A stretch of 64,000 bases of DNA, taken from the NCBI RefSeq assembly GCF_002000055.1, contig NZ_MVBD01000006.1, forward strand, positions 124,001 to 188,000. The letters run 5' to 3'. The DNA is from Marinicella sediminis. GTDB lineage: Bacteria; Pseudomonadota; Gammaproteobacteria; Xanthomonadales; Marinicellaceae. The position numbers were made by a program, and so were the translations under genes. The notes under the pieces are model-generated. The model made no database searches. It was not told where the DNA came from and was given only the letters and a program-made list of their open reading frames with translations. How positions within the stretch are numbered: the first letter of the stretch is position 1; every line of letters starts with the position of its first letter. Positions 1 to 64,000 of the stretch are shown piece by piece.

Positions 1-959
1 ACAGCATCAATGAGGACACCCTCTATGACACCGATGCCGAACAGGGTGATGAAACCAATGAGGAAGAAACCGCTGGCACCAACTTCATCGATGACGGTCC
101 CTGGCTGGCTGTGTTGATCATTCCTATGCTGGCATTGCTCTACCGGCGTGGACTGCTGATGGTGTTGTGCCTGGGCTTTATGCTCAACACCCCTGAAGTC
201 CATGCCTGGTCGTGGGATGACTTGTGGCTGAATGAAGATCAACAGGCATTCCGACAATTGGAAAAATCGCCTGAACAGGCCTATGCGCAAGCCCAAAGCA
301 CCGATCTGAAAGCCGCTGCCGCCTATAAAAAAGGCGATTACAAGACTGCCACACAATTGTACCCAGAACAGGGACAAACACTGGCCGATCATTACAACCG
401 GGGCAATGCCCTGGCTCAAGCCGGTGAGCTGGAAGATGCCATCGACAGTTATAACCAGGCCCTGACTTTCGACCCTGAAGATGCCGACACCCTATACAAC
501 AAACAGATCGTTGAGCAGGCACTTGAGCAACAGCAACAGCAACAGCAACAACAGCAAAATCAGGATCAGCAAAACCAGGACAGCGAGTCCAGTGAGTCTG
601 AAGAACAACAATCGCAGGAACAGCAACAAAGCAGCGAACAGGAACAACAGGAACAACAACAGCAGGCACAAAAAGATCAGCAATCAGAAGCCAGTGAAGG
701 AGACAGCGAATCTCCTGAAGAAAGTGCTGATCAACAACAGCAGACTGCTGAACAAAGCAATGAACAACCTGCTGAAGAAATTGAGTTAACCCCTGAAGAA
801 ATGGCCCTCGATGCCGAAGAAAAACAGGCCATGGAACAATGGCTGAGAAGAATCAAAGATGATCCGGGCGGCTTATTACGCAGAAAATTTTTATACCAAT
901 ACCACAAACGAAATCAAGACGGTGAAAGCTATGACAATCAAACCACTGAAGACTGGTGA
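1..959 (+). CDS. BatB/BatC-type VWA-TPR protein, C-terminal part
   Basis: The frame is open from the first base, so the 5' end lies outside the window; the GTG at 111 is internal. Near the start an acidic stretch leads into PWLAVLIIPMLALLYRRG, a hydrophobic segment ending in arginines of the kind that closes the membrane part of VWA (BatB) proteins. A second hydrophobic segment, the TPR-like portion (YKKGDYKTA, YNRGNALAQAGELEDAIDSY) and a long Gln/Glu/Ser-rich tail follow. Bat proteins are inner-membrane/periplasmic components of aerotolerance-type operons beside MoxR ATPases. The BatD-like gene directly downstream supports this. The VWA domain itself is not visible, so the BatB-BatC fusion is inferred from the remaining part and the neighbour. 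Confidence 0.8.
   Translation, partial: SINEDTLYDTDAEQGDETNEEETAGTNFIDDGPWLAVLIIPMLALLYRRGLLMVLCLGFMLNTPEVHAWSWDDLWLNEDQQAFRQLEKSPEQAYAQAQSTDLKAAAAYKKGDYKTATQLYPEQGQTLADHYNRGNALAQAGELEDAIDSYNQALTFDPEDADTLYNKQIVEQALEQQQQQQQQQQNQDQQNQDSESSESEEQQSQEQQQSSEQEQQEQQQQAQKDQQSEASEGDSESPEESADQQQQTAEQSNEQPAEEIELTPEEMALDAEEKQAMEQWLRRIKDDPGGLLRRKFLYQYHKRNQDGESYDNQTTEDW
528..765 (+). repeat. CAA/CAG low-complexity tract coding polyglutamine
   Basis: An uninterrupted run of ten Gln codons (alternating CAA and CAG) starts at 528. It is followed by about 200 bases in which Gln, Glu and Ser codons dominate. The hexanucleotide-like CAACAG repetition could slip during replication. It encodes the disordered tail of the TPR protein. 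The open frames seen here on the other strand and in other frames are by-products of this composition. Confidence 0.85.
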
Positions 960-963
960 TTCC

Positions 964-2628
964 ATGACAGCAGAACGGTTTTTTACCGGCTTGCTGCTGC
1001 TGTTCATGTGGCTACTCTCCAGTCAGGCACAGGCAGAAATCAAAGCTGCTGTTGATCGGCCAACCCTGTATTTTGGAGAATCATTGACATTAACCATCAC
1101 GTCAGACCAAAACACCAATACTCAACCCGACTTTACGCTACTGGATGCGGTGTTTCATGTGGGTCAGACTGGCAAATCATCATCCACCCAGATCATCAAT
1201 GGCGAAATGTCCACCCAGACCCAGTGGCAGGTTCTGCTGGTACCCAAATCCATGGGAAGTCACATCATTCCACCGATTGAGGTCGATGGTGAACGCACAG
1301 ATCCGATTAAAATCACGGTCAACAAACCAGACCCCAACGCCCAGGCCAAAGGCGATATATTCATTGAAATCGAAACCAATAAAGAAAGTGCTTTTGTGCA
1401 GGAAGAAATCATCCTGACCGTACGCCTTTTGTACGCCATCGCTCTGAAAAATGGCGCCTTGTCAGAACCTGGTGGTGATGGTGTAATTGTTCAGCAGATC
1501 AACAAAGGTGCCAATTACACCACCCAAAGGGATGGTAAAACCTATCAGGTACTGGAAAGAAAATACGCCATATTTGCCGAAAACAGTGGCCGCTTAACGC
1601 TCAACCCATTGGTTTTTGAAGGCGAGGTAACCGATAATTCACGCCGCTCTTTTGGGATGTTTCAACGGGGACGCCCCATTCGCCAGGTTTCAGAAATACG
1701 GGAACTTGACATCAAACAAATCCCGCAGTCCTTTATTGGCCAGGACTGGATTCCTGCCAAACAGCTCAACCTCACCCAAAGCTGGTCTCAGGACAAGCCA
1801 TATCAAGTAGGCGAACCCATTACCAGAACGATCACCCTGGCAGCTCATGGCCTGTCAGAAACCCAACTACCTGAGCTGCAAATACCTACACTGAACGGCG
1901 CCAAAGTGTACCAGGATAAAACCGACACCATGACCCGCACTGACGGCAAACAGTTGATTGCCACCAAGGTCATCAAATATGCAGTCATTCCAACCTCAGA
2001 GGGGCCACTGGACATACCAGCCCTTGAACTGGCTTGGTATGACACCATCAACCAACAACCACGCACGACCACCATTCCAGCGAGTCAACTGGACATTGAA
2101 GCCGCAACGGGTGGATTGAACGAGGCACCCCAGGCTTTCAATTTTCAACCTAACAAACCACCTGTTACTCTGGCTGAACCAGTCAATGAACCCCTCTCTG
2201 AAGGCAACCCAGCCCATTCAATCTGGCAATACACCACGTATGCACTGGCCCTGTTATGGGCCATCACCCTGGTGTTGCTGTTCAAGAAGAAATCGGCTCC
2301 TCAGGTCAACACACCAACGACTGAGCCGCAAATCAGTTCCGCACACCTGAAACGCCTGAAAAGCCTGGATCCAACGGAACTCCAGCAGGCATTGGTCGAT
2401 ACCTGGAATCACCGCAACAATCAATCAGTGACCAACCTCAGTCAGATCGATCACCAATTGGCAGATGAAGATTTGCGTCAGGCCCTCACTGATTTACAGC
2501 TCAGCCTGTACCGTCAGCAAGGCGAGCTGAAGCCTTTCAATTGGGCACAAGCAATCAACAAGGGGCGCTATGTCCCAGCCCAACCACAAACCAGTAAATC
2601 CGAAGGGCTGCCGGGACTTTATGAATAA
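964..2628 (+). CDS. batD: BatD-like protein (oxygen tolerance family)
   Basis: This is a secreted, membrane-anchored protein of the BatD family. From ATG 964 it has a clean signal peptide (MTAERFF, hydrophobic core, AQA) followed by EIKAAVDRPTLYFGESLTLTI, the beta-rich start typical of BatD. Several Ig-like repeats follow, then one transmembrane helix near residues 430-450 (YALALLWAITLVLLF) and a cytoplasmic tail. ATG 931 and an upstream start at 859 are in frame. I prefer 964 because it begins just 4 bases after the preceding stop and gives the best signal peptide; 931 is also reasonable. It is probably co-transcribed with the VWA-TPR gene. BatD proteins are thought to work with BatA/BatB in the envelope; the mechanism is not established. 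Confidence 0.85.
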   Translation: MTAERFFTGLLLLFMWLLSSQAQAEIKAAVDRPTLYFGESLTLTITSDQNTNTQPDFTLLDAVFHVGQTGKSSSTQIINGEMSTQTQWQVLLVPKSMGSHIIPPIEVDGERTDPIKITVNKPDPNAQAKGDIFIEIETNKESAFVQEEIILTVRLLYAIALKNGALSEPGGDGVIVQQINKGANYTTQRDGKTYQVLERKYAIFAENSGRLTLNPLVFEGEVTDNSRRSFGMFQRGRPIRQVSEIRELDIKQIPQSFIGQDWIPAKQLNLTQSWSQDKPYQVGEPITRTITLAAHGLSETQLPELQIPTLNGAKVYQDKTDTMTRTDGKQLIATKVIKYAVIPTSEGPLDIPALELAWYDTINQQPRTTTIPASQLDIEAATGGLNEAPQAFNFQPNKPPVTLAEPVNEPLSEGNPAHSIWQYTTYALALLWAITLVLLFKKKSAPQVNTPTTEPQISSAHLKRLKSLDPTELQQALVDTWNHRNNQSVTNLSQIDHQLADEDLRQALTDLQLSLYRQQGELKPFNWAQAINKGRYVPAQPQTSKSEGLPGLYE

Positions 2629-2698
2629 CCACCATGTGGTTTGGCTTTCCGGCCCACTGGTTGTAAAATAGCGACTTTCATCAATTGCAAAGACCACC

Positions 2699-3418
2699 AT
2701 GGGAAGAGCTTATCAGAACCGCAAAGAATCGATGGCCAAAACATCGGACGCCAATGCCAGGATTTACAGTAAATTCAGCCGTGAGATTTATGTGTGTGCC
2801 AAATCAGGAGGCTCCGATCCTGATGGCAACCTGGCGCTGAGGAGTTTACTGGACCGTGCCAAAAAAGCCCAGGTGCCTGCCCATGTCATCAAAAACGCTC
2901 TGGATAAATCTGAAGGCGTGGGTGGTGAAGACTTTGCGGTCGCCAGATACGAAGGTTACGGCCCTGGTGGCTGCATGGTGATTGTGGACTGTCTGACTGA
3001 CAACCCCAACCGTACTTTCGGAGATGTGCGCCTGTGTTTCACCAAAACAGACAGTAAAATTGGCACCCAGGGCACAGTGATGCACATGTTCGATCATGCC
3101 GCCATTCTGGTTTTTGAGGGGGAGGACGAAGACACTGCATTGGAAATTCTGATGGAAGCTGATGTGGATGTCACCGACATTGAATTTGACGCCGGTAAAG
3201 TCACGGTGTTTACCCCACATACCGAGTATTTCAAAGCCAAACAAGCTTTGCTGGACGGCCTTGGTGAAATTGAGTTTGAAGTGGATGAGATTCAGTTTGT
3301 GCCCCAATCCACCACCCAGTTAAGCGCAGACAGTGTACCTGACTTTGAAAAATTCATCGGTATGCTGGATGAACTGGACGACGTTCAAAACGTTTATCAC
3401 AACGCAGAACTACCCTGA
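2699..3418 (+). CDS. yeeN: YeeN/YebC family transcriptional regulator-like protein
   Basis: A 239-residue protein beginning [20 protein letters not shown] and continuing [10 protein letters not shown], which matches the YeeN branch of the YebC/PmpR/TACO1 family rather than YebC itself (MAGHSKW...). Three domains are expected: an N-terminal helical domain, then two alpha/beta domains ([19 protein letters not shown] is the conserved central segment). Family members bind DNA as regulators or act on ribosomes stalled at proline runs; which applies here cannot be told. Its stop codon directly abuts the stop of the convergent amidotransferase gene, with no spacer. Confidence 0.9.
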
Positions 3419-4141
3419 TCAATCCCGCTGAAAGGTTTTGGCCAGCTCAGCAAACCTGGCGAGTATAGAACTGGCTTCATGGCAGGGCAGCAAATCCCGC
3501 TGCATGGCATCAGGGTCGAAACCCTCGTGGCGCAGATCTGTGGCACGCTCATTGATGTACGCTGACATGATTTCAGGCCTCCATTCCGGGTGAAACTGCA
3601 ATCCCCAAACGCGATCGCCCCATCGAAACGCATGATTCAGGTCTGCGGCCGTCGTCCCGAGCCTGACTGCAGACTCTGGTAATTGGGTGACCACCTGTTG
3701 ATGTGAAACCAGGGTGTTGATGTGTGGCTGCAGAGGGCCGAGTAAATCGTCTTCAACACCTGCCGCTGTGAGTTCACAGCGGGCCAGTCCCATGTGTCGG
3801 CCGGCCTGATTGAAAGCCACCTGGCCACCCAGCAGATCAGCCAGTAACTGATGACCAAAACAGACGCCCAAAACAGCTGTACCAGCTGTGATGGCTTGTT
3901 CCAGCCAATTCTGCGTTTGCTTCATCCATTGTGACTGTTCAGTAACCATTGAAGCTGATCCGGTGATCACAACTCCGCTCAACGCAGATAACGGCGCTTG
4001 TGGCAATGACTGGTTTTTATGCACATCAACCACCAGCACATCATGTTGGTCAATGTGCAGGCCACTGATGAACCAATCCGCGAAAGAACCAAATTTTTGG
4101 GCCAGAGGCAAGGGGTCTCCGGTCTGCACGATGACGAACAT
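3419..4141 (-). CDS. Class I glutamine amidotransferase (GMP synthase-like)
   Basis: A 240-residue stand-alone type 1 glutamine amidotransferase. The nucleophile motif is GVCFGHQLLADLLGG (Cys in GVCFGHQ) and the His-Glu pair is in LQFHPEW. Such proteins release ammonia from glutamine or act as gamma-glutamyl hydrolases/peptidases. With no synthetase domain, the substrate is unknown. It is the last gene of the tight minus-strand operon, 2 bases after the GspE-like gene, and converges stop-to-stop with the yeeN-like gene. Confidence 0.88.
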   Translation of the reverse strand: MFVIVQTGDPLPLAQKFGSFADWFISGLHIDQHDVLVVDVHKNQSLPQAPLSALSGVVITGSASMVTEQSQWMKQTQNWLEQAITAGTAVLGVCFGHQLLADLLGGQVAFNQAGRHMGLARCELTAAGVEDDLLGPLQPHINTLVSHQQVVTQLPESAVRLGTTAADLNHAFRWGDRVWGLQFHPEWRPEIMSAYINERATDLRHEGFDPDAMQRDLLPCHEASSILARFAELAKTFQRD

Positions 4142-4143
4142 GA

Positions 4144-5913
4144 TCAGTGAAAATCAGGTGGTGCCAGCCTCATGGCTTCCTCAAGCGAAGTGGTTCCGGC
4201 TTTGAGTAACTGGGCGATGGCAATGCGTAAAGGTAACATACCTTGCTGATAGGCCATGGCGCTGACTTTTTCAGAGGGCACATCATTTTTAATTAATTTA
4301 CGAATGTCGTTGCTGATGGGCATCATCTCGAAAACACCCTGCCGACCATGGTATCCAGTGTTGCGACATTCATCACAACCCACCGGTTCAAACAATTCCA
4401 CAGGTGGCTGGATATCAAATGGATGAACCATGGAAACCCATTTTTCTGCATCGACTTTTGCCGGACTTTTACAGTGCGGACACAACAAGCGAATCAACCG
4501 CTGTGCCAAAACCCCGGCCAGGGTGCTGCGTAACAGGTAATCAGGCACACCCAGGTCAAGCAATCGATTGATGCTCGATGGTGCGTCGTTGGTATGCAGG
4601 GTGGAGAGAACCAGGTGTCCGGTCAGTGATGCCTGGACAGCCATTTGGGCTGTTTCCAGATCACGGATCTCACCAATCATGATGATGTCCGGATCTTGTC
4701 TCATCAGGGTTCTGACACCAGATGCAAACTGCAGTCCGATTTTGGGATTAACCTGCATTTGGTTCAACACCGGATCAACCATCTCAATCGGATCTTCAAC
4801 TGTGGACACGTTGACATCCGGTGTGGCCAGTTTTTTCAGGGTGGAATACAGTGTTGTGGTTTTACCTGAACCTGTGGGTCCGGTCACCAATACGATACCG
4901 TGCGGCCGGTTGATTAACTGTTTCCAGCTCTCTGCTTCAGTGGCCGAAAAACCCAGGTCCTGATAATTAACCACCACGGCATCCGGATCAAAAATCCGCA
5001 TGACACATTTTTCACCAAACGTGGTGGGCATGGTAGATACCCTGAGTTCAATTTCCCGGTTGCCCTGGGAAAGGGTTTTAATCCGCCCATCCTGTGGCCG
5101 GCGTTTTTCAGCCACATCGATGCGTGACAGTATTTTTATCCGGCTGGTCACTGCGGCCATGACCATAGGTGGCAGGTCGTATACCTTGAGTAATTTGCCG
5201 TCAATCCGGAATCTCACCAGACCATTTTCACGCTTGGGTTCCAGATGGATGTCACTGGCCCGCTGATCAAAAGCATATTGCAACAACCAGTCAACCAGGC
5301 CAATGACATGCTGATCATCGGCATTGATGTCCTTGTTGGAACCCAACTTGACCAGTTGTTCCAGGTTAAGTATGGGATCAGCAATTTTGCCCTTGTGCCT
5401 TCTTTTGGCACTTTGTACTTGTTTATTAACGCCGTAAAACTCGAACAATAACCGTTGAATATCAACAGGGTTGGCATGTACCCGCCTGATGCTTTGTTTG
5501 TGAATTTTCTGGATGTCGCTGACCCAAACACTGTTGTTTGGATCGGCCACAGCAATGATGATTTCTTTTTTATTCACTTCGACAGGCAAAATCTGATGCT
5601 GCCTGGCATAGGCCTGTGAAATGACCTGAGTTACCTGGTTGACATTGATTTTGGTGGGGTCAATTTTCAGGTAATCCATGTCATGCATTTTTGCCACCCA
5701 CTGGGTCAGAAACTCCATGGTGATGGGTTTGCCGGTTTTGACATTGGTTAACTTGTTGTCAATGATGGCAATGTAAGGATGAACTGAAGCCGATGTCACG
5801 GTCGATTTTTCCAACAACCTGGCAAACTCTTTTTGCGTAATTATTTTGGCTGTCAACCATTGTTTGGCAATGGTTGCCATGAGGTTGTTTTTAATCGTGC
5901 TGGTTGCTGTCAT
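4144..5913 (-). CDS. GspE/PilB family secretion or pilus assembly ATPase
   Basis: A 589-residue type II secretion/type IV pilus ATPase. The order is an N-terminal GspE-N-like domain (about 1-160), then DQRASDIHLEP and IDGKLLKVYDLP, Walker A GPTGSGKTTT, Asp box STVEDPIE, Walker B-type IIMIGEIRDLETAQ, His box LTGHLVLSTLHTNDA, and a tetracysteine zinc site (CPHC...CDEC). It should hydrolyse ATP at the inner membrane to drive pseudopilus/pilus or a secretion piston. No other gsp/pil gene lies nearby, so it is an orphan here. The 5913 start overlaps the upstream ATPase gene by 23 bases. An in-frame ATG at 5880 would leave a 10-base gap and is a real alternative. Confidence 0.9.
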   Translation of the reverse strand: MTATSTIKNNLMATIAKQWLTAKIITQKEFARLLEKSTVTSASVHPYIAIIDNKLTNVKTGKPITMEFLTQWVAKMHDMDYLKIDPTKINVNQVTQVISQAYARQHQILPVEVNKKEIIIAVADPNNSVWVSDIQKIHKQSIRRVHANPVDIQRLLFEFYGVNKQVQSAKRRHKGKIADPILNLEQLVKLGSNKDINADDQHVIGLVDWLLQYAFDQRASDIHLEPKRENGLVRFRIDGKLLKVYDLPPMVMAAVTSRIKILSRIDVAEKRRPQDGRIKTLSQGNREIELRVSTMPTTFGEKCVMRIFDPDAVVVNYQDLGFSATEAESWKQLINRPHGIVLVTGPTGSGKTTTLYSTLKKLATPDVNVSTVEDPIEMVDPVLNQMQVNPKIGLQFASGVRTLMRQDPDIIMIGEIRDLETAQMAVQASLTGHLVLSTLHTNDAPSSINRLLDLGVPDYLLRSTLAGVLAQRLIRLLCPHCKSPAKVDAEKWVSMVHPFDIQPPVELFEPVGCDECRNTGYHGRQGVFEMMPISNDIRKLIKNDVPSEKVSAMAYQQGMLPLRIAIAQLLKAGTTSLEEAMRLAPPDFH

Positions 5914-6601
5914 TGAATAGCTTTTGCAGGTTGTGTTCAGTTAACATTGTAGCTGAACTGCCACTGAGATAACAATCATTCTCGAGGATCATCAATACGT
6001 GAGAACAATGGGTTTTGACCACCTCAATGTCATGGCAAACCATGATCACGGCATGATCCTGACTGTATTCTGTGAACAGCTGCATGATGTTTCTGCGGTG
6101 CACCAGATCAAGGTGGTTCAGTGGCTCATCCAACAGTAAATAGTCGGATTGCTGTGCCAGACAGGTGGCTATTTCAACTTTTCGTCGTTCACCACCGGAT
6201 AATTTCAGGATTGATTTATCCCGGACCGTTTCCAGACCACACCGGTGAATCATTTCATCAGTCAACTGCTGGTCTTGTTGGCGGGTACTGGGCCATGGGT
6301 ATCGCCCCATGGCAACCGCTTCAGTCACCGATACAGTCAGTGAAGCCTCCTGTTCCTGCAACAACAAACTGATCTTACGGGCTCGCGACAGCGGGTCCAG
6401 TTGATTCAATGGCTGACCGTCAACCGCGACTGTTCCGGATTGGATTGTTTGTACCCCTGCCAAGGCATGTAGCAGGGTTGTTTTGCCCGCTCCATTGCGG
6501 CCGATGATGGCCCAGAATTCACCCGGACCAAAGGCGCAGTTCAGCTGGTTAATCACCGTCTGATCATCTTGTCTGAGCACCAATTGTTCAGTACATAGCA
6601 T
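5891..6601 (-). CDS. ABC transporter ATP-binding protein (FecE/BtuD/HemV type)
   Basis: The ATPase subunit of an iron-siderophore/haem/cobalamin-type importer. It shows Walker A GRNGAGKTTL, signature LSGGERRKVEIA, Walker B YLLLDEPLNHLD and the H-loop VCHD. The chosen ATG at 6601 overlaps the permease stop by one base (TGATG) and is preceded by GGAAG at good distance. A longer start at 6622 is in frame but would extend into the permease gene. Together with the FecCD permease it forms the membrane core. No periplasmic binding protein gene is in the window, so the substrate is not determined. Confidence 0.88.
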   Translation of the reverse strand: MLCTEQLVLRQDDQTVINQLNCAFGPGEFWAIIGRNGAGKTTLLHALAGVQTIQSGTVAVDGQPLNQLDPLSRARKISLLLQEQEASLTVSVTEAVAMGRYPWPSTRQQDQQLTDEMIHRCGLETVRDKSILKLSGGERRKVEIATCLAQQSDYLLLDEPLNHLDLVHRRNIMQLFTEYSQDHAVIMVCHDIEVVKTHCSHVLMILENDCYLSGSSATMLTEHNLQKLFNDSNQHD

Positions 6602-7563
6602 CAGACCTTCCTGTTCAACCATAAAAACACCGGAACACCAATGATCGCTGTGAACACACCCACTGGCAATTGCACCGGACTCAGCACGGTTCGTGCCAGG
6701 GTGTCAGCCAACAACAGAAAGCAACCACCCACCAACAGACACATGGGAATCAGATCGCGATGCCGATGGCCTACCAGCATACGCACCAGGTGAGGTATGA
6801 TCAACCCCACAAAACCAATGGTACCCGCCTGAGCAACAGCCATCGAAGTGAGCAGGGCAGTGAGCACAAAAACCCACAAATTCATTTTTTTAACCGCCAC
6901 ACCGGATTTCGCTGCGAACAAATCCCCCCTGGCCAGAACGTCCAGTGAACGGGCATGACGGTACAACCAGACACATGCCAGGAAGCCAAGAACCACCATC
7001 AACAAGCTGGGGCGGGCAAAAGATAAATCACCCATCAACCAAAACATCATCGATTTGATTTGCTGGCCCTGAGCTGTGGATAACACAAAACTGATCACAG
7101 CTGCAAATCCAAAAGCCAATACCACACCGTTTAAAGTGAGTTTATTGGGCCTGAGCTCTCCGAGGTAACTGAGCTTCAGTAACAAAACTGTGGCCAGCAG
7201 GCTGCCCAAAAAACCAGACAGAAACAACCAGGACTGTGACAGACTCAACCCCATCATGATGACCAGCAACTGCACCGTCGCAGCGCCGCCGGAAACGCCC
7301 AGCAAATAAGGGTCAGCAAGGGGGTTTTTTACCAGGTTCTGTATCAATAAACCAGCCACCGATAAACAGGCACCAACCACCACAGCATTGATGACTCTGG
7401 GAAAGCGCAGCTCCCAAACCACAGCGAATTGAGGAGCGTCAGGCTGCCAGAGTTGACTGATGTTTGTGGTTACTGAGCCCACCAGCAATGATCCGGTCAT
7501 CAGCACCAATAACAACACCAGCCAGAACCATATGGAACTGGCCCAGTGATCAGTCAAATCCAC
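6601..7563 (-). CDS. FecCD/BtuC family ABC transporter permease
   Basis: A 320-residue polytopic inner-membrane protein of the FecCD family. It has the typical LRFPRVINAVVVGACLSVAG segment near residue 50, LADPYLLGVSGGA near residue 85, and GTIGFVGLIIPHLVRMLVGH near residue 250 (the ATPase-coupling region). Length is normal. It imports an iron chelate, haem or vitamin B12. It overlaps the ATPase gene by one base and lies 11 bases after the unknown gene upstream. Confidence 0.9.
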   Translation of the reverse strand: MDLTDHWASSIWFWLVLLLVLMTGSLLVGSVTTNISQLWQPDAPQFAVVWELRFPRVINAVVVGACLSVAGLLIQNLVKNPLADPYLLGVSGGAATVQLLVIMMGLSLSQSWLFLSGFLGSLLATVLLLKLSYLGELRPNKLTLNGVVLAFGFAAVISFVLSTAQGQQIKSMMFWLMGDLSFARPSLLMVVLGFLACVWLYRHARSLDVLARGDLFAAKSGVAVKKMNLWVFVLTALLTSMAVAQAGTIGFVGLIIPHLVRMLVGHRHRDLIPMCLLVGGCFLLLADTLARTVLSPVQLPVGVFTAIIGVPVFLWLNRKV

Positions 7564-7574
7564 AAAACAACCCG

Positions 7575-8906
7575 CTAACGACTTGAGGTGGTCATTGATA
7601 TGACGTCTTTGTTGGCCACCGTGATGGTGGCATTACCCCGCATGTACCGTGTAGAAATGGTCAGGTGCGTGGGGCTGATAGAGATCAGTTTGCCAAAAAT
7701 GGGGCGCCCGCGTTTGGTTTTCACCCGGATGTTAAGACCAATGGCCTGTTCCCAGTTATCCACAAATTGTTCATTCTGACTGGTGCCCCCTATTGTTCTT
7801 CTGATGGTTTTCAGCAACTCTCTGGGCTTGTTGGCCTCAGCTTCCTTGCGCGCCGCTTCTCGGTCCTTGGCTTCCATTTCTTCACGCAGGGTTTCCATGT
7901 CCAACTCCAGAAAATCGATGTCATCCAATTCAATGGACTGATATTCATTTTCACCCAGTGCCACCTCAATGTCAGACATGGCCAACATTTGTTGTTGATC
8001 AATGTGAGCAAATTCATAGAGGAATTTGGGCTCCCTGAGTTTAAAAATGGCATTCAACTCAATGTCCTCAGCCAGCGATCGCTGGTACTGATTACTCAAT
8101 ACCTGAGACATTTCCTGTTCTGCATAAACCCTGAGGTATTTTTGGACCTGTTCTGCACTGTTCAGCCGGTAAGCAGCAAAAGAATTGTTGTTGGCGCTGG
8201 CACACATGTCATTGCGTCTTTTGTTGAAGCCCTGATCAACATGGTAGTAATACAGGGTTTCAATGATGGCATCATCAAAAGTGATTCTGGGCACATCACT
8301 GCGCCTGGTCAGCGTTCCGGACCAGACTATGTACCAGTTATTCAGGCTGTCAATGTTAAGGTTAAAATCAATGTGGTAATCATCAATCAGAGAATAAGTG
8401 ACTTCAATGTTGAACGTGGGCTGTTGGGGAAACAGCTGTTTCCATTGTTGTTCAGAGAAAGTGAAGTTGCTGCCATCGGCACAACCAAATGCACCCAGAA
8501 AACCCATCACCATAGGCCAGTATCCGGATCCTCTGACGGTTTCAGAAAAATCCGATGCATTACCAGAAAAAGTGATGTTTTTCAGACTCATGGTGCTGCT
8601 ACCAGGCACATTGTTAACCAATTCTCTGGAACCACTCAGCAACAGCTTTTTGATGTCCGTGTGTACCTGCATGGATTGTATATTGATGGACTGTTGAGCC
8701 CCTTTGGGAGTGAACGACAGGTTGCGGGTGGTGATTTTACCATTCAGTGATGTGCTCACGCCCTGATTGTTCCACTCGCCAAGATGGCTGAGGTGTCCCA
8801 TCAAACCTTCAACAAAAAAAGTACTGTTCTTGTTTATTCGCCAATAGGGAATGGCCACCATGGCCAGGATGATGATGATCAGAATAATCTTGGTTTGGTG
8901 TCTCAT
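7575..8906 (-). CDS. Membrane-anchored protein of unknown function with Sm-like C-terminal segment
   Basis: I do not recognise the family. The 443-residue product starts with a basic residue run and one hydrophobic helix (IILIIIILAMVAIPYW), so most of it should lie in the periplasm. Residues 30-220 are beta-rich. Residues 330-360 form a charged, probably helical/coiled-coil linker rich in Glu, Lys and Arg. The last 50 residues (NIRVKTKRGRPIFGKLISIS, then strands ending TITVANKDVISM) have the strand pattern of a small Sm/SH3-like beta barrel. It lies 12 bases after the phospholipase D gene and 11 before the permease, so it is co-transcribed. A role in envelope or lipid handling is only suggested by the neighbours. 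Confidence 0.7.
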   Translation of the reverse strand: MRHQTKIILIIIILAMVAIPYWRINKNSTFFVEGLMGHLSHLGEWNNQGVSTSLNGKITTRNLSFTPKGAQQSINIQSMQVHTDIKKLLLSGSRELVNNVPGSSTMSLKNITFSGNASDFSETVRGSGYWPMVMGFLGAFGCADGSNFTFSEQQWKQLFPQQPTFNIEVTYSLIDDYHIDFNLNIDSLNNWYIVWSGTLTRRSDVPRITFDDAIIETLYYYHVDQGFNKRRNDMCASANNNSFAAYRLNSAEQVQKYLRVYAEQEMSQVLSNQYQRSLAEDIELNAIFKLREPKFLYEFAHIDQQQMLAMSDIEVALGENEYQSIELDDIDFLELDMETLREEMEAKDREAARKEAEANKPRELLKTIRRTIGGTSQNEQFVDNWEQAIGLNIRVKTKRGRPIFGKLISISPTHLTISTRYMRGNATITVANKDVISMTTSSR

Positions 8907-8918
8907 GAATGTCCTCTG

Positions 8919-10652
8919 TTACATGACTGGTTCAGCAAAACCAGCAAAAGCAGATATTATTATCGTTTGAATTTGCTTTGAAGACAAATTTACATTTGGA
9001 AAACTGCCAATTACTTCATAATTTTTATAGAAATCAGGGTGATCCGGCGGTACTTCCGCATGACCCTGACGCAATCGGTAACTGGTTGAGTAACGAAATG
9101 GCCAGATGTCAAAAATCGGTAATTTTCTTGAAATGGTGGCCATAAAACCACTGATGTGACTGAAAAATGGGATCTGCTCCTTGGCAGCCACCACCCAGCT
9201 GTTGGCGTCTTTCATGTCTGTTTCAATGTTCTCGGTTAAGCGATCGGCAAATTCCTCACTGAAGACTATGAAACCTGATTCCGTGTTCAGCACATCTGAT
9301 CTGGGATCGAAATTATGTGAGCCAATCATTGAAATGTGACCATCTATGACAAATGATTTGCCATGCATCCCAAAGCGTGTCGAGGGGCTGATGTGCGTCT
9401 GGCTGAACAACTGATCACTCATTCCTGGCTTGTCCTTGAACTCATAGATCTGCATATCAAGCTTTTTCAGATAAAACCGCTTGTACTTCATGGATATGGC
9501 ATACACATAATAAGCATCTGTGGAAGCCAGCGAATTGGTGGAAACCCTGATCATAAGGTCCGGATGTTGGCGACGCAACTTTTTCAAGGTCTTGCGGGCC
9601 TTGCGACTGAAGACCAGATAGGGTGTCTGAATCAATATCTGGTGTTGGGCGTCAGCAAAATACTGGTGTATTTTTTGCGTCAGCTGTTTGTTTTCCTGGC
9701 GGGTCTTGCGGTTGAATGGTTTGTCATGGGTGTCACTGAAGTATTCAACCCGTTCTACCGTCACCACATCATCAAAAAAAGTCTCTATGATGTGTTGCTG
9801 ATCCTTTGCCTGTTCAATCAGTTTGATCCCTTTTTCAGGGATGGCCTGATTCCAGTCAAATTCCGACCTGATGCCATTAAGGATCTTGGCACTGACATCC
9901 CGCAGGTGTTCTGCTGGCACCACATGCGGGCTTTGCCAGTAACTGGCAAAAGAGTTTGTGATGTCATTGACCACCGGGCCGATGGCCATCACGTCACGGT
10001 CTTTGTAATTAAACCCCTCGTCCCAGTCGTAATAGCGGCTTTGATAATTTCTGCCACCCACGATGCCGTATTTGTTATCCACCACAAAGGTTTTGTTGTG
10101 CATGCGTTTATTCAGCCTGGCCATACAACAGGCCATGGCGCTGAAAAACTCAAAAGGCGAGGTATGGGCATCACTGAACACCGGGTTGTACAGCTTGATG
10201 GACAAATTCTGATGCAGGGTCGCCAGGTCAGTCATCAGCCAGGAGTTACCCAGAGAAAATAACTGATCAATGATCACTTCCACCTTCACCCCCCTTTGGG
10301 CTGCAGCCAACAACTCGCGCAGCACCAAATGGCCGGCTTCATCATTCACCCAAATGAATGTCTGGATTTGAATACTTTCTCTGGCTGAACGGATCAGATG
10401 GATTCTCGCCAGCAGTGACTGTTCGCCATGGTCAAGCAACAACATATGATTGGTCTGGCGCTGTTCTGCCAATTGATAGTAAGCCGCAAATGGTGAAGTC
10501 AATGCACAGCGGGTGGGGTCTGTCTGATCACAGGTAAGGGTGGTGCCTTTTTCAACATCGATGACCTGCTGGACCTGGCGAATGGTCTCCTGATTCACCC
10601 GGCACCCCGCCGTCAACACACATAACAAAACCACAATCAAGGGGCTTTTCAT
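8919..10652 (-). CDS. Phospholipase D family lipoprotein (cardiolipin synthase-like)
   Basis: A 577-residue protein with a lipoprotein signal (LLCVLTAGC, lipobox Cys at residue 17) and two phospholipase D HKD motifs: HNKTFVVDNKYGIVGGRN near residue 185 and HGKSFVIDGHISMIGSHNFD near residue 430. Two HKD motifs in one chain form the active site of phosphatidyl transferases such as ClsC/YmdC-type cardiolipin synthases, or hydrolases. The Cys lipobox suggests membrane attachment facing the periplasm. Its start overlaps the end of the phosphopantetheinyl transferase gene by 4 bases (ATGA). The exact reaction is not provable from sequence. Confidence 0.88.
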   Translation of the reverse strand: MKSPLIVVLLCVLTAGCRVNQETIRQVQQVIDVEKGTTLTCDQTDPTRCALTSPFAAYYQLAEQRQTNHMLLLDHGEQSLLARIHLIRSARESIQIQTFIWVNDEAGHLVLRELLAAAQRGVKVEVIIDQLFSLGNSWLMTDLATLHQNLSIKLYNPVFSDAHTSPFEFFSAMACCMARLNKRMHNKTFVVDNKYGIVGGRNYQSRYYDWDEGFNYKDRDVMAIGPVVNDITNSFASYWQSPHVVPAEHLRDVSAKILNGIRSEFDWNQAIPEKGIKLIEQAKDQQHIIETFFDDVVTVERVEYFSDTHDKPFNRKTRQENKQLTQKIHQYFADAQHQILIQTPYLVFSRKARKTLKKLRRQHPDLMIRVSTNSLASTDAYYVYAISMKYKRFYLKKLDMQIYEFKDKPGMSDQLFSQTHISPSTRFGMHGKSFVIDGHISMIGSHNFDPRSDVLNTESGFIVFSEEFADRLTENIETDMKDANSWVVAAKEQIPFFSHISGFMATISRKLPIFDIWPFRYSTSYRLRQGHAEVPPDHPDFYKNYEVIGSFPNVNLSSKQIQTIIISAFAGFAEPVM

Positions 10653-11203
10653 AAATGTCCCAAAGCGTTGATGCGAACCTGGCTGAACGGCAAGGAACTG
10701 GCCACACAGGCTGAAAAACCATCGATGTTATTGACCTCTTGCAGGTAAATCGACTGATCTGAAGGCGGCTGTTTGCTGAGGTATGTCCACAGGTTGCCAC
10801 CCTCAAGTTTGCACCAGGCTTCCTTTTGCGTCCAGTGGCGGTAAAAACAAAAGGCCTGCTCGGACTTTTCAGTGGCTTCAATATCCCGGTATTCAGCCGC
10901 AGAAAAATAACGCCGGGCCAGATCCAGCAATGGTCGGTCAGGTTGCTGCCACTCAACATCAATGGCCACTTCACATCGCGTGGTGATCACATAAGCGTAC
11001 AGTTGCTGGCTGTTGCTGTGGGAAAAGTACACCGGCTCATCCACATAAGGCTTGCCATGTTGATTTTTATGCAACTGCAGATCAGTTGAACTATTCAGTG
11101 TGTTTTTCAACAACTGTTGTAAAATGGCATCCGAGTGGGCTTTGGCCTTTTTTTTGTCAGTAAAGGGATTTTTATTCAACCAAATGTTGATTTCAGGGTC
11201 CAT
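10649..11203 (-). CDS. 4'-phosphopantetheinyl transferase superfamily protein (Sfp type)
   Basis: This enzyme should transfer phosphopantetheine from CoA to a carrier-protein serine. Two diagnostic motifs are present: EVAIDVEWQQPDR (the (I/V)G(I/V)D motif, with Ala in place of Gly) and WTQKEAWCKLEGGNL (the WxxKEAxxK motif). ATG 11203 is preferred because INIWLNKNP matches the usual beginning of Sfp-type enzymes; the frame runs up to 11416 without a convincing start. At 184 residues it is shorter than Sfp (about 220). No polyketide, peptide or fatty-acid synthase is nearby. It is the first gene of the minus-strand operon, and its start codon is only 6 bases from the divergent methyltransferase start. 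Confidence 0.85.
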   Translation of the reverse strand: MDPEINIWLNKNPFTDKKKAKAHSDAILQQLLKNTLNSSTDLQLHKNQHGKPYVDEPVYFSHSNSQQLYAYVITTRCEVAIDVEWQQPDRPLLDLARRYFSAAEYRDIEATEKSEQAFCFYRHWTQKEAWCKLEGGNLWTYLSKQPPSDQSIYLQEVNNIDGFSACVASSLPFSQVRINALGHL

Positions 11204-11209
11204 CGATAT

Positions 11210-12340
11210 ATGTCTGATACGCTTCAACAAATCAATCAAGCATTGCAACACAAAATCACTGCAGAAATCAAACATTCTGGCAGAATTAGTTTTGCCCGCT
11301 TTATGAACATGGCTTTGTATGAGCCTGGCCTGGGCTATTACAGCGCAGGTCTGCACAAACTGGGCAAAGAAGGAGATTTCATCACTGCCTCCGGGCTGGG
11401 AACATTGTTTGCTCAAACCAACGCCAGGGTTTTTGCCCCCTTATTGGCCGCACTGAAACAACCCCGGATAATGGAACTGGGCGCCGGCACAGGAGCCTTT
11501 TGTTGTGATGTTTTACAAGAGTTGAATTCGTTGGGCCAATTACCTGCTCAATACGTGATTGTTGAAGTCAGTGCCGATCTCAAGCAGGTACAAAAACAAC
11601 AGGTGAGTCAGCTTGGGCCGGAACTACAGGCATTGGTGGTGTGGCAGGATGCACCACCGGCTGAACCATTTGAAGGCCTGGTGTTTGCCAATGAAGTGAT
11701 TGATGCCCTGCCAGTAGAGGTATTTAAATATGAAGATTCATGTTTTCAGCGATTGATGCTGACCTCGAAACAAGGTCAGTTAGAGGAGTGCTGGGAAGCG
11801 TTCCCAACGGCCATGGAAGAGCAGTTGATGCAAATGAATCTTGGCTTGAGTGATGGATACCGGTCTGAATTTCTGCCCAACCTGTCTGCCTGGCTTGACT
11901 CAGTCACCAATTCCCTGACCAGGGGCTGGGCTTTTTTCATTGATTATGGATATGGCCGGCCACACCATTATCACCCGCAGAGAAATACCGGCACGCTGGT
12001 TTGTCAACGCAGGCATCAGGCCAATTTCAACCCTTATCAGGACATCGGCTTGCAGGACATCACTGCCTTTGTTGACTTCACCGCTGTGGCAGAAGGCCTG
12101 CAACATGCAGGATTCAGTATCGATGGCTTCAGCACTCAGGGGGATTTCCTGGTGAATGCCGGTATCCAGGATTTTCTCGACCCCAATGCCGACTACCGGG
12201 AATACTATCAATTGGTGGCTGAAATGAAGCAGTTGGTCTTGCCTGAAGAAATGGGCGAAAAATTCAAAGTCATGGTGGCCAGTAAAAATACCGATACGCC
12301 AGTCAGTGGCCTGTTACACAATCGCTGGCAGGATTTGTGA
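11210..12340 (+). CDS. SAM-dependent methyltransferase, MidA/NDUFAF7-like (DUF185)
   Basis: A class I methyltransferase of the DUF185 family, whose mitochondrial member NDUFAF7/MidA methylates an arginine of a complex I subunit. The family's conserved opening is present (ISFARFMNMALYEPGLGYY), as are ITASGLGTLFAQ, the SAM-binding loop IMELGAGTGAF and the post-I segment FANEVIDALPVEVF. ATG 11210 (MSDTLQQIN) is chosen; an upstream frame to 11135 would overlap the divergent gene and lacks family similarity. Length is about 376 residues, normal for the family. The bacterial substrate is not known. Confidence 0.88.
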   Translation: MSDTLQQINQALQHKITAEIKHSGRISFARFMNMALYEPGLGYYSAGLHKLGKEGDFITASGLGTLFAQTNARVFAPLLAALKQPRIMELGAGTGAFCCDVLQELNSLGQLPAQYVIVEVSADLKQVQKQQVSQLGPELQALVVWQDAPPAEPFEGLVFANEVIDALPVEVFKYEDSCFQRLMLTSKQGQLEECWEAFPTAMEEQLMQMNLGLSDGYRSEFLPNLSAWLDSVTNSLTRGWAFFIDYGYGRPHHYHPQRNTGTLVCQRRHQANFNPYQDIGLQDITAFVDFTAVAEGLQHAGFSIDGFSTQGDFLVNAGIQDFLDPNADYREYYQLVAEMKQLVLPEEMGEKFKVMVASKNTDTPVSGLLHNRWQDL

Positions 12341-12441
12341 GCAGTCCTGATTGTTAAATTTACCGCTCAAAAAGCCTGCTGCGACTTGTAATTTGTTATG
12401 ATACCCCTCATTTAGTGCGCATATTAATATTTTGACCCACC

Positions 12442-13362
12442 GTGTTAGACTCCACGAATCAATCCTGTACCCTGCCAGACATTGCCTCTGAAGAAAAAGC
12501 CAAAATTGGCGGACAGTTGCAATGGGTGGGCATGAGTGACATCGAAATGCCGCTGCAGTTGGCTGCCGATGTCAAAACCCCAGCCAGTGTGGCACAAGTG
12601 AGGGCAGAAGTTTCATTGGATGATGAAGCCACCAAGGGTATTCATATGTCTCGTCTTTATCTGGCCTGCGATGAATTATTCAGCAGTCAGCGCATTGACT
12701 ACGATGCACTGGTTGACCTGACCTCACAATTTTTACAATCACACCGGCAGCTCAGTCAGAATGCGCTGATTGAAGTCGAGTCAGAAGCCTTATTACGTCG
12801 CCCGGCATTGGTCAGCGACCATTCCGGCTGGCGCTCATATCCCATCAAGCTGTCAGTGGTACAGTGCCGGAAAACCGGAATCAGTAAATACCTGAGCTTT
12901 CAGGTAACCTATTCAAGCACCTGTCCTTGTTCAGCTGCTTTGGCCAGACAGTTGATTCAACAGAATTTTGCCAATCATTTCGAGGGCGATACGGTGCGGC
13001 TGGAAGATGTGTTCACCTGGTTGGGTACCGAACAAGGCATCAATGCCACACCACACAGTCAACGCAGCTCTGCCGTGATCAAAATCAAGTTGCAGGACCA
13101 TCAATCTACCGTACCTCTGGAAAAAATGATTAACCTGGTAGAAAACACCTTACAAACGGCCGTACAATCTGCCGTCAAACGGGCTGACGAACAGGCGTTT
13201 GCTTTGCGAAATGGCCAGAACCTGATGTTCTGTGAAGATGCTGCCAGACGCATCAAACAGGCACTGACAAAAGCCGATCTGGTACAGCAGTTTCACTTAC
13301 GGGTCACGCACCATGAATCACTGCACCCCCATGATGCCACCGCCGAGGCTTACAGCGAATAA
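12442..13362 (+). CDS. folE2: GTP cyclohydrolase I type IB (FolE2)
   Basis: FolE2 converts GTP to 7,8-dihydroneopterin triphosphate, the first step of folate and queuosine precursor synthesis. It is a metal-flexible alternative to FolE. Recognisable segments are LPDIASEEKAKIGGQLQWVG, the RRPALVSDHSGWRSYPI region, and the metal-cysteine motif SSTCPCSAALARQL. The start is GTG at 12442; TTG at 12445 would also work, and there is no good ribosome-binding site. Length (306) is normal. In some bacteria folE2 is zinc-regulated; no Zur box was recognised. Confidence 0.92.
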   Translation: MLDSTNQSCTLPDIASEEKAKIGGQLQWVGMSDIEMPLQLAADVKTPASVAQVRAEVSLDDEATKGIHMSRLYLACDELFSSQRIDYDALVDLTSQFLQSHRQLSQNALIEVESEALLRRPALVSDHSGWRSYPIKLSVVQCRKTGISKYLSFQVTYSSTCPCSAALARQLIQQNFANHFEGDTVRLEDVFTWLGTEQGINATPHSQRSSAVIKIKLQDHQSTVPLEKMINLVENTLQTAVQSAVKRADEQAFALRNGQNLMFCEDAARRIKQALTKADLVQQFHLRVTHHESLHPHDATAEAYSE

Positions 13363-13536
13363 GCAACAACTTGTTCACAATTGTGCAACCACACCAGTCG
13401 TTATGTGCCTGCTCCAGGGTTTCCGTATGTTGAAAAACATAACTTACTGATATTTATCCATTTTTTGGAATAATTTTGATTTTCCTGAAGCACAATGATC
13501 ATTCCTGCGCCCAATCATTATTGGCCAGCACTGGGG

Positions 13537-13557
13537 TTATCCACACACTTATCCACA
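13537..13557 (+). promoter_or_regulatory. Two perfect DnaA boxes upstream of priA
   Basis: TTATCCACA occurs at 13537-13545 and again at 13549-13557, same orientation, 12 bases apart. A weaker TTTATCCATTTTT lies about 90 bases upstream in an AT-rich stretch. The whole 273-base gap between folE2 and priA has no open frame of note. These boxes could regulate priA or mark a DnaA-binding/origin-like site. Confidence 0.6.
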
Positions 13558-13635
13558 GCTTAATTGCAATCCTTACCAAAGCCTGTAAGGACTTTATTTC
13601 ATCGTCGTAGCTGACTCATTTCAATCCATGCTATC

Positions 13636-15831
13636 ATGCCAAACATGAACCCAGCCACGACCCATCAGGTGGTCCAGGTGGCCCTCAAAGTCCCCTTTGC
13701 TGACCACCTGGATTACGCCATTGACCAAGCCACCACGATGCCGCAGGTGGGTTGTCGGGTGGTGGTTCCATTGGGCCGGAATAAGCAATTGGTCGGGGTG
13801 GTGGTTGGGTTGCCCGGGCACAGTGAACACCAACAACTCAAACCAGTGACCAGGGTATTGGAAACCGAGCCATTATTCAATCAAAAGGACCTGATGTTGC
13901 TGAAAAAAGCCGCCCGGTATTATCAGGTATCCTGGGGTGAAATGATCCTCACCGCTCTGCCTGTATGGTTCAAAAAAACAGACAACAATCCGGTGCCTGA
14001 AGAGCTCTGGTGGCAAACCAGTGCAACTCCAGCAGCGGCCAAACAGGCACTGAGCAAGGCTCCCAGGCAATGGGATGTGTTCCATTATCTGTATCAACAC
14101 GGCCCACTGACCAGCAAATCACTCAGCCACCTGAGCGCATCGGCCGCACAAATCTGCCGCCAGTTACAAGACAAAAACCTGCTCAGCGCCTCACCGGTTT
14201 GTCAAATCAGTAACCAGCACGCTCAAAATCCGGGATTTACCCTGACCGATGACCAGCAAAGCACATTGAAACATTTGCTCAGTCATGATGCTGCATTTCG
14301 GGTGATGTTGCTTGATGGCATCACCGGCTCAGGTAAGACTGAAGTCTATATCCGCTTTATTCAACACGTATTAAGCAAAGCACAGCAGGTGTTGGTGTTG
14401 GTACCGGAAATAGGCCTTACCCCACAGCTGTTTCAGGAAATCAGCCATCGCATTGATGGTCAGTTAGCGGTGCTGCATTCGGGCTTGTCAGCTGGTGCCC
14501 GGGCCCGGGTCTGGCAGCATGCTCATCAGGGATTGGTAGATGTGGTTGTGGCCACTCGTTCCGGTATTTTTACCCCATTCAAGGAACTGGGAGCGATCAT
14601 CGTTGATGAGGAACACGACCTCAGTTACAAACAACAGGAAGGCGTGCGTTATTCGGCCAGAGACATGGCCGTGCTGCGCGGCCAGCACATCAACATACCG
14701 GTGGTGCTGGGTTCTGCAACCCCCGGTTTTGAATCCTTCAATCATGCCCGAGAAGGCCGCTATGATTGGTTGAAACTGCGCAGTCGAACCAACCAGAGTC
14801 CACTGCCAGTGGTGCGTTTACAAAACACCCTGAATAAAAAACAAAACCATGGATTAAGCCATGAATCCTTCTCTGCCATTGTCCAGCAACTGGAAGCAGG
14901 CCATCAGGTTCTGGTGTTTCTGAATCGCCGCGGCTGGTCTCCCAGGCTACTGTGCCATGATTGTGGATGGGTGGCCATGTGTGATGACTGTGATGCAGCA
15001 CTGACTTACCACAAACACCTCGGTTTACTGCGTTGTCACCATTGTGAACGGCGTTACAGCCTGCCTGAGTTTTGCCCGGAATGCGGCTCTCAGGAAGTTG
15101 AAACCATGGGCGTTGGAACAGAGCGCCTTGCCAGCGGTCTGATTGAACAATTGGGTGAGGATCAGGTGATCCGCTTTGACCGCGATGCGGTGCGCACCCC
15201 CAAACAATGGCAACAAAGCCTGAACCAGATCCGACAGGCCCGGCCCTGCGTGATCGTGGGTACCCAGATGCTCGCCAAAGGCCATGATTTTCCTTTGCTG
15301 TCACTGGTCGTGGTGGTCAATGTGGACAACAGTTTTTTTTCGGTGGACTTCCGGGCCATGGAACACCTGGCTCAACTGATGATTCAGGTTTCCGGCCGCG
15401 CTGGCAGAGCACAAACCCGTGGAGAAGTCATCTTACAAACCCAGTTTCCAGAGCACCCTTTTTTCAATCAATTATTCGACCGAGGCTACGAAGCTTTCGC
15501 CAGTGAACAACTCAAGGAGAGGGCTGAAATGATGTTTCCCCCATTTGCTCACCTGGCCATCATAAAGGCACAACATCACGATGAGCGCACCCTTGATCAA
15601 TGGCTGACTGCCATGGTTGAATTCTGTTCCGGTAACGAGCAGGTCAGTGTCATGGGGCCGTTACCAGCCACCCTGGCGAAAAAACAAAAACAACACCGCA
15701 TGCAAATCATTTTCAGCGCCGCTGAAAGGAAATTCTTGCATCACCTGATACAGCAACTCAAACAGCATTTCAGTCCCAGAAAATCAAAAGTTTTGTGGTT
15801 TGTAGACATTGATCCGGTGAGTTTTGACTGA
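13636..15831 (+). CDS. priA: Primosomal protein N' (replication restart helicase PriA)
   Basis: A 731-residue 3'-to-5' DNA helicase that reloads the replisome at stalled forks. N-terminal DNA-binding region: residues 1-110 (VVQVALKVPFADHLDY, VGCRVVVPLGRNKQLVGVV). Walker A is LDGITGSGKTEVY, the DEAH-type box is IIVDEEHD, and then GSATPGFES. The zinc region has paired cysteines: CHDCGW, CDDC, CHHCERRYSLPEFCPECGS. Helicase C motifs are VGTQMLAKGHDFPLL and VSGRAGRA. Start ATG 13636 or the second Met at 13645. It is monocistronic, closed by a strong hairpin terminator. Confidence 0.96.
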   Translation: MPNMNPATTHQVVQVALKVPFADHLDYAIDQATTMPQVGCRVVVPLGRNKQLVGVVVGLPGHSEHQQLKPVTRVLETEPLFNQKDLMLLKKAARYYQVSWGEMILTALPVWFKKTDNNPVPEELWWQTSATPAAAKQALSKAPRQWDVFHYLYQHGPLTSKSLSHLSASAAQICRQLQDKNLLSASPVCQISNQHAQNPGFTLTDDQQSTLKHLLSHDAAFRVMLLDGITGSGKTEVYIRFIQHVLSKAQQVLVLVPEIGLTPQLFQEISHRIDGQLAVLHSGLSAGARARVWQHAHQGLVDVVVATRSGIFTPFKELGAIIVDEEHDLSYKQQEGVRYSARDMAVLRGQHINIPVVLGSATPGFESFNHAREGRYDWLKLRSRTNQSPLPVVRLQNTLNKKQNHGLSHESFSAIVQQLEAGHQVLVFLNRRGWSPRLLCHDCGWVAMCDDCDAALTYHKHLGLLRCHHCERRYSLPEFCPECGSQEVETMGVGTERLASGLIEQLGEDQVIRFDRDAVRTPKQWQQSLNQIRQARPCVIVGTQMLAKGHDFPLLSLVVVVNVDNSFFSVDFRAMEHLAQLMIQVSGRAGRAQTRGEVILQTQFPEHPFFNQLFDRGYEAFASEQLKERAEMMFPPFAHLAIIKAQHHDERTLDQWLTAMVEFCSGNEQVSVMGPLPATLAKKQKQHRMQIIFSAAERKFLHHLIQQLKQHFSPRKSKVLWFVDIDPVSFD

Positions 15832-15837
15832 GCAAAA

Positions 15838-15861
15838 AAAACCCCGGCTATCCGGGGTTTT
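15838..15861. terminator. Bidirectional terminator between priA and the FKBP gene
   Basis: Perfect 10-bp stem AAAACCCCGG/CCGGGGTTTT with a CTAT loop, A-rich on one side and T-rich on the other, lying between convergent genes. Confidence 0.9.
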
Positions 15862-15884
15862 CTGTCTTTCATTGTGTTGATCGC

Positions 15885-16592
15885 TTATTTAACTTCGATC
15901 AGCTCCACATCAAAAATCAGTGTGCTGTTCGGACCAATCGGGCTTCCGGGGCGGGCGTCTGAACCGTAAGCCAGCTCGGGTGGAATGTAGAAGCGATATT
16001 TGGAACCCACATTCATCAACTGCAAACCTTCTGTCCAGCCTTTGATGACCTGGTTTAAAGCGAAAGTGGCTGGTTGGCCACGATCCACAGAACTGTCAAA
16101 CTTGTCGCCGTTGATCAGTGTGCCGGTGTAGTGAACCACAACTGTGGCAGTTTCTGAGCCTGGTTTGGCTCCATCACCTTGTTCAACCACTTCATAAAGC
16201 AAACCAGATTCGGTTTTCATCACACCATCTTCCGTGGCTTTGTCAGCCAGGAAAGCGCTGCCTTTCTGTGCGTTTTCAACTTTTTGGGCTTCCATTTCAG
16301 CCATCATTTGTTCACGCTTGGCTTGCTGAACCTGTTGCTGTTTTTTCTGGATGATGCCACGAATGTTGGTCAGTTCTTCAGCCGTCAGACGCAAATCACG
16401 ACCTGCCAGCCCATCTTCAAGGCCTTTGATGAAAGCGTCCTGATCAAATGGCAGCTCAGAGTCTTTCAGGTATTTACCCACATCAGAACCAATTTTGTAG
16501 TTGATCTGGCCGTTTTCAGTGTCCATCTCTGCCCATGCAGCTGAACCCATTAATGTGCCGGCTAAGCCAAAAGCCAAGGCTAATTTTTTCAT
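15885..16592 (-). CDS. FKBP-type peptidyl-prolyl cis-trans isomerase (FkpA/Mip-like)
   Basis: A periplasmic proline isomerase/chaperone. It has a signal peptide (MKKLALAFGLAGTLMGSAAWA), an N-terminal helical dimerisation region (about 25-120, with a Gln/Lys/Glu-rich helix QKKQQQVQQAKREQ), and a C-terminal FKBP domain with VVHYTGTLINGDKFDSS, VIKGWTEGLQLM and YGSDARPGSPIGPNSTLIFD. The 235-residue length and two-domain plan match FkpA and Mip. Secreted FKBPs of this class assist folding of outer-membrane and periplasmic proteins. It is divergent from the prc gene. Confidence 0.92.
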   Translation of the reverse strand: MKKLALAFGLAGTLMGSAAWAEMDTENGQINYKIGSDVGKYLKDSELPFDQDAFIKGLEDGLAGRDLRLTAEELTNIRGIIQKKQQQVQQAKREQMMAEMEAQKVENAQKGSAFLADKATEDGVMKTESGLLYEVVEQGDGAKPGSETATVVVHYTGTLINGDKFDSSVDRGQPATFALNQVIKGWTEGLQLMNVGSKYRFYIPPELAYGSDARPGSPIGPNSTLIFDVELIEVK

Positions 16593-16837
16593 TCAATTTC
16601 TCCGATAATTAGATAGTCAGACATCCGGTCAATCGCGACGGTTCAGTCAAAGCGCGTCATTATAACAAAAATATGAAACCAATATTTATTAACTGGGTCT
16701 CAGAATAAAACCAAACGCTTGTATTGGTGACGATTGACCTATATCATTAATTCAGAGCATCAGGCAATATGAGTTTAGAAAAGTTCAAAAAGAAACAGTA
16801 AGGTCCCACAATAATGACTGAAAACAGGTACATCCCT

Positions 16838-18991
16838 ATGAATAAAATTTCCTTAACTTGGTTGATTTCCGGCGTGCTGCTCAGCTCCATGAGCTGGGCG
16901 AAAACAGATTTCAACCCAGTAAAACCAGAACCCAAACACGCTGAAGAGAGCCAACTGGTAGTTCAGCTTGTTGAAAAATTACACTACAAGAAATCCACCC
17001 TGGATGATTCTTTTTCCGAGCAGATTCTGGATAAGTTCATCTCTACCCTGGACCCCAACAAAATGTATTTCATGGGTAAAGACATCGTTGACTTTGACCG
17101 TTGGGAAAAAGACCTGGATGATGGCCTCAAAAAAGGCAACCTCAAACCAGCTTATCACATCTTTAACCAGTTCAAACAGCGGGTTGCTGTCCAAAAAGAA
17201 TACGCCCTGCAAGTACTCGAATCAGACCTGTCTTTTGAGGAAGATGAAACTTATCAGTGGGACCGTGAAAAAGCTGCCTGGGCCATTGATCAGCAAGCGT
17301 TGAATGAACTGTGGCGCAAGAAGGTAAAAAATGATTACCTCAACCTGAAACTTCTGGACAAAGAACCGGAGAAAATCAAAGAAACCCTGGCTAAGCGTTA
17401 TCGTGTACTGGCCAAAAGAATCGCTGACATGAAAAGTGATGACGTTTTTCAGTATTTCATCAACTCATACCTCTCACTGGTTGAGCCACACACTGGTTAC
17501 ATGGAGCCCATCACTTCCGAAAACTTCGAGATCAACATGAAACTCTCTTTGGAGGGCATCGGCGCAGTACTGGGTAATGATGGTGAATACACCTCCATTC
17601 AGACCATCGTCAAAGGCGGACCGGCTGATATGGAAGGTTCACTGAAAAGCGGAGACAAAGTACTCGCTGTGGGCCAGGATACTGAGGGCAGTTTTGAAGA
17701 CGTTGTGGGCTGGTCCATTGAAGACGTGGTGCAACTGATCAGGGGCGAAAAAGGATCCACAGTTCGCCTGCGGGTGATTGGCGAAGATGACAGCCCGGAC
17801 ACCTTGCCCAAAACGGTGAGCATCGTGCGGGATAAAGTGAAACTCGAACAACAGGCTGCTCAACACCAGATTTACGAAGTCAAAGAAGGTAAGCACACCC
17901 GAAAAATTGGTGTTATTGACCTGCCTACTTTTTATCTCGATTTCGCAGCCTTGCAATCAGGTGATGCCGATTACCGCAGTTCCACCCGTGATGTGAAAAA
18001 AATCCTCAATAAATTCCGTGAAGAAGGCGTACAAGGCATCATTGTTGATCTCCGCAACAACGGTGGTGGTTCATTGTATGAAGCGATTCAGCTGTCAGGC
18101 TTGTTCATCGATAAAGGCCCTGTGGTACAAACCAAATTTTCACACGGAAAAGTAGACATCAAGAAAGACGTTAATCCAACCATAGCCTGGGATGGACCGA
18201 TGGTGGTGATGGTCAACAAGTTATCAGCTTCAGCATCTGAAATTTTTGCGGCCGCCATGCAAGACTACGGACGAGCCATCATCGTAGGCAGTCAAACCTA
18301 TGGCAAGGGCACAGTACAAAATGTCATGCCACTGAATGAATACGTTAACAACCCTGAATTGAATCTGGGCCAGCTGAAAATGACCATGGGTCAGTTTTTC
18401 CGCATCAACGGTGGCAGCACGCAAAACCGCGGTGTGATTCCTGACATTGAATTTCCCGGCTCCCCAGGTCTGGAAAACTATGGTGAATCATCTTATGAAA
18501 ACGCTTTACCATGGAACAGTATTTCCAGCAGTGATTACACCATGTTTGATGACTTGTCAGATGAAATTTCAGTGCTCAGAAAGAACCATCGAAATCGCTC
18601 TGATGTGAATTTTGAATTTGATTTTTTGCGCAATGAAATCAAACTCTACGAACAGGAAAAAGATGACAACACAGTGTCCTTGTCTGCTGAAACAAGGGAG
18701 CGAAAAGTACAGGAACGCAAAGCCCGCAAACAGGCCCGCAAAGAAAAACGAGAAGCGCTGATGGCCTCAGAACAAAGCCACCCCTTGCTCAGCGAAGTGA
18801 GCTTATTGTTTGATTCCAAAGAGACCCTCAAGTCCGAAGACACCCTGGAAGCCGAACAGGAAGCCGCTGAAGAAGAAGACGAGGATGAAGAATACGTTGA
18901 CTTCAGGCTTCATGAAACCGCCAGAATTCTGGCCGATCTGATTGGCTTAAAAATGAACACCCTGATCGCTCAGGCGGCAGATAAGAAGTAA
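16838..18991 (+). CDS. prc: Carboxy-terminal processing protease Prc/Tsp
   Basis: A periplasmic tail-specific serine protease. ATG 16838 gives a signal peptide (MNKISLTWLISGVLLSSMSWA); the frame also has a Met at 16814. Order: an N-terminal helical region, a PDZ domain (about 235-320, GIGAVLGNDGEYTSIQTIV), and the S41 catalytic domain with NKLSASASEIFAAAMQDYG (nucleophile Ser) and SQTYGKGTVQ (catalytic Lys). A charged Prc-type C-terminal extension follows, with a Lys/Arg run then an acidic EEEDEDEE run. It degrades misfolded proteins with exposed nonpolar C-termini and trims others such as FtsI. A terminator follows. Confidence 0.94.
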   Translation: MNKISLTWLISGVLLSSMSWAKTDFNPVKPEPKHAEESQLVVQLVEKLHYKKSTLDDSFSEQILDKFISTLDPNKMYFMGKDIVDFDRWEKDLDDGLKKGNLKPAYHIFNQFKQRVAVQKEYALQVLESDLSFEEDETYQWDREKAAWAIDQQALNELWRKKVKNDYLNLKLLDKEPEKIKETLAKRYRVLAKRIADMKSDDVFQYFINSYLSLVEPHTGYMEPITSENFEINMKLSLEGIGAVLGNDGEYTSIQTIVKGGPADMEGSLKSGDKVLAVGQDTEGSFEDVVGWSIEDVVQLIRGEKGSTVRLRVIGEDDSPDTLPKTVSIVRDKVKLEQQAAQHQIYEVKEGKHTRKIGVIDLPTFYLDFAALQSGDADYRSSTRDVKKILNKFREEGVQGIIVDLRNNGGGSLYEAIQLSGLFIDKGPVVQTKFSHGKVDIKKDVNPTIAWDGPMVVMVNKLSASASEIFAAAMQDYGRAIIVGSQTYGKGTVQNVMPLNEYVNNPELNLGQLKMTMGQFFRINGGSTQNRGVIPDIEFPGSPGLENYGESSYENALPWNSISSSDYTMFDDLSDEISVLRKNHRNRSDVNFEFDFLRNEIKLYEQEKDDNTVSLSAETRERKVQERKARKQARKEKREALMASEQSHPLLSEVSLLFDSKETLKSEDTLEAEQEAAEEEDEDEEYVDFRLHETARILADLIGLKMNTLIAQAADKK

Positions 18992-19013
18992 CCAGGTTTT
19001 TCGATTGATGAAG

Positions 19014-19046
19014 CCCGGATGACCAGCAGGTTATCCGGGTTTTTTT
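19014..19046. terminator. Terminator after prc
   Basis: Stem CCCGGAT (19014-19020) and ATCCGGG (19033-19039) followed by a run of T residues. It lies between the convergent prc and pepQ genes. Confidence 0.8.
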
Positions 19047-19051
19047 ATGCT

Positions 19052-20329
19052 TCAGCGACTCAGGTTTTCCGATTGCCCTTGTTGAATCACCAGGTTATCT
19101 TCAATGCGGATGCCACCATAGGGAAGGAATTCATCCACCACCTCCCAGTTCACTGCATCATGGCCTTTGATTTGTTCCAGTAACATGGGGATGAAGTACA
19201 CCCCGGGCTCAACCGTAATCACCGCTCGTTCGCGCAATTGGTCTGTGAGCCGCAAAAATGGATGTCTGGCAGGGGGCGGGTTGGGGGTGCCTTTCTCGTC
19301 ACTGACATGGCCGGCCACATCATGTACCTGTAAGCCGAGGTAATGACCCAAACCGTGCGGGAAGAAGGTTTGACTCAAACCCGACTCCAGGGCGGTTTCA
19401 GGGTCACAGGTCAAGACACCAAATTCTTTCAACACTTCACTGATATACAAATGAGCCTGATCATGTAAAGCGACATAGTCGGCACCAGCCACTGCCTGCT
19501 GACATAACAGTTGCTGCTTTTCATCCATCAGCAAAATCATCTCAGCAAACCGTCCTGGCTGGAACGCATAGGTTCTGGTGATGTCAGCAGCATAACCGTT
19601 GTAATCGGCACCCGCGTCAATCAGAAACGACTTCAACTGGTCTTTGGCGATCCGTTGATGACTCTGGTACTGGTAATGCAGTACCGCCGGGTTTTCATTC
19701 AAAGCAACGATGTTTCCATAGGGCATTTGATTTTGCCCCTGCTGACAGGCCTGCAGGTAGGCCATGTTGATTTCAAATTCTGACAAGCCATCATAAAACG
19801 CCTGTTTGGCTGCCGCATGACCTTTCAGTGCCAGTTCATTGGCCTGACCGATGCAGTGAATTTCATAATCGGTTTTTTGAATCCGGGCAAAGTGTAAATG
19901 ATGCAACAGGATTTCAGGGTTGGTGTCTTTTTCCGCCAACGGCTGCAATTCATCAGCACCAATCCAGGCATGATTGTCTTCGGCCGTAAAATCTGGTAAC
20001 TCGCGGTAATGACCCACCACGCGGACATCAAAATAGCGGGCCCATTTGTCCTGGCTGTTGTCGACCACTTTGTGCCAGAAGTCAGCCGGCTGATGCAAAT
20101 AAACGATGGGTTGCTGTCCAGGCTTAAAGTGCAACACACTGCTGGTCACATGGGGCACCGGTACCCACCACTTGAAATGTGGATTGATGCTGTGTGGCGG
20201 CGCCATGTCGTCCAGAAAGTTGTTTTCCGGATGTCCCGAGTAGATCCACAGTCCATCATAACCAGTGGCTTCCAGGGCCCGGGTGGTCTGATCGATGAGG
20301 TGGTCAATGTGTTGTTTAAATAAGCTCAT
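19052..20329 (-). CDS. pepQ: Xaa-Pro dipeptidase PepQ
   Basis: A cytosolic M24 metallopeptidase that cleaves dipeptides with C-terminal proline. The two-metal site is visible: DAGADYNGYAADITRTY (two Asp ligands), HGLGHYLGLQVHDVAGH (His), ITVEPGVYF (Glu) and GGIRIEDNLVI (Glu). The N-terminal domain carries the GYDGLWIYSGHPENNFLDD opening seen in proteobacterial PepQ. Length 425 is close to the E. coli enzyme (443). It lies 47 bases downstream of tatD on the same strand, so co-transcription is likely. Confidence 0.93.
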   Translation of the reverse strand: MSLFKQHIDHLIDQTTRALEATGYDGLWIYSGHPENNFLDDMAPPHSINPHFKWWVPVPHVTSSVLHFKPGQQPIVYLHQPADFWHKVVDNSQDKWARYFDVRVVGHYRELPDFTAEDNHAWIGADELQPLAEKDTNPEILLHHLHFARIQKTDYEIHCIGQANELALKGHAAAKQAFYDGLSEFEINMAYLQACQQGQNQMPYGNIVALNENPAVLHYQYQSHQRIAKDQLKSFLIDAGADYNGYAADITRTYAFQPGRFAEMILLMDEKQQLLCQQAVAGADYVALHDQAHLYISEVLKEFGVLTCDPETALESGLSQTFFPHGLGHYLGLQVHDVAGHVSDEKGTPNPPPARHPFLRLTDQLRERAVITVEPGVYFIPMLLEQIKGHDAVNWEVVDEFLPYGGIRIEDNLVIQQGQSENLSR

Positions 20330-20376
20330 GGGTGGTCTCTGTTTTCGAGGTATGAAAAGATTGTATGCAATGGCTT

Positions 20377-21159
20377 TCAGATGTGAAAGAAGTTTTTGCT
20401 GTTTGCCGTGGTAGTCGCCTGTAAGGTGGCCAGGTCACGGTCCAGGTGTTCAGCAATGAAAGCCGCAATGTGGGGTAAAAACCTGGGCTCGTTACGGCGG
20501 GTCTTGGGCTTGGGCCGCAATGTTCTGGGCATCAGGTACGGGGAATCTGTTTCGATCAACAAGCGGTTTTCTGGTATCTGGCTGACCAGTTCCAGCAGAT
20601 GCTGTCCGCGACGCTCATCACAAATCCAGCCGGTAATGCCGATGTAACAATCCAGGTCAAGATAATCATACAAAGCCTGCTGATTATCGGTGAAACAATG
20701 CACCACCACATTGGCCAGTTCATCCCGGTGCGCTTTGAGCACAGGACCAAAGTCCCGGTGCGCATCTCGCTGATGTAAAAACATCGGCAAGCCACTTTCA
20801 ATGGCCAGTCTGATGTGCTGCTCAAAAGAGAACAGCTGGGCTTCGCGGGGTGAAAAATCCCGAAAATAATCCAGACCTGTTTCTCCCACTGCAACCACTT
20901 TTTCATCAGCCAGCAAGGTCTGAATCTGATCCAGCGTTTCTCCATTACAGTCAGCCGCATGGTGGGGGTGAATGCCGGCGGTCGCATAACAACAATCAGC
21001 ATACTCATGCGCCAGGTTCCTGGCTTTTTCTGAACATGCCGCATCAGATCCAGTGATGATAAAAGCCTCAACCCCGGCCTTTCGGGCCTCATTGATTACT
21101 TCATCACGGTCTTTATCAAAGCTGTCATGTGTCAGATTTGCACCAATGTCTATCATCAT
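20377..21159 (-). CDS. tatD: TatD family 3'-5' DNase
   Basis: A metal-dependent hydrolase of the TatD family. The start MMIDIGANLTHDSF matches true TatD (NLT in place of the HxH found in YcfH/YjjV types). Further motifs are AVGETGLDYFRDFSPREAQ, FLHQRDAHRDF, VVHCFTDNQQALYDYLDL and LLIETDSPYLMPR. Length 260 is normal. TatD enzymes degrade DNA/RNA from the 3' end and have been linked to oxidative DNA damage; here it is uncoupled from tatABC. The start could be either of two adjacent Met codons. Confidence 0.94.
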   Translation of the reverse strand: MMIDIGANLTHDSFDKDRDEVINEARKAGVEAFIITGSDAACSEKARNLAHEYADCCYATAGIHPHHAADCNGETLDQIQTLLADEKVVAVGETGLDYFRDFSPREAQLFSFEQHIRLAIESGLPMFLHQRDAHRDFGPVLKAHRDELANVVVHCFTDNQQALYDYLDLDCYIGITGWICDERRGQHLLELVSQIPENRLLIETDSPYLMPRTLRPKPKTRRNEPRFLPHIAAFIAEHLDRDLATLQATTTANSKNFFHI

Positions 21160-21221
21160 TCATTTCCAATTCAGTCAGGGTCAGTAATATATCAAGCTAT
21201 ACTCACCACGCGGAGATTTTT

Positions 21222-22220
21222 ATGAAAAAAACGACCTTATTACTGATGCTGATGCTGTGCAGTATGCCCAGCTGGTCATTCACTCCCGAATCAGGGCTTT
21301 ACTGGAACAGCGATGAACCTGGTTCTGGCTATAACTTTGAAATTCAGGATAATTTTTTCTTCGGTGTCTTCTATGTTTATGATGACCTTGGCCTGCCATA
21401 CTGGTACACCACCTCAGGATTCATTGATGGCAACGCCTTTTTTGAAGGTGATTTGTACATCAGTGAAGACGGCCCGTGTCTGGCTTGTGACTGGCAGCCT
21501 GCAACCACGTTCGACAGCGGCCTGGGTAAGGTAAGGATTGACTTCCTGACCGAAACCACTGCCACCATGGAATTGCTGGGGCAACAAATATTCATTGAAC
21601 GATTTAATTTTTTCCTGGGCAATGAACTGGACAAGATGCGTGGCGAATGGCAAGTGGTCATGGATGCATCTGAATACACCGATGGCAATCCGTTTTATGG
21701 GGATGTCCTGGTGTTTGAACAATCTGAAAGGATACAGGGTGTGGATATGGTCACCGGCTGTCGCGCTGAGTCAACTGTCTACTATGTGACCTGTACCGAT
21801 GATGCCAGATTTTATAACAGCATGGCGGCAATTTATGATCCAGTCAATGAACGCCTGGAAATCGTTGTCGATGACGATGATGATCATTGGTTACTGTATG
21901 TGGTTTACACCGGTACCAGACAGTTTGATGGTGCTGCTTATTACTATGAAAAAGGCACCGATCCTTTGGTAGATATTGAAAATGGTTACCTGACACGTGG
22001 CTTTCGCAGTGCCAGTAAATCATTCATTGACAGTGGTGTCGGACCCAATAAAAAAACACCCGCAACCAATCAATCGGCACCCAGAAGTGTTGGCTTACCA
22101 CACGTGCACGGTCAGTCTGGCAACAAGTCGAGCAAAAGCGAAAACTCAACGTCAAACCGCGAATTACTGGAAAATTACCTGTTACAACAGGTTGCCAGGA
22201 AAAAAGCCGCTCAACCTTAA
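21222..22220 (+). CDS. Secreted protein of unknown function
   Basis: Function not recognised. ATG 21222 is preceded by CGGAG and gives a clear signal peptide (MKKTTLLLMLMLCSMPSWS). The mature start SGLYWNSDEPGSGYNFEIQ, followed by FFFGVFYVYDDLGLPYWYT, is a module I recognise as recurring in secreted proteins of xanthomonad-like bacteria (G.YW....SG.G...E...FYVYD..G.P.WY). The middle region is beta-rich with two cysteine pairs. The last 70 residues are low-complexity Lys/Asn/Ser. The gene is monocistronic and closed by a terminator. Confidence 0.7.
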   Translation: MKKTTLLLMLMLCSMPSWSFTPESGLYWNSDEPGSGYNFEIQDNFFFGVFYVYDDLGLPYWYTTSGFIDGNAFFEGDLYISEDGPCLACDWQPATTFDSGLGKVRIDFLTETTATMELLGQQIFIERFNFFLGNELDKMRGEWQVVMDASEYTDGNPFYGDVLVFEQSERIQGVDMVTGCRAESTVYYVTCTDDARFYNSMAAIYDPVNERLEIVVDDDDDHWLLYVVYTGTRQFDGAAYYYEKGTDPLVDIENGYLTRGFRSASKSFIDSGVGPNKKTPATNQSAPRSVGLPHVHGQSGNKSSKSENSTSNRELLENYLLQQVARKKAAQP

Positions 22221-22240
22221 TTCAATGAAAACCTGAAACC

Positions 22241-22271
22241 AGCCGGTGGCCTCAGTCACCGGCTTTTTTTT
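22241..22271 (+). terminator. Rho-independent terminator
   Basis: Stem AGCCGGTG/CACCGGCT with an 8-base loop followed by a run of T, just after the secreted-protein gene. Confidence 0.9.
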
Positions 22272-22347
22272 GGTCTGTTTGACTTTGGTCAATTAATCAC
22301 AGCAAGTGGTTTGCTATTCTTTCCTTAATCCTTACGGCAAAAAAATT

Positions 22348-22767
22348 ATGCGAAAAAATGAAACCATCAAACACATCATGAGCGACCAGGTACAAAGTGT
22401 TCAACAAGGCCAGAATCTCAGTGATGTATATCAGATCATGAGCGAACAGGGCGTTCATCACGTTCCCGTACTTGATAAGCAACAACTGGTTGGCCTGGTT
22501 AGTTTCACCGACCTGATGACCCTGAATTTCAATCAAACAGGCTGGGGCGAACAAGGTTTGGCACAGATGATCGACCAGCAGTTTTCCATTGCCGACATCA
22601 TGTCTACCCAGTTGACTACCCTGAACACCGGTCAATCGATCCGTGATGCCGTTGAATTGCTGGCCGATGGTGGCTTTCATTCACTGCCAGTGGTCGATGA
22701 AGATCAGCAGTTGGCTGGTATGGTGACCAGTACCGACCTGATCCGTTATTTGAAGGACCAGTACTGA
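22348..22767 (+). CDS. CBS-domain pair protein
   Basis: A 139-residue soluble protein made of two CBS motifs (about 8-65 and 77-138), with the repeating pattern HHVPVLDKQQLVGLVSFTDL and HSLPVVDEDQQLAGMVTSTDL. CBS pairs bind adenosine nucleotides and act as energy or ligand sensors. With no partner domain, its target is unknown. ATG 22348 is chosen as the beginning of the first CBS unit; the frame extends to 22306 without a better site. Its stop overlaps the start of the DksA-like gene by one base (TGATG), so the two are translationally coupled. Confidence 0.85.
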   Translation: MRKNETIKHIMSDQVQSVQQGQNLSDVYQIMSEQGVHHVPVLDKQQLVGLVSFTDLMTLNFNQTGWGEQGLAQMIDQQFSIADIMSTQLTTLNTGQSIRDAVELLADGGFHSLPVVDEDQQLAGMVTSTDLIRYLKDQY

Positions 22768-23114
22768 TGAACACCTTGCATGATGTCCAGTTACTGGACG
22801 AATTGAAACAACACTTGCTGGATGAAAAACAGAGACTGAGTGATTTGTTAACCAAAACGCAGCGCCACCTCAGACGGACTGAACCATTGAGCGCCGATTT
22901 TGCTGAACAGGCCATTGAAACAGAAAATGATCAAGTGGTAGAAGCCCTTGATCAGGAAGCTCAGATTGAACTGTCACAAATCAACAAAGCGTTACTGAGG
23001 ATGGAAGAAGGTCAATATGGAGACTGTGTGGTCTGTGGCAACCCCATAGGCAGCCAACGACTGGAGGCCATTCCTCACACGCCATTCTGTTACGCCTGTG
23101 CCAGTGCCAAATAA
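22767..23114 (+). CDS. TraR/DksA family zinc-finger protein
   Basis: A 115-residue DksA-superfamily protein. An N-terminal coiled-coil (residues 1-75, charged helix with LKQHLLDEKQRLSDLL) is followed by a four-cysteine zinc finger: CVVCGNPIGSQRLEAIP, then CYACA. DksA-type proteins insert the coiled coil into the RNA polymerase secondary channel. This one is shorter than DksA (151) and resembles YbiI/YjiD-like small relatives. It is coupled to the CBS-domain gene, which hints at a shared metabolic-sensing role (inference). Confidence 0.88.
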   Translation: MNTLHDVQLLDELKQHLLDEKQRLSDLLTKTQRHLRRTEPLSADFAEQAIETENDQVVEALDQEAQIELSQINKALLRMEEGQYGDCVVCGNPIGSQRLEAIPHTPFCYACASAK

Positions 23115-23115
23115 G

Positions 23116-23147
23116 CCTGATCAGGTCCTCTCTGTGACCTGATCAGG
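23116..23147. terminator. Perfect 12-bp inverted repeat between convergent genes
   Basis: CCTGATCAGGTC (23116-23127) pairs exactly with GACCTGATCAGG (23136-23147) across an 8-base loop. There is no long T run, but its position just after the DksA-like stop and before the convergent rhomboid stop suits a terminator. Confidence 0.6.
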
Positions 23148-23163
23148 TTCAGTAAAAGACCGA

Positions 23164-23814
23164 TCAACGCTTGTCTGGTGGGTCCTCCAGTTCTTCAATG
23201 CCCTCATCCAAACGCCAGTCTTTGAGTACCGGGCGATCAATGTGGCGGGTGTTGTAAGCCAAAAATACGCCGGTCAGGAATCCAAACATATGTGACTCCC
23301 AGGAAATACCCGGTTGACCAGGAAAAATTCCCCATATGATATAACCATACATAAAAGCAATGGCTATGGATATGCCAACTGACTGGATGTCTTTCTTCAG
23401 GAAGCCACTGACAAACAAATACGATAGCAGGGCGTAAAACAAGCCACTTGAGCCTATGTGATTCACATTCCGGCCAAATACCCAAACCAGTAAGCCGGTG
23501 AGTAAAATGCTCCAGATCATCACCCGGCTGGCCACTTTTGGATAATTGCCAAATAAAGCCACTGTGGCCACAAACACCGGTAAACTGTTGTCAATCAGAT
23601 GCGGCCAACCACTGTGAATAAAGGGCATGGAGATTAAACCGAGCAGGCCCTCCAGGGTTCTGGGTTTGTTACCAAACTGCACCAAGGGAAGAACCTGAGC
23701 CAACAAGAACAACAGCCAGATGGCCGCCAAAAAGATCAACCCGAGGCGAAACGCTTTGGGCCATTGTCTTCTTCTCTTTTTCGCGTAATCCGGGTCGAGA
23801 TGAGGAATCTTCAT
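23164..23814 (-). CDS. Rhomboid family intramembrane serine protease
   Basis: A 216-residue polytopic membrane protein. The catalytic Ser is in HIGSSGLFYALLSYLF (GxSG) and the catalytic His in SWESHMFGFLTGVF; a histidine-containing segment PFIHSGWPHLIDNSLP matches the conserved HxxxN region. Six or so transmembrane helices are expected, with both termini polar. It cleaves membrane-embedded substrates. The substrate is unknown. Confidence 0.85.
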   Translation of the reverse strand: MKIPHLDPDYAKKRRRQWPKAFRLGLIFLAAIWLLFLLAQVLPLVQFGNKPRTLEGLLGLISMPFIHSGWPHLIDNSLPVFVATVALFGNYPKVASRVMIWSILLTGLLVWVFGRNVNHIGSSGLFYALLSYLFVSGFLKKDIQSVGISIAIAFMYGYIIWGIFPGQPGISWESHMFGFLTGVFLAYNTRHIDRPVLKDWRLDEGIEELEDPPDKR

Positions 23815-23872
23815 GGCACAATGGTGTAGTTAAAACTGTTAGGTTGGGGCATCAGCCGGGGTTTCAAAGGAC

Positions 23873-24781
23873 TCAATAAAACTTTTCTTCCCCATCCGGG
23901 CGGTTTTTAAAACGTTTGTGCAGCCACAAGTACTGATCTGGTGACTGCCTGACCATGTCTTCTATGCCCTGATTGATTCTTTGGGTATCCAATACCGCAT
24001 CCTTGCCGGGAAAATCAGCCAATGGTGCTGATAGGGACAGCTGGTAATAAGGTTTTTCCGGGATGCGTCTGACTCCATAAAACATCACCTGACAACCACT
24101 GATACGGGCCAATTGATGGGTGGCTGTGATGGTCGATGCCGGCACCCCAAAGAAATCGGCAAACACTGACTGACCGCGCCGGTAATCCTGATCAGGCGCA
24201 TACCAAACGATGCCACCGGCTTTCAGGCGTTTCACAATGCCTTTTAATTCATCCCTGGTGAACATTTGGGTGGCGTATTTCAGGCGGGACTTGCGAACCA
24301 CGTACTCCTGCACTCGATTTTTGTGCGGGCGGTATACCCCAGCCACCGGAAACTGTTCGCTGATCACCCGACCACCCACGTCCAAAGCCGTGAAATGTCC
24401 TGAGACCAATAAAACACCCTGCCCCTGATCAAGGCATTTTTGCAGGTGTTCCCGACCTTCAATGTGCAGTTGATCAAAAGGCTGAGGAGAGCGGTTAAAA
24501 AATGTTCGCAATGTCTGGCTGACCATCATGCCGGTTTCCCGGTAATTCCGTTTGATCAACTGTTTATGTTCTGCCTGGCTTAATTCCGGGAAACAAGCCA
24601 GCAGGTTTTTGCTGATGACTTTTCTGCGCAAACGAAAGACCACCCTGATTAACCAGCCCAGACCTGCACCCAACGACATCAACAACCGGTATGGCAAATG
24701 TGCCAGCAGCCACAAAAAACCATAGATCAGCCAGGAAAATGGCTGGCTCAGCCAGCCAGGTCTGGACGGTGGGCGGGACAT
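23873..24781 (-). CDS. LpxL/HtrB-type lysophospholipid (lipid A) acyltransferase
   Basis: A 302-residue member of the LPLAT family that adds secondary acyl chains to lipid A at the inner membrane. It has an N-terminal membrane anchor (SWLIYGFLWLLAHLPYRLLMSLG), the catalytic HX4D motif in SGHFTALDVGG near residue 125, YRPHKNRVQEYVV, and the IVWYAPDQDYRRGQSVFADFFG segment typical of LpxL/LpxM/LpxP. Its ATG overlaps the TAA of the upstream Asp-box gene (TAATG), so translation is coupled. Which secondary acyltransferase it is cannot be decided. Confidence 0.9.
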   Translation of the reverse strand: MSRPPSRPGWLSQPFSWLIYGFLWLLAHLPYRLLMSLGAGLGWLIRVVFRLRRKVISKNLLACFPELSQAEHKQLIKRNYRETGMMVSQTLRTFFNRSPQPFDQLHIEGREHLQKCLDQGQGVLLVSGHFTALDVGGRVISEQFPVAGVYRPHKNRVQEYVVRKSRLKYATQMFTRDELKGIVKRLKAGGIVWYAPDQDYRRGQSVFADFFGVPASTITATHQLARISGCQVMFYGVRRIPEKPYYQLSLSAPLADFPGKDAVLDTQRINQGIEDMVRQSPDQYLWLHKRFKNRPDGEEKFY

Positions 24782-27678
24782 TATTCGATGACCAGACCGG
24801 TGCTTTGCTCATGCTCCCCGGCAGTGACCACCAGTTGATATGTTCCGGGTTCGATGAACGGTGGATGACCCAGGCGTTTTGACTCAGCATAAGGCACCTC
24901 AGCCAGATTCACCGGGCTGATTGAATCTGCAGACTCATCCTGCATGGCTGCCAATGCGTTTTGTTCAGCAGCTATTGCCAGGGCTTCATCCACCTGGTGA
25001 TTCCAAAGCCACTGATTCAATCCACGTCTGGCATCGATGGCTACGGTCAGGTAATCCGAGCCATGCTCATCTTTGATGCTCAGTTTAACCGGACCTGCCT
25101 GAGCTGACCAAAAATAGATCGGCAGACTGTCTTGCCTGTCATCTGTATAAGACCAGCGGAATGGTTTGCTGTTCCAGGATCGACTGGCTTTGATTTTATC
25201 AATGGCAAACACATGCAAATCAGAGCCCCGAACATCATCTGTTAAGGCCTGCAGGGGCTTCACATCAGCAACAAAAACACTGCGGCCATGGGTTCCCAGC
25301 ACCAGTTCCTGTTCACGGGGGTGAACAATCAGATCATGTACCGGCACCGTCGGCAAATGATTGCCCAGCATCTGCCAGTCCTGACCCTGGTTCAGCGAAA
25401 CATAAATTCCTTTGTCAGTTCCCACATATACAATGTCTTTGTTTTGAGGGTCCTCTTTCACAACATTGATGGTTTCGTTCGGCAAGCCCTCACTCATGTC
25501 CTGCCAGCTGTTACCCAGGTTTTCAGTTTTGTACAAATATGGCTGAATATCATCATTGCGGTAATTGTTCAAAGCCAGCCAGGCGCGATCCGCTTGATGG
25601 GGTGATGCCAATACACGGCTCACCCATTTACCTTTGGGCAGGCGTTTGCTGACTTTTTTCCAGTCATCTCCACCATTGGTGGTTACCCAGACCAGGCCAT
25701 CATCGGTACCCACCCACAATAATCCAAATTTAAGCGGTGATTCGGACAAACTGGTGGCAGTGGCAAAGGGCACATCTCCGCGTTTCTCCGACTCCGTCAG
25801 GTCACCACTGATGACAGTCCAGTCATCGCCCTTGTTCATGCTTCGATAGACCCTATGGCCGGCATAATACAGGATGTCTTTGTTATGCGTTGACATCATT
25901 ACGGGGGTGTTCCAGTTTTTGCGCAATGATTCATCACCCACATAATTGGGCGGTGTGATGCGTTTGGGCGCTGCTGAACTCAGACGGAAGGAGTTGCCAA
26001 ACTGAAACCCAACGTAAGTCAGTTTGTCATCGTCATCAATGTTGACATGCATGCCATCACCACCAAAAATCTGTTCCCAGTCTTCACCCTGGTATCGGTT
26101 GTTATGCCACAGGTTACGGCTGGACCCTTTGAGGGTACCGTTATCCTGCAAACCACCATAAATGTTGTAAGGCTGTTCCATATCGACGGCTATGGTATAA
26201 AACTGTCCAACCGGCTGTGCGTCAATTTTGCGCCAGGTTTGTCCACCATCAAAACTTTCATCAACTCCACCGTCATTCCCAACCATGATGTGATTACTGT
26301 GTTGAGGGTTGATCCATACCGCCTGAATATCAGCATGAACGGTTGAATCCCAGGCAGAAGCCCATGTTTTGCCGCCATCGGTGGATTTGATGAATGGGAC
26401 ACCCGTGGCATAAACAATGTTGGCATCCTGCGGGTCTGCTTTCACTTGACCAAAATAATAGCCGTAAGAAAAAACCACCTGTTGGATGTCTTCTTCATGG
26501 GTCCGGTAAAAACGCTCGCCGCCATCATCTGAACGGTAAATTTCCAGCGACCTGATGTCTACATTGAAGAGGTTGTCATTGCCATCTGCCAGTTCATCAA
26601 TCAATGACTGCGGGGTCATCTCATCATTTTGCACCTGTTCAATCACCTGTTCTGCTTTCATCTCCGGCGGAAAGTTGTTGCCCCGCAAAAACGCCTCAAC
26701 GGCCTTGATGTTTTGTTTTAGGAAAGTGTCTTTGTCCATGTTTTTCAATCGTTTGGCTGTGACCGCCTGATCGCCCAGGTCCCACTCTGCTTCTGGCAAA
26801 GGGGTTTGGTTGTCAATCGACACATACAATACGTCAGGTGCACTGGCTGAAACTGTCAGGCCAATGCGGCCGGTGTATTGGTCTTGAGGCAAACCATTGG
26901 TCAGCCGGTGCCAACTGTCTCCGTCATCCGTGCTGCGGTACACGGCGCTGCCCCGGCCACCTTCAACAAAATTCCATGCTGAACGTGAACGCTCCCAGGA
27001 AGCGGCATACCAATGACCGTTGGCCGCAGGCACCACATCTATGAAACCAGTCCAATCTTCGCCCTCAATCAGGGTTTCCCAATTTTGACCACCATCATTA
27101 CTGCGATACAGGCCCCGCGCTCCACCTGTGGAATAAAGCTTACCCAATGCCGCCACATATACACGGTCTGAATTATTCGGATCAACCACAATCCGTCCAA
27201 TGCGGTCGGTGTCACCCAACCCCATGTGTTGCCAGGTCTCACCGCCATCGGTTGATTTGAACACCCCCATTCCACCATATGATGAACGTGATGAGTTGTT
27301 TTCACCGGTACCCAGCCACAACACGTTTGAGTGATTGGGGTCAATTGCCAGAGAACCCACAATCTGGCTGGGCAGCTGGTCAGTGACCGGCCGGAATGTA
27401 TTGCCATTGTTTTCACTTTTCCATACCCCACCTGAAGCATAGCCGACATAAATCACATGAGGCTGATCAGCCGGCCTGATGACATCCACTGCCCGGCCAC
27501 CCTGAACCACCGGCCCCACATTGCGCCAACTGATACCAGAAAACGGGGTGTTTTGCCGGAGGGTGGTGTGGTCCTCCCAGGAAGCCTGTTGGTTTTTATG
27601 GCTTGAAGGGGTGACCGCGCCCCCCCATATTGAACTTAATAATAACGACAGGGTCAGTAAGAATTTAGGCAGTTTCAT
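24781..27678 (-). CDS. Secreted sortilin/Asp-box (BNR) repeat beta-propeller protein
   Basis: A large secreted protein (965 residues from ATG 27678, which follows GGAAG and starts a signal peptide MKLPKFLLTLSLLLSSIWGG). At least ten Asp-box-like units are spaced along it: KSTDGGETW, RSNDGGQNW, RSTDDGDSW, RSDDGGERF, KSTDGGKTW, ESFDGGQTW, RSMNKGDDW, TTNGGDDW, KTENLGNSW, VSLNQGQDW. This is the VPS10/sortilin-like or glycosyl-hydrolase-like multi-blade propeller found in many marine gammaproteobacteria. The last 200 residues are a separate beta-rich domain. Enzymatic activity is not demonstrable. It is coupled with the acyltransferase gene. Confidence 0.85.
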   Translation of the reverse strand: MKLPKFLLTLSLLLSSIWGGAVTPSSHKNQQASWEDHTTLRQNTPFSGISWRNVGPVVQGGRAVDVIRPADQPHVIYVGYASGGVWKSENNGNTFRPVTDQLPSQIVGSLAIDPNHSNVLWLGTGENNSSRSSYGGMGVFKSTDGGETWQHMGLGDTDRIGRIVVDPNNSDRVYVAALGKLYSTGGARGLYRSNDGGQNWETLIEGEDWTGFIDVVPAANGHWYAASWERSRSAWNFVEGGRGSAVYRSTDDGDSWHRLTNGLPQDQYTGRIGLTVSASAPDVLYVSIDNQTPLPEAEWDLGDQAVTAKRLKNMDKDTFLKQNIKAVEAFLRGNNFPPEMKAEQVIEQVQNDEMTPQSLIDELADGNDNLFNVDIRSLEIYRSDDGGERFYRTHEEDIQQVVFSYGYYFGQVKADPQDANIVYATGVPFIKSTDGGKTWASAWDSTVHADIQAVWINPQHSNHIMVGNDGGVDESFDGGQTWRKIDAQPVGQFYTIAVDMEQPYNIYGGLQDNGTLKGSSRNLWHNNRYQGEDWEQIFGGDGMHVNIDDDDKLTYVGFQFGNSFRLSSAAPKRITPPNYVGDESLRKNWNTPVMMSTHNKDILYYAGHRVYRSMNKGDDWTVISGDLTESEKRGDVPFATATSLSESPLKFGLLWVGTDDGLVWVTTNGGDDWKKVSKRLPKGKWVSRVLASPHQADRAWLALNNYRNDDIQPYLYKTENLGNSWQDMSEGLPNETINVVKEDPQNKDIVYVGTDKGIYVSLNQGQDWQMLGNHLPTVPVHDLIVHPREQELVLGTHGRSVFVADVKPLQALTDDVRGSDLHVFAIDKIKASRSWNSKPFRWSYTDDRQDSLPIYFWSAQAGPVKLSIKDEHGSDYLTVAIDARRGLNQWLWNHQVDEALAIAAEQNALAAMQDESADSISPVNLAEVPYAESKRLGHPPFIEPGTYQLVVTAGEHEQSTGLVIE

Positions 27679-27814
27679 GATGTGCTTCCGGTTAAATCGG
27701 CCTATAATTATGAGCCTTTGGATTTGCCGGCGCAAGTGAATCTGCCGGGCCGCGGGGAATTCATGACTTTAGCAACATGCCCGCCTGACTGACTGACCCT
27801 ACAATGACATCATC

Positions 27815-29674
27815 ATGACTGAACAACACAACTCACCCATCAAAAGTTTTTTTCAACTCTTCACCCGGCCTTTTGTGCTGATCGCCAATTTCACGCGTCA
27901 CTTTTTGTTGTTGTTGGTCTTCATGCTCATTCTGTGGTTTTTTATTGGTGGAACACGAGTCACCCTGAAAGATAACACCGCCCTGGTGATTGCACCCAAG
28001 GGGTTTATCGTAGACCAGTATTCAGGTGACCCCCGCTCTCAGGCGATAGACAATATCCAGGGACGTGACATACCGGAAACCCGTCTGCGGGATATACTGA
28101 AAGCCATCAAAATGGCTGCCACCGATGAACAAATTTCTGCACTGGTGATCAATCCCGATTACATGTGGGGAGCCGGCATGGCCAACCTCCGGGAAATTGA
28201 ACGCGCCGTCGATGACTTTCGTGCATCCAGCAACAAGCCGGTGATTGCCATGGCCACCAACTTATCACAGGGTCAATATTACCTGGCCAGCCTTGCAGAT
28301 GAAGTGTTGATGGATCCCCAGGGTTTTATTTTTCTCCAGGGCTTTGGCTCGTATCGTAACTACTTCAAAGAGGGCTTGGATAAACTGGGTGTAGATGTCC
28401 ACCTGTTCAAGGTGGGTGAATATAAATCAGCCGCCGAGCCTTATGTCCGCAATGACATGTCTCAGGAAGCCAAAGAGGCGGGCTTACATTTCATGAATGA
28501 CCTGTGGGAAACTTATTTAAATGGCATTGCCAACCGGCGTGAACTGTCAGTTGAAACACTGCAGGAGATTGTTGATCAACAGGCGCAAAAGCTGATTGAA
28601 AAAAACGGCTCAGTGGCTGACATGGCGCTGGACAACGGACTGGTTGACCGCATCATGAAGAAATCATTCATGCACAAACGCATTGCCGAAGTCAGCTCAT
28701 TTGACGATGACAACAACCTTTTCAGGGGTATTGCCTTTGAAGACTATCTGCAGACCGCCGATGATTCGATGCTGGATGCACAAAACCGAATCGCTGTGGT
28801 GGTGGCAGAGGGTACCATCATGGGTGGTGAACAACACCCGGGAACCATCGGCGGTGCATCAACCAGCGCATTGTTACAACAAGCCCGCCTGGACCGTTCG
28901 GTCAAAGCCGTGGTATTGCGGGTCAACAGCCCCGGTGGTGGGGTATACCCATCAGAACAGATCAGGCGGGAAGTCGATGCCCTGAAAGTGGCCGGCAAGC
29001 CCGTGGTTGTCTCAATGGGCAATGTGGCTGCTTCAGGTGGCTACTGGATTTCAATGACGGCTGATGCCATTTATGCCGACCAGGCCACCATCACCGGATC
29101 CATTGGTATTTATGGTTTACTGATGACCTATCCCGAACTGTTCAAAAAACTTGGAATACACACCGACGGCATTGGGACTACTAAGTGGGTGGGGGCATTC
29201 AGTCCGGATAAAGAACTCGACCCTGAGTTTGCTGAGTTGATTCAAAGCAACATCGAATATGGTTATGAACAATTCATCTCTTCAGTGGCTGCCGCCAGGG
29301 GGCTATCTGTGGAAATGGTTGACCGCATTGCCCGGGGCCGTGTGTGGACCGCCAAACAAGCTCATGACCTGGGACTGGTGGATCACCTGGGCGGCATACA
29401 GGATGCCATCAACGATGCCGTTGAGCGTGCCGGGCTGAACGACAATCACAGCGTGGTATGGGTAGAAGAACAACTGACGCTGACCGAACAATTGCTGGTT
29501 GACTTCATGGCAAAAGCCGCTGATTACATCGATTTCAGTACCTCACCGGGCCTGATCAATGTCCATCAGCTTTTACAGCCTTACCAGGCTGAATTGAATA
29601 TGTTACTCGCTCAGCAACCCGGCCAGGTACTGACCATGGCACATTGCTTTTGTGACCTGAAACGACTGCCCTGA
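27815..29674 (+). CDS. sppA: Signal peptide peptidase SppA (67K type)
   Basis: A 619-residue inner-membrane serine protease that clears cleaved signal peptides. It has one N-terminal transmembrane helix (residues 28-50, HFLLLLVFMLILWFFIGG) and tandem S49 domains. The catalytic Lys is in FKVGEYKSAAEPYVR (first domain) and the nucleophile Ser in GNVAASGGYWISM (second domain), with VLRVNSPGGGVYPSEQIR nearby. This matches the E. coli Lys/Ser dyad arrangement and length (618). Confidence 0.94.
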   Translation: MTEQHNSPIKSFFQLFTRPFVLIANFTRHFLLLLVFMLILWFFIGGTRVTLKDNTALVIAPKGFIVDQYSGDPRSQAIDNIQGRDIPETRLRDILKAIKMAATDEQISALVINPDYMWGAGMANLREIERAVDDFRASSNKPVIAMATNLSQGQYYLASLADEVLMDPQGFIFLQGFGSYRNYFKEGLDKLGVDVHLFKVGEYKSAAEPYVRNDMSQEAKEAGLHFMNDLWETYLNGIANRRELSVETLQEIVDQQAQKLIEKNGSVADMALDNGLVDRIMKKSFMHKRIAEVSSFDDDNNLFRGIAFEDYLQTADDSMLDAQNRIAVVVAEGTIMGGEQHPGTIGGASTSALLQQARLDRSVKAVVLRVNSPGGGVYPSEQIRREVDALKVAGKPVVVSMGNVAASGGYWISMTADAIYADQATITGSIGIYGLLMTYPELFKKLGIHTDGIGTTKWVGAFSPDKELDPEFAELIQSNIEYGYEQFISSVAAARGLSVEMVDRIARGRVWTAKQAHDLGLVDHLGGIQDAINDAVERAGLNDNHSVVWVEEQLTLTEQLLVDFMAKAADYIDFSTSPGLINVHQLLQPYQAELNMLLAQQPGQVLTMAHCFCDLKRLP

Positions 29675-29785
29675 AAGCGGCTGCCTGGTCAACAGTGGCT
29701 CATTCACATAATTCTGACAGGCAGGCAGGTATATTATCATGCGAGTAATGGACATTTTATGGCTTAAACCCAACCAATGGCCCAT

Positions 29786-29813
29786 TTGACACTGCTGGCC
29801 TGCATGCTATAAT
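29786..29813 (+). promoter_or_regulatory. Near-consensus sigma-70 promoter of rpoH
   Basis: TTGACA (29786-29791), a 16-base spacer and TATAAT (29808-29813), both hexamers perfect. Transcription from about 29820 would give a leader of about 110 nt before the rpoH ATG. Confidence 0.8.
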
Positions 29814-29849
29814 CACGCTCCCGTTGCTCATTTGAGGACGGAACTTTTG

Positions 29850-29912
29850 GATGCTTTCATGGTCAAATGGAGCATCTTTATATCCTGAATCACACGGGCT
29901 TTTGAGCCGTGT
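29850..29912 (+). promoter_or_regulatory. Structured rpoH leader: two hairpins next to the ribosome-binding site
   Basis: GATGCT (29850-29855) can pair with AGCATC (29871-29876). ACACGGGCT (29892-29900) can pair with AGCCGTGT (29905-29912) with one bulged G, ending 6 bases before the GGAG ribosome-binding site. RNA thermometers control rpoH translation in enterobacteria. Whether these stems do so here is inference. Confidence 0.45.
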
Positions 29913-29929
29913 CAGATTGGAGCTAATTA

Positions 29930-30784
29930 ATGACTGAACAAACCATAAAAAACTTACCAGTACCTTCGTTGACTGGCTCTCTGGAGTCTTACATCAACAC
30001 CGTTAACCAAATCCCCGTCCTGTCTGTTGAAGAAGAACGTTCTTTGGCCGATCGGGTACGCGATCACAACGACCTGGACGCAGCCCATGCGCTGGTCATG
30101 TCACACCTCAGATTTGTGGTCTATGTGGCCAAAGGCTACTCAGGTTACGGACTGCCTGTGGGTGACCTCATACAAGAAGGCAACATTGGCCTGATGAAAG
30201 CCATCAAACGATTCGACTCAGACCACAAAGTGCGTCTGGTGTCTTTTGCTGTGCACTGGATCCGCGCAGAAATTCATGAATACATCCTGAAAAACTGGCG
30301 CATCCTTAAAGTCGCTACCACCAAAGCCCATCGCAAGTTGTTTTTCAACCTCAGAAAGAACAAAAAACGCCTTGGCTGGTTCACCCAGGATGAAGTCAAT
30401 CGGGTCGCCAAAGACCTCGATGTCAGCCCTGAAGTGGTGGTTGAAATGGAATCCCGTCTACACGGCCAGGATGTGTCTTTTGATCTTCCGGTGGATGACG
30501 ACGAAGACAGCAATTATTCTCCACAGGCCTGGCTCACGCACTCAGGGCCAACTCCTGAGGCGAACATGATCAAAGAAACCGAAGCCAGCAAAAACCACAA
30601 TGCCTTGTTCAAAGGGCTGGATAAGCTGGACGAGCGATCACTGGACATCATCCAAAGTCGCTGGCTGGTTGACAAGAAAGCCACCTTACAGGAATTGGCT
30701 GGTAAATACGGCGTGTCCGCTGAGCGCATCCGACAGTTGGAAGCAGTGGCTTTGAAAAAACTGAAAACCCAGATGGTTGCCTGA
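29930..30784 (+). CDS. rpoH: RNA polymerase sigma-32 factor RpoH
   Basis: The heat-shock sigma factor, 284 residues. Region 2 has [39 protein letters not shown] and [18 protein letters not shown]. The RpoH-specific box follows as [10 protein letters not shown] (usual Q at the first position replaced by H). Region 4 has the helix-turn-helix [21 protein letters not shown]. It would recognise CTTGAA/CCCCAT promoters such as that before groES in this window. A ribosome-binding site (TTGGAGC) lies 6 bases upstream of ATG 29930. Terminated by a hairpin shared with the dinB 3' end. Confidence 0.97.
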
Positions 30785-30802
30785 AACCACTGACTGTCAA
30801 AT

Positions 30803-30832
30803 AAAAAAGGTCGCTGGATGCGGCCTTTTTTT
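30803..30832 (+). terminator. Terminator after rpoH
   Basis: A-rich left arm, stem GGTCGC/GCGGCC (one G-T pair) with A5/T5 extension and a T run. It also touches the last bases of dinB on the other strand. Confidence 0.85.
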
Positions 30833-31901
30833 ATGAAAACTGTAAATCAATCTGTTGTTGAGCACTGGGTTTTTGGTATTGAATGCCCAGACCCAGCAAG
30901 CGCACAGGTCTGCCCTGACGCTGCCATGCTGTTTTGATCAGTTGATGGAATACCCTGAGACTGATTTCCGGATGGATTTTTTGTGCCGTGGTGGTTTCAA
31001 AATTCTGAAACCTGACTTTGACATACAAAGCCTTGATGTCGTTTTGCTGTTTGCGTTGTGCACGTTCATGTCGCTTGACCAACACTGCAAACAATCTGCT
31101 GACTTCAGCCTGACAAACAGTCAGGTTTGGCAGATCATGCAGGAACGTGTCTTCCACACTGATTGACTTTCGTTGCGAATGGGTCCGCACTGGACGCTCA
31201 TCCATGCCGCGACACAAGTCAAATAAGCTTCTACCAAAAACCCCGAATCGCTGCATCAGCTCTGCCTGACTGAACGCCTGTAAATCACCACAAGAGTGAA
31301 TGCCCATGTCATGCATTTTGGCGGCGGTTACTTTGCCTACCCCATAAATTTTTTTCACCGGTAAATCCACCATGAAGGCGGCCACCTGTGAGGGCGTGAT
31401 CACAAATTGTCCATTGGGCTTGTTCCAGTCACTGGCAATTTTGGCCAGAAACTTATTCGGTGCCACTCCAGCCGAAGCAGTGAGTTCATGAGCGGCATAA
31501 ATCCGTTTTCTGATTTCCCGGGCTATCAATGTGGCGCTGCCCTGAAACAATTCTGAGCCGGTGACATCAAGAAAGGCCTCATCCAGGCTCAGTGGTTGAA
31601 TCACTGAAGTAAACTCACGAAAAATGTTTTGTATGCCTTTGGATTCCTGCTGATAAACCGCCATGCGTACTGGTTGTATGATCAATCCAGGGCATTTCTT
31701 CACCGCTTGTGCCATGGGCATGGCTGAATGAACTCCAAAAGCCCGGGCTTCATATGAACAAGTGGCCACAACACCACGTTTATCGGGCTGTCCACCCACC
31801 GCAATGGGCTGACCTTTTAAATGGGGGAAATCACGGGCTTCAATGGCAGCATAAAAACAATCCATGTCCAAATGGATGATTTTTCGAACCGCAGGAGTCA
31901 T
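30831..31901 (-). CDS. dinB: DNA polymerase IV (DinB)
   Basis: A Y-family translesion polymerase of 356 residues. The catalytic motifs are HLDMDCFYAAIEARDFP (first metal Asp and the steric-gate region) and PLSLDEAFLDVTGSE (Asp-Glu pair). The thumb helix-hairpin-helix segment is IYGVGKVTAAKMHDMGI. The C-terminal end LQFS may act as a clamp-binding tail. It is the last gene of a three-gene minus-strand run (pfp, UDP-sugar dehydrogenase, dinB) with an 11-base gap. No LexA box was found in front of it. Confidence 0.95.
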   Translation of the reverse strand: MTPAVRKIIHLDMDCFYAAIEARDFPHLKGQPIAVGGQPDKRGVVATCSYEARAFGVHSAMPMAQAVKKCPGLIIQPVRMAVYQQESKGIQNIFREFTSVIQPLSLDEAFLDVTGSELFQGSATLIAREIRKRIYAAHELTASAGVAPNKFLAKIASDWNKPNGQFVITPSQVAAFMVDLPVKKIYGVGKVTAAKMHDMGIHSCGDLQAFSQAELMQRFGVFGRSLFDLCRGMDERPVRTHSQRKSISVEDTFLHDLPNLTVCQAEVSRLFAVLVKRHERAQRKQQNDIKALYVKVRFQNFETTTAQKIHPEISLRVFHQLIKTAWQRQGRPVRLLGLGIQYQKPSAQQQIDLQFS

Positions 31902-31912
31902 GACCGATTGAT

Positions 31913-33181
31913 TCAGAGGCGTTCGTCAACCCATTCGTCGGGCAACAAACCCTTCAGGTCAAACAGGATACCACCGGGCTTGAGGTAACGGCGCGGATTG
32001 TCCGTTGAAAACTGACGATGTGGCACCGCCACCACCACCAGATCATATGTTCCATCAACTGGTTCAGTGGTGAAGTTCAGGTCAAGTCCAGCAACATCTT
32101 CCTTGCTGACCCAGGGATCATATACTTCGGTCCGTGCATGGTAACGATTCATTTGCTGAATGATTTCAATAACCCGGGTATTGCGCAGATCCGGACAGTT
32201 TTCCTTGAATGTCAGGCCCATCACCAAAATCCGGGCATTGACCACATGCTTCTGTTTGAGTGCCATAAGCTTCAGGATCCGTTCACACACATAAGCGCTC
32301 ATGTTTTCATTGATCCTTCGTGCGGTGGTGATCAACTGGGGGAAGTAACCTTTTTCCTGCGATTTATGAATCAGGTAATACGGATCCACACCAATGCAGT
32401 GCCCACCGACCAACCCTGGGGTGAATTTAAGGAAGTTCCATTTAGTGGCGGCGGTCTCAATCACCTCAAGCACATCGATGTCCATTTCATGAAACATCAT
32501 GGACAATTCATTCATGAAAGCAATATTGATGTCACGCTGAGTGTTTTCAATCGCTTTGGCCGCTTCTGCCACTCTGATGGAAGGCGCCAGGTAAGTGCCC
32601 GCAGAGATGATTTTCTGATACAGTCGATTCACCCGATCAGCGGTTGTTTGATCGGATCCAGCCACCACTTTGGTGATGCTTGATAACGTATTGATCGGGT
32701 CGCCGGGATTGATGCGTTCCGGTGAGTAAGCCAGATAAAAATCTTTACCCAGTTGCAGACCACTGATGGCTGATAATTCAGCCGCACAAACCCCTTCTGT
32801 GGCACCAGGATAAACCGTGGACTCATAAATCACGGTGTCACCGGCTTTCATCAGTGCACCCACTGTTTTGGAGGCCGCAATCAATGGCGTCAGATCCGGG
32901 GTGTTGTTGTCATCCACCGGTGTGGGTACAGTGATGATGTAATGATTGGCACCACTCAGTTCATCAGCCTGGCTGACAAACCGCAAGCGCTCTGCTGATA
33001 GCAGTGACTCAGAACTGACTTCGCGTGTGCGGTCCTGCCCCTGACTTAATTCAACCACCCGGGTTTCATCAATATCAAAGCCGATCACGGCATGGTGTCG
33101 GGCAAAAGCCACTGCCAGGGGCAGTCCCACGTAGCCCAGGCCAATGACCGCGATGGTGATGTCTGAATCCTGCTCTGTCAT
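31913..33181 (-). CDS. tviB: Nucleotide-sugar dehydrogenase (TviB/WbpO type)
   Basis: A 422-residue NAD-dependent UDP-sugar dehydrogenase, most like UDP-N-acetyl-glucosamine/galactosamine 6-dehydrogenases. It has a Rossmann start AVIGLGYVGLPLAVAFA, VPTPVDDNNTPDLTP, ESTVYPGATEGVC, YSPERINPGDP, EAAKAIENTQRDINIAFMNE, and the catalytic Cys in GGHCIGVDPYYL. It makes a uronic-acid sugar for surface polysaccharide. No other capsule or LPS gene lies nearby, which is unusual. The gap to the upstream PPi-PFK gene is 3 bases, so they are one transcript. Confidence 0.9.
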   Translation of the reverse strand: MTEQDSDITIAVIGLGYVGLPLAVAFARHHAVIGFDIDETRVVELSQGQDRTREVSSESLLSAERLRFVSQADELSGANHYIITVPTPVDDNNTPDLTPLIAASKTVGALMKAGDTVIYESTVYPGATEGVCAAELSAISGLQLGKDFYLAYSPERINPGDPINTLSSITKVVAGSDQTTADRVNRLYQKIISAGTYLAPSIRVAEAAKAIENTQRDINIAFMNELSMMFHEMDIDVLEVIETAATKWNFLKFTPGLVGGHCIGVDPYYLIHKSQEKGYFPQLITTARRINENMSAYVCERILKLMALKQKHVVNARILVMGLTFKENCPDLRNTRVIEIIQQMNRYHARTEVYDPWVSKEDVAGLDLNFTTEPVDGTYDLVVVAVPHRQFSTDNPRRYLKPGGILFDLKGLLPDEWVDERL

Positions 33182-33184
33182 GAT

Positions 33185-34444
33185 TCAGATGTTGAAAGCA
33201 GGCAGTTTTTGCGGAGTCAGCTGTTGTGACAACCGCACATAATCAGGTAAGCCATTGGCCTTGTATGGCGGGTAGGCTTCACCCTGAATCAAGGGTTGCA
33301 AATAACGCCGGCAGGCCTCGGTGATACCGAAACCGTCCTCGGTGATGTAATCCCTGGGCAGCATTTTTTCGACATTGGCCAAGTCTTTCAATTCGGCAAC
33401 GGCAATTTCCCATTGGTATGGGTCATCCTGCAAACGTTTGATCACCGGCATCACTGAATTGCGACCTTCAACAGCCAGCTCCAGAGCTTTGACACCAACG
33501 GCATAGGCTTGTTCAAGGTCTGTTGCGGAAGCCAGATGCCTGGCCGAGCGTTGCAGGTAATCACTGATCGCATAGTGATATTTATAACCCAGCTCATCTC
33601 TCACCATGCTGGCAATCACCGAGGCCACACCACCCAGTTGGGCATGGCCAAAGGCATCTGTGGTTCCGGCATCTGCCAGAAATCTACCATCCTGATTACG
33701 CACACCTTCAGAGACCACCACAGAACAATAGCCATGGTTTTCCACCGACCACTTCACCCGTTGCAAAAATGCCTGCTGGTCAAAGGGGATTTCAGGAAAC
33801 AATATAATTTGTGGCGGCTCATCATGGGTTTGGCCAGCCAAACCTCCTGCAGCAGCGATCCAGCCGGCATGCCGGCCCATCACTTCCATAATGAATACTT
33901 TGGTGGAGCTTTCTGCCATGGATTCAACGTCCAGACTGGCTTCCATAACCGAGGTGGCAATGTATTTGGCAGTGGTGCCAAAACCTGGGCAGGTGTCAGT
34001 CACCGGTAAGTCATTGTCAATGGTTTTAGGAACGCCTATACAAGTCACATCCAGACCCTTTGCTTTGGCCATCTGGGACACTTTGAATGCCGTGTCTGAT
34101 GAGTCTCCACCGCCATTGTAGAGAAAATAGCCTATGTTGTGGGCCTTGAAAACTTCGATCAGGCGCTCGTATTCAGCGCGCTGGGTTTCCATGTCTTTCA
34201 ATTTGTAACGGCAGGAACCGAAAGCACCTCCCGGTGTATGCCGCAATGCCGCAATTTCAGCATCACTGTGCTGTGCGGTATCAACAAGGTGTTCTCTGAG
34301 CACCCCAATGATGCCATTTTTGGCACCAAAAACAGTGCCCACTTCCGGGTTTTTCCTGGCCGCTTCGATCACCCCGCAAGCGGTGGCATTGATCACAGCT
34401 GTGACCCCGCCTGACTGGCAGTAGAGTGCGTTTTTCTTAGACAT
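33185..34444 (-). CDS. pfp: Pyrophosphate-dependent 6-phosphofructokinase
   Basis: A 419-residue phosphofructokinase with the residues that mark PPi use. NGGGDSSDTA places Asp at the position equivalent to E. coli Gly104, and PKTIDNDLP has Lys at the equivalent of Gly124. Other motifs are TCPGFGTTAKYIA and VMGRHAGWIAAAGG. The enzyme interconverts fructose 6-phosphate and fructose 1,6-bisphosphate reversibly with PPi. It is divergent from adk, as in some gammaproteobacteria lacking ATP-PFK. Confidence 0.93.
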   Translation of the reverse strand: MSKKNALYCQSGGVTAVINATACGVIEAARKNPEVGTVFGAKNGIIGVLREHLVDTAQHSDAEIAALRHTPGGAFGSCRYKLKDMETQRAEYERLIEVFKAHNIGYFLYNGGGDSSDTAFKVSQMAKAKGLDVTCIGVPKTIDNDLPVTDTCPGFGTTAKYIATSVMEASLDVESMAESSTKVFIMEVMGRHAGWIAAAGGLAGQTHDEPPQIILFPEIPFDQQAFLQRVKWSVENHGYCSVVVSEGVRNQDGRFLADAGTTDAFGHAQLGGVASVIASMVRDELGYKYHYAISDYLQRSARHLASATDLEQAYAVGVKALELAVEGRNSVMPVIKRLQDDPYQWEIAVAELKDLANVEKMLPRDYITEDGFGITEACRRYLQPLIQGEAYPPYKANGLPDYVRLSQQLTPQKLPAFNI

Positions 34445-34479
34445 AAGTTCAATCCTGGCTGGTTATTAGCGGGTACGTA

Positions 34480-34508
34480 TTGACTAAAACGTTCTGTGCG
34501 TGTACTGT
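34480..34508 (+). promoter_or_regulatory. Candidate sigma-70 promoter for adk
   Basis: TTGACT, a 17-base spacer and TACTGT in the 227-base gap between divergent pfp and adk. The -10 hexamer is weak, and the leader would be about 155 nt. Confidence 0.35.
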
Positions 34509-34671
34509 AGCACGTTTTTTAGCACAACGACCCCAAATGAGGGTTTCACATCAATTCAGCCGGAAATTTTAACTGAAAATGGTGTCCATTGCATGACCTG
34601 GTGATGGCAATATGCAGAAATGAAAACACCTCAATCCGGGATCATCAACCTTTGTTTGATTAGAGACATTT

Positions 34672-35235
34672 ATGAGAATAGTATTATTAGGCGCTCCTGG
34701 CAGTGGCAAAGGAACCCAGGCCAAACTGATTGTAGAACAACTGAACATTCCTCACATCTCAACCGGTGACCTGCTGCGCGGTGCCATCGCTGCCAAAACC
34801 CCGCTGGGACTGGCCGCCAAAGAAGTCATGGACAAAGGCGATCTGGTTTCCGATGACATCGTATTGGGTATGCTGAAAGACCGGGTAACTCAGGCTGATG
34901 CCGACAATGGTTTCATCCTTGATGGCTTTCCCCGCAATGTGGCGCAGGCAGAAATGCTGGAAGTCCTGCTCAGTGAACTGAACATGTCACTGGATCATGC
35001 TTTGCTGATTGAAGTGGATCCTGACGAAGTGGTGGCCCGCATAGCCAAACGAGCAGAAATTGAGGGTCGTACCGATGACACCGAAGAGGTGGTTCGCAAT
35101 CGCCTGGAGGTTTATCGCCAGCAAACCGCACCTGTGGCTGATTTTTACAAAGCCCAAAACATCGTCACCGAAATCCTTGGCAAAGGCAGCATCGAAGACG
35201 TACATCACAGAATCAAAGCCGTACTCAGGTTCTGA
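34672..35235 (+). CDS. adk: Adenylate kinase, short (LID-less) form
   Basis: A 187-residue adenylate kinase balancing ATP, ADP and AMP. The P-loop is LGAPGSGKGTQAKLI; the AMP site includes ISTGDLLRGAI and the FILDGFPRNVAQAE segment. The LID is reduced to a short loop (AKRAEIEGRTDDTEEV) instead of the roughly 38-residue zinc/His LID of long forms. This short type is seen in xanthomonads and relatives. It starts at ATG 34672 and is divergent from pfp. Confidence 0.96.
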   Translation: MRIVLLGAPGSGKGTQAKLIVEQLNIPHISTGDLLRGAIAAKTPLGLAAKEVMDKGDLVSDDIVLGMLKDRVTQADADNGFILDGFPRNVAQAEMLEVLLSELNMSLDHALLIEVDPDEVVARIAKRAEIEGRTDDTEEVVRNRLEVYRQQTAPVADFYKAQNIVTEILGKGSIEDVHHRIKAVLRF

Positions 35236-35247
35236 ACACCAACCGCA

Positions 35248-35520
35248 TCACCTGACTCCTTTGTTGGGGTCGGGTGTTTCTGACCGCGTCACAACCGTGA
35301 CGCAGAAGACCATCACTGCACCATCATCCTCCGTTTTGGTTAAAGCATGTCCGAAACGCTCGCACCAGGTGGCAAAATCCAGTTCCGCATGTTCATCAGT
35401 GACCGTGATGGATATCACGTCACCCGGCTTGGCACCTGCCACTGCCTGCTTCAACCTGAGCAAAGGCATGGGACACAACAGTCCACTGGCATCAATGTGA
35501 ATATGAGCTTGATGATTCAT
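35248..35520 (-). CDS. TusA/SirA-like sulfurtransferase
   Basis: A 90-residue TusA-family protein with the hallmark N-terminal motif DASGLLCPMPLLRLKQ (persulfide-forming Cys in CPMP) and the alpha/beta pattern GDVISITVTDEHAELDFATWCE. TusA relays sulfur to TusBCD/MnmA for tRNA thiolation. Its relatives serve other sulfur-transfer roles, so the precise partner is unknown. It is convergent with adk (12-base gap). Confidence 0.88.
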   Translation of the reverse strand: MNHQAHIHIDASGLLCPMPLLRLKQAVAGAKPGDVISITVTDEHAELDFATWCERFGHALTKTEDDGAVMVFCVTVVTRSETPDPNKGVR

Positions 35521-35588
35521 GGCGTAGATTGTGGGGGCAGGTCAGGAAGGTTGCAAGTCCAGGCCGATGTTTTTTGATCCGGAAAGCA

Positions 35589-35616
35589 AAAGACCGTCGG
35601 GGGGGACGGTCTTTTT
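35589..35616. terminator. Hairpin with T run in the tusA-groEL gap
   Basis: AAAGACCGTC and GACGGTCTTT pair around a G6 loop, with T5 on the plus side and A-rich sequence on the other. It can act in either direction. Confidence 0.7.
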
Positions 35617-35620
35617 AGGC

Positions 35621-35669
35621 TTAGAGATCAAGAAAGGGGGAAAAGGGTGTGTGTGAGCCTGATCTCTAA
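35621..35669. repeat. Inverted repeat with G-rich 29-base loop
   Basis: TTAGAGATCA (35621-35630) and TGATCTCTAA (35660-35669) are exact reverse complements. The loop is purine-rich (runs AAAGGGGG, AAAAGGG, then a GT alternation). Confidence 0.6.
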
Positions 35670-35725
35670 CTTGACTTTAAGTTTAATGATAATCAGAAGC
35701 ATTTTTGTGAGCACCATCACAAAAC

Positions 35726-35758
35726 GACAAAGGCCCTGAAAAAAACAGGGCCTTTGTC
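35726..35758. terminator. Terminator after groEL
   Basis: A perfect 13-bp stem GACAAAGGCCCTG/CAGGGCCTTTGTC with a 7-base A/T loop, 27 bases beyond the groEL stop. Confidence 0.8.
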
Positions 35759-35784
35759 TGCATAAAAGGAAGAATGGGGATGAT

Positions 35785-37723
<1,939 letters not shown>

Positions 37724-37816
37724 GTATCGAACTCCTCAAATTTTAAAGTATTAGAACTAATAATGGTTTGTGGGCTATGGCAGGCTTTTTATCCACCATT
37801 TCCCGGTTGAAGTGTC

Positions 37817-37844
37817 ATGTGGGGTTGTGAGTGTTTAATTCAAG
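37817..37844 (-). promoter_or_regulatory. Sigma-32 (RpoH) promoter of groESL
   Basis: On the minus strand CTTGAA (37844-37839), a 14-base spacer and CCCCACAT (37824-37817) match the heat-shock consensus CTTGAA...CCCCATNT with one mismatch. The transcript would start near 37810, about 85 nt before groES. Confidence 0.8.
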
Positions 37845-38000
37845 TGTCTGCGTGGAGAATATCTGTTTTTTTTAGCAGTTTTTCTCAACCACACCATCAA
37901 GGAGCACTGAACAGGGCTTCGATAAGCAGAACAGAAGCACATCGGGTTTGTGCTAAAATGGCACGGTATCTATTGAAGACCATGAACAGGGAGACTGTCC

Positions 38001-40691
38001 TTGAGACTTAAAACGTTCACCATTAATTCAGGATTCTGGCTGTTTTGGCTTTGTCTGACTGCCCAGGCACAATCCTTAGATTGGGGCAACTCATGCCGTC
38101 AAAACCACCTCAGACAATGGCTGGATAATTGTGCAGACCAGGCAGATCAGGCCCTTTGTTTGCCACAGTACATCAGCCAGTACAACCACCTACCATTCGC
38201 TGCTGAACCAGTCACAAACCCACCGAACAAAGATCCCCGGTGGAACGCCTTACTGCAGGAGCAACCCTTGTGTGATGATTACGACCACGGTGAAGGTCAA
38301 TTGATAGGCACTGTTCAGGCGCAAGCTTCTGTGGCTCAGGTGCTGGGCCAAATTCCAGCAGGTAAGGCGGAAGTGCATCTGGCCCTGACTTCATTCAATG
38401 ACATTGATCTGCAACTGTACCACGGTGACAGGGCTTTGGTTGACAGCCAAAATGGATTGTTGAACCAGGCCACGCTGTCATCCACCCAATACCAGGGATT
38501 GACCATCACCTACAGTGGATATGCCGGCGACGAAACCAGCCACGGCAACGAATTCATCCACCTGTCAGGGATCACTGACAGTCCGTTAACCATTCAAATA
38601 ATGGCACGCGAACCGGCACAAATAGAATTCACTTACCAGTGGGGACTCGACCCAACCCTGGGCGCCACCAGAATTGCCAATGACCGGGTTTTTGATGAAT
38701 TGGCAGGGCGCAGTTCCATCCCCGGGGCCCTTGATCTTCGCGAAGTCAAATTCCTCATTAAAGACATCAGCACAAACCAACCCAGTGTGTATTTCATCAA
38801 CGGCAAAAACGTGCCTTATCATATTGATTTTGCCTATGATGTCCTGCAATGGTATCCGGGCCTCAGCTTTGACCAGGCTTTCAGGGTGTTCAGCAGCAGC
38901 AGTTATTTTCTGGATGACCGGCAGCACCTGGTGGGTTCCGTGATGGCGCATGACCACCTGGCAGACCCATTAACCACAACCGATCGACTGTACACCTTAA
39001 ACATGTGGCCCACTGACCCGGTTTCAGCCGAACTGATCACCCGGGCCCACCAACTCCTCAGCGCATACCTGCCAGCAGTTGACCCACCATTGGTGTATCA
39101 CCTGGCCAGTGATACCCAGCTACACATATACCAGGACAATGCTGAACTGTTTGCCGATCGACTGGTACCGGTGATTGACAGTGAACGCCTGTTTGCCAAC
39201 CAATCTTTCACGGCCATGAATGGGGGGGAAGGTTATGGCATACTGCGTATTGTTGGTGAAGGGGATGATGCACCATCGGTCAGTGATGTGGTGATTTTCA
39301 CCTTTATTCCCAATGACCTTTCGCATGTGGCTGGCATCATCACCGATACCCCACAAACACCGTTGTCTCATGTCAACCTCAAAGCCAAACAAAACAACAC
39401 CCCGAATGCCTATATAGCCAATGCCACCAGTCATCCAAACATTGCGCCGCTGATTGGCCAGCTGGTACATTACCAGGTCACTCAGGATGGCTTTTCTATT
39501 ACCGCTGCCAGTCAGGCTGATGCCGATGCCTGGCTGGACGCGGTCAGACCAATCAACATACAAACACCATTGAGTGATCTCAGTGTGACCCTGCCAGCAC
39601 GTCTGGACACGCTGGGACACCATGACTGGGTTCGCTTCGGTGCCAAAGCGGCCAATGTCGCAGAACTGGCCAAGGTGCTGGAGCCAGGCACTTACCCAGA
39701 GGGCTATGCCATTCCTTTTGCCACGTATCATGAATTCATGCAGTTGAATCGCTGTGAGGGCCTGGATGACGATGGTGTCACACCCAATGGCACGTTCCGT
39801 GATCTCTGCTCTGACCCTGATGATCCCGCTGGTCTTAGCCTGTACCAACAGATTCAACAAATCATGGATGAGCCGGGTTTCGCTGATGATCCCAATGAAC
39901 GGGCAACCAGGTTATCGGCATTCCGCAAAACCATCCGCAAAGCGGAAGTTCCCGCTGAGATGGCTGAATTACTTGAAACCATTCGTTATTTCTGGGATCC
40001 TGACGGTGATTTCACCCACTCCATCCGGCTGCGATCCAGCACCAACAATGAAGACCTGGCCGGTTTCAACGGGGCTGGTTTGTATGAATCCAACACCCAT
40101 CACCCCGATGAAGGGTTGATCGCTGAATCGGTTAAAAAAGTCTGGGCCAGTCTGTGGACCGCCCGGGCTTTTGAAGAACGCCGGTTTTACCGGATTGATC
40201 ATTTCCAAACCTATATGGGCGTACTTGCCCACCTCAGTTACGGCGATGAACAGGTTAATGGCGTGGCGGTGACCAAAAACATTTACGATCGCAATTGGGA
40301 AGGGTATTACGTCAATGCCCAATACGGTGAGATTTCTGTCACCAACCCCGAACCCATCATCACCTCCCAGGGTGAAGTCGCGGCCATTCCCGATGAATTT
40401 TTATTGGCCAGACTGGTGTCTTCAGAAACTGGATTCCAGTGGGTTCAACAATTCATCCGCCGTTCCAACGTGGAAACCGTATACGGAGCGCCGGTACCTA
40501 CTCAGAATGTGTTGAATGATGATGAGGTCACTGAATTACGGATCGCCATGCAGCGCATACAACGTCACTTCAAAAACATATACCGGGGAGGTGACGATTT
40601 TGCCATGGACATTGAGTTCAAGATAACCGCCACTGATGACGGCAGCAGGGGACACCTGGAAATCAAGCAGGCCAGACCCTGGATTGATTGA
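38001..40691 (+). CDS. Secreted PEP/pyruvate-binding (dikinase-like) protein
   Basis: An 896-residue protein with a signal peptide (INSGFWLFWLCLTAQAQS) from a TTG start at 38001; an in-frame stop just upstream leaves no ATG. Residues about 90-215 look like a PPC-type beta domain. Around residue 457, TPLSHVNLKAKQNNTPNAYI resembles the phosphohistidine swivelling domain of PEP-utilising enzymes, with His457 kept. Residues about 540-896 match the pyruvate/PEP- and ATP-binding domain (AAKVANVAEL-like start, LRSSTNNEDLAGFNGAGLYES, DIEFKIT, LEIKQARPW). The His domain precedes the ATP domain, as in glucan water dikinase. The PEP-binding barrel is absent. The substrate, and how ATP would reach an exported enzyme, are unknown. 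Confidence 0.78.
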   Translation: MRLKTFTINSGFWLFWLCLTAQAQSLDWGNSCRQNHLRQWLDNCADQADQALCLPQYISQYNHLPFAAEPVTNPPNKDPRWNALLQEQPLCDDYDHGEGQLIGTVQAQASVAQVLGQIPAGKAEVHLALTSFNDIDLQLYHGDRALVDSQNGLLNQATLSSTQYQGLTITYSGYAGDETSHGNEFIHLSGITDSPLTIQIMAREPAQIEFTYQWGLDPTLGATRIANDRVFDELAGRSSIPGALDLREVKFLIKDISTNQPSVYFINGKNVPYHIDFAYDVLQWYPGLSFDQAFRVFSSSSYFLDDRQHLVGSVMAHDHLADPLTTTDRLYTLNMWPTDPVSAELITRAHQLLSAYLPAVDPPLVYHLASDTQLHIYQDNAELFADRLVPVIDSERLFANQSFTAMNGGEGYGILRIVGEGDDAPSVSDVVIFTFIPNDLSHVAGIITDTPQTPLSHVNLKAKQNNTPNAYIANATSHPNIAPLIGQLVHYQVTQDGFSITAASQADADAWLDAVRPINIQTPLSDLSVTLPARLDTLGHHDWVRFGAKAANVAELAKVLEPGTYPEGYAIPFATYHEFMQLNRCEGLDDDGVTPNGTFRDLCSDPDDPAGLSLYQQIQQIMDEPGFADDPNERATRLSAFRKTIRKAEVPAEMAELLETIRYFWDPDGDFTHSIRLRSSTNNEDLAGFNGAGLYESNTHHPDEGLIAESVKKVWASLWTARAFEERRFYRIDHFQTYMGVLAHLSYGDEQVNGVAVTKNIYDRNWEGYYVNAQYGEISVTNPEPIITSQGEVAAIPDEFLLARLVSSETGFQWVQQFIRRSNVETVYGAPVPTQNVLNDDEVTELRIAMQRIQRHFKNIYRGGDDFAMDIEFKITATDDGSRGHLEIKQARPWID

Positions 40692-40796
40692 TTTCCATAG
40701 AACTGACTTTCAAGGCTGCTGATGGTGTCACCCATCTGTCGTCACGCTTCCTGACCGTTTTGTCATACCATCACCACGACTAAAAAGCAGAGTACA

Positions 40797-41369
40797 ATGA
40801 TGGAGATGAAACTGAACCAAAAACTGATGAAACGCCTGCGGCAGGAACGAGTATGGACTCAGGACCAGTTGGCTGAAATCGCGGGATTAAGCAAACGCAC
40901 CATTCAACGCATAGAAAAACATGGCCACGCATCACTGGAATCAGCCAGGTCTCTGGCCGCTGTTTTTGAGCTCAGCACCAATCAACTAACCGTTCCTTCC
41001 CCTGCATCGCGATTACCCTTGGTGCTTAGCCTGCTCTTGATTCTAGTGGTCTTTGGTCTCATCCTGGCCACACCAGTGGCTGCTGAACAGGTGATGCTTA
41101 ATGTGGTGTTGAAACAGCGGGATCTGGCATTGGCTGATGTGCATTTACTCAACGATCCGGGTGCTGCCAGCGAACTGAGAATTGATGATCATTTGAAGTT
41201 GATTTTCAAAGCGGTCAAAACCCCTTCATCTCAATACAGGATCAAGGTTCTGATCTATCAGGACAACGATGACCAGACGGTGCTCGCCGCGCCGGAAATC
41301 ATCACCGACAGACAACAGTCCGGGGAGATTCATTTTGCTGACTATGTGCTGCAAATTACCCCGGACTGA
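40797..41369 (+). CDS. XRE-type helix-turn-helix protein with membrane helix
   Basis: A 190-residue membrane-tethered regulator-like protein. Residues 5-60 are a Cro/C1-type HTH (LRQERVWTQDQLAEIAGLSKRTIQRIEKHG), similar to the HTH of transcriptional activators with cytoplasmic N-termini. A transmembrane helix (LPLVLSLLLILVVFGLILAT, about 73-92) leads to a small periplasmic domain ending VLQITPD. Three Met codons in the first four residues make the start uncertain by 3-9 bases. Converges with the ABC-2 permease gene (9-base gap). Its target genes are unknown. Confidence 0.75.
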   Translation: MMEMKLNQKLMKRLRQERVWTQDQLAEIAGLSKRTIQRIEKHGHASLESARSLAAVFELSTNQLTVPSPASRLPLVLSLLLILVVFGLILATPVAAEQVMLNVVLKQRDLALADVHLLNDPGAASELRIDDHLKLIFKAVKTPSSQYRIKVLIYQDNDDQTVLAAPEIITDRQQSGEIHFADYVLQITPD

Positions 41370-41378
41370 TCCACATAA

Positions 41379-42149
41379 TCAGGTGCGCAGACCAATGCCT
41401 TTGTGCAAGATGTACCAGGAGATGAAACCCAGCAACAACACAAAACTGATGATGATCCCATAGGCCACCCCAACATTGATATCGGACACCCCAAGAAAAC
41501 CATAACGGAAGGTGTTAACCATGTACAGCACTGGATTAATCAGTGACACCTTTTGCCAAAAATCCGGTAACAGTGAAATGGAGTAAAACACCCCACCCAG
41601 ATAAGTCAGTGGTGTCAGCACAAAGGTCGGAATGATGGCAATGTCATCAAACTTTTTGGCAAATGCAGCGTTGATGAACCCACCCAGTGAAAACACCACC
41701 GAGGTCAATATCACTGTAGACAGAATGATCCACACATTGTGGATTTGAATGTCGGTAAAAAACAAAGAGATCAGGGTGACAATCAAACCCACCGCCAACC
41801 CACGGAATAAACTCCCCGACACATAACCGGCAAGAATGGCCCAATTGGGCATCGGTGAAATCAATAATTCCTCTACATGTTTGGCAAATTTAGCACCAAA
41901 AAACGATGACACCATGTTGCCATAGGAGCTGGTAATGACCGCCATCATCACCAGGCCGGGAACGATGAATGACATGTAATCAAAGCCACCCATTTGCCCG
42001 ATTCTGGAACCGATCAGGTTGCCGAAAATCACGAAATACAGGGTCATGGTGATCGCAGGTGGCAGCAGGGTTTGTGACCAGATACGGATGATACGGGTGA
42101 TTTCCTTGCGCATCAGGGTTTTGATGCCGACCCAGGTGGTTGAACTCAT
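41379..42149 (-). CDS. ABC-2 family transporter permease (YadH-like)
   Basis: A 256-residue six-helix permease of the ABC-2 class. It has the ABC-2 segment YMSFIVPGLVMMAVITSSYGN, and LLISPMPNWAILAGYVSG and PLTYLGGVFYSISLLP typical of YadH and related exporters. It overlaps its ATPase gene by 4 bases. Substrate unknown; the family exports polysaccharides, drugs or lipids. Confidence 0.9.
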   Translation of the reverse strand: MSSTTWVGIKTLMRKEITRIIRIWSQTLLPPAITMTLYFVIFGNLIGSRIGQMGGFDYMSFIVPGLVMMAVITSSYGNMVSSFFGAKFAKHVEELLISPMPNWAILAGYVSGSLFRGLAVGLIVTLISLFFTDIQIHNVWIILSTVILTSVVFSLGGFINAAFAKKFDDIAIIPTFVLTPLTYLGGVFYSISLLPDFWQKVSLINPVLYMVNTFRYGFLGVSDINVGVAYGIIISFVLLLGFISWYILHKGIGLRT

Positions 42150-43072
42150 GATTGCGCTCCTTTGTTTTCGATCATTTTGACAAACAACTCTTCCAGACGG
42201 TTGGCTTTGTTACGCATTGAACTGACCTTGTATCCAGCCGCATCAAACACCTGAAAGACACTGTTGAGGTTCTTTGATTTCGGCACATCCATTTCAATCG
42301 TACAATCATCACGAATCTGCGCACCCAGTTCCTTAAGCAAACCGTCCTCAGGATGTCTGTCCAGGTCAAAAATAAACGTTTCAATGTCCAGGGTCTTCAG
42401 CAATTCTTTGATGGTGGTGTTGCGAACGATTTCACCATGGTCAATGATGGCAATGTTTTTACACAGTTGTTCAGCCTCTTCCAGGTAATGGGTGGTGAGG
42501 ATGATGGTGGTACCCTGTGCAGCAATTTCTTCCACGAACGACCACATCGAACGGCGGATTTCAATATCCACCCCAGCAGTGGGCTCATCGAGAATCAGGA
42601 TTCTGGGTTCATTAACCATCGCTCTGGCGATCATCAACCGGCGTTTCATCCCGCCCGAAAGACCACGGGAAACTGAATGACGCTTTTCCCATAACTGTAA
42701 CTGTTTGAGGTACTTTTCTGTGCGTTCCATGGCCACGGATCTGGGTATGCCATAGTAGCCTGCCTGATTGGCAACAATATCAATGGGTTTTTCAAACATG
42801 TTGAAATTGAATTCCTGGGGCACCAGGCCAATCATGGCTTTGACCGCCTGTCGGTCTTTAACCAGGTCCTTGCCAAACACGCTCACTTGACCTGAAGTGG
42901 CGTTGACCAAAGATGAAATGATACCGATCATGGTTGACTTACCGGCACCATTGGGACCGAGCAAGGCAAAGATTTCTCCTGCCTCGACCTGCAGATCAAC
43001 TCCCTTGAGGGCCTGCGTACCATCTTTATAAGTTTTCACCAAATCTTTAATTTCTAATGCGTTTTCCATCAT
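42146..43072 (-). CDS. ABC transporter ATP-binding protein (YadG-like)
   Basis: A 308-residue ATPase partner of the ABC-2 permease. Walker A is [13 protein letters not shown], the signature is [17 protein letters not shown], Walker B is [14 protein letters not shown], followed by [12 protein letters not shown]. The C-terminal extension (about 230-308) is typical of DrrA/YadG-like proteins. Two Met codons sit at the start. It is divergent from the rubredoxin gene, 77 bases apart. Confidence 0.92.
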
Positions 43073-43149
43073 TCACTCACTTGTGTGTTGATTTTTCTTA
43101 CTCTGACCGTATATTGTGTGCATCCTTAACCAAGCAAAACCTGTTCCAC

Positions 43150-43320
43150 ATGGAAACTGAATACAAAAAATACATCTGTGTTGTCTGTGGCCTCATTTAT
43201 GACGAAGCCGATGGCTGGCCTGATGACGGCATCGAACCCGGTACCCGCTGGGAAGACGTTCCTGAAACCTGGATGTGCCCTGATTGCGGCGTCACCAAGG
43301 AAGATTTCGAAGAACTCTGA
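43150..43320 (+). CDS. Rubredoxin
   Basis: A 56-residue rubredoxin holding one Fe(SCys)4. Both knuckles are visible: [10 protein letters not shown] and [14 protein letters not shown], with [16 protein letters not shown] between. Start ATG 43150 is chosen; a longer in-frame reading to 43057 overlaps the divergent ATPase start region and lacks family similarity. It carries electrons in the cytosol to an unidentified partner. Confidence 0.95.
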
Positions 43321-43325
43321 TCCGT

Positions 43326-43712
43326 TCAAGCGCCGGTTTTTTCTTCTGCCACCACGCACTGCATCAATTGATAATTGCGCCAGTGCGCCATCACCATCAG
43401 TGATCCACCCAGCACGAACAAGGCCGATTCGGTCAGGATACTGACCCGGTCTTCCAGCAAAGTGGCCACCAGCAAACTCAAAAAACCCAGCACAAACAAA
43501 GCGATCACACCTTTGTCGTGGTGCTGTTTCCAGCCACGGGTAAACGACCACAATGCGATACAACCGATCACGGTCAGCCATACCCAACCATGTCCCAGGT
43601 GGGCCCAGCCAGGCACCACCGCTGAGACACTCAGCAGAATGGGCAGCAAGGCACATTGTATGGCACACAAGCCAGACAGCAACATACCCAGTTTATCAGC
43701 AACAGATTTCAT
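43326..43712 (-). CDS. MerC-domain membrane protein
   Basis: A 128-residue protein with four predicted helices and the MerC-type motif CAIQCALLPILLSV in the first helix pair. MerC proteins move mercuric ions, but chromosomal MerC-like proteins have no proven role, and no other mer gene is near. ATG 43712 (MKSVADKLG) is preferred over the frame's first Met at 43778. It converges with rubredoxin, with 5 bases between stops. Confidence 0.75.
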   Translation of the reverse strand: MKSVADKLGMLLSGLCAIQCALLPILLSVSAVVPGWAHLGHGWVWLTVIGCIALWSFTRGWKQHHDKGVIALFVLGFLSLLVATLLEDRVSILTESALFVLGGSLMVMAHWRNYQLMQCVVAEEKTGA

Positions 43713-43865
43713 GCGAGGGGGTTGTGGAATCTCAAAAATGATGATGATACCAGATATGGGTTTAATCTGGGCAGTCACAAGACCCGTGAACCATTCTTTT
43801 TGTGTCAGACTTCACACCGCTGACTTTAGGTGGTGATACAATACCGTTTTTGCGGTGAAATCCCG

Positions 43866-44570
43866 ATGAATGCCAACCATTATCCCAACGAAATTGATCA
43901 GTTTGATTCACAGGGCGCCTTTTGGTGGGACACCGATGGCCCATTCAAAACCCTGCATCACATCAACCCGGTCAGATTGAATTACATTCAGGCGTTCACT
44001 GCTCTGTCCGAAAAACATGTGCTGGATGTCGGTTGCGGTGGCGGCATCTTGTCCGAAGCGCTGGCCCGGGCTGGTGGCCATGTGACGGGACTGGACTTGT
44101 CCAAAACGTCACTACAGACTGCCAAAATGCACCTGTTTGAATCAGAATTAGAAATCAATTATCAACAACAATCCATCGAAGAACACGCCGCGGTCAATGG
44201 TGAACAATATGACGTGGTCTGCTGTCTTGAAATGCTGGAACATGTACCTGATCCACTCAGCGTCATCCGTGCCTGCCTGCAAGCACTGAAACCAGGCGGC
44301 TGGTTATTTTTATCAACCCTCAACCGCCATCCAAAAGCCATGTTGCTGGGGATTTTTGCCGCCGAACACCTGTTGCAACTGGTCCCCAAAGGCACCCACC
44401 ATTTCGAGCAATTCATTAAGCCCTCCGAGTTGGTGAGGATGTTGGATGCACATGCAGTCACCGTTAAAGACCTTTGTGGTATGCGTTACAACCCCATGAC
44501 ACAAAGTGCAAGCCTGGACCGCCTGGATCTGGACATCAACTATCTGCTGGCGGCTCAGAAGCATGGCTGA
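43866..44570 (+). CDS. ubiG: Ubiquinone biosynthesis O-methyltransferase UbiG
   Basis: A 234-residue SAM-dependent enzyme that performs both O-methylations of the ubiquinone ring. It starts at ATG 43866 (MNANHYPNEIDQFD) and shows HINPVRLNYI, the SAM site VLDVGCGGGILSEALARAG, and CLEMLEHVPDP, typical of UbiG. Its stop codon overlaps the start of the next gene by 8 bases. Confidence 0.94.
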   Translation: MNANHYPNEIDQFDSQGAFWWDTDGPFKTLHHINPVRLNYIQAFTALSEKHVLDVGCGGGILSEALARAGGHVTGLDLSKTSLQTAKMHLFESELEINYQQQSIEEHAAVNGEQYDVVCCLEMLEHVPDPLSVIRACLQALKPGGWLFLSTLNRHPKAMLLGIFAAEHLLQLVPKGTHHFEQFIKPSELVRMLDAHAVTVKDLCGMRYNPMTQSASLDRLDLDINYLLAAQKHG

Positions 44571-45243
44571 AAAAGCCTTTGATGCCATTTTGTTTGATTT
44601 GGATGGTACCCTGATGGACACCGCCGTGGATATGATTCACGCCCTGGCCAGGCTCGCCGATAACCACCGGATCGATCATCAGCTGAACATTGCCGAGTAC
44701 CGGCAATACATTTCCAAAGGTGCCGTGGCACTGGTGAAATCAGTGTTTAATGATCCATCAGCTGAGCGACTCGAACAACTGCGCCTGGAATACCTGGAAA
44801 TATATCAACAACAACTGAACACCCACAGTCATTTATTCAATGGCGTGGCTGAGCTGTTGAGCCATCTGGATCAGACCGACACCCCTTGGGGCATCGTCAC
44901 CAATAAACCCTCCTGGCTGGCCAGGCCCATCGTCGCCAACACCACCCAACTTGCCCGTTCACAAGTGCTGATTTGTGCCGATGAAGTGGGGGTGGCCAAA
45001 CCCGACCCCAAACCATTGCTCACGGCTGCCGGACACATGGCACTGAACCACAGCAGCACCCTCTACCTGGGTGATGCCCGTTCAGACATCGATGCTGCCC
45101 ACGCCGCCGGCATGCAATCCGGCATTGCCTTGTGGGGCTATCTGGCCCCGGATGACGAACCGGATGATTGGTTGGCCCATCACCGGTTTGAAACGCCCCT
45201 GGAATTACTCAAACACCAGAGTCCTGATAACACCAATTCATGA
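44563..45243 (+). CDS. HAD-superfamily phosphatase (Gph/MupP-like)
   Basis: A 226-residue HAD hydrolase. Motif I is ILFDLDGTLMDT (nucleophile Asp), motif II is WGIVTNKPSW, and motifs III-IV are VAKPDPKPLL and LYLGDARSDIDAAHAAG. The start ATG 44563 is inside the end of ubiG. The ubiG-gph/mupP arrangement is known from Pseudomonas and relatives, where MupP dephosphorylates MurNAc 6-phosphate. Phosphoglycolate phosphatase is the alternative. Confidence 0.87.
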   Translation: MAEKAFDAILFDLDGTLMDTAVDMIHALARLADNHRIDHQLNIAEYRQYISKGAVALVKSVFNDPSAERLEQLRLEYLEIYQQQLNTHSHLFNGVAELLSHLDQTDTPWGIVTNKPSWLARPIVANTTQLARSQVLICADEVGVAKPDPKPLLTAAGHMALNHSSTLYLGDARSDIDAAHAAGMQSGIALWGYLAPDDEPDDWLAHHRFETPLELLKHQSPDNTNS

Positions 45244-45251
45244 CCGCTGGT

Positions 45252-46020
45252 TCACGGTGTTTCTGACGTGCTGTTATTGATGGTTGTGTAGGGCTTGGCA
45301 TATCCTATACCATGACCTTCCGGAAATGTTCCACAGGCCAGGTTAACACCAATTATCTCAAACACTTCATTCAATACAGGGTCCCCATTGGTTGCCTCAG
45401 ATTGAGGTCTTTACTCAAGAAAACATAGGACAGGACGTCTTCATCAAAAGACATCTCAAAGGCTGGACCTAACCGTTCATTTGAATTCATAACTGCGGCA
45501 TAAATTAACACTCTATCACCTCATTTGAGGTGGGTGCGGGCCAACATAATTGGTAACGAGTCAACCGATTTAAGTGGAGAAATAAACAAATCAGACTGGA
45601 GTGATTCCGGGGGACCTGTGTTGGAGGTTTTAATAGACACATTCTACTTGCTGAGGATGTTTTCATGACCTGCGAAGATGGGTTCAAAAGTCACGCTTTC
45701 TAATTATGACTTCAGTTCAGAACCCACATAATACCGGCTGAGTTCAACGGCCGGTCCCTGCAAGTGCTGGGCGGTCACTCCATATAGCTACTTATCATGT
45801 AACTTCACAAAGCCATTCCAGCCGTAGATTGTTCACTGAATATTAAAGGTTGGTACATATCAAATGGCTTGGGGTATGGCCTCTTAAGAGGCTTCAGAAT
45901 TAGCTTCTTCGGAAACACACATCTGAAGTGCACATCCACAGACACAACAACAGAATTCCTGATCGATTCTTCATGGCCACGTTTCCTTACTGATCATTTA
46001 CGGAGGATTCAACATAACAC
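45252..46020 (-). pseudogene. Multiply broken gene of unknown function
   Basis: Reading the minus strand gives a long protein-like chain interrupted many times. The clearest part reads GVTAQHLQGPAVELSRYYVG, then stop TAA, FEPIFAGHENILSK, TAG, NVSIKTSNTGPPESLQSD, LPIMLARTHLK, TGA, VLIYAAVMNSNERLGPAFEM, SFDEDVLSYVFLSKDLNLR. It then shifts frame to ATNGDPVLNEVFEIIGVNLA and ends in TSETP and TGA at 45252. An upstream part (VSVDVHFRCVFPKKLILKPL) is in yet another frame. At least five nonsense codons and two or three frameshifts show long decay. The parent family is not recognised; the beta-rich sequence suggests a secreted protein. Confidence 0.65.
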
Positions 46021-46060
46021 AGCAACTGGTGTTTTCCCGCCGGGTGTTATTGAACAGCTT

Positions 46061-46267
46061 TCACTGGCTGAACGGTTTCAGCCGGAACATTTCCTCATGT
46101 ATTTCTACGGCTTTTTGCACCACTTCAGCCGGGCTTTTCTGCCAGCTTTCCGGGTTGGCACACAAGCCAGCAATGATGCGGATCATCGCGTCTTCGCCCA
46201 GGCCAATGCCTTTTTTTTGAATGCCACCGATGTTTTGCGGATACACAGGGTTATTTGGGTGTTGCAT
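46061..46267 (-). CDS. Small conserved-looking protein, function unknown
   Basis: A 68-residue soluble protein (MQHPNNPVYPQNIGGIQKKG, then helix-forming ..EDAMIRIIAGLCANPESWQK and KAVEIHEEMFRLKP). ATG 46267 is preceded by GAGGAGACCCC, a strong ribosome-binding site, and the amino-acid pattern is non-random, so I believe it is real. It lies between a decayed gene and another broken small gene. The plus-strand frame at 45869-46288 is its shadow. Family unknown. Confidence 0.6.
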   Translation of the reverse strand: MQHPNNPVYPQNIGGIQKKGIGLGEDAMIRIIAGLCANPESWQKSPAEVVQKAVEIHEEMFRLKPFSQ

Positions 46268-46567
46268 GGGGTCTCCTCAACAATTTGACTGATGAATATT
46301 TTACTGATTCGACAAACAATCCCATGTGAAGCCTCTCAGAAAATCAATCCACCACAAATATGCTGATTTAACTCATTGAATATCAAAACCTTTTACCGGT
46401 AGTATGAAATCGGTAAGAAAGCTCAATGGCCTGATAAGTACTTTTATGAGCAATCAAGCTGTGCTGTGATTGTCTGTTCAAGACAGACCAGAGGCGGCAG
46501 CCTTTTTTTCGCCTGGCAAAAGCACTGCCGACTGTTCCATTGCCGGGCAATGAAGAGGAAGTAAACC

Positions 46568-46753
46568 GTGAGTAATAGCAAAACCTTAGATGTGAAAGTC
46601 AGCGATCAGGATTGGCAAAGAATGGCCAAACATGCGGGCATCCCGACTGAATAGTTAAAAGCCAAAGTGATGGACGCTTTGTCCTCACCTGAAGCTTTTC
46701 TGGCCAAAGCCACACCCACCAGTCCGGTGATCACTGGCCTGACCAATGGTTGA
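46568..46753 (+). pseudogene. Small gene interrupted by an in-frame TAG
   Basis: GTG 46568, preceded by GAGGAAG, opens a 61-codon frame (SNSKTLDVKVSDQDWQRMAK...GIPTE) that stops at TAG 46652-46654. It continues in the same frame as LKAKVMDALSSPEAFLAKAT...TGLTNG to TGA at 46751. A single CAG-to-TAG change would explain it, since Gln fits there. Amber read-through is the other possibility. No family recognised. It may be a recent pseudogene. Confidence 0.55.
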
Positions 46754-46840
46754 AAGCAGACAAGCCAGGAAAAACCAAACGGTCCGGCTCATTGAGTAAA
46801 GCCATTAATCATCAAAAATAACACCCAACAAGTCGGCCAC

Positions 46841-47116
46841 TCAGCCAAACAAAGACGACAGAAAATCCAGTATCCCGCCAACCACTTCCATCACCCCATC
46901 AAATAAGGCCTCAAAAAAGCCCAACACCATGTCCAATGGGCCTTCACTCACTATCACACTGGTTACCCCAAGACCCAGTACACTGGAGGCCATCATCGAA
47001 CCGGCGACCACATTAAAACCGGCAAAACTGACATAAATCAGCGCACCAATGAGCATAAAAGCTGAAATGGCTGAAATGATTCTTAACGGTAATGGTTTGG
47101 CTTTTCTGTTGCTCAT
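46841..47116 (-). CDS. Small membrane protein, unknown function
   Basis: A 91-residue protein from ATG 47116 with AGGAG seven bases upstream. A basic N-terminus (MSNRKAKPLPLR), then two hydrophobic helices (ISAISAFMLIGALIYVSFAG and VVAGSMMASSVLGLGVTSVI) and a C-terminal amphipathic/hydrophobic segment (GFFEALFDGVMEVVGGILDF). The frame extends to 47209, but without similarity or a good start. No family recognised. Confidence 0.6.
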   Translation of the reverse strand: MSNRKAKPLPLRIISAISAFMLIGALIYVSFAGFNVVAGSMMASSVLGLGVTSVIVSEGPLDMVLGFFEALFDGVMEVVGGILDFLSSLFG

Positions 47117-47328
47117 TTTGATAGCTCCTGTCAGGTCTCTTGTTATTTGGCAGCCAACTCCGTACCACTGCCAACCTGAATTGTAGATGACTGCTGGTCT
47201 GACTGTCAAAACTCAAAATCATACATATTTACACATACTTATTGCCAAGCCTTCATTGTCTGCTTTGATGGCATCCAGGGCATTAATATGGTATAAAAAT
47301 TATCAATGACGCTCAACCAATCCATGCC

Positions 47329-48477
47329 ATGACTTTATCTGACATTGACCTGATCAATATCAGCCAGTTTCTCATCAGCTTGATGATGACAGTGGTTTTT
47401 TTGCTGGCCTGGAAGATCATGGAAAAAAAGACCTATGTGTTGATGTGGGCATTGTTCTATGTGTTTGCCGCCGTCAACGGTGTGCTCAATGCCATCAACG
47501 ACGTCTTTCCCGACCGCAACCTTTATTGGGTGGTGGTCAATGCGGTGTCACTGCTCACTCAACTACTGGCATTGGCCGGCTTCAGGATGCGCGCCGGCAG
47601 AATGCCACTGACCCACCTGATACTGGGGTATTTTGCACTGGTCCTTAGCTTGGTGGTGGTGTTCACTTACCTGTATCCTCACATGGGACTGCGTATGGTT
47701 TTCATCCCGGCTTCGGGTGCACTGGTGGTGGTGGCCATTGCCCGGGAAATCTGGCGCACTGATCAAGCCCTGCGCACCGCTGAAATCAGCGCCATCGTGT
47801 TGTTCATGCTGTACGCCCTCGTCCAGGCCACCAGTGGTACCCTGGCGTTGTTACAAGGCGCCGAACGTGATGCTTATTTTCTCAACCTATATTCTCAGGT
47901 TAACTTCCTGTTCATGCCGGCTTTTTTTGCCGGACTTGGCTTGTTCACCTTACTGATTTTGGTTGATGACCTGGCCAGCAAACTCAAGCGGCAGGCCATC
48001 ACTGACTACCTGACTGGTTTACTTAACAGACGTGGCTTCAAACAACAGGCCGACGCACTGATCAGGCAACAACACAAATCAAGTGACCGACTTGCGGTCA
48101 TCGTGGCTGACATCGACCACTTTAAAAACATCAATGACCAATACGGCCATCAGATTGGTGACGAAGTCTTACAATACGTGTCGCGGGGCATGCGTCAGTT
48201 ACTGTCCCCGCCGGCTGTCATGGGCCGAACCGGAGGCGAAGAGTTTGCGGTGGTGATACAAGCCAAAGACATCAGGGCAGCTGAACTTTTCGCTGAACAC
48301 CTGAGGCATCAACTGTCTGAACAAAGCCGCAACACCAACCCTGATTTGCACATCACTGGCAGTTTTGGCGTAGCGATGATCAATGACAGCCTGGAACAGG
48401 CCCTGATTCAAGCAGACCATGCCATGTATCAAGCCAAAAGTGCCGGCCGCAACCGGGTGGTGGTGACCCACACCTGA
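47329..48477 (+). CDS. Diguanylate cyclase with N-terminal membrane domain
   Basis: A 382-residue protein. The first 210 residues contain six or seven hydrophobic segments (a sensor of unknown ligand). The GGDEF domain follows (about 220-380): DYLTGLLNRRGFKQQ, ADIDHFKNINDQYGHQIGDE, and the active-site motif GRTGGEEFAVV. GGEEF is an active form, so c-di-GMP synthesis is expected. The RxxD product-inhibition site is not seen before the motif. Confidence 0.93.
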   Translation: MTLSDIDLINISQFLISLMMTVVFLLAWKIMEKKTYVLMWALFYVFAAVNGVLNAINDVFPDRNLYWVVVNAVSLLTQLLALAGFRMRAGRMPLTHLILGYFALVLSLVVVFTYLYPHMGLRMVFIPASGALVVVAIAREIWRTDQALRTAEISAIVLFMLYALVQATSGTLALLQGAERDAYFLNLYSQVNFLFMPAFFAGLGLFTLLILVDDLASKLKRQAITDYLTGLLNRRGFKQQADALIRQQHKSSDRLAVIVADIDHFKNINDQYGHQIGDEVLQYVSRGMRQLLSPPAVMGRTGGEEFAVVIQAKDIRAAELFAEHLRHQLSEQSRNTNPDLHITGSFGVAMINDSLEQALIQADHAMYQAKSAGRNRVVVTHT

Positions 48478-48509
48478 ATGATCACAGCCGGACCATCGCA
48501 ACCTGTTCT

Positions 48510-48553
48510 GCGGACAGCTTATCATCGGCTGTTCCGCCGACTTGATCAGGCAA
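48510..48553 (-). repeat. Copy 1 of a degenerate 45-base repeat
   Basis: Minus strand TTGCCTGATCAAGTCGGCGG followed by a TGATAAGCTGTCC-type end. It resembles the copies at 48798 and 49829 (shared core CCTRAYCAAGT..GC and TGATSATC.GCTSTCC). Confidence 0.45.
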
Positions 48554-48797
48554 AACAGGTTGTGCACAGACATCGGTTTGGCCGCAGACCAGAAAGTCTT
48601 CTGTGAGTGTCGTCACTCGTTCATAGAGACAAGGCGGTTTAACACAATCAGCAAGCCTTGGTGTAGTATTCGCGGAACCGTGGCCTCTTCTGCATGATCA
48701 CCTGGACGGGATAAATAGAGAAAATTACCTGGCGCAATTGCTGTCCTGCTAACCTGACATACCTGCATCCATACAGGCAAGCGACCGGAAAGATCAT

Positions 48798-48845
48798 AGG
48801 AGAGCTGATGATCAGCTCGACCCGCCGACTTGGTTAGGCAGATCA
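48798..48845 (-). repeat. Copy 2 of the degenerate repeat
   Basis: Minus strand ATGATCTGCCTAACCAAGTC and, further on, TGATCATCAGCTCTCC. It is closest to the plus-strand copy at 49829, so the pair forms an imperfect inverted repeat about 1 kb apart. Confidence 0.6.
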
Positions 48846-49234
48846 TGCAGATATGGCGGTTTGACGAAGTCAAGAAGCCATAATGGAATGATCGATAAGC
48901 CGTGAGCGATAGCGAATCAGAGCGTCGAACGCTTGATCACACGACATGATCGCCGAGGCCTCGGTCTCTGTTCCAGACGAGACCCTAACTCCTCCATCCG
49001 TAGAGTCGGCTTTCACTTTTGTCAGGAACAATAGTGAATGAAGTCCCAAGGTCATTCCTATACGACTGCTGGTTTTTGCAGCGCGAAAAAAAACATGCCT
49101 TAATGACGACTGTGTGAATGCAGTTGTTAGAGCCGAGTCTGGACCGGAGTCTGGATCGGAGGCCGGTAACCCAGGATCATTGCAAAGATGTGTTCATTTA
49201 TTGGCTCAGAATAGCGTGGAATTAAACCTGGTAT

Positions 49235-49642
49235 TTACTTGTTCGGCTTGCCCCATATTGAAATGACAAACGGGAACACCGCAAACAGCAGCAATGAAAC
49301 CAGATAAGCTGCACCTGCTAATGAGTATCTGGATGTCACATATGTAACGATGGACATTTCCCGCAGCGCCAACACCAGTGAAAATTCAACCATCAACAAA
49401 CAACCCAGGGCCATTACGCCCACCCACAGCAGTTGAGCCGGCTTCAGTCCATCACCCGCCAGGCCGACAATGTAACGAGCAACCACAAAACTCGCCAAAA
49501 CCATCAGCGGGAATTCAAGCAATTCCGCCTGATCATCACCCAGTTGCGGCGCCACATAAAGCACCCTGATGGTGCCCAGCACAAAGCCAATTGTGAATAC
49601 GATGGCAAAGTATAAAGCTGAATATTTGAGGATCTTTTTCAT
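49235..49642 (-). CDS. Four-helix membrane protein, unknown function
   Basis: A 135-residue integral membrane protein beginning MKKILKYSALYFAIVFTIGF with four hydrophobic helices. Conserved-looking polar residues lie between helices (GTIRVLYVAPQLGDDQAELL, GLKPAQLLWVG). The shape resembles small uncharacterised membrane proteins of gammaproteobacteria; I cannot name a family with certainty. It stands alone, flanked by non-coding DNA. Confidence 0.75.
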   Translation of the reverse strand: MKKILKYSALYFAIVFTIGFVLGTIRVLYVAPQLGDDQAELLEFPLMVLASFVVARYIVGLAGDGLKPAQLLWVGVMALGCLLMVEFSLVLALREMSIVTYVTSRYSLAGAAYLVSLLLFAVFPFVISIWGKPNK

Positions 49643-49828
49643 AAGCAGAATTAAATAAACCTGTTAAGGTATCCTGGCTGAGTGCATTTCATTCTAAATC
49701 ATTGATTTGTGACATTGAAGCAATTAATGGCTGCTCTGTAACGCTTCACTGTTGAATGTTTGAAAAGGATAACCTGATGCTGACCGATGGTTATTGGGTG
49801 TTATTCATGAAGACTGAGCCATGCTTCT
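49643..49828. other. Non-coding stretch before the AraC regulator, left part
   Basis: No convincing open frame. It leads into the third copy of the degenerate repeat (49829) and a REP-like hairpin (49880), after which the AraC gene's 3' end follows. Confidence 0.5.
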
Positions 49829-49876
49829 ATGATCTGCCTAACCAAGTTTGCAGACAGAATTGATCATCTGCTCTCC
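49829..49876 (+). repeat. Copy 3 of the degenerate repeat
   Basis: ATGATCTGCCTAACCAAGTT and then TGATCATCTGCTCTCC. It is nearly the reverse complement of 48798-48845. Confidence 0.6.
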
Positions 49877-49879
49877 CCG

Positions 49880-49911
49880 GCGCGTTGTCTTCAGTCAACG
49901 TTGTCGCAGGC
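49880..49911 (+). repeat. REP-like hairpin (isolated copy)
   Basis: GCGTTGTCTTCAGTCAACGT followed by TGTCGCAGG. It matches the right half of the REPINs at 58811/62054 (GCGTCGGCTTCTGCCAACGT...GCCGCGAGG) and the hairpin beside the 58.1-kb transposase. The GGAG head is absent, so it is probably degraded. Confidence 0.55.
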
Positions 49912-49959
49912 CGCTGTTGCCAAATATCAGCACACATAAAGTTGGCTTGATTCAGCCGT

Positions 49960-51021
49960 TTAGCCAACCGGCTGTTGCTGGCGAAATTCCCGCGGTGTCA
50001 TTCCGGTAAATTCTTTGAAAGCACGGTTAAAAGGACCCAATGAATTAAAACCACAATCATAAGCAACTGTAGAGATGGTGAGGTGCCGGGTTTCAGGGTT
50101 CTGAAAAATGTGCTTTGCCCGATCTATGCGATGACTGTTCAAAAAATGATTGAAATTTCGAAACTGCAGGTGGTTGGTTATACAACGGGTGATTTTGTAT
50201 TCCTGCTCACCAAGCTGGTCGGCAAAATCAGCCACTTTCAGATTGACTGTGGTCAATAAATCATCATTCCCGATGGCCTTCTGGATGCGCCGGACAAGGC
50301 CTTCAACTGTATCCTTATCGGTCTCATGGGACAAGGCTTGTTGCAGTGGGTTTCTGAACCTGTACCAGACCACAACCCGACTGCCTGCCACGGTCAAGAT
50401 GGCACAAGTGGTCAGCAGGGCTGATTTCCAGGTGGCCGCCACAGAACCGTCACCAGCACCTGATAACCATAGGATGGCAATACCAACCACCAGGCTGAAC
50501 CCAGCGACAAACATCACCCTGAAGTGGCGCTCTGCGGAACAACGCAACCTGTGATAGCCCTGCAACACTTCCTTATAAATAAACACGATGGCCGTCACAC
50601 AAATCATGGAAGCGGCATTACCAAACACCCGCCCAGCTTCTCCGGCAATGCCGGCAGGCCCCACAGGAATCATCAATGCCGCCAAGGCTTCAAACACAAT
50701 AGCCACAGGGACCACAGCGAACATCCGCGGCCGCCAGTCCTTACGTCGGCGAAACAGCATACGACTGAGCAGCCAGAACCAGGCACAACCACCCGATCCG
50801 GCCACCACCAACACATAATAACTGAATCCGGAAGACATGTTGGTCATCCTGATCGCGGATGAACACAGGATGGACAAGGCAAAACTCCACCACACCAGGA
50901 TCATTGGTTCAATCCGTTTTAAACGACCCAATAAATTGGCAGCGTACACCAACAAGGTTGGTGCTTTGTTATCCGGTGCCGGTTGAGTGGTGATGCGTCG
51001 CAATAGTTGATCGGTCCACAT
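49960..51021 (-). CDS. AraC family transcriptional regulator with membrane domain
   Basis: A 353-residue protein. Residues 30-215 hold six or seven hydrophobic helices, and the C-terminal 100 residues form an AraC-type double HTH (NHFLNSHRIDRAKHIFQNPE, then ISTVAYDCGFNSLGPFNRAF, and TGMTPREFRQQ). A membrane-bound AraC regulator reads a membrane or extracellular signal. It is divergent from the DUF2306-type gene at 51183, a plausible target, but no operator is apparent in the 161-base gap. Confidence 0.85.
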   Translation of the reverse strand: MWTDQLLRRITTQPAPDNKAPTLLVYAANLLGRLKRIEPMILVWWSFALSILCSSAIRMTNMSSGFSYYVLVVAGSGGCAWFWLLSRMLFRRRKDWRPRMFAVVPVAIVFEALAALMIPVGPAGIAGEAGRVFGNAASMICVTAIVFIYKEVLQGYHRLRCSAERHFRVMFVAGFSLVVGIAILWLSGAGDGSVAATWKSALLTTCAILTVAGSRVVVWYRFRNPLQQALSHETDKDTVEGLVRRIQKAIGNDDLLTTVNLKVADFADQLGEQEYKITRCITNHLQFRNFNHFLNSHRIDRAKHIFQNPETRHLTISTVAYDCGFNSLGPFNRAFKEFTGMTPREFRQQQPVG

Positions 51022-51182
51022 GATTTATTCCCATACACTTAGTTAAGGTCACTAAAACTGGTCGATTTCCAAAATGACTAGACAGGTGTCATCAAATCCC
51101 AATACTGAGCTGAAAGGTCCTCAAGACCAGACAACCGAATGACCATGATAACACAACACCTGCACAACACTGAGGAACAAGC

Positions 51183-52016
51183 ATGACAATACAACAGACT
51201 TTAACTGCCGGTAGGCGCTCCCCTGTTTTTGCCACAAAAGTACTGAATGGTTCAGCCAAACTGTGGTTTTCAATCATTCTGGCCGGGCAGGCCATGTTCG
51301 CATTTTACATCGTTGCTTTTTATTATGCTGCCACCGCTGCCAATGAAATTGAACGATTCAACCAGGTAATGCCTGCTGGTTTTATCGCCGGTGAATTTTG
51401 GGGCAACATCGCCGTCATTGGCCACGTGCTGTTTGCCGCCATCATCACGGTCGGTGGCTTACTACAATTGATACCAGCCATGCGCAACAAATTTCCGGCC
51501 GTGCATCGCTGGAATGGCAGGCTGTATGTGGTCATTGCCATTGTCATGAGTCTGAGTGGCGCATTCATGATCATCACCCGGCATGACAATATCATCGGCG
51601 ACTGGTTTGGGCATCTGACCCTGTTGATCAATGGCGCACTCATTTTGATCTGTGCCACCATGGCCTTTAAATGGGCCCGGCAGCGGCAGTTTAGCCGACA
51701 CCGGGTATGGGCACTGCGGCTGTTTGTTGCGGTCAGTGGGGTTTGGTTGTTTCGGGTTGGATTGATGGCCTGGCTGACCGTGCATGGCAAACCGGTTGGG
51801 TTTGATCCCGTCAGTTTCACTGGTCCCTTTTTGAAGGTACTTTACACCCTGGTATACATCATGCCGTTGTTGTTCCTTGAGGTTTATCTGCGGGCTCAGT
51901 CCAGTCAGTCTGTGCGTCAAAAGCTGATCACTGCCACAGGGGTTTTTCTGCTCAACATCATACTCGCCGTTGGGGTTTTTGCCGCCATCATGGGCATGTG
52001 GCTGCCCAGGATATGA
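51183..52016 (+). CDS. DUF2306-like multi-pass membrane protein
   Basis: A 277-residue protein with about seven hydrophobic helices. GLLQLIPAMRNKFPAVHRWN followed by GRLYVVIAIVMSLSGAFMI, and RQFSRHRVWALRLFVAVSGV, are typical of the DUF2306 family; the family's His residues (HRWNGR, SRHRVWALR) suggest a haem- or metal-binding role, unproven. A ribosome-binding site GAGGAA lies before ATG 51183. Likely controlled by the divergent AraC protein. Confidence 0.75.
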   Translation: MTIQQTLTAGRRSPVFATKVLNGSAKLWFSIILAGQAMFAFYIVAFYYAATAANEIERFNQVMPAGFIAGEFWGNIAVIGHVLFAAIITVGGLLQLIPAMRNKFPAVHRWNGRLYVVIAIVMSLSGAFMIITRHDNIIGDWFGHLTLLINGALILICATMAFKWARQRQFSRHRVWALRLFVAVSGVWLFRVGLMAWLTVHGKPVGFDPVSFTGPFLKVLYTLVYIMPLLFLEVYLRAQSSQSVRQKLITATGVFLLNIILAVGVFAAIMGMWLPRI

Positions 52017-52129
52017 GCAACCACTGTAGAGCGCAGCTGATCAATTGAACTGACTGACCGGTTCTGATCTACAGGTCTTGAACAACAACCCTCCTGGTTG
52101 CTGTAAAGAAAACCAGATGATGTATTTGC

Positions 52130-52163
52130 AACCAGCAGGATGGAGCAATCCATCCTGCTGGTT
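52130..52163. terminator. Perfect 14-bp hairpin downstream of the DUF2306-like gene
   Basis: AACCAGCAGGATGG and CCATCCTGCTGGTT pair around AGCAAT. There is no T run directly after, so Rho-independent termination is uncertain. The rest of 52017-52417 holds no gene that I can see. Confidence 0.55.
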
Positions 52164-52417
52164 ATGCCGGTTTTACTGATTCATCCCTCACCTATCAAGA
52201 CATTCATCTGTGTTTCAGGCATTTGAAGATGAGATGAAATCACAGTGACATTTTGAATCAACACAGTAACTTTCGCTGTGGATGCAAAAAGACATAATGA
52301 TACGAAGAGTTATACCACTTTATTCATAAACTACCATATAAGATCTGCTCAATGGTTCCTGGCAAAGTGATCGTATAGCGGACTCTTTGTCCAAAAACAG
52401 GTGCTTGTTCTGTTGTT

Positions 52418-53248
52418 TTATGTTTTGTGGATAATCATCTCAACCGGAGCAATCAAACCACTGGCTATATTATCAACCATATTCTTGATTTTTGGGGCTG
52501 TGCTTGCTTGCATCAGAATATGAAGACCCAATGGGGGTGGACCCCCATTTTCCTTGGTTTTTGCGCGTAACTGTTTAAAGAACTCCATTGAAAAATCACG
52601 GCGATTGTTCTCTCTGAAGATTTCAAATCCGGCATCGCTAATGGCTTGTTTGTATTGAGCGGGTGTAGACAATTTACTGGTAGCACCTTCAGTCGCCCAT
52701 GGAACGGGGTAAGTCAATTCACCATCAATTTGTCGCATAATGTCATAAACGCCGAAGGTTGTCCCGGGTTTTAGCACCCGAAAAATTTCGGCAAAAAGCG
52801 ACGCTTTGTCTTCAATATTCATGCCCACGTGGAGCATATAACCTGCGTCGAATGAACCATCCTGAAAAGGCATCGTCAATGCACTGCCTTGTTCAAGCGT
52901 TACATATTTATCAAGACCTAACCAACCACACAGTACTTTTCCGGTCTCAATATACTCAGGTGACAGGTCGATTCCGGTGACCTGGTTTTTATATTGAGAT
53001 GCCAGATATCTGGCCGCACCACCTAAACCACAACCCACATCCAATACGGAGTCTTGTTCAGAAAAATGAAGCTGATCAAACAAATGATCTGTTGCCAGGC
53101 GTCCTCCGATATGGAACTCATCGACTGGCGCAAGATCTGCAATGGTCACATCCCCAATTGTTTTACCGAGAACCGGGAGTGCTGCTTCTATGGCCTCAAG
53201 CAAACCGCCATGTAAATAGTGGTCTGATACAGATTTATCATACGACAT
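52418..53248 (-). CDS. Class I SAM-dependent methyltransferase
   Basis: A 276-residue methyltransferase with SAM loop SVLDVGCGLGGAARYLAS, the post-I residue segment VTGIDLSPEYIETG and motif GYMLHVGMNIEDKASLF. The layout resembles small-molecule methyltransferases (sarcosine/dimethylglycine or Erg6-like types) more than rRNA enzymes. ATG 53248 has AGGAGG eight bases upstream and is clearly the start; the frame itself extends 33 bases further. Substrate unknown. It stands alone in the accessory region. Confidence 0.86.
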   Translation of the reverse strand: MSYDKSVSDHYLHGGLLEAIEAALPVLGKTIGDVTIADLAPVDEFHIGGRLATDHLFDQLHFSEQDSVLDVGCGLGGAARYLASQYKNQVTGIDLSPEYIETGKVLCGWLGLDKYVTLEQGSALTMPFQDGSFDAGYMLHVGMNIEDKASLFAEIFRVLKPGTTFGVYDIMRQIDGELTYPVPWATEGATSKLSTPAQYKQAISDAGFEIFRENNRRDFSMEFFKQLRAKTKENGGPPPLGLHILMQASTAPKIKNMVDNIASGLIAPVEMIIHKT

Positions 53249-53281
53249 AAAATTAACCTCCTGGTTTCTGATTCTGAACAA

Positions 53282-53668
53282 AACAGCTGCGTGTTTTCGG
53301 TTTTTTAGCGCTCCGTGTATGGATGCCTTCTCACAGAATACCAGACCCCAATACGCGTACGTTGTTTCTCATTGTAAGTCATTGATTTCTTTAAATGAAA
53401 AAAAGCCATGCTCATCAGGTGTCTGTTACGGACAAAAGATCGATCGCAAGGTGGGCAGGCCCTTAAGACTGCTTTGAATGCAGTTGTGGTGATTTGACGC
53501 AGTCAATATGCCTCATCATAATGATTGATCAGCCATTTGCTTATCAAAGAAAAAAACCTGACTAACCACCAGGATAACGACTGTATGGATAAAAGAAGTA
53601 AGCGCCGAGACTGGATCGGAGGCCGGTGCCCAAGATCACTCCTGGTGACATCTTCCTGGATCCTGTGT
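53282..53668. other. Non-coding stretch with one repeat unit
   Basis: No supported gene. It contains the unit at 53601-53627 shared with 49.1 kb, and an AT-rich centre near 53500-53580. Confidence 0.45.
53601..53627 (+). repeat. Dispersed repeat, second copy (first at 49131-49167)
   Basis: AGCGCCGAGACTGGATCGGA followed by GGCCGGT. At 49.13-49.17 kb the same core CTGGATCGGAGGCCGGT follows AGCCGAGTCTGG, with part of the unit doubled (GGACCGGAGTCTGGATCGG). Origin unknown. Confidence 0.55.
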
Positions 53669-53833
53669 TCAAGACATGGCGAGGTTGACCATTTTGGCAG
53701 ACACAATGAACATCACCCCAACCAAAATACCGATCAACGTGGCTTTGATCACGGCTCGTTTTTTGGAGGTTTTATCATGGTCTTTATTTGCTTTTTGTTC
53801 CTGGGTTTCAGTGCTTTCGTTTGTCATATTCAT
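53669..53833 (-). CDS. Candidate small single-helix membrane protein
   Basis: From ATG 53833: a charged N-terminus (MNMTNESTETQEQKANKD, KTSKKRAVIK) followed by one transmembrane helix (ATLIGILVGVMFIVSAKMVN), 54 residues. The polar-then-hydrophobic layout is sensible, but the ribosome-binding site is poor, so this is a candidate only. The frame extends upstream to a TTG at 53869. Confidence 0.4.
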   Translation of the reverse strand: MNMTNESTETQEQKANKDHDKTSKKRAVIKATLIGILVGVMFIVSAKMVNLAMS

Positions 53834-54049
53834 GGTTTTTGATGTTGTTTGTGTTGTTTGTGGTCTCAATTCTGTGATGGCAAAAACGTCAGCACCTACA
53901 CCTGACCTGGTTGCTTGTGCAATTCACTCTGATTCATGTATAACATAACGCTTGAACTGCTGAGAAAAACATCTGGCGATCAGGGTTTTTTCGCGGGAAA
54001 CATGTGGTTTGTCCAATTGATTTCATCCGGTGATGTCTTCTTGATACCA

Positions 54050-54622
54050 TCAGCTTATTTTATACTGTTCGGGATCTCCCATCCACATGCGCAAAGAATT
54101 CCCGCGCGCGTCTGCTGTTTCAGGATCAGCCCCCAAACCGAGCAATGTGCGGACCGCTTGTTCCCGGTAAAACATGGCCGCGATGATCAGTGCCGTGCAA
54201 CCTCCTGAGTCCCTGGCATCAATATCAGCTCCATTGTCTGCCAATGTCACGATGTTATCAGTCTTTTCAAAGTAAGCAGCCTCCATCAATGGCGTTTTAC
54301 CATCATGGTCTTTGCTGTTGATGTCCGCACCATTTCTTATCAACAGACTCAAAATGTCCTGACCACATTCACCTGCCGCATCAAAAATCGCTGTGGTACC
54401 ATCTTGCGGATCAACTTCGTTGATGTCAGCACCATATGCCAGCAACAGCTTGACACACGCTGTGTCACCAACTAACAGGGTTCGCCTGAGCGCTGACCAG
54501 CCATTTGCTTCGGGAATGTTGGATGGCTTTAACCCCGCCTTTAACAGGCGCTTAAGTTCCTCGTAATCGCATTTTTCCGAAGCAATCAGCAACTCGATCT
54601 GGGTGTTTTTGGCTTTCGTCAT
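54050..54622 (-). CDS. Ankyrin-repeat protein
   Basis: A 190-residue protein with about five ankyrin repeats (for example GWSALRRTLLVGDTACVKLL, DGTTAIFDAAGECGQDILSL, DGKTPLMEAAYFEKTDNIVT, GGCTALIIAAMFYREQAVRT), each with the TPL/TAL(I/M)xAA and GADIN hairpin. It binds proteins; the partner is unknown. ATG 54622 is preferred to the frame's first Met at 54685, since the extension lacks repeat similarity. It is one of a co-oriented series of small unrelated genes (54.0-56.3 kb). Confidence 0.85.
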   Translation of the reverse strand: MTKAKNTQIELLIASEKCDYEELKRLLKAGLKPSNIPEANGWSALRRTLLVGDTACVKLLLAYGADINEVDPQDGTTAIFDAAGECGQDILSLLIRNGADINSKDHDGKTPLMEAAYFEKTDNIVTLADNGADIDARDSGGCTALIIAAMFYREQAVRTLLGLGADPETADARGNSLRMWMGDPEQYKIS

Positions 54623-54721
54623 GAGTCCGTTTTTCTGGCTAACACTGGTTTTGCCGTACCAGACATGGCTGCAAAACGGCAACAACGGCTGGCGCTTTGT
54701 ACGCCTGGTCAGCAGGCCTTG

Positions 54722-55123
54722 TCAGCATATCACAGCCGCGGAATCGGTCAATTGATTGTATTCAATGACCAGGTCATTCCCGCTACTGAATGTGAATTGT
54801 ACTTTAATCGAATCATTTTCTTTCGTGTAATTGATACCAAGCAGTGAAGCCCCAACGTAATCAGCATGTTCCGAACACCGCACAGAGACCAGGCAACTTT
54901 CGAAGGAATGATTATCTGCTTGCTGAGGTTCCTGGCCTTGCCTCCAGATAACTGAATCACCCTCAAAACAGAGCGAATACCAAATCGCATTAAACTTCAT
55001 GTTGGTGACATTTGCGGATTCAATAACCACAAAGCTTTCCTGATATTGCGTAAACACCAGGTCTTCGCAAACCTTATTCAGGATATCCGGTTCTGTTCCA
55101 TTGATTTGGATCTGTTTCATCAT
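54722..55123 (-). CDS. Hypothetical protein
   Basis: A 133-residue soluble protein, beta-rich (MKQIQINGTEPDILNKVCED, then FVVIESANVTNMKFNAIWYS, and IKVQFTFSSGNDLVIEYNQL), with no signal peptide. A good ribosome-binding site GAGGAA precedes two adjacent ATG codons. I do not recognise the family. Cysteines are present but not in a metal-like pattern. It sits between the ankyrin gene and another small hypothetical on the same strand. Confidence 0.65.
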   Translation of the reverse strand: MMKQIQINGTEPDILNKVCEDLVFTQYQESFVVIESANVTNMKFNAIWYSLCFEGDSVIWRQGQEPQQADNHSFESCLVSVRCSEHADYVGASLLGINYTKENDSIKVQFTFSSGNDLVIEYNQLTDSAAVIC

Positions 55124-55208
55124 TTTTCCTCATGTCTGCAAAACTCCTGTTCACAGGCTGCGGTGAAGGCACGAAGGGCCCAGGTCATGGAAACCCTGGC
55201 CATGCGAT

Positions 55209-55511
55209 TTAACCTCCAGGCAACTCATCCCTGGCATGGATTAACAGACTGGCAATTTTTGTATTGTGTTCTTTTCCCGCACTCCTGCTCAACCCCATAT
55301 TGACACTGGCTATGGTTGTCAGGTGTTTTAACATTTTATATGTGTCACAGCCTTCAAGCAGCAGCTTGACTGTTGATGGAACATAGCCAGCATACTCGTC
55401 ATCCCATTCAGCTTGTTCATTGTAAACACCAATGGGGTCCCAGTCTTTCCACAGTATGCTGGCAACCCTTGTAGAGAGTTCTTGCTCCACTTTGTTCAGT
55501 TTTTTATTCAT
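55209..55511 (-). CDS. Small protein resembling DUF1871-type proteins
   Basis: A 100-residue protein whose WKDWDPIGVYNEQAEWDDEY and AGYVPSTVKLLLEGCDTYKM segments match the general pattern (WDP.GV......DEY..Y....) of small DUF1871-like proteins, function unknown. Start ATG 55511. Same strand and close to its neighbours. Confidence 0.6.
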   Translation of the reverse strand: MNKKLNKVEQELSTRVASILWKDWDPIGVYNEQAEWDDEYAGYVPSTVKLLLEGCDTYKMLKHLTTIASVNMGLSRSAGKEHNTKIASLLIHARDELPGG

Positions 55512-55578
55512 GATCAGTGGCGCCTAGCGATAAATATAAACGGTTTGTTGACCCGTTCGCTTGATTGACTGGTTAGCT
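55512..55578 (-). other. Hairpin-forming spacer with attC-like ends (uncertain)
   Basis: After the pseudogene stop the minus strand reads AGCTAACCAGTCAATCAAGC, then AACGG ... CCGTT, and ends CGCTAGGCGCC. The ends resemble the RYYYAAC/GTTRRRY boxes of integron attC sites with one mismatch each. The internal symmetry is weak, and no integrase is in the window. Confidence 0.25.
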
Positions 55579-55935
55579 TTATTTCCAAAATTCATGTGCT
55601 TCTGTTATTTTTTCTTTGATCAATGCCGGAGCCCGTTCATTGATGACTTTCTTGTATTCCGGGTCATGTTGCCCCAGTGCCAGATCATTCAATGAATGAG
55701 ACTTCTATGGCATTTTATAAATCAGGATCAGCCTTTTTCAGGCTTTCTTCAATAAACCTAAATGCCTATTCAAATTCCATTTCCAACCTTTTGATAACTC
55801 TACTTCCACCCAACGCCTGAAGGCCCCTATTTCACAGTGAAGCATACCACGCTCATATTCATTAATCTCTGAGCAGGCGTCTGGAAATTGGGTTTTCAGC
55901 TGTATGAGGAAATCGTTCCGGTCCTTAATTTAATC
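55579..55935 (-). pseudogene. Broken gene resembling DUF7674-type small proteins
   Basis: The minus strand contains successive pieces of one protein in different frames: IKDRNDFLIQLKTQFPDACS, EINEYERGMLHCEIGAFRRW, then a frameshift, FRFIEESLKKADPDL, TAA, NAIEVSFIE, frameshift, NDLALGQHDPEYKKVINERA and PALIKEKITEAHEFWK before the final TAA. The pattern (EYE.G.LH.E.G.F, F.FIEE.L..ADPDL.NAI..SF.E.L) resembles a family of small bacterial proteins of unknown function, DUF7674 as I recall it. At least two frameshifts and two nonsense codons make it inactive. Confidence 0.6.
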
Positions 55936-56019
55936 TGCCAGCTTTGCCGAAAAATTACTGTTGCGCAATGCAAACACCGAAGTGAAGTTTTGTAAAAGAT
56001 GTCTTACCTGACATGCTTG

Positions 56020-56331
56020 TTATACGCTGCCTTGTGTTTCAACCACCAAAATTCGAGAAGCGACTTTGGGGTGAGCTACATGTTCAGTACCTACAGATGC
56101 GAAGAATATATCGCCAACCTCCAGTATTGTTGATTGTTCTGAGCCATGTTCCCGATAGAACATTTCAACAACGCCGTCCAATACAACAAACACCTCTTCG
56201 CCCGTATTTATATGCCACTTATAAGGCTTGTCCGTCCAATGAAGCCGGGTGGTGATGCCATTCATATTCGCTATATCCAGCGCTTCCCATGGCTTCTGGG
56301 CGACAAACTCCTTTGCTCTGATGATTTTCAT
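56020..56331 (-). CDS. Cupin-domain protein
   Basis: A 103-residue single-domain cupin. KWHINTGEEVFVVLDGVVEM holds the metal-binding H..(x)4-5..E part of motif 1 (one His replaced relative to HxH), and GDIFFASVGTEHVAHP holds the second His motif. ATG 56331 is preceded by GAGGAATAA. Small cupins can be isomerases, dioxygenases or sensors; the function is not determined. Confidence 0.78.
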   Translation of the reverse strand: MKIIRAKEFVAQKPWEALDIANMNGITTRLHWTDKPYKWHINTGEEVFVVLDGVVEMFYREHGSEQSTILEVGDIFFASVGTEHVAHPKVASRILVVETQGSV

Positions 56332-56366
56332 TTTATTCCTCAAATATTGATGATTTAGGTATACCA

Positions 56367-56598
56367 GGAAAGGCTATCTCTTAGAAAGATCATACCGCTG
56401 ATTCAGACATTTACCACAATTAAATCCACCTGAATTTTCCCAGACCATTATTTTACATAACTTGCAGCGGTAACTTGCAGAGTAACTTGCAGTGGTAACT
56501 TGCAGGACAGGCACTCCCTAAGAAATATCATACGGTCAGTTCATACAATTGCCACAGCCAATTCCCTCTGAATTATCCAAAATCATGGTTTTAATCGG
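56367..56598. repeat. Two imperfect direct repeats of about 95 bases before the transposase
   Basis: Segments 56367-56455 and 56502-56590 align base for base over most of their length: AGGAAAGGCT.../AGGACAGGCA..., ATCATACCG/ATCATACGG, CACAATTAAATCC/CACAGCCAATTCC, CTGAATT, ending in TTTTA. The second copy runs into the transposase ribosome-binding site. They are separated by the short GTAACTTGCAG tandem. Confidence 0.7.
56459..56505. repeat. Short tandem repeat, core AACTTGCAG x4
   Basis: AACTTGCAG occurs at 56459, 56472, 56484 and 56497, spaced 12-13 bases, mostly within a larger unit GTAACTTGCAG. Confidence 0.8.
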
Positions 56599-56606
56599 AG
56601 AAAACA

Positions 56607-57542
56607 ATGGGATTAGCAAGGAAATACCAGATTTGCTATAAGGAAACGCCATATTACCATGTGGTCAGTCGATGCGTGCGCAGGGCCTTTCTGTGCGGTG
56701 ATGACCATGCCTCTGGGAGATCATTTGAAAATAGGCGTAAATGGGTCGTTGAACGCATGAAATATCTGGCCAAACTGTTCAGTTTAGATATCTGTGCTTA
56801 TGCTGTGATGGGCAATCATTTTCACATCGTTCTGAAAGTCAATAGCAACAAGGATTGGACAGATAAACGAGTGCTCATAGCTTGGGGAGGTTTGTTTGAT
56901 TTACCAGGACCCTGTGAACGCTTTATACAAGGTGAACATTTAAGCAAACCTCAACTGGATTTTGTCACTCAAAAGACTCAAATTTATCTGAAACGACTGA
57001 GGTCCATCAGCTGGTTTATGAAGTGTCTTAATGAATACATTGCCAGACGAGCCAACATTGAAGATGGGTGCACTGGCCACTTCTGGGAATCACGCTTCAA
57101 GAGTCAAGCCTTGCTCGATGAGCGCGCTTTACTTACATGCATGGCATACGTCGATCTCAACCCCATTCGCGCCGCATTGGCAAAAACCCCAGAACAATCT
57201 GATTACACTTCAATACAGGAACGTATCAAAGACAAGAACACCAGGCTGATTGGGTTTGGCTATCATGATAATGATCTGCCTTTTTCACTATCAGGATACT
57301 TGGGGCTATTGGACTATTCTGGCCGATCAATTCTTGAAAACAAACGTGGATACATTCCAGAAAACCTGCCTCCTATCCTTGACCGACTAAACCTCGATCC
57401 AGACGCCTGGCTGGACGAACTCAAGGGCTTCAAATCAGTCGGTTTTTCAGCTGTCGGCACGGTTGATCAAATCAAGAGCTTTTGCAAAAAAGTAGGCAAG
57501 AAATTCGCGGTTGGTTATCGCCTAAAACCAGCCCTGGAGTAG
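56607..57542 (+). CDS. Y1 (IS200-like/REP-type) transposase
   Basis: A 311-residue single-strand transposase. It has YYHVVSRCVRRAFLCGDD near the start, the HUH motif in MGNHFHIVLKV, WESRFKSQALLDERALLTCM, and YVDLNPIRAALAKTPE, all typical of the TnpA/RAYT-like family found as single genes in gammaproteobacteria. The Tyr nucleophile should lie in the region LLTCMAYVDLNPI. It is flanked by repeats on both sides (imperfect direct repeats upstream, a 167-base tandem downstream). Confidence 0.9.
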   Translation: MGLARKYQICYKETPYYHVVSRCVRRAFLCGDDHASGRSFENRRKWVVERMKYLAKLFSLDICAYAVMGNHFHIVLKVNSNKDWTDKRVLIAWGGLFDLPGPCERFIQGEHLSKPQLDFVTQKTQIYLKRLRSISWFMKCLNEYIARRANIEDGCTGHFWESRFKSQALLDERALLTCMAYVDLNPIRAALAKTPEQSDYTSIQERIKDKNTRLIGFGYHDNDLPFSLSGYLGLLDYSGRSILENKRGYIPENLPPILDRLNLDPDAWLDELKGFKSVGFSAVGTVDQIKSFCKKVGKKFAVGYRLKPALE

Positions 57543-57580
57543 CTAATCATACATCATAGCTTGTCAGCAGATTCTGTCTG

Positions 57581-57914
57581 CCACCGCCCAACTCATTTTC
57601 AATCAGGCCATTTTGCTCGAATTTCTAGAAACTGCGATTCCCGGACATTAAAATGCCTCTAACTCTTTTCAATTTCTTATTTTTCCACAACAAAACCATC
57701 TTAATCACTTCAGCTGGTCTCTATGAAAAGTGCATGTCCCGATATTCCCACCGCCCAACTCATTTTCAATCAGGCCATTTTGCTCGAGTTTCTAGAAACT
57801 GCGATTCCCGGACATTAAATCGCCTCTAACTCTTTTCAATTTCTTATTTTTCCACAACAAAACCATCTTAATCACTTCAGCTGGTCTCTATGAAAAGTGC
57901 ATGTCCCGATATTC
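57581..57914. repeat. Perfectly periodic 167-bp tandem duplication
   Basis: Copy 1 is 57581-57747 and copy 2 is 57748-57914, both beginning CCACCGCCCAACTCATTTTC and ending CCCGATATTC. They differ at only three or so positions (GAATTTC/GAGTTTC, AAAATG/AAATCG). Each contains the palindrome TTTCTAGAAA. The repeat lies 38 bases after the transposase stop. Confidence 0.95.
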
Positions 57915-57968
57915 TTTTATCTCAATATTCTCAGAGCCATTGATTTCTGACTTTGAAGGAAATTACCC

Positions 57969-58094
57969 ATGCTCTTTTGGCAGGATTTGTACAGACAGAA
58001 TGCCAAGGCTGCGTTAACTTACATGGGTCAGGATATAGGTATTCACTTTGAAAAAAAGTCATTCATCAATAAACAAAAATACTTATTGATATGA
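57969..58094 (+). CDS. Candidate short open reading frame (41 codons)
   Basis: ATG 57969, with GAAGGAAATTACCC upstream, opens a 41-codon frame (MLFWQDLYRQNAKAALTYMG, then QDIGIHFEKKSFINKQKYLL) to TGA at 58092. The composition is protein-like but no similarity is known to me. It may be a remnant of a transposon passenger. Confidence 0.3.
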   Translation: MLFWQDLYRQNAKAALTYMGQDIGIHFEKKSFINKQKYLLI

Positions 58095-58108
58095 AAAAGA
58101 TACAATCA

Positions 58109-58131
58109 TTGGAGCGTTGACTTCAGTCAAC
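58109..58131 (+). repeat. REP element, upstream of RAYT
   Basis: TTGGAGCG followed by the hairpin GTTGAC-TTCA-GTCAAC. It is inverted with respect to the copy at 58700, with coupled changes in the stem. Confidence 0.85.
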
Positions 58132-58146
58132 ATTAAGCAGAACAGC

Positions 58147-58659
58147 GTGAGAAAACAGCTTCATCATTTCAGTCAGGAACACACCCATCAATTCGTCACT
58201 TTTCGGACGCAAGCCAGTGTCGATGAATTTGTGCTTCTGTTACAAGAATCAAATCTGGATGAAAGCAACAAACAACTCAGCATCGATCAGCACCTGGATC
58301 ACTCTGAATTGGGCTGTTTGTTGAATGATGACATCATTGATCTGACCAGGCTTTACTGTCAAAACCTGGATCCCGGTCACTATCAACTGATTGCACTGTC
58401 CGTGATGCCCAACCACGTTCATATGCTGTTTCAACAACAGCTGGAATTAAGCACAATCATGCACAAAGTGAAGGGTGGATTGACCCGGCTGATTAATAAG
58501 CGGTTGCAACGTAACGGGTCTTTGTGGGAAAGGGGCTACTTTGATAAAGCCATCCGCAGTGAAGAACACTTCAAGACGACTTATCGGTACATCAGAAACA
58601 ACGCCCCGGCAGCAGGGCTGATCGATGCTGATAGACGGTTTTTCGGAATCTATGAATGA
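58147..58659 (+). CDS. RAYT (REP-associated tyrosine transposase)
   Basis: A 170-residue Y1-type transposase that acts on REP sequences in single-stranded form. The HUH motif is ALSVMPNHVHMLFQQ, and the C-terminal helix LWERGYFDKAIRSEEHFKTT and YRYIRNNAPAAGL hold the typical RAYT ending with the Tyr. The frame reaches a TTG at 58117 that lies inside the REP hairpin. I prefer GTG 58147, beginning the conserved QLHHFSQEHTHQFVTFRT stretch. The gene is bracketed by inverted REP hairpins, the diagnostic arrangement. Confidence 0.88.
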   Translation: MRKQLHHFSQEHTHQFVTFRTQASVDEFVLLLQESNLDESNKQLSIDQHLDHSELGCLLNDDIIDLTRLYCQNLDPGHYQLIALSVMPNHVHMLFQQQLELSTIMHKVKGGLTRLINKRLQRNGSLWERGYFDKAIRSEEHFKTTYRYIRNNAPAAGLIDADRRFFGIYE

Positions 58660-58699
58660 TCATCAACCACGGCTGGTGCTCAGCAGTGGAAACAGCAAA

Positions 58700-58722
58700 G
58701 TCGACTGAAGTCGACGCTCCAA
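58700..58722 (-). repeat. REP element, downstream of RAYT
   Basis: Read on the minus strand: TTGGAGCG then GTCGAC-TTCA-GTCGAC. Compared with 58109, the T to C and A to G changes in the stem are compensatory, so the hairpin is kept. Confidence 0.85.
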
Positions 58723-58810
58723 AGTTATCCATGTTCTGTTTTAAGGCTCTGATCAGCTGTTCATTGTCATCTTAAAAACCTAATTGACGGGATATCTGAG
58801 GTGACAAACC

Positions 58811-58866
58811 AACGCCGGACTGGCGTTGACGCTCCGATATTGGAGCGTCGGCTTCTGCCAACGTTG
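58811..58866. repeat. REPIN (paired REP hairpins), left copy
   Basis: Hairpin AACGCC/GGCGTT, then the head-to-head palindrome GACGCTCC/GGAGCGTC, then a second hairpin-like segment GTCGGCTTCTGCCAACG. The GGAGCGTC head is shared with the REPs around the RAYT gene. Confidence 0.8.
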
Positions 58867-58925
58867 CCGCGAGGCACATGTGATTGAGGGATCAATCGTG
58901 ATTACATCGCACAACCAGCGTTCGA

Positions 58926-59132
58926 TCAACCCTCGGCCTTGAGTTTCAGCCGATAAGCGTGGAGCAGGGGTTCGGTGTAGCCCGACGGTTGTGCTTTGCC
59001 TTTGAACACCAAATCCAGAGCGGCCTGGTAGGCGGTGTTGTTTGCCAGGTCATCTGCCATGTTGCGGTAGGCCGCATCACCGGTGTTTTGTTCATCGACC
59101 ACTTTAGCCTTGCGGGCGAAGGTGTCTTTGAC
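58926..59132 (-). pseudogene. Detached 3' fragment of malate synthase G gene
   Basis: Minus-strand reading gives the last 68 or so residues of GlcB ([20 protein letters not shown] and ending [13 protein letters not shown], stop at 58926-58928). It is nearly identical to the real gene's end at 62169, with Met replaced by Lys once. It has no start and no upstream part. Confidence 0.92.
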
Positions 59133-59270
59133 CCGTTGCCTGGTTTAAGCTCCCAGTAATGCAGCGAATTTGTAGTGGACCAGGTGTTTTGATTAAACGG
59201 ATATTTCCGTATGTCTGGGATTTTGCTAAGATTAAGCCGATTTTCACACCTCTTAAAGGAACTGAAGACC

Positions 59271-61922
59271 ATGAATGGATCAAAGCGAAATATTTCCCGT
59301 ATATGTTCATTACTGATGTTGTTGCTGTTAAGTCAGCAAGCTCTGTCATTGAAGTTCAACCAAAATGAATTGTTGATTCTTAAAGGCTCTGATCCTGAAC
59401 TGGCTGATGATGAAGGGTATTTATTTTTGTCGGTAGAAAGCAACCAACATTTCACCACCGTGATTTTGGATCATGTTGATTCCGGAAAGCGCATGAGGTT
59501 TTCTGACATGCAACAGGGTGAAAACCATGCCTTGGTTAAGCTCAAAGCAGGAAAGTACTATTGGAAATCTTTACGGGGATACATCATGTGGGGTTTAAGC
59601 TGGATACGGTTCGACAAAGATGAGCATGTTTTTGAGGTCAAACCTGGGGTTATTAATTACCCGGGGACATGGTTAGCCGAAGTGAAATTTTCCAGCTCAC
59701 TAAGCGGTTCTTTTTCTTTAAAATCGACCAACAAAGCAACCTTGGAATGGCCTTATTTTAAGCAACACTACCAGCAATACACCGGGCAAACGCCTCTGGT
59801 ATTTTCTGGGCATGCAAATGATCCTTATTTTCAATACCTTCCTGGCATCATAGCACAACAAGACTTTGAATCAATTACAGCTTTAGACTACCGTGAAATA
59901 GACAAACAACAATCTCCGATAAAGGTCTTTGACATCATGCAAGGGGTCGATCAGGCCAAGAACATGTTTCCCAAGTTAGCAGACTACCTGGATACCAACC
60001 GCCAAGTTTCTGGAGAAATCAATCCTCAGGGCGACTGGATACTGCTCAGTTCATTACAAGATAAAATGACGCTAATTGAGGTAGTCAACATCAATACCTT
60101 CAAGTCATATGTAGTGTTCAAAGAATCATTACCAGACCGTGCCAGGATAAGCAGCCTGAGGTGGATCGACAATGATTCTTTTATTTATGATCTGGATTAT
60201 GAAAAGTACTCTTTCAGTCATGTGATGCACCTGAGCACCAACCAAAACGCAGAATTGGTTGGTGCTGAAGTGTTGGAAATTCCAATTGCTGGCAAATTGC
60301 TGGACCCATTGATAGACCAGGAAAACAAGATGTTTTTTGCTAATTTCAGGTTGAGCAGTGTTAACAACAATGACATCAATGGTTTATATTTTGTCGACAC
60401 CAGCTCCACAAAAAGCATCAAAAAATCTTTCAAAAAAACGTACAAAAAAACCAGAAAGTTCAACACCGTAATTGACTGGTTGACTGACCAAACCGGCTAT
60501 GTCAGATCAGCCATTGAAGTTGAATATGATAAAAAAAATGAACAGGTGTCGTTCCACCATTGGTTTTTACCAGATAAGACCACTGATGATTGGGTCAGAA
60601 TACGGACCAGCCACAGCGATGATGATGTACCCTTACCTGTCAAGTTATCCGCCGATGAAACATTTTTTTATGCCTTCACCGATGCCTTTGGAGACAAAGT
60701 ATCGGTGCATAAGTATTCAACCAAAGATTACTCACACATCGGGCCTTTCATTGAAGACCCGTATGTGGACATAGAGTCGTTGATTGAAGACCCCAGCAGC
60801 CGGGAGATCATTGGATATACACACCTTGAGAACGGTTGGTCTCAGCGTAAATTTTTACAGGAAAACAATGATCTAATCCGTCAGTTGCGCAAACAAAACC
60901 CTGATTTACAAATGTTTGTCCGTCAGCACATCAAAGCAAAAGAATTGATGCTGATCTATGCCTACACTCAGTATTCGAAAGGTGCCTGGTACCTGTATCA
61001 AAAAAACACCCAAACAGTGAGTAAGCTGTTGGATGAAAATCCTGTTTATGAAAATTTACCCAAGGGAGATAATCATGCCATTTCTGTACAGGTTGAAGAT
61101 GGCATAGAGGTTGAAGGATTTTTAGTGGTGCCGTCCATTAAAGGAGAACACAAACCACCGTTGGTGGTGATTCCTCATGGTGGTCCCATCGGTGTTCGTG
61201 ATACCGCTGCCAATGATGAAACACAGCACTTCCTGGCTTCAAAAGGCATTGCATCTTTGAAAGTTAATTACCGTGGTTCGAGCGGCTATGGTAAGGAGTT
61301 CATTGAACTCGGTAAACAACAGTGGGGTGAAAAAATCGAGTCAGACATCCATGCTGTGGTACTTGAAGCCATTGAACAGTATGCGTTGGACAGCAACAAA
61401 GTCTGCGCAATGGGCAGTAGTTATGGTGGTTATTCGGCAGTCATGTTAACTATTTTATATCCCGATGTGTATCTGTGCGCCATATCTTTGCACGGTGTGA
61501 TGGACTTGCCATTGTTGTTTGGCAATCAGTCACTGAACAAGAATGATAAATTTTTTGAAGAGTTGGCAAAAATTGTGGGAGATCCACGCACTGAAATGGA
61601 AAAGCTGATGAAAAAATCTCCTTTTTATCTGGCCGACAAAATTTCCCGCCCGATCAAACTGTTTCAGGGACTGAAAGACAACCGGGTGACTGTTGAACAT
61701 GCATTGCGTATGCAACAGATGTTTACTTTATTTGACATGGAGGCTGATTTAACAGTTTTGATGAATGAGGGTCATTCTTTAAAATACCTGAACTCTAACA
61801 TTCATTTCATCACCGAAACAATGAAGTTTTTGGACAAACATCTGGATTTGCCGATTGATATACCAGCAGAAAAAGAAGCAGCGGAAAAAAACCAGTCTGT
61901 GATGGATCTAATCCTCAAATGA
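59271..61922 (+). CDS. Secreted S9 family prolyl oligopeptidase-type peptidase
   Basis: An 883-residue exported serine peptidase. ATG 59271 is preceded by AAAGGAACTGAAGACC and gives a signal peptide (MNGSKRNISRICSLLMLLLLSQQALS). The N-terminal part is a domain of its own, then a beta-propeller region, then an alpha/beta-hydrolase catalytic domain: VVIPHGGPIGVRD, SLKVNYRGSSGYGKEFIELG, nucleophile in AMGSSYGGYSAVM, Asp in FQGLKDNRVTVEHAL and His in MNEGHSLKYLN. It cleaves peptides or acyl-aminoacyl substrates outside the cytoplasm. It lies between 349-bp direct repeats, suggesting recent insertion. Confidence 0.9.
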   Translation: MNGSKRNISRICSLLMLLLLSQQALSLKFNQNELLILKGSDPELADDEGYLFLSVESNQHFTTVILDHVDSGKRMRFSDMQQGENHALVKLKAGKYYWKSLRGYIMWGLSWIRFDKDEHVFEVKPGVINYPGTWLAEVKFSSSLSGSFSLKSTNKATLEWPYFKQHYQQYTGQTPLVFSGHANDPYFQYLPGIIAQQDFESITALDYREIDKQQSPIKVFDIMQGVDQAKNMFPKLADYLDTNRQVSGEINPQGDWILLSSLQDKMTLIEVVNINTFKSYVVFKESLPDRARISSLRWIDNDSFIYDLDYEKYSFSHVMHLSTNQNAELVGAEVLEIPIAGKLLDPLIDQENKMFFANFRLSSVNNNDINGLYFVDTSSTKSIKKSFKKTYKKTRKFNTVIDWLTDQTGYVRSAIEVEYDKKNEQVSFHHWFLPDKTTDDWVRIRTSHSDDDVPLPVKLSADETFFYAFTDAFGDKVSVHKYSTKDYSHIGPFIEDPYVDIESLIEDPSSREIIGYTHLENGWSQRKFLQENNDLIRQLRKQNPDLQMFVRQHIKAKELMLIYAYTQYSKGAWYLYQKNTQTVSKLLDENPVYENLPKGDNHAISVQVEDGIEVEGFLVVPSIKGEHKPPLVVIPHGGPIGVRDTAANDETQHFLASKGIASLKVNYRGSSGYGKEFIELGKQQWGEKIESDIHAVVLEAIEQYALDSNKVCAMGSSYGGYSAVMLTILYPDVYLCAISLHGVMDLPLLFGNQSLNKNDKFFEELAKIVGDPRTEMEKLMKKSPFYLADKISRPIKLFQGLKDNRVTVEHALRMQQMFTLFDMEADLTVLMNEGHSLKYLNSNIHFITETMKFLDKHLDLPIDIPAEKEAAEKNQSVMDLILK

Positions 61923-62026
61923 ACAAGGTACAGGTTGGTTGAAAACAAATGAAATCACTTTATGTCATTAGGCAGGTTTAGTCGCAAGTTTAACCATTGC
62001 AGAAAAGCTGAAGTCGGTACTCAGTG

Positions 62027-62375
62027 TTGACGGGTTATCTGAGGTGACAAACCAACGCCGGACTGGCGTTGACGCTCCGATATTGGAGCGTCGGCTTCTG
62101 CCAACGTTGCCGCGAGGCACATGTGATTGAGGGATCAATCGTGATTACATCGCACAACCAGCGTTCGATCAACCCTCGGCCTTGAGTTTCAGCCGATAAG
62201 CGTGGAGCAGGGGTTCGGTGTAGCCCGACGGTTGTGCTTTGCCTTTGAACACCAAATCCAGAGCGGCCTGGTAGGCGGTGTTGTTTGCCAGGTCATCGGC
62301 CATGTTGCGGTAGGCCGCATCACCGGTGTTTTGTTCATCGACCACTTTAGCCATGCGGGCGAAGGTGTCTTTGAC
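62027..62375. repeat. Right copy of 349-bp direct repeat (native glcB 3' end)
   Basis: Partner of 58784-59132. Here it is continuous with the intact malate synthase gene, so this is the original copy. Confidence 0.95.
62054..62109. repeat. REPIN downstream of glcB
   Basis: Same arrangement as 58811-58866. On the minus strand it follows the glcB stop by about 60 bases and may serve as its transcript end. Confidence 0.8.
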
Positions 62376-64000
62376 TTGTTGTTCGCTGCAGATGCCGTGG
62401 ATCAACCAGTTACAGATGTGCTGGCTGGAGATGCGCAGGGTGGCGCGGTCTTCCATCAGACCGGTGTTGTTGATGTCGGGCACTTTGGAACAGCCCACGC
62501 CCTGATCAATCCAGCGCACCACATAACCGAGGATGCCCTGGGCATTGTTGTCCAGTTCGTGCTGAACCTGCTCTGCGGTCAACGCTTCGGGATCGGTGCA
62601 CAAAGGGATGGTCAGAATGTCATTGATGTCGGCTCTTGGCCGGTCTTTGAGCTTATCCTGCACATCGAACACGTCCACCTGATGATAGTGCATGGCGTGC
62701 AGGGTGGCGCCATTGGGTGAGGGCACCCAGGCACAGTTAGCGCCGGCTTCGGGGTGTTCGGTTTTGATCTTCATCATCTGCGCCATTTCGTCAGGCATGG
62801 CCCACATGCCTTTACCGATCTGCGCTTTACCGGTGAAGCCACATTCCAGCCCAATATCAACGTTCCAGTTTTCATAGGCCTTGATCCATGGCATGGCTTT
62901 GATCTCGGCTTTGGGGGCCATCGGACCGAGCAGCATGCTGGTATGGATTTCATCACCGGTGCGATCGAGGAATCCGGTGTTGATGAACACAATGCGGTCT
63001 TTCACTGCACGGATGCATTCTTTGAGGTTGACCGTGGTGCGGCGCTCTTCATCCATCACGCCGATTTTCACGGTGTGGCGCGGCAAGCCCAGGGCATCTT
63101 CCACCGCATTGAATAAGGTGTTGGCAAAAGCCGCTTCTTCAGGGCCGTGCATTTTCGGTTTAACGATATACACTGAGCCAGTGCGGCTGTTGCGCAAGGG
63201 GCCCAGGCCACGCAGATCATGCATGGCGATCAACACTGAGATCATCGCATCCATGATACCTTCAGGCACTTCATCGCCCTCAGCAGTGAGGATCGCCGGG
63301 TTAGTCATCAGGTGACCAACATTGCGACAAAACAGCAGGCTGCGGCCATGCAAGGTCAGTTCAGAACCATCCAGAGCGATCATCACCCGGTCCTGAGCAG
63401 GTACCCGGGTCACAGGTTTGCCGCCTTTGTCAAAGGTGTCGCTCAAATCACCCCTCATCAGGCCCAGCCAATTGCGGTAAACCCCGACCTTGTCTTCACC
63501 ATCAACCGCTGCCACTGAATCTTCAAAATCCTGAATGGTGGTGATCGCCGCTTCCATGGTAAGGTCTTTAACGCCTGCTTTGTCAGTCTTTCCAATCGGC
63601 GAGGTGGCATCAATTTCGATGATTACCCTCAGGCCGTGGTGATTCAACAACAGGGCTGTGGGCTGTGACGCATCACCTTGATAAGCCTGACATTGTGAGG
63701 GGTCTTGCAAAACAGTGATGACACCATTGGCCAACACGGCTTTGAAGGACTGGTTGATCACCTGATAGTCAGTCACTTCATGATGTGAACCGTCCAGCAG
63801 GGGAAAGTGGCGATCCAGAAAATCCCGTCCATAAGCAATCACCCGTTCACCCCGCACCGGGTTGTAACCAGTGGTTTGTTCGGCACCATCGGTCTCCGGG
63901 ATCACATCAGTGCCGTATAAGGCATCATACAAACTGCCCCAGCGGGCATTGGTGGCGTTCAGGGCAAAACGGGCATTGGAGGTGGGCACCACCAACTGTG
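62169..64000 (-). CDS. glcB: Malate synthase G, C-terminal part
   Basis: The gene runs off the right edge. The visible 610 codons correspond to E. coli GlcB from about residue 115 on ([25 protein letters not shown]). Segments include [87 protein letters not shown], and [19 protein letters not shown] near the end. It condenses glyoxylate and acetyl-CoA to malate (glyoxylate bypass). The TTG at 63995 is internal, not the start. A REPIN follows. Confidence 0.96.

Follow-up and report, generated by a model that had tools for sequence, protein, structure and literature searches.

Insertion of a gene together with a long duplication of its target has been described in Helicobacter pylori as "insertion with long target duplication" (Nobusato et al. 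2000, Gene 259:99, as treated in PMC1643837, PMC3154945, and PMC2749054), and it is often tied to restriction-modification genes, an association that is frequent but not strictly defining. Homology-facilitated illegitimate recombination during natural transformation combines a homologous anchor with an illegitimate joint (PMC2884548, accessible part), and in Arabidopsis relocated non-transposon genes are accompanied by flanking direct repeats, with the repeat sequence often present at the target site of the sister species (PMC2869330, accessible part).

The locus described here lies in a window of 64,000 nucleotides from Marinicella sediminis, in which a gene for an S9 peptidase stands between 2 copies of a 349-bp direct repeat beside glcB, the gene for malate synthase G. 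As far as the H. pylori type is described in the parts of the literature consulted, our locus resembles it in having a gene at a site that is empty in relatives and a long direct duplication on both sides, and differs from it in that the gene is a peptidase with orthologs elsewhere in the genus and in that continuity of the left flank is only presumed. No restriction-modification gene was identified in the insert, which holds the S9 peptidase only. The addition of a segment beside an anchor is shared with homology-facilitated illegitimate recombination, as outlined in the excerpt available to us. As a rule, that process replaces recipient DNA and does not duplicate the anchor. Direct repeats around a relocated gene recall the transposed genes of Arabidopsis, a eukaryote for which the available text proposes several routes. 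Integrative elements enter the 3' ends of genes and leave attL and attR, and our locus is like them in having the gene end intact on one side and a truncated second copy at the far end; unlike them, it yielded no integrase, and it carries just 1 gene, whose orthologs are chromosomal. The usual att cores are far shorter than the 349-bp repeat. No report of this locus appeared among the 10 of 87 papers on Marinicella genomes that were listed, which is weak evidence of absence. We tentatively propose, from comparison of genome sequences, that the peptidase is a gene of this lineage that was relocated with its promoter from a neighborhood marked by dtd and miaA to the 3' side of glcB, in 1 insertion event by which 349 bp of the target became duplicated.

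Layout and uniqueness of the repeat pair

Comparison of the left copy of the repeat (58784..59132, no strand assigned) with the right copy (62027..62375, no strand assigned) identified 3 mismatches in 349 positions, at 58792, 59055, and 59110, with a start-to-start spacing of 3243 bp; beyond the end of the repeat, 7 of the next 13 bases are mismatched between the copies. Each copy comprises 207 bases from the 3' end of glcB (whose stop is at 62169), roughly 142 bases lying downstream of the gene, and 1 REP-type palindrome. The right copy is continuous with glcB, which is intact and encodes 723 aa (62169..64000, minus strand, extending past the end of the window to 64340 in window numbering; PF01274, PF20658, PF20659). 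The coding part of the left copy ends after 207 bases and forms an orphan fragment (58926..59132, minus strand), which was delimited by alignment with the right copy and 8 relatives. The peptidase is the only long open reading frame (ORF) between the copies. An earlier note on this DNA had reported the near-identity of the 2 stretches, the glcB end and REPIN in each, the continuity of the right copy with the real glcB beside a truncated left copy, and the peptidase as the sole gene between them, and our comparison agrees with it on all these points.

A search of the whole genome (3.99 Mb, 44 contigs) placed the repeat at these 2 places, the third match, on contig C3, being 27 bases of REP sequence, and a chance origin of the pair is excluded. 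On contig C41 (274,071 bases), the remaining repeats that reach 80 bp and 80% identity were limited to 2 tandem arrays and 1 family of 260-270 bp at 3 distant sites, and none of that kind was found on contig C23 in 19 stretches (379,501 bases with overlaps, approximately 367.5 of 371 kb). No similar local repeat was identified in the approximately 640 kb examined on these 2 contigs; local repeats like the 349-bp pair are rare in this genome.

An ATG codon that the right copy shares with all 8 aligned relatives is lost, at 59110, from the left copy alone, so the left copy is the decaying duplicate. The same fragment has 69-81% DNA identity to 9 relatives (19-31% different), against 3 differences in 349 between the copies; judging from this comparison, the duplication is recent, or the copies were kept alike by gene conversion and are recently homogenized. 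The high identity had been taken in the earlier note as the mark of a recent event; these figures agree with that reading and equally with recent homogenization. The peptidase could still be lost through homologous recombination between the 2 copies.

The glcB site in related genomes

A DNA match to glcB was obtained in 9 of 17 same-genus relatives (given G numbers here, with G000 being the genome under study), with up to 16 candidates considered in each genome, and the other 8 gave no match. The peptidase was absent from the fetched surroundings of glcB in all 9 relatives with a match, which supports the earlier claim that it was inserted next to this gene. The repeat sequence is single in these relatives, with 1 glcB match each (2 pieces of 1 gene in G017) and a single place each within the loci fetched, and the right outer flank, glcB itself, is continuous in them. 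The gene order in G004 is a GGDEF gene, a REP-associated tyrosine transposase (RAYT), 2 other genes, and glcB, and the order GGDEF, RAYT, glcB fits a state before the insertion with RAYT on the same side of glcB. Among loci with both genes in the fetched stretches, the interval between the GGDEF gene and glcB measures approximately 24 bp in G010, 1.6 kb in G017, 3.8 kb in G004, and 13.7 kb here.

The peptidase gene and its composition

The inserted gene (59271..61922, plus strand) belongs to the S9, or prolyl oligopeptidase, family, with a match to Peptidase_S9 (PF00326) at an E-value of 1e-35 and 123.6 bits against a cut-off of 22.6. Its ORF opens at 59211, and the starts of the orthologs in alignment, together with a signal-peptide-like N terminus, point to the ATG at 59271 as the likely start of a protein of 883 aa. 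Orthologs were identified in G004 (67% aa identity) and G013 (62%). In a tree of 10 S9 proteins, the window protein grouped with these 2 with a support of 1.000, with the order within the trio supported at 0.466, and the next homolog, in G016, has 47% identity and a different gene context. A protein scan of named genomes matched 1 relative, Marinicella meishanensis NBU2979 (67% identity, best segment).

The region upstream of the peptidase (59133..59270, plus strand) contains a promoter-like block at 59218-59233 that is shared with the G013 ortholog, with 14 of 16 bases identical and 37 versus 36 bases before the ATG; 1 of 300 shuffles was as good. The block was not significant between G000 and G004 (119 of 300 shuffles) or between G004 and G013 (50 of 300). 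The peptidase probably moved together with its own promoter. The peptidase stop and the right repeat are 104 bp apart, and this spacer (61923..62026, no strand assigned) may be part of the moved segment or native DNA from downstream of glcB.

The aa identity of 67% between the G000 and G004 peptidases compares with 56-89% for 9 other genes. The GC content of the gene is 41.3%, and among 149 ORFs of 250 aa or more in the C41 stretches only 2, the peptidase included, are as low; the orthologs, at 46.1% in G004 and 39.1% in G013, are also AT-rich relative to their hosts. The difference in GC3 from the G004 ortholog is -10.7, with a mean of approximately -9.9 for 13 other pairs (calculated by hand, with 1 pair at 32% identity excluded), and from the G013 ortholog it is +4.4, which is low within the range of the other pairs (3.5 to 15.5). 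The comparison of GC and codon use suggested in the earlier note therefore returned a low GC that is common to the orthologs and a GC3 that is typical with respect to G004. A foreign origin on the ground of low GC alone was rejected because the orthologs carry the same offset. Divergence and composition fit a gene of this lineage.

A possible former place near dtd and miaA

In both G004 and G013, the ortholog lies divergently beside the same gene of 249 aa, after which come a winged-helix regulator and then, at a greater distance, dtd and miaA. The genome under study keeps the same neighbors at C23:253.5-265.5 kb, where the peptidase is absent: the 249-aa gene is separated by 176 bp from the next gene (FG-GAP), an interval occupied in G004 by the peptidase and a 612-aa nuclease-like gene. 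S9 homologs on C23 are distant ones only. Since the neighborhood of the orthologs survives here without the peptidase, the gene is probably one of this lineage that was relocated. The 249-aa gene and regulator are also found without the peptidase in G003, G005, G010, and G015, with only generic S9 matches genome-wide; the empty neighborhood therefore need not be a donor scar, and gain from a close donor could also account for it. As the ortholog is present in this genome, relocation accounts for the data most simply. The 612-aa neighbor of the G004 peptidase was considered as a second relocated gene and rejected, its DNA match here being on contig C34 without a long flanking repeat.

Around the peptidase in G004 and G013, the stretches fetched contain no copy of the 349-bp repeat. 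Siblings carrying the same peptidase without repeat copies had been named in the earlier note as counting against an insertion, and these 2 genomes are such siblings, but their peptidase sits at another locus, and the insertion is for that reason left unrefuted.

The assignment of the presumed former place draws on 2 relatives and on a tree of rpoB, glcB, and aceA that pairs G000 with G004 at a support of 0.964 and sets G013 apart; this pairing is contradicted by an uneven 10-gene set with much missing data, in which G000 pairs with G014 (0.982) and G004 comes next (0.912). The tree of glcB and aceA also pairs G000 with G004 (0.854), and rpoB alone does not.

Mobile elements, RAYT, and REP sequences

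No integrase family was identified among the ORFs scanned in and near the insert, a set that did not include every small ORF; those scanned nearby were assigned to GGDEF, AraC-type, DUF2306, methyltransferase, ankyrin, cupin, and Y1-type families (2 ORFs, 1 of them below the cut-off), and 2 had no family. The segment is marked by no terminal repeats, integrase, or insertion sequence that we could find. The repeat had no match in 50,697 phage records and partial matches in 3 of 72,556 plasmid records, in the glcB-coding part only, and no place in the plasmid records reached 60% identity to the peptidase. Carriage by a plasmid or phage was set aside, with nothing close among the plasmids (peptidase and repeat) or the phages (repeat only). 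A search of 44000-64000 against Rfam gave no match.

To the left of the repeat lies a RAYT-like Y1 transposase (58117..58659, plus strand; PF01797, E-value 7.6e-15), flanked by inverted REP arms at 58108-58134 and 58697-58722. It is the best RAYT match of the genome, with a score against NF047646 (E-value 2.3e-18, 66.5 bits) that is under the 80-bit cut-off, and its ortholog in G004 (69% aa identity) is located between the GGDEF gene and glcB. The REP core pattern, allowing 0-1 mismatch, was identified at 22 genomic sites, versus 2 for the reversed control. A REPIN-like palindrome of 2 inverted REP arms, read from the sequence and given no strand, is present once per copy of the repeat, at 58811..58864 on the left and approximately 62054-62107 on the right. 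G004 also has a REP pair downstream of glcB (L047, 7833 and 7869), which makes it probable that the palindrome already belonged to the glcB end when the event took place. Recombination from REP to REP as the carrier was rejected, as the REP pattern has no match near the dtd locus (C23:250-270 kb).

We treat RAYT and REPIN as bystanders: nothing ties RAYT to the move, although the insertion adjoins the best RAYT match of the genome. An active part for them, in which single-strand cuts at REP hairpins would have opened the target and a long overlap would have been duplicated as the peptidase was captured, is in our estimation highly improbable; if true, it would make RAYT an agent of whole-gene relocation, beyond the dispersal of REPINs.

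Proposed course of events and alternatives

Under the relocation that we tentatively favor, a segment of approximately 59133-62026 would have been joined in by 1 insertion event, in which 2 target ends overlapping by 349 bp would have led to the duplication of 349 bp of target. One copy would have remained with glcB, which would therefore never have been broken, and the other would have become the orphan fragment to the left of the peptidase. The origin from dtd/miaA in this lineage and the single event for both insertion and duplication are the parts that we infer, as the most likely course.

A duplication followed by loss and the integration of a circle would lead to the same layout as this one-step insertion, and which flank is native sets the 3 apart. 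In 1 test, 300 shuffles equaled the left flank in 188 and 57 cases and the right flank in 3, the latter through a match that is not collinear with the repeat; with a short target, the counts were 60 of 2000 (left) and 31 of 2000 (right), and in a looser anchored test on the DNA downstream of glcB in G004 they were 6-100 of 100 (left) and 0-3 of 100 (right). A native junction at 58783/58784 would predict a resemblance of the DNA to its left to the sequence that follows glcB in relatives. The fullest test, with glcB downstream DNA of the relatives, gave 110-158 of 1000 shuffles for the left flank and 67-115 of 1000 for the right, neither of which is significant. Comparison of the left flank with 9 relatives returned matches in G003 (0 of 400 shuffles), G007 (3 of 400), and G010 (2 of 400), which were set aside because 4 of 597 unrelated pieces of 400 bases also score 33 or more and because the matches involve differing parts that, by eye, are seemingly coding. 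If real, the lean to the right flank would speak against the one-step model and favor duplication with loss.

In that alternative, the peptidase would have reached glcB earlier, the peptidase and the glcB 3' end would have been duplicated in tandem, and the left peptidase would then have been lost with the left glcB fragment kept. Tandem duplications without junction homology (PMC4432121) and small duplications lacking flanking repeats (PMC3784515) are documented in the accessible parts of these articles, and the closeness of the right flank to the G004 sequence in the anchored test points the same way; the course nevertheless demands at least 3 events, the last an illegitimate deletion that spared 1 repeat, and neither flank was significant in the fuller test. 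We consider it possible but doubtful. An unlikely alternative is horizontal gain beside glcB from a Marinicella-like donor, with the dtd locus of this genome emptied earlier or never occupied. The absence of the peptidase from the dtd neighborhood in 4 other relatives, the low GC of the gene, and its GC3 difference from G013 agree with such a gain, but the orthologs are AT-rich too, the GC3 difference from G004 is typical, and the identity to G004 and G013 matches that of resident genes, which would place any donor at roughly the distance of a sister species.

Distinctly unlikely, in our view, is the circle put forward in the earlier note, which would have carried the peptidase and a glcB 3' fragment and entered the glcB end by 1 crossover. 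It would produce the order flank, repeat, peptidase, repeat, glcB in 1 step, but it must already hold the glcB fragment, and the lack of a copy of the repeat around the peptidase of G004 and G013 in the stretches fetched, the phage and plasmid searches, and the ORF scan for integrases described above also count against it. A misjoining of repeat copies or contig ends is conceivable in a draft of 44 contigs, and a repeat of 349 bp is long for short reads. The peptidase and glcB are nevertheless intact within a 274-kb contig, and the copies, which differ by 3 bases, 1 of them in an otherwise invariant codon, are for that reason not 1 sequence placed twice, and we regard an assembly artifact as very unlikely.

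Bacterial gene order changes constantly, and single-gene moves without the marks of a transposon are seldom caught with a likely old neighborhood, an empty target, and a fresh scar. Low GC combined with flanking repeats need not mean foreign DNA.

Variable spacing of the GGDEF gene and glcB

The distance between the GGDEF gene and glcB, as read from coordinates, differs across the genus Marinicella, from approximately 24 bp in the relative G010 up to 13.7 kb in the genome of the window. Within this interval, window positions 48478-58783 contain AraC-type, DUF2306, methyltransferase, ankyrin, and cupin ORFs, along with 2 transposase-like ORFs. The first of these, a Y1-type ORF (56607-57542) encoding 311 aa, had a weak match to REP-associated tyrosine transposases (RAYTs). 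Because 5 more weak RAYT matches were identified on other contigs of the genome, this protein may belong to a small multi-copy family. Shortly past the ORF in window coordinates, and within the variable interval, lie 2 head-to-tail copies of a 167-bp unit (57581-57914) with 98% identity between them.

A dispersed repeat of 260-270 bp (window copy at 48795-49064) was identified at 3 sites on C41, the contig carrying the window, with 95-98% identity, and starts with a short palindrome, as judged by eye. An Rfam search of window positions 44000-64000, the stretch holding this copy, returned zero matches.

The dtd neighborhood in relatives

In the relative G004, a 612-aa nuclease-like gene adjoins the S9 peptidase gene and is absent from the corresponding locus on contig C23 of the window genome. 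An ORF on another contig of the latter (locus L080, C34:29107-31608) matched this nuclease-like gene at the DNA level and could represent either another relocated gene or a paralog. Near dtd, the 249-aa gene and the winged-helix regulator are accompanied by different neighbors in G003, G005, G015, and G010 (loci L082, L083, L084, and L085); the dtd neighborhood appears to be a second variable site.
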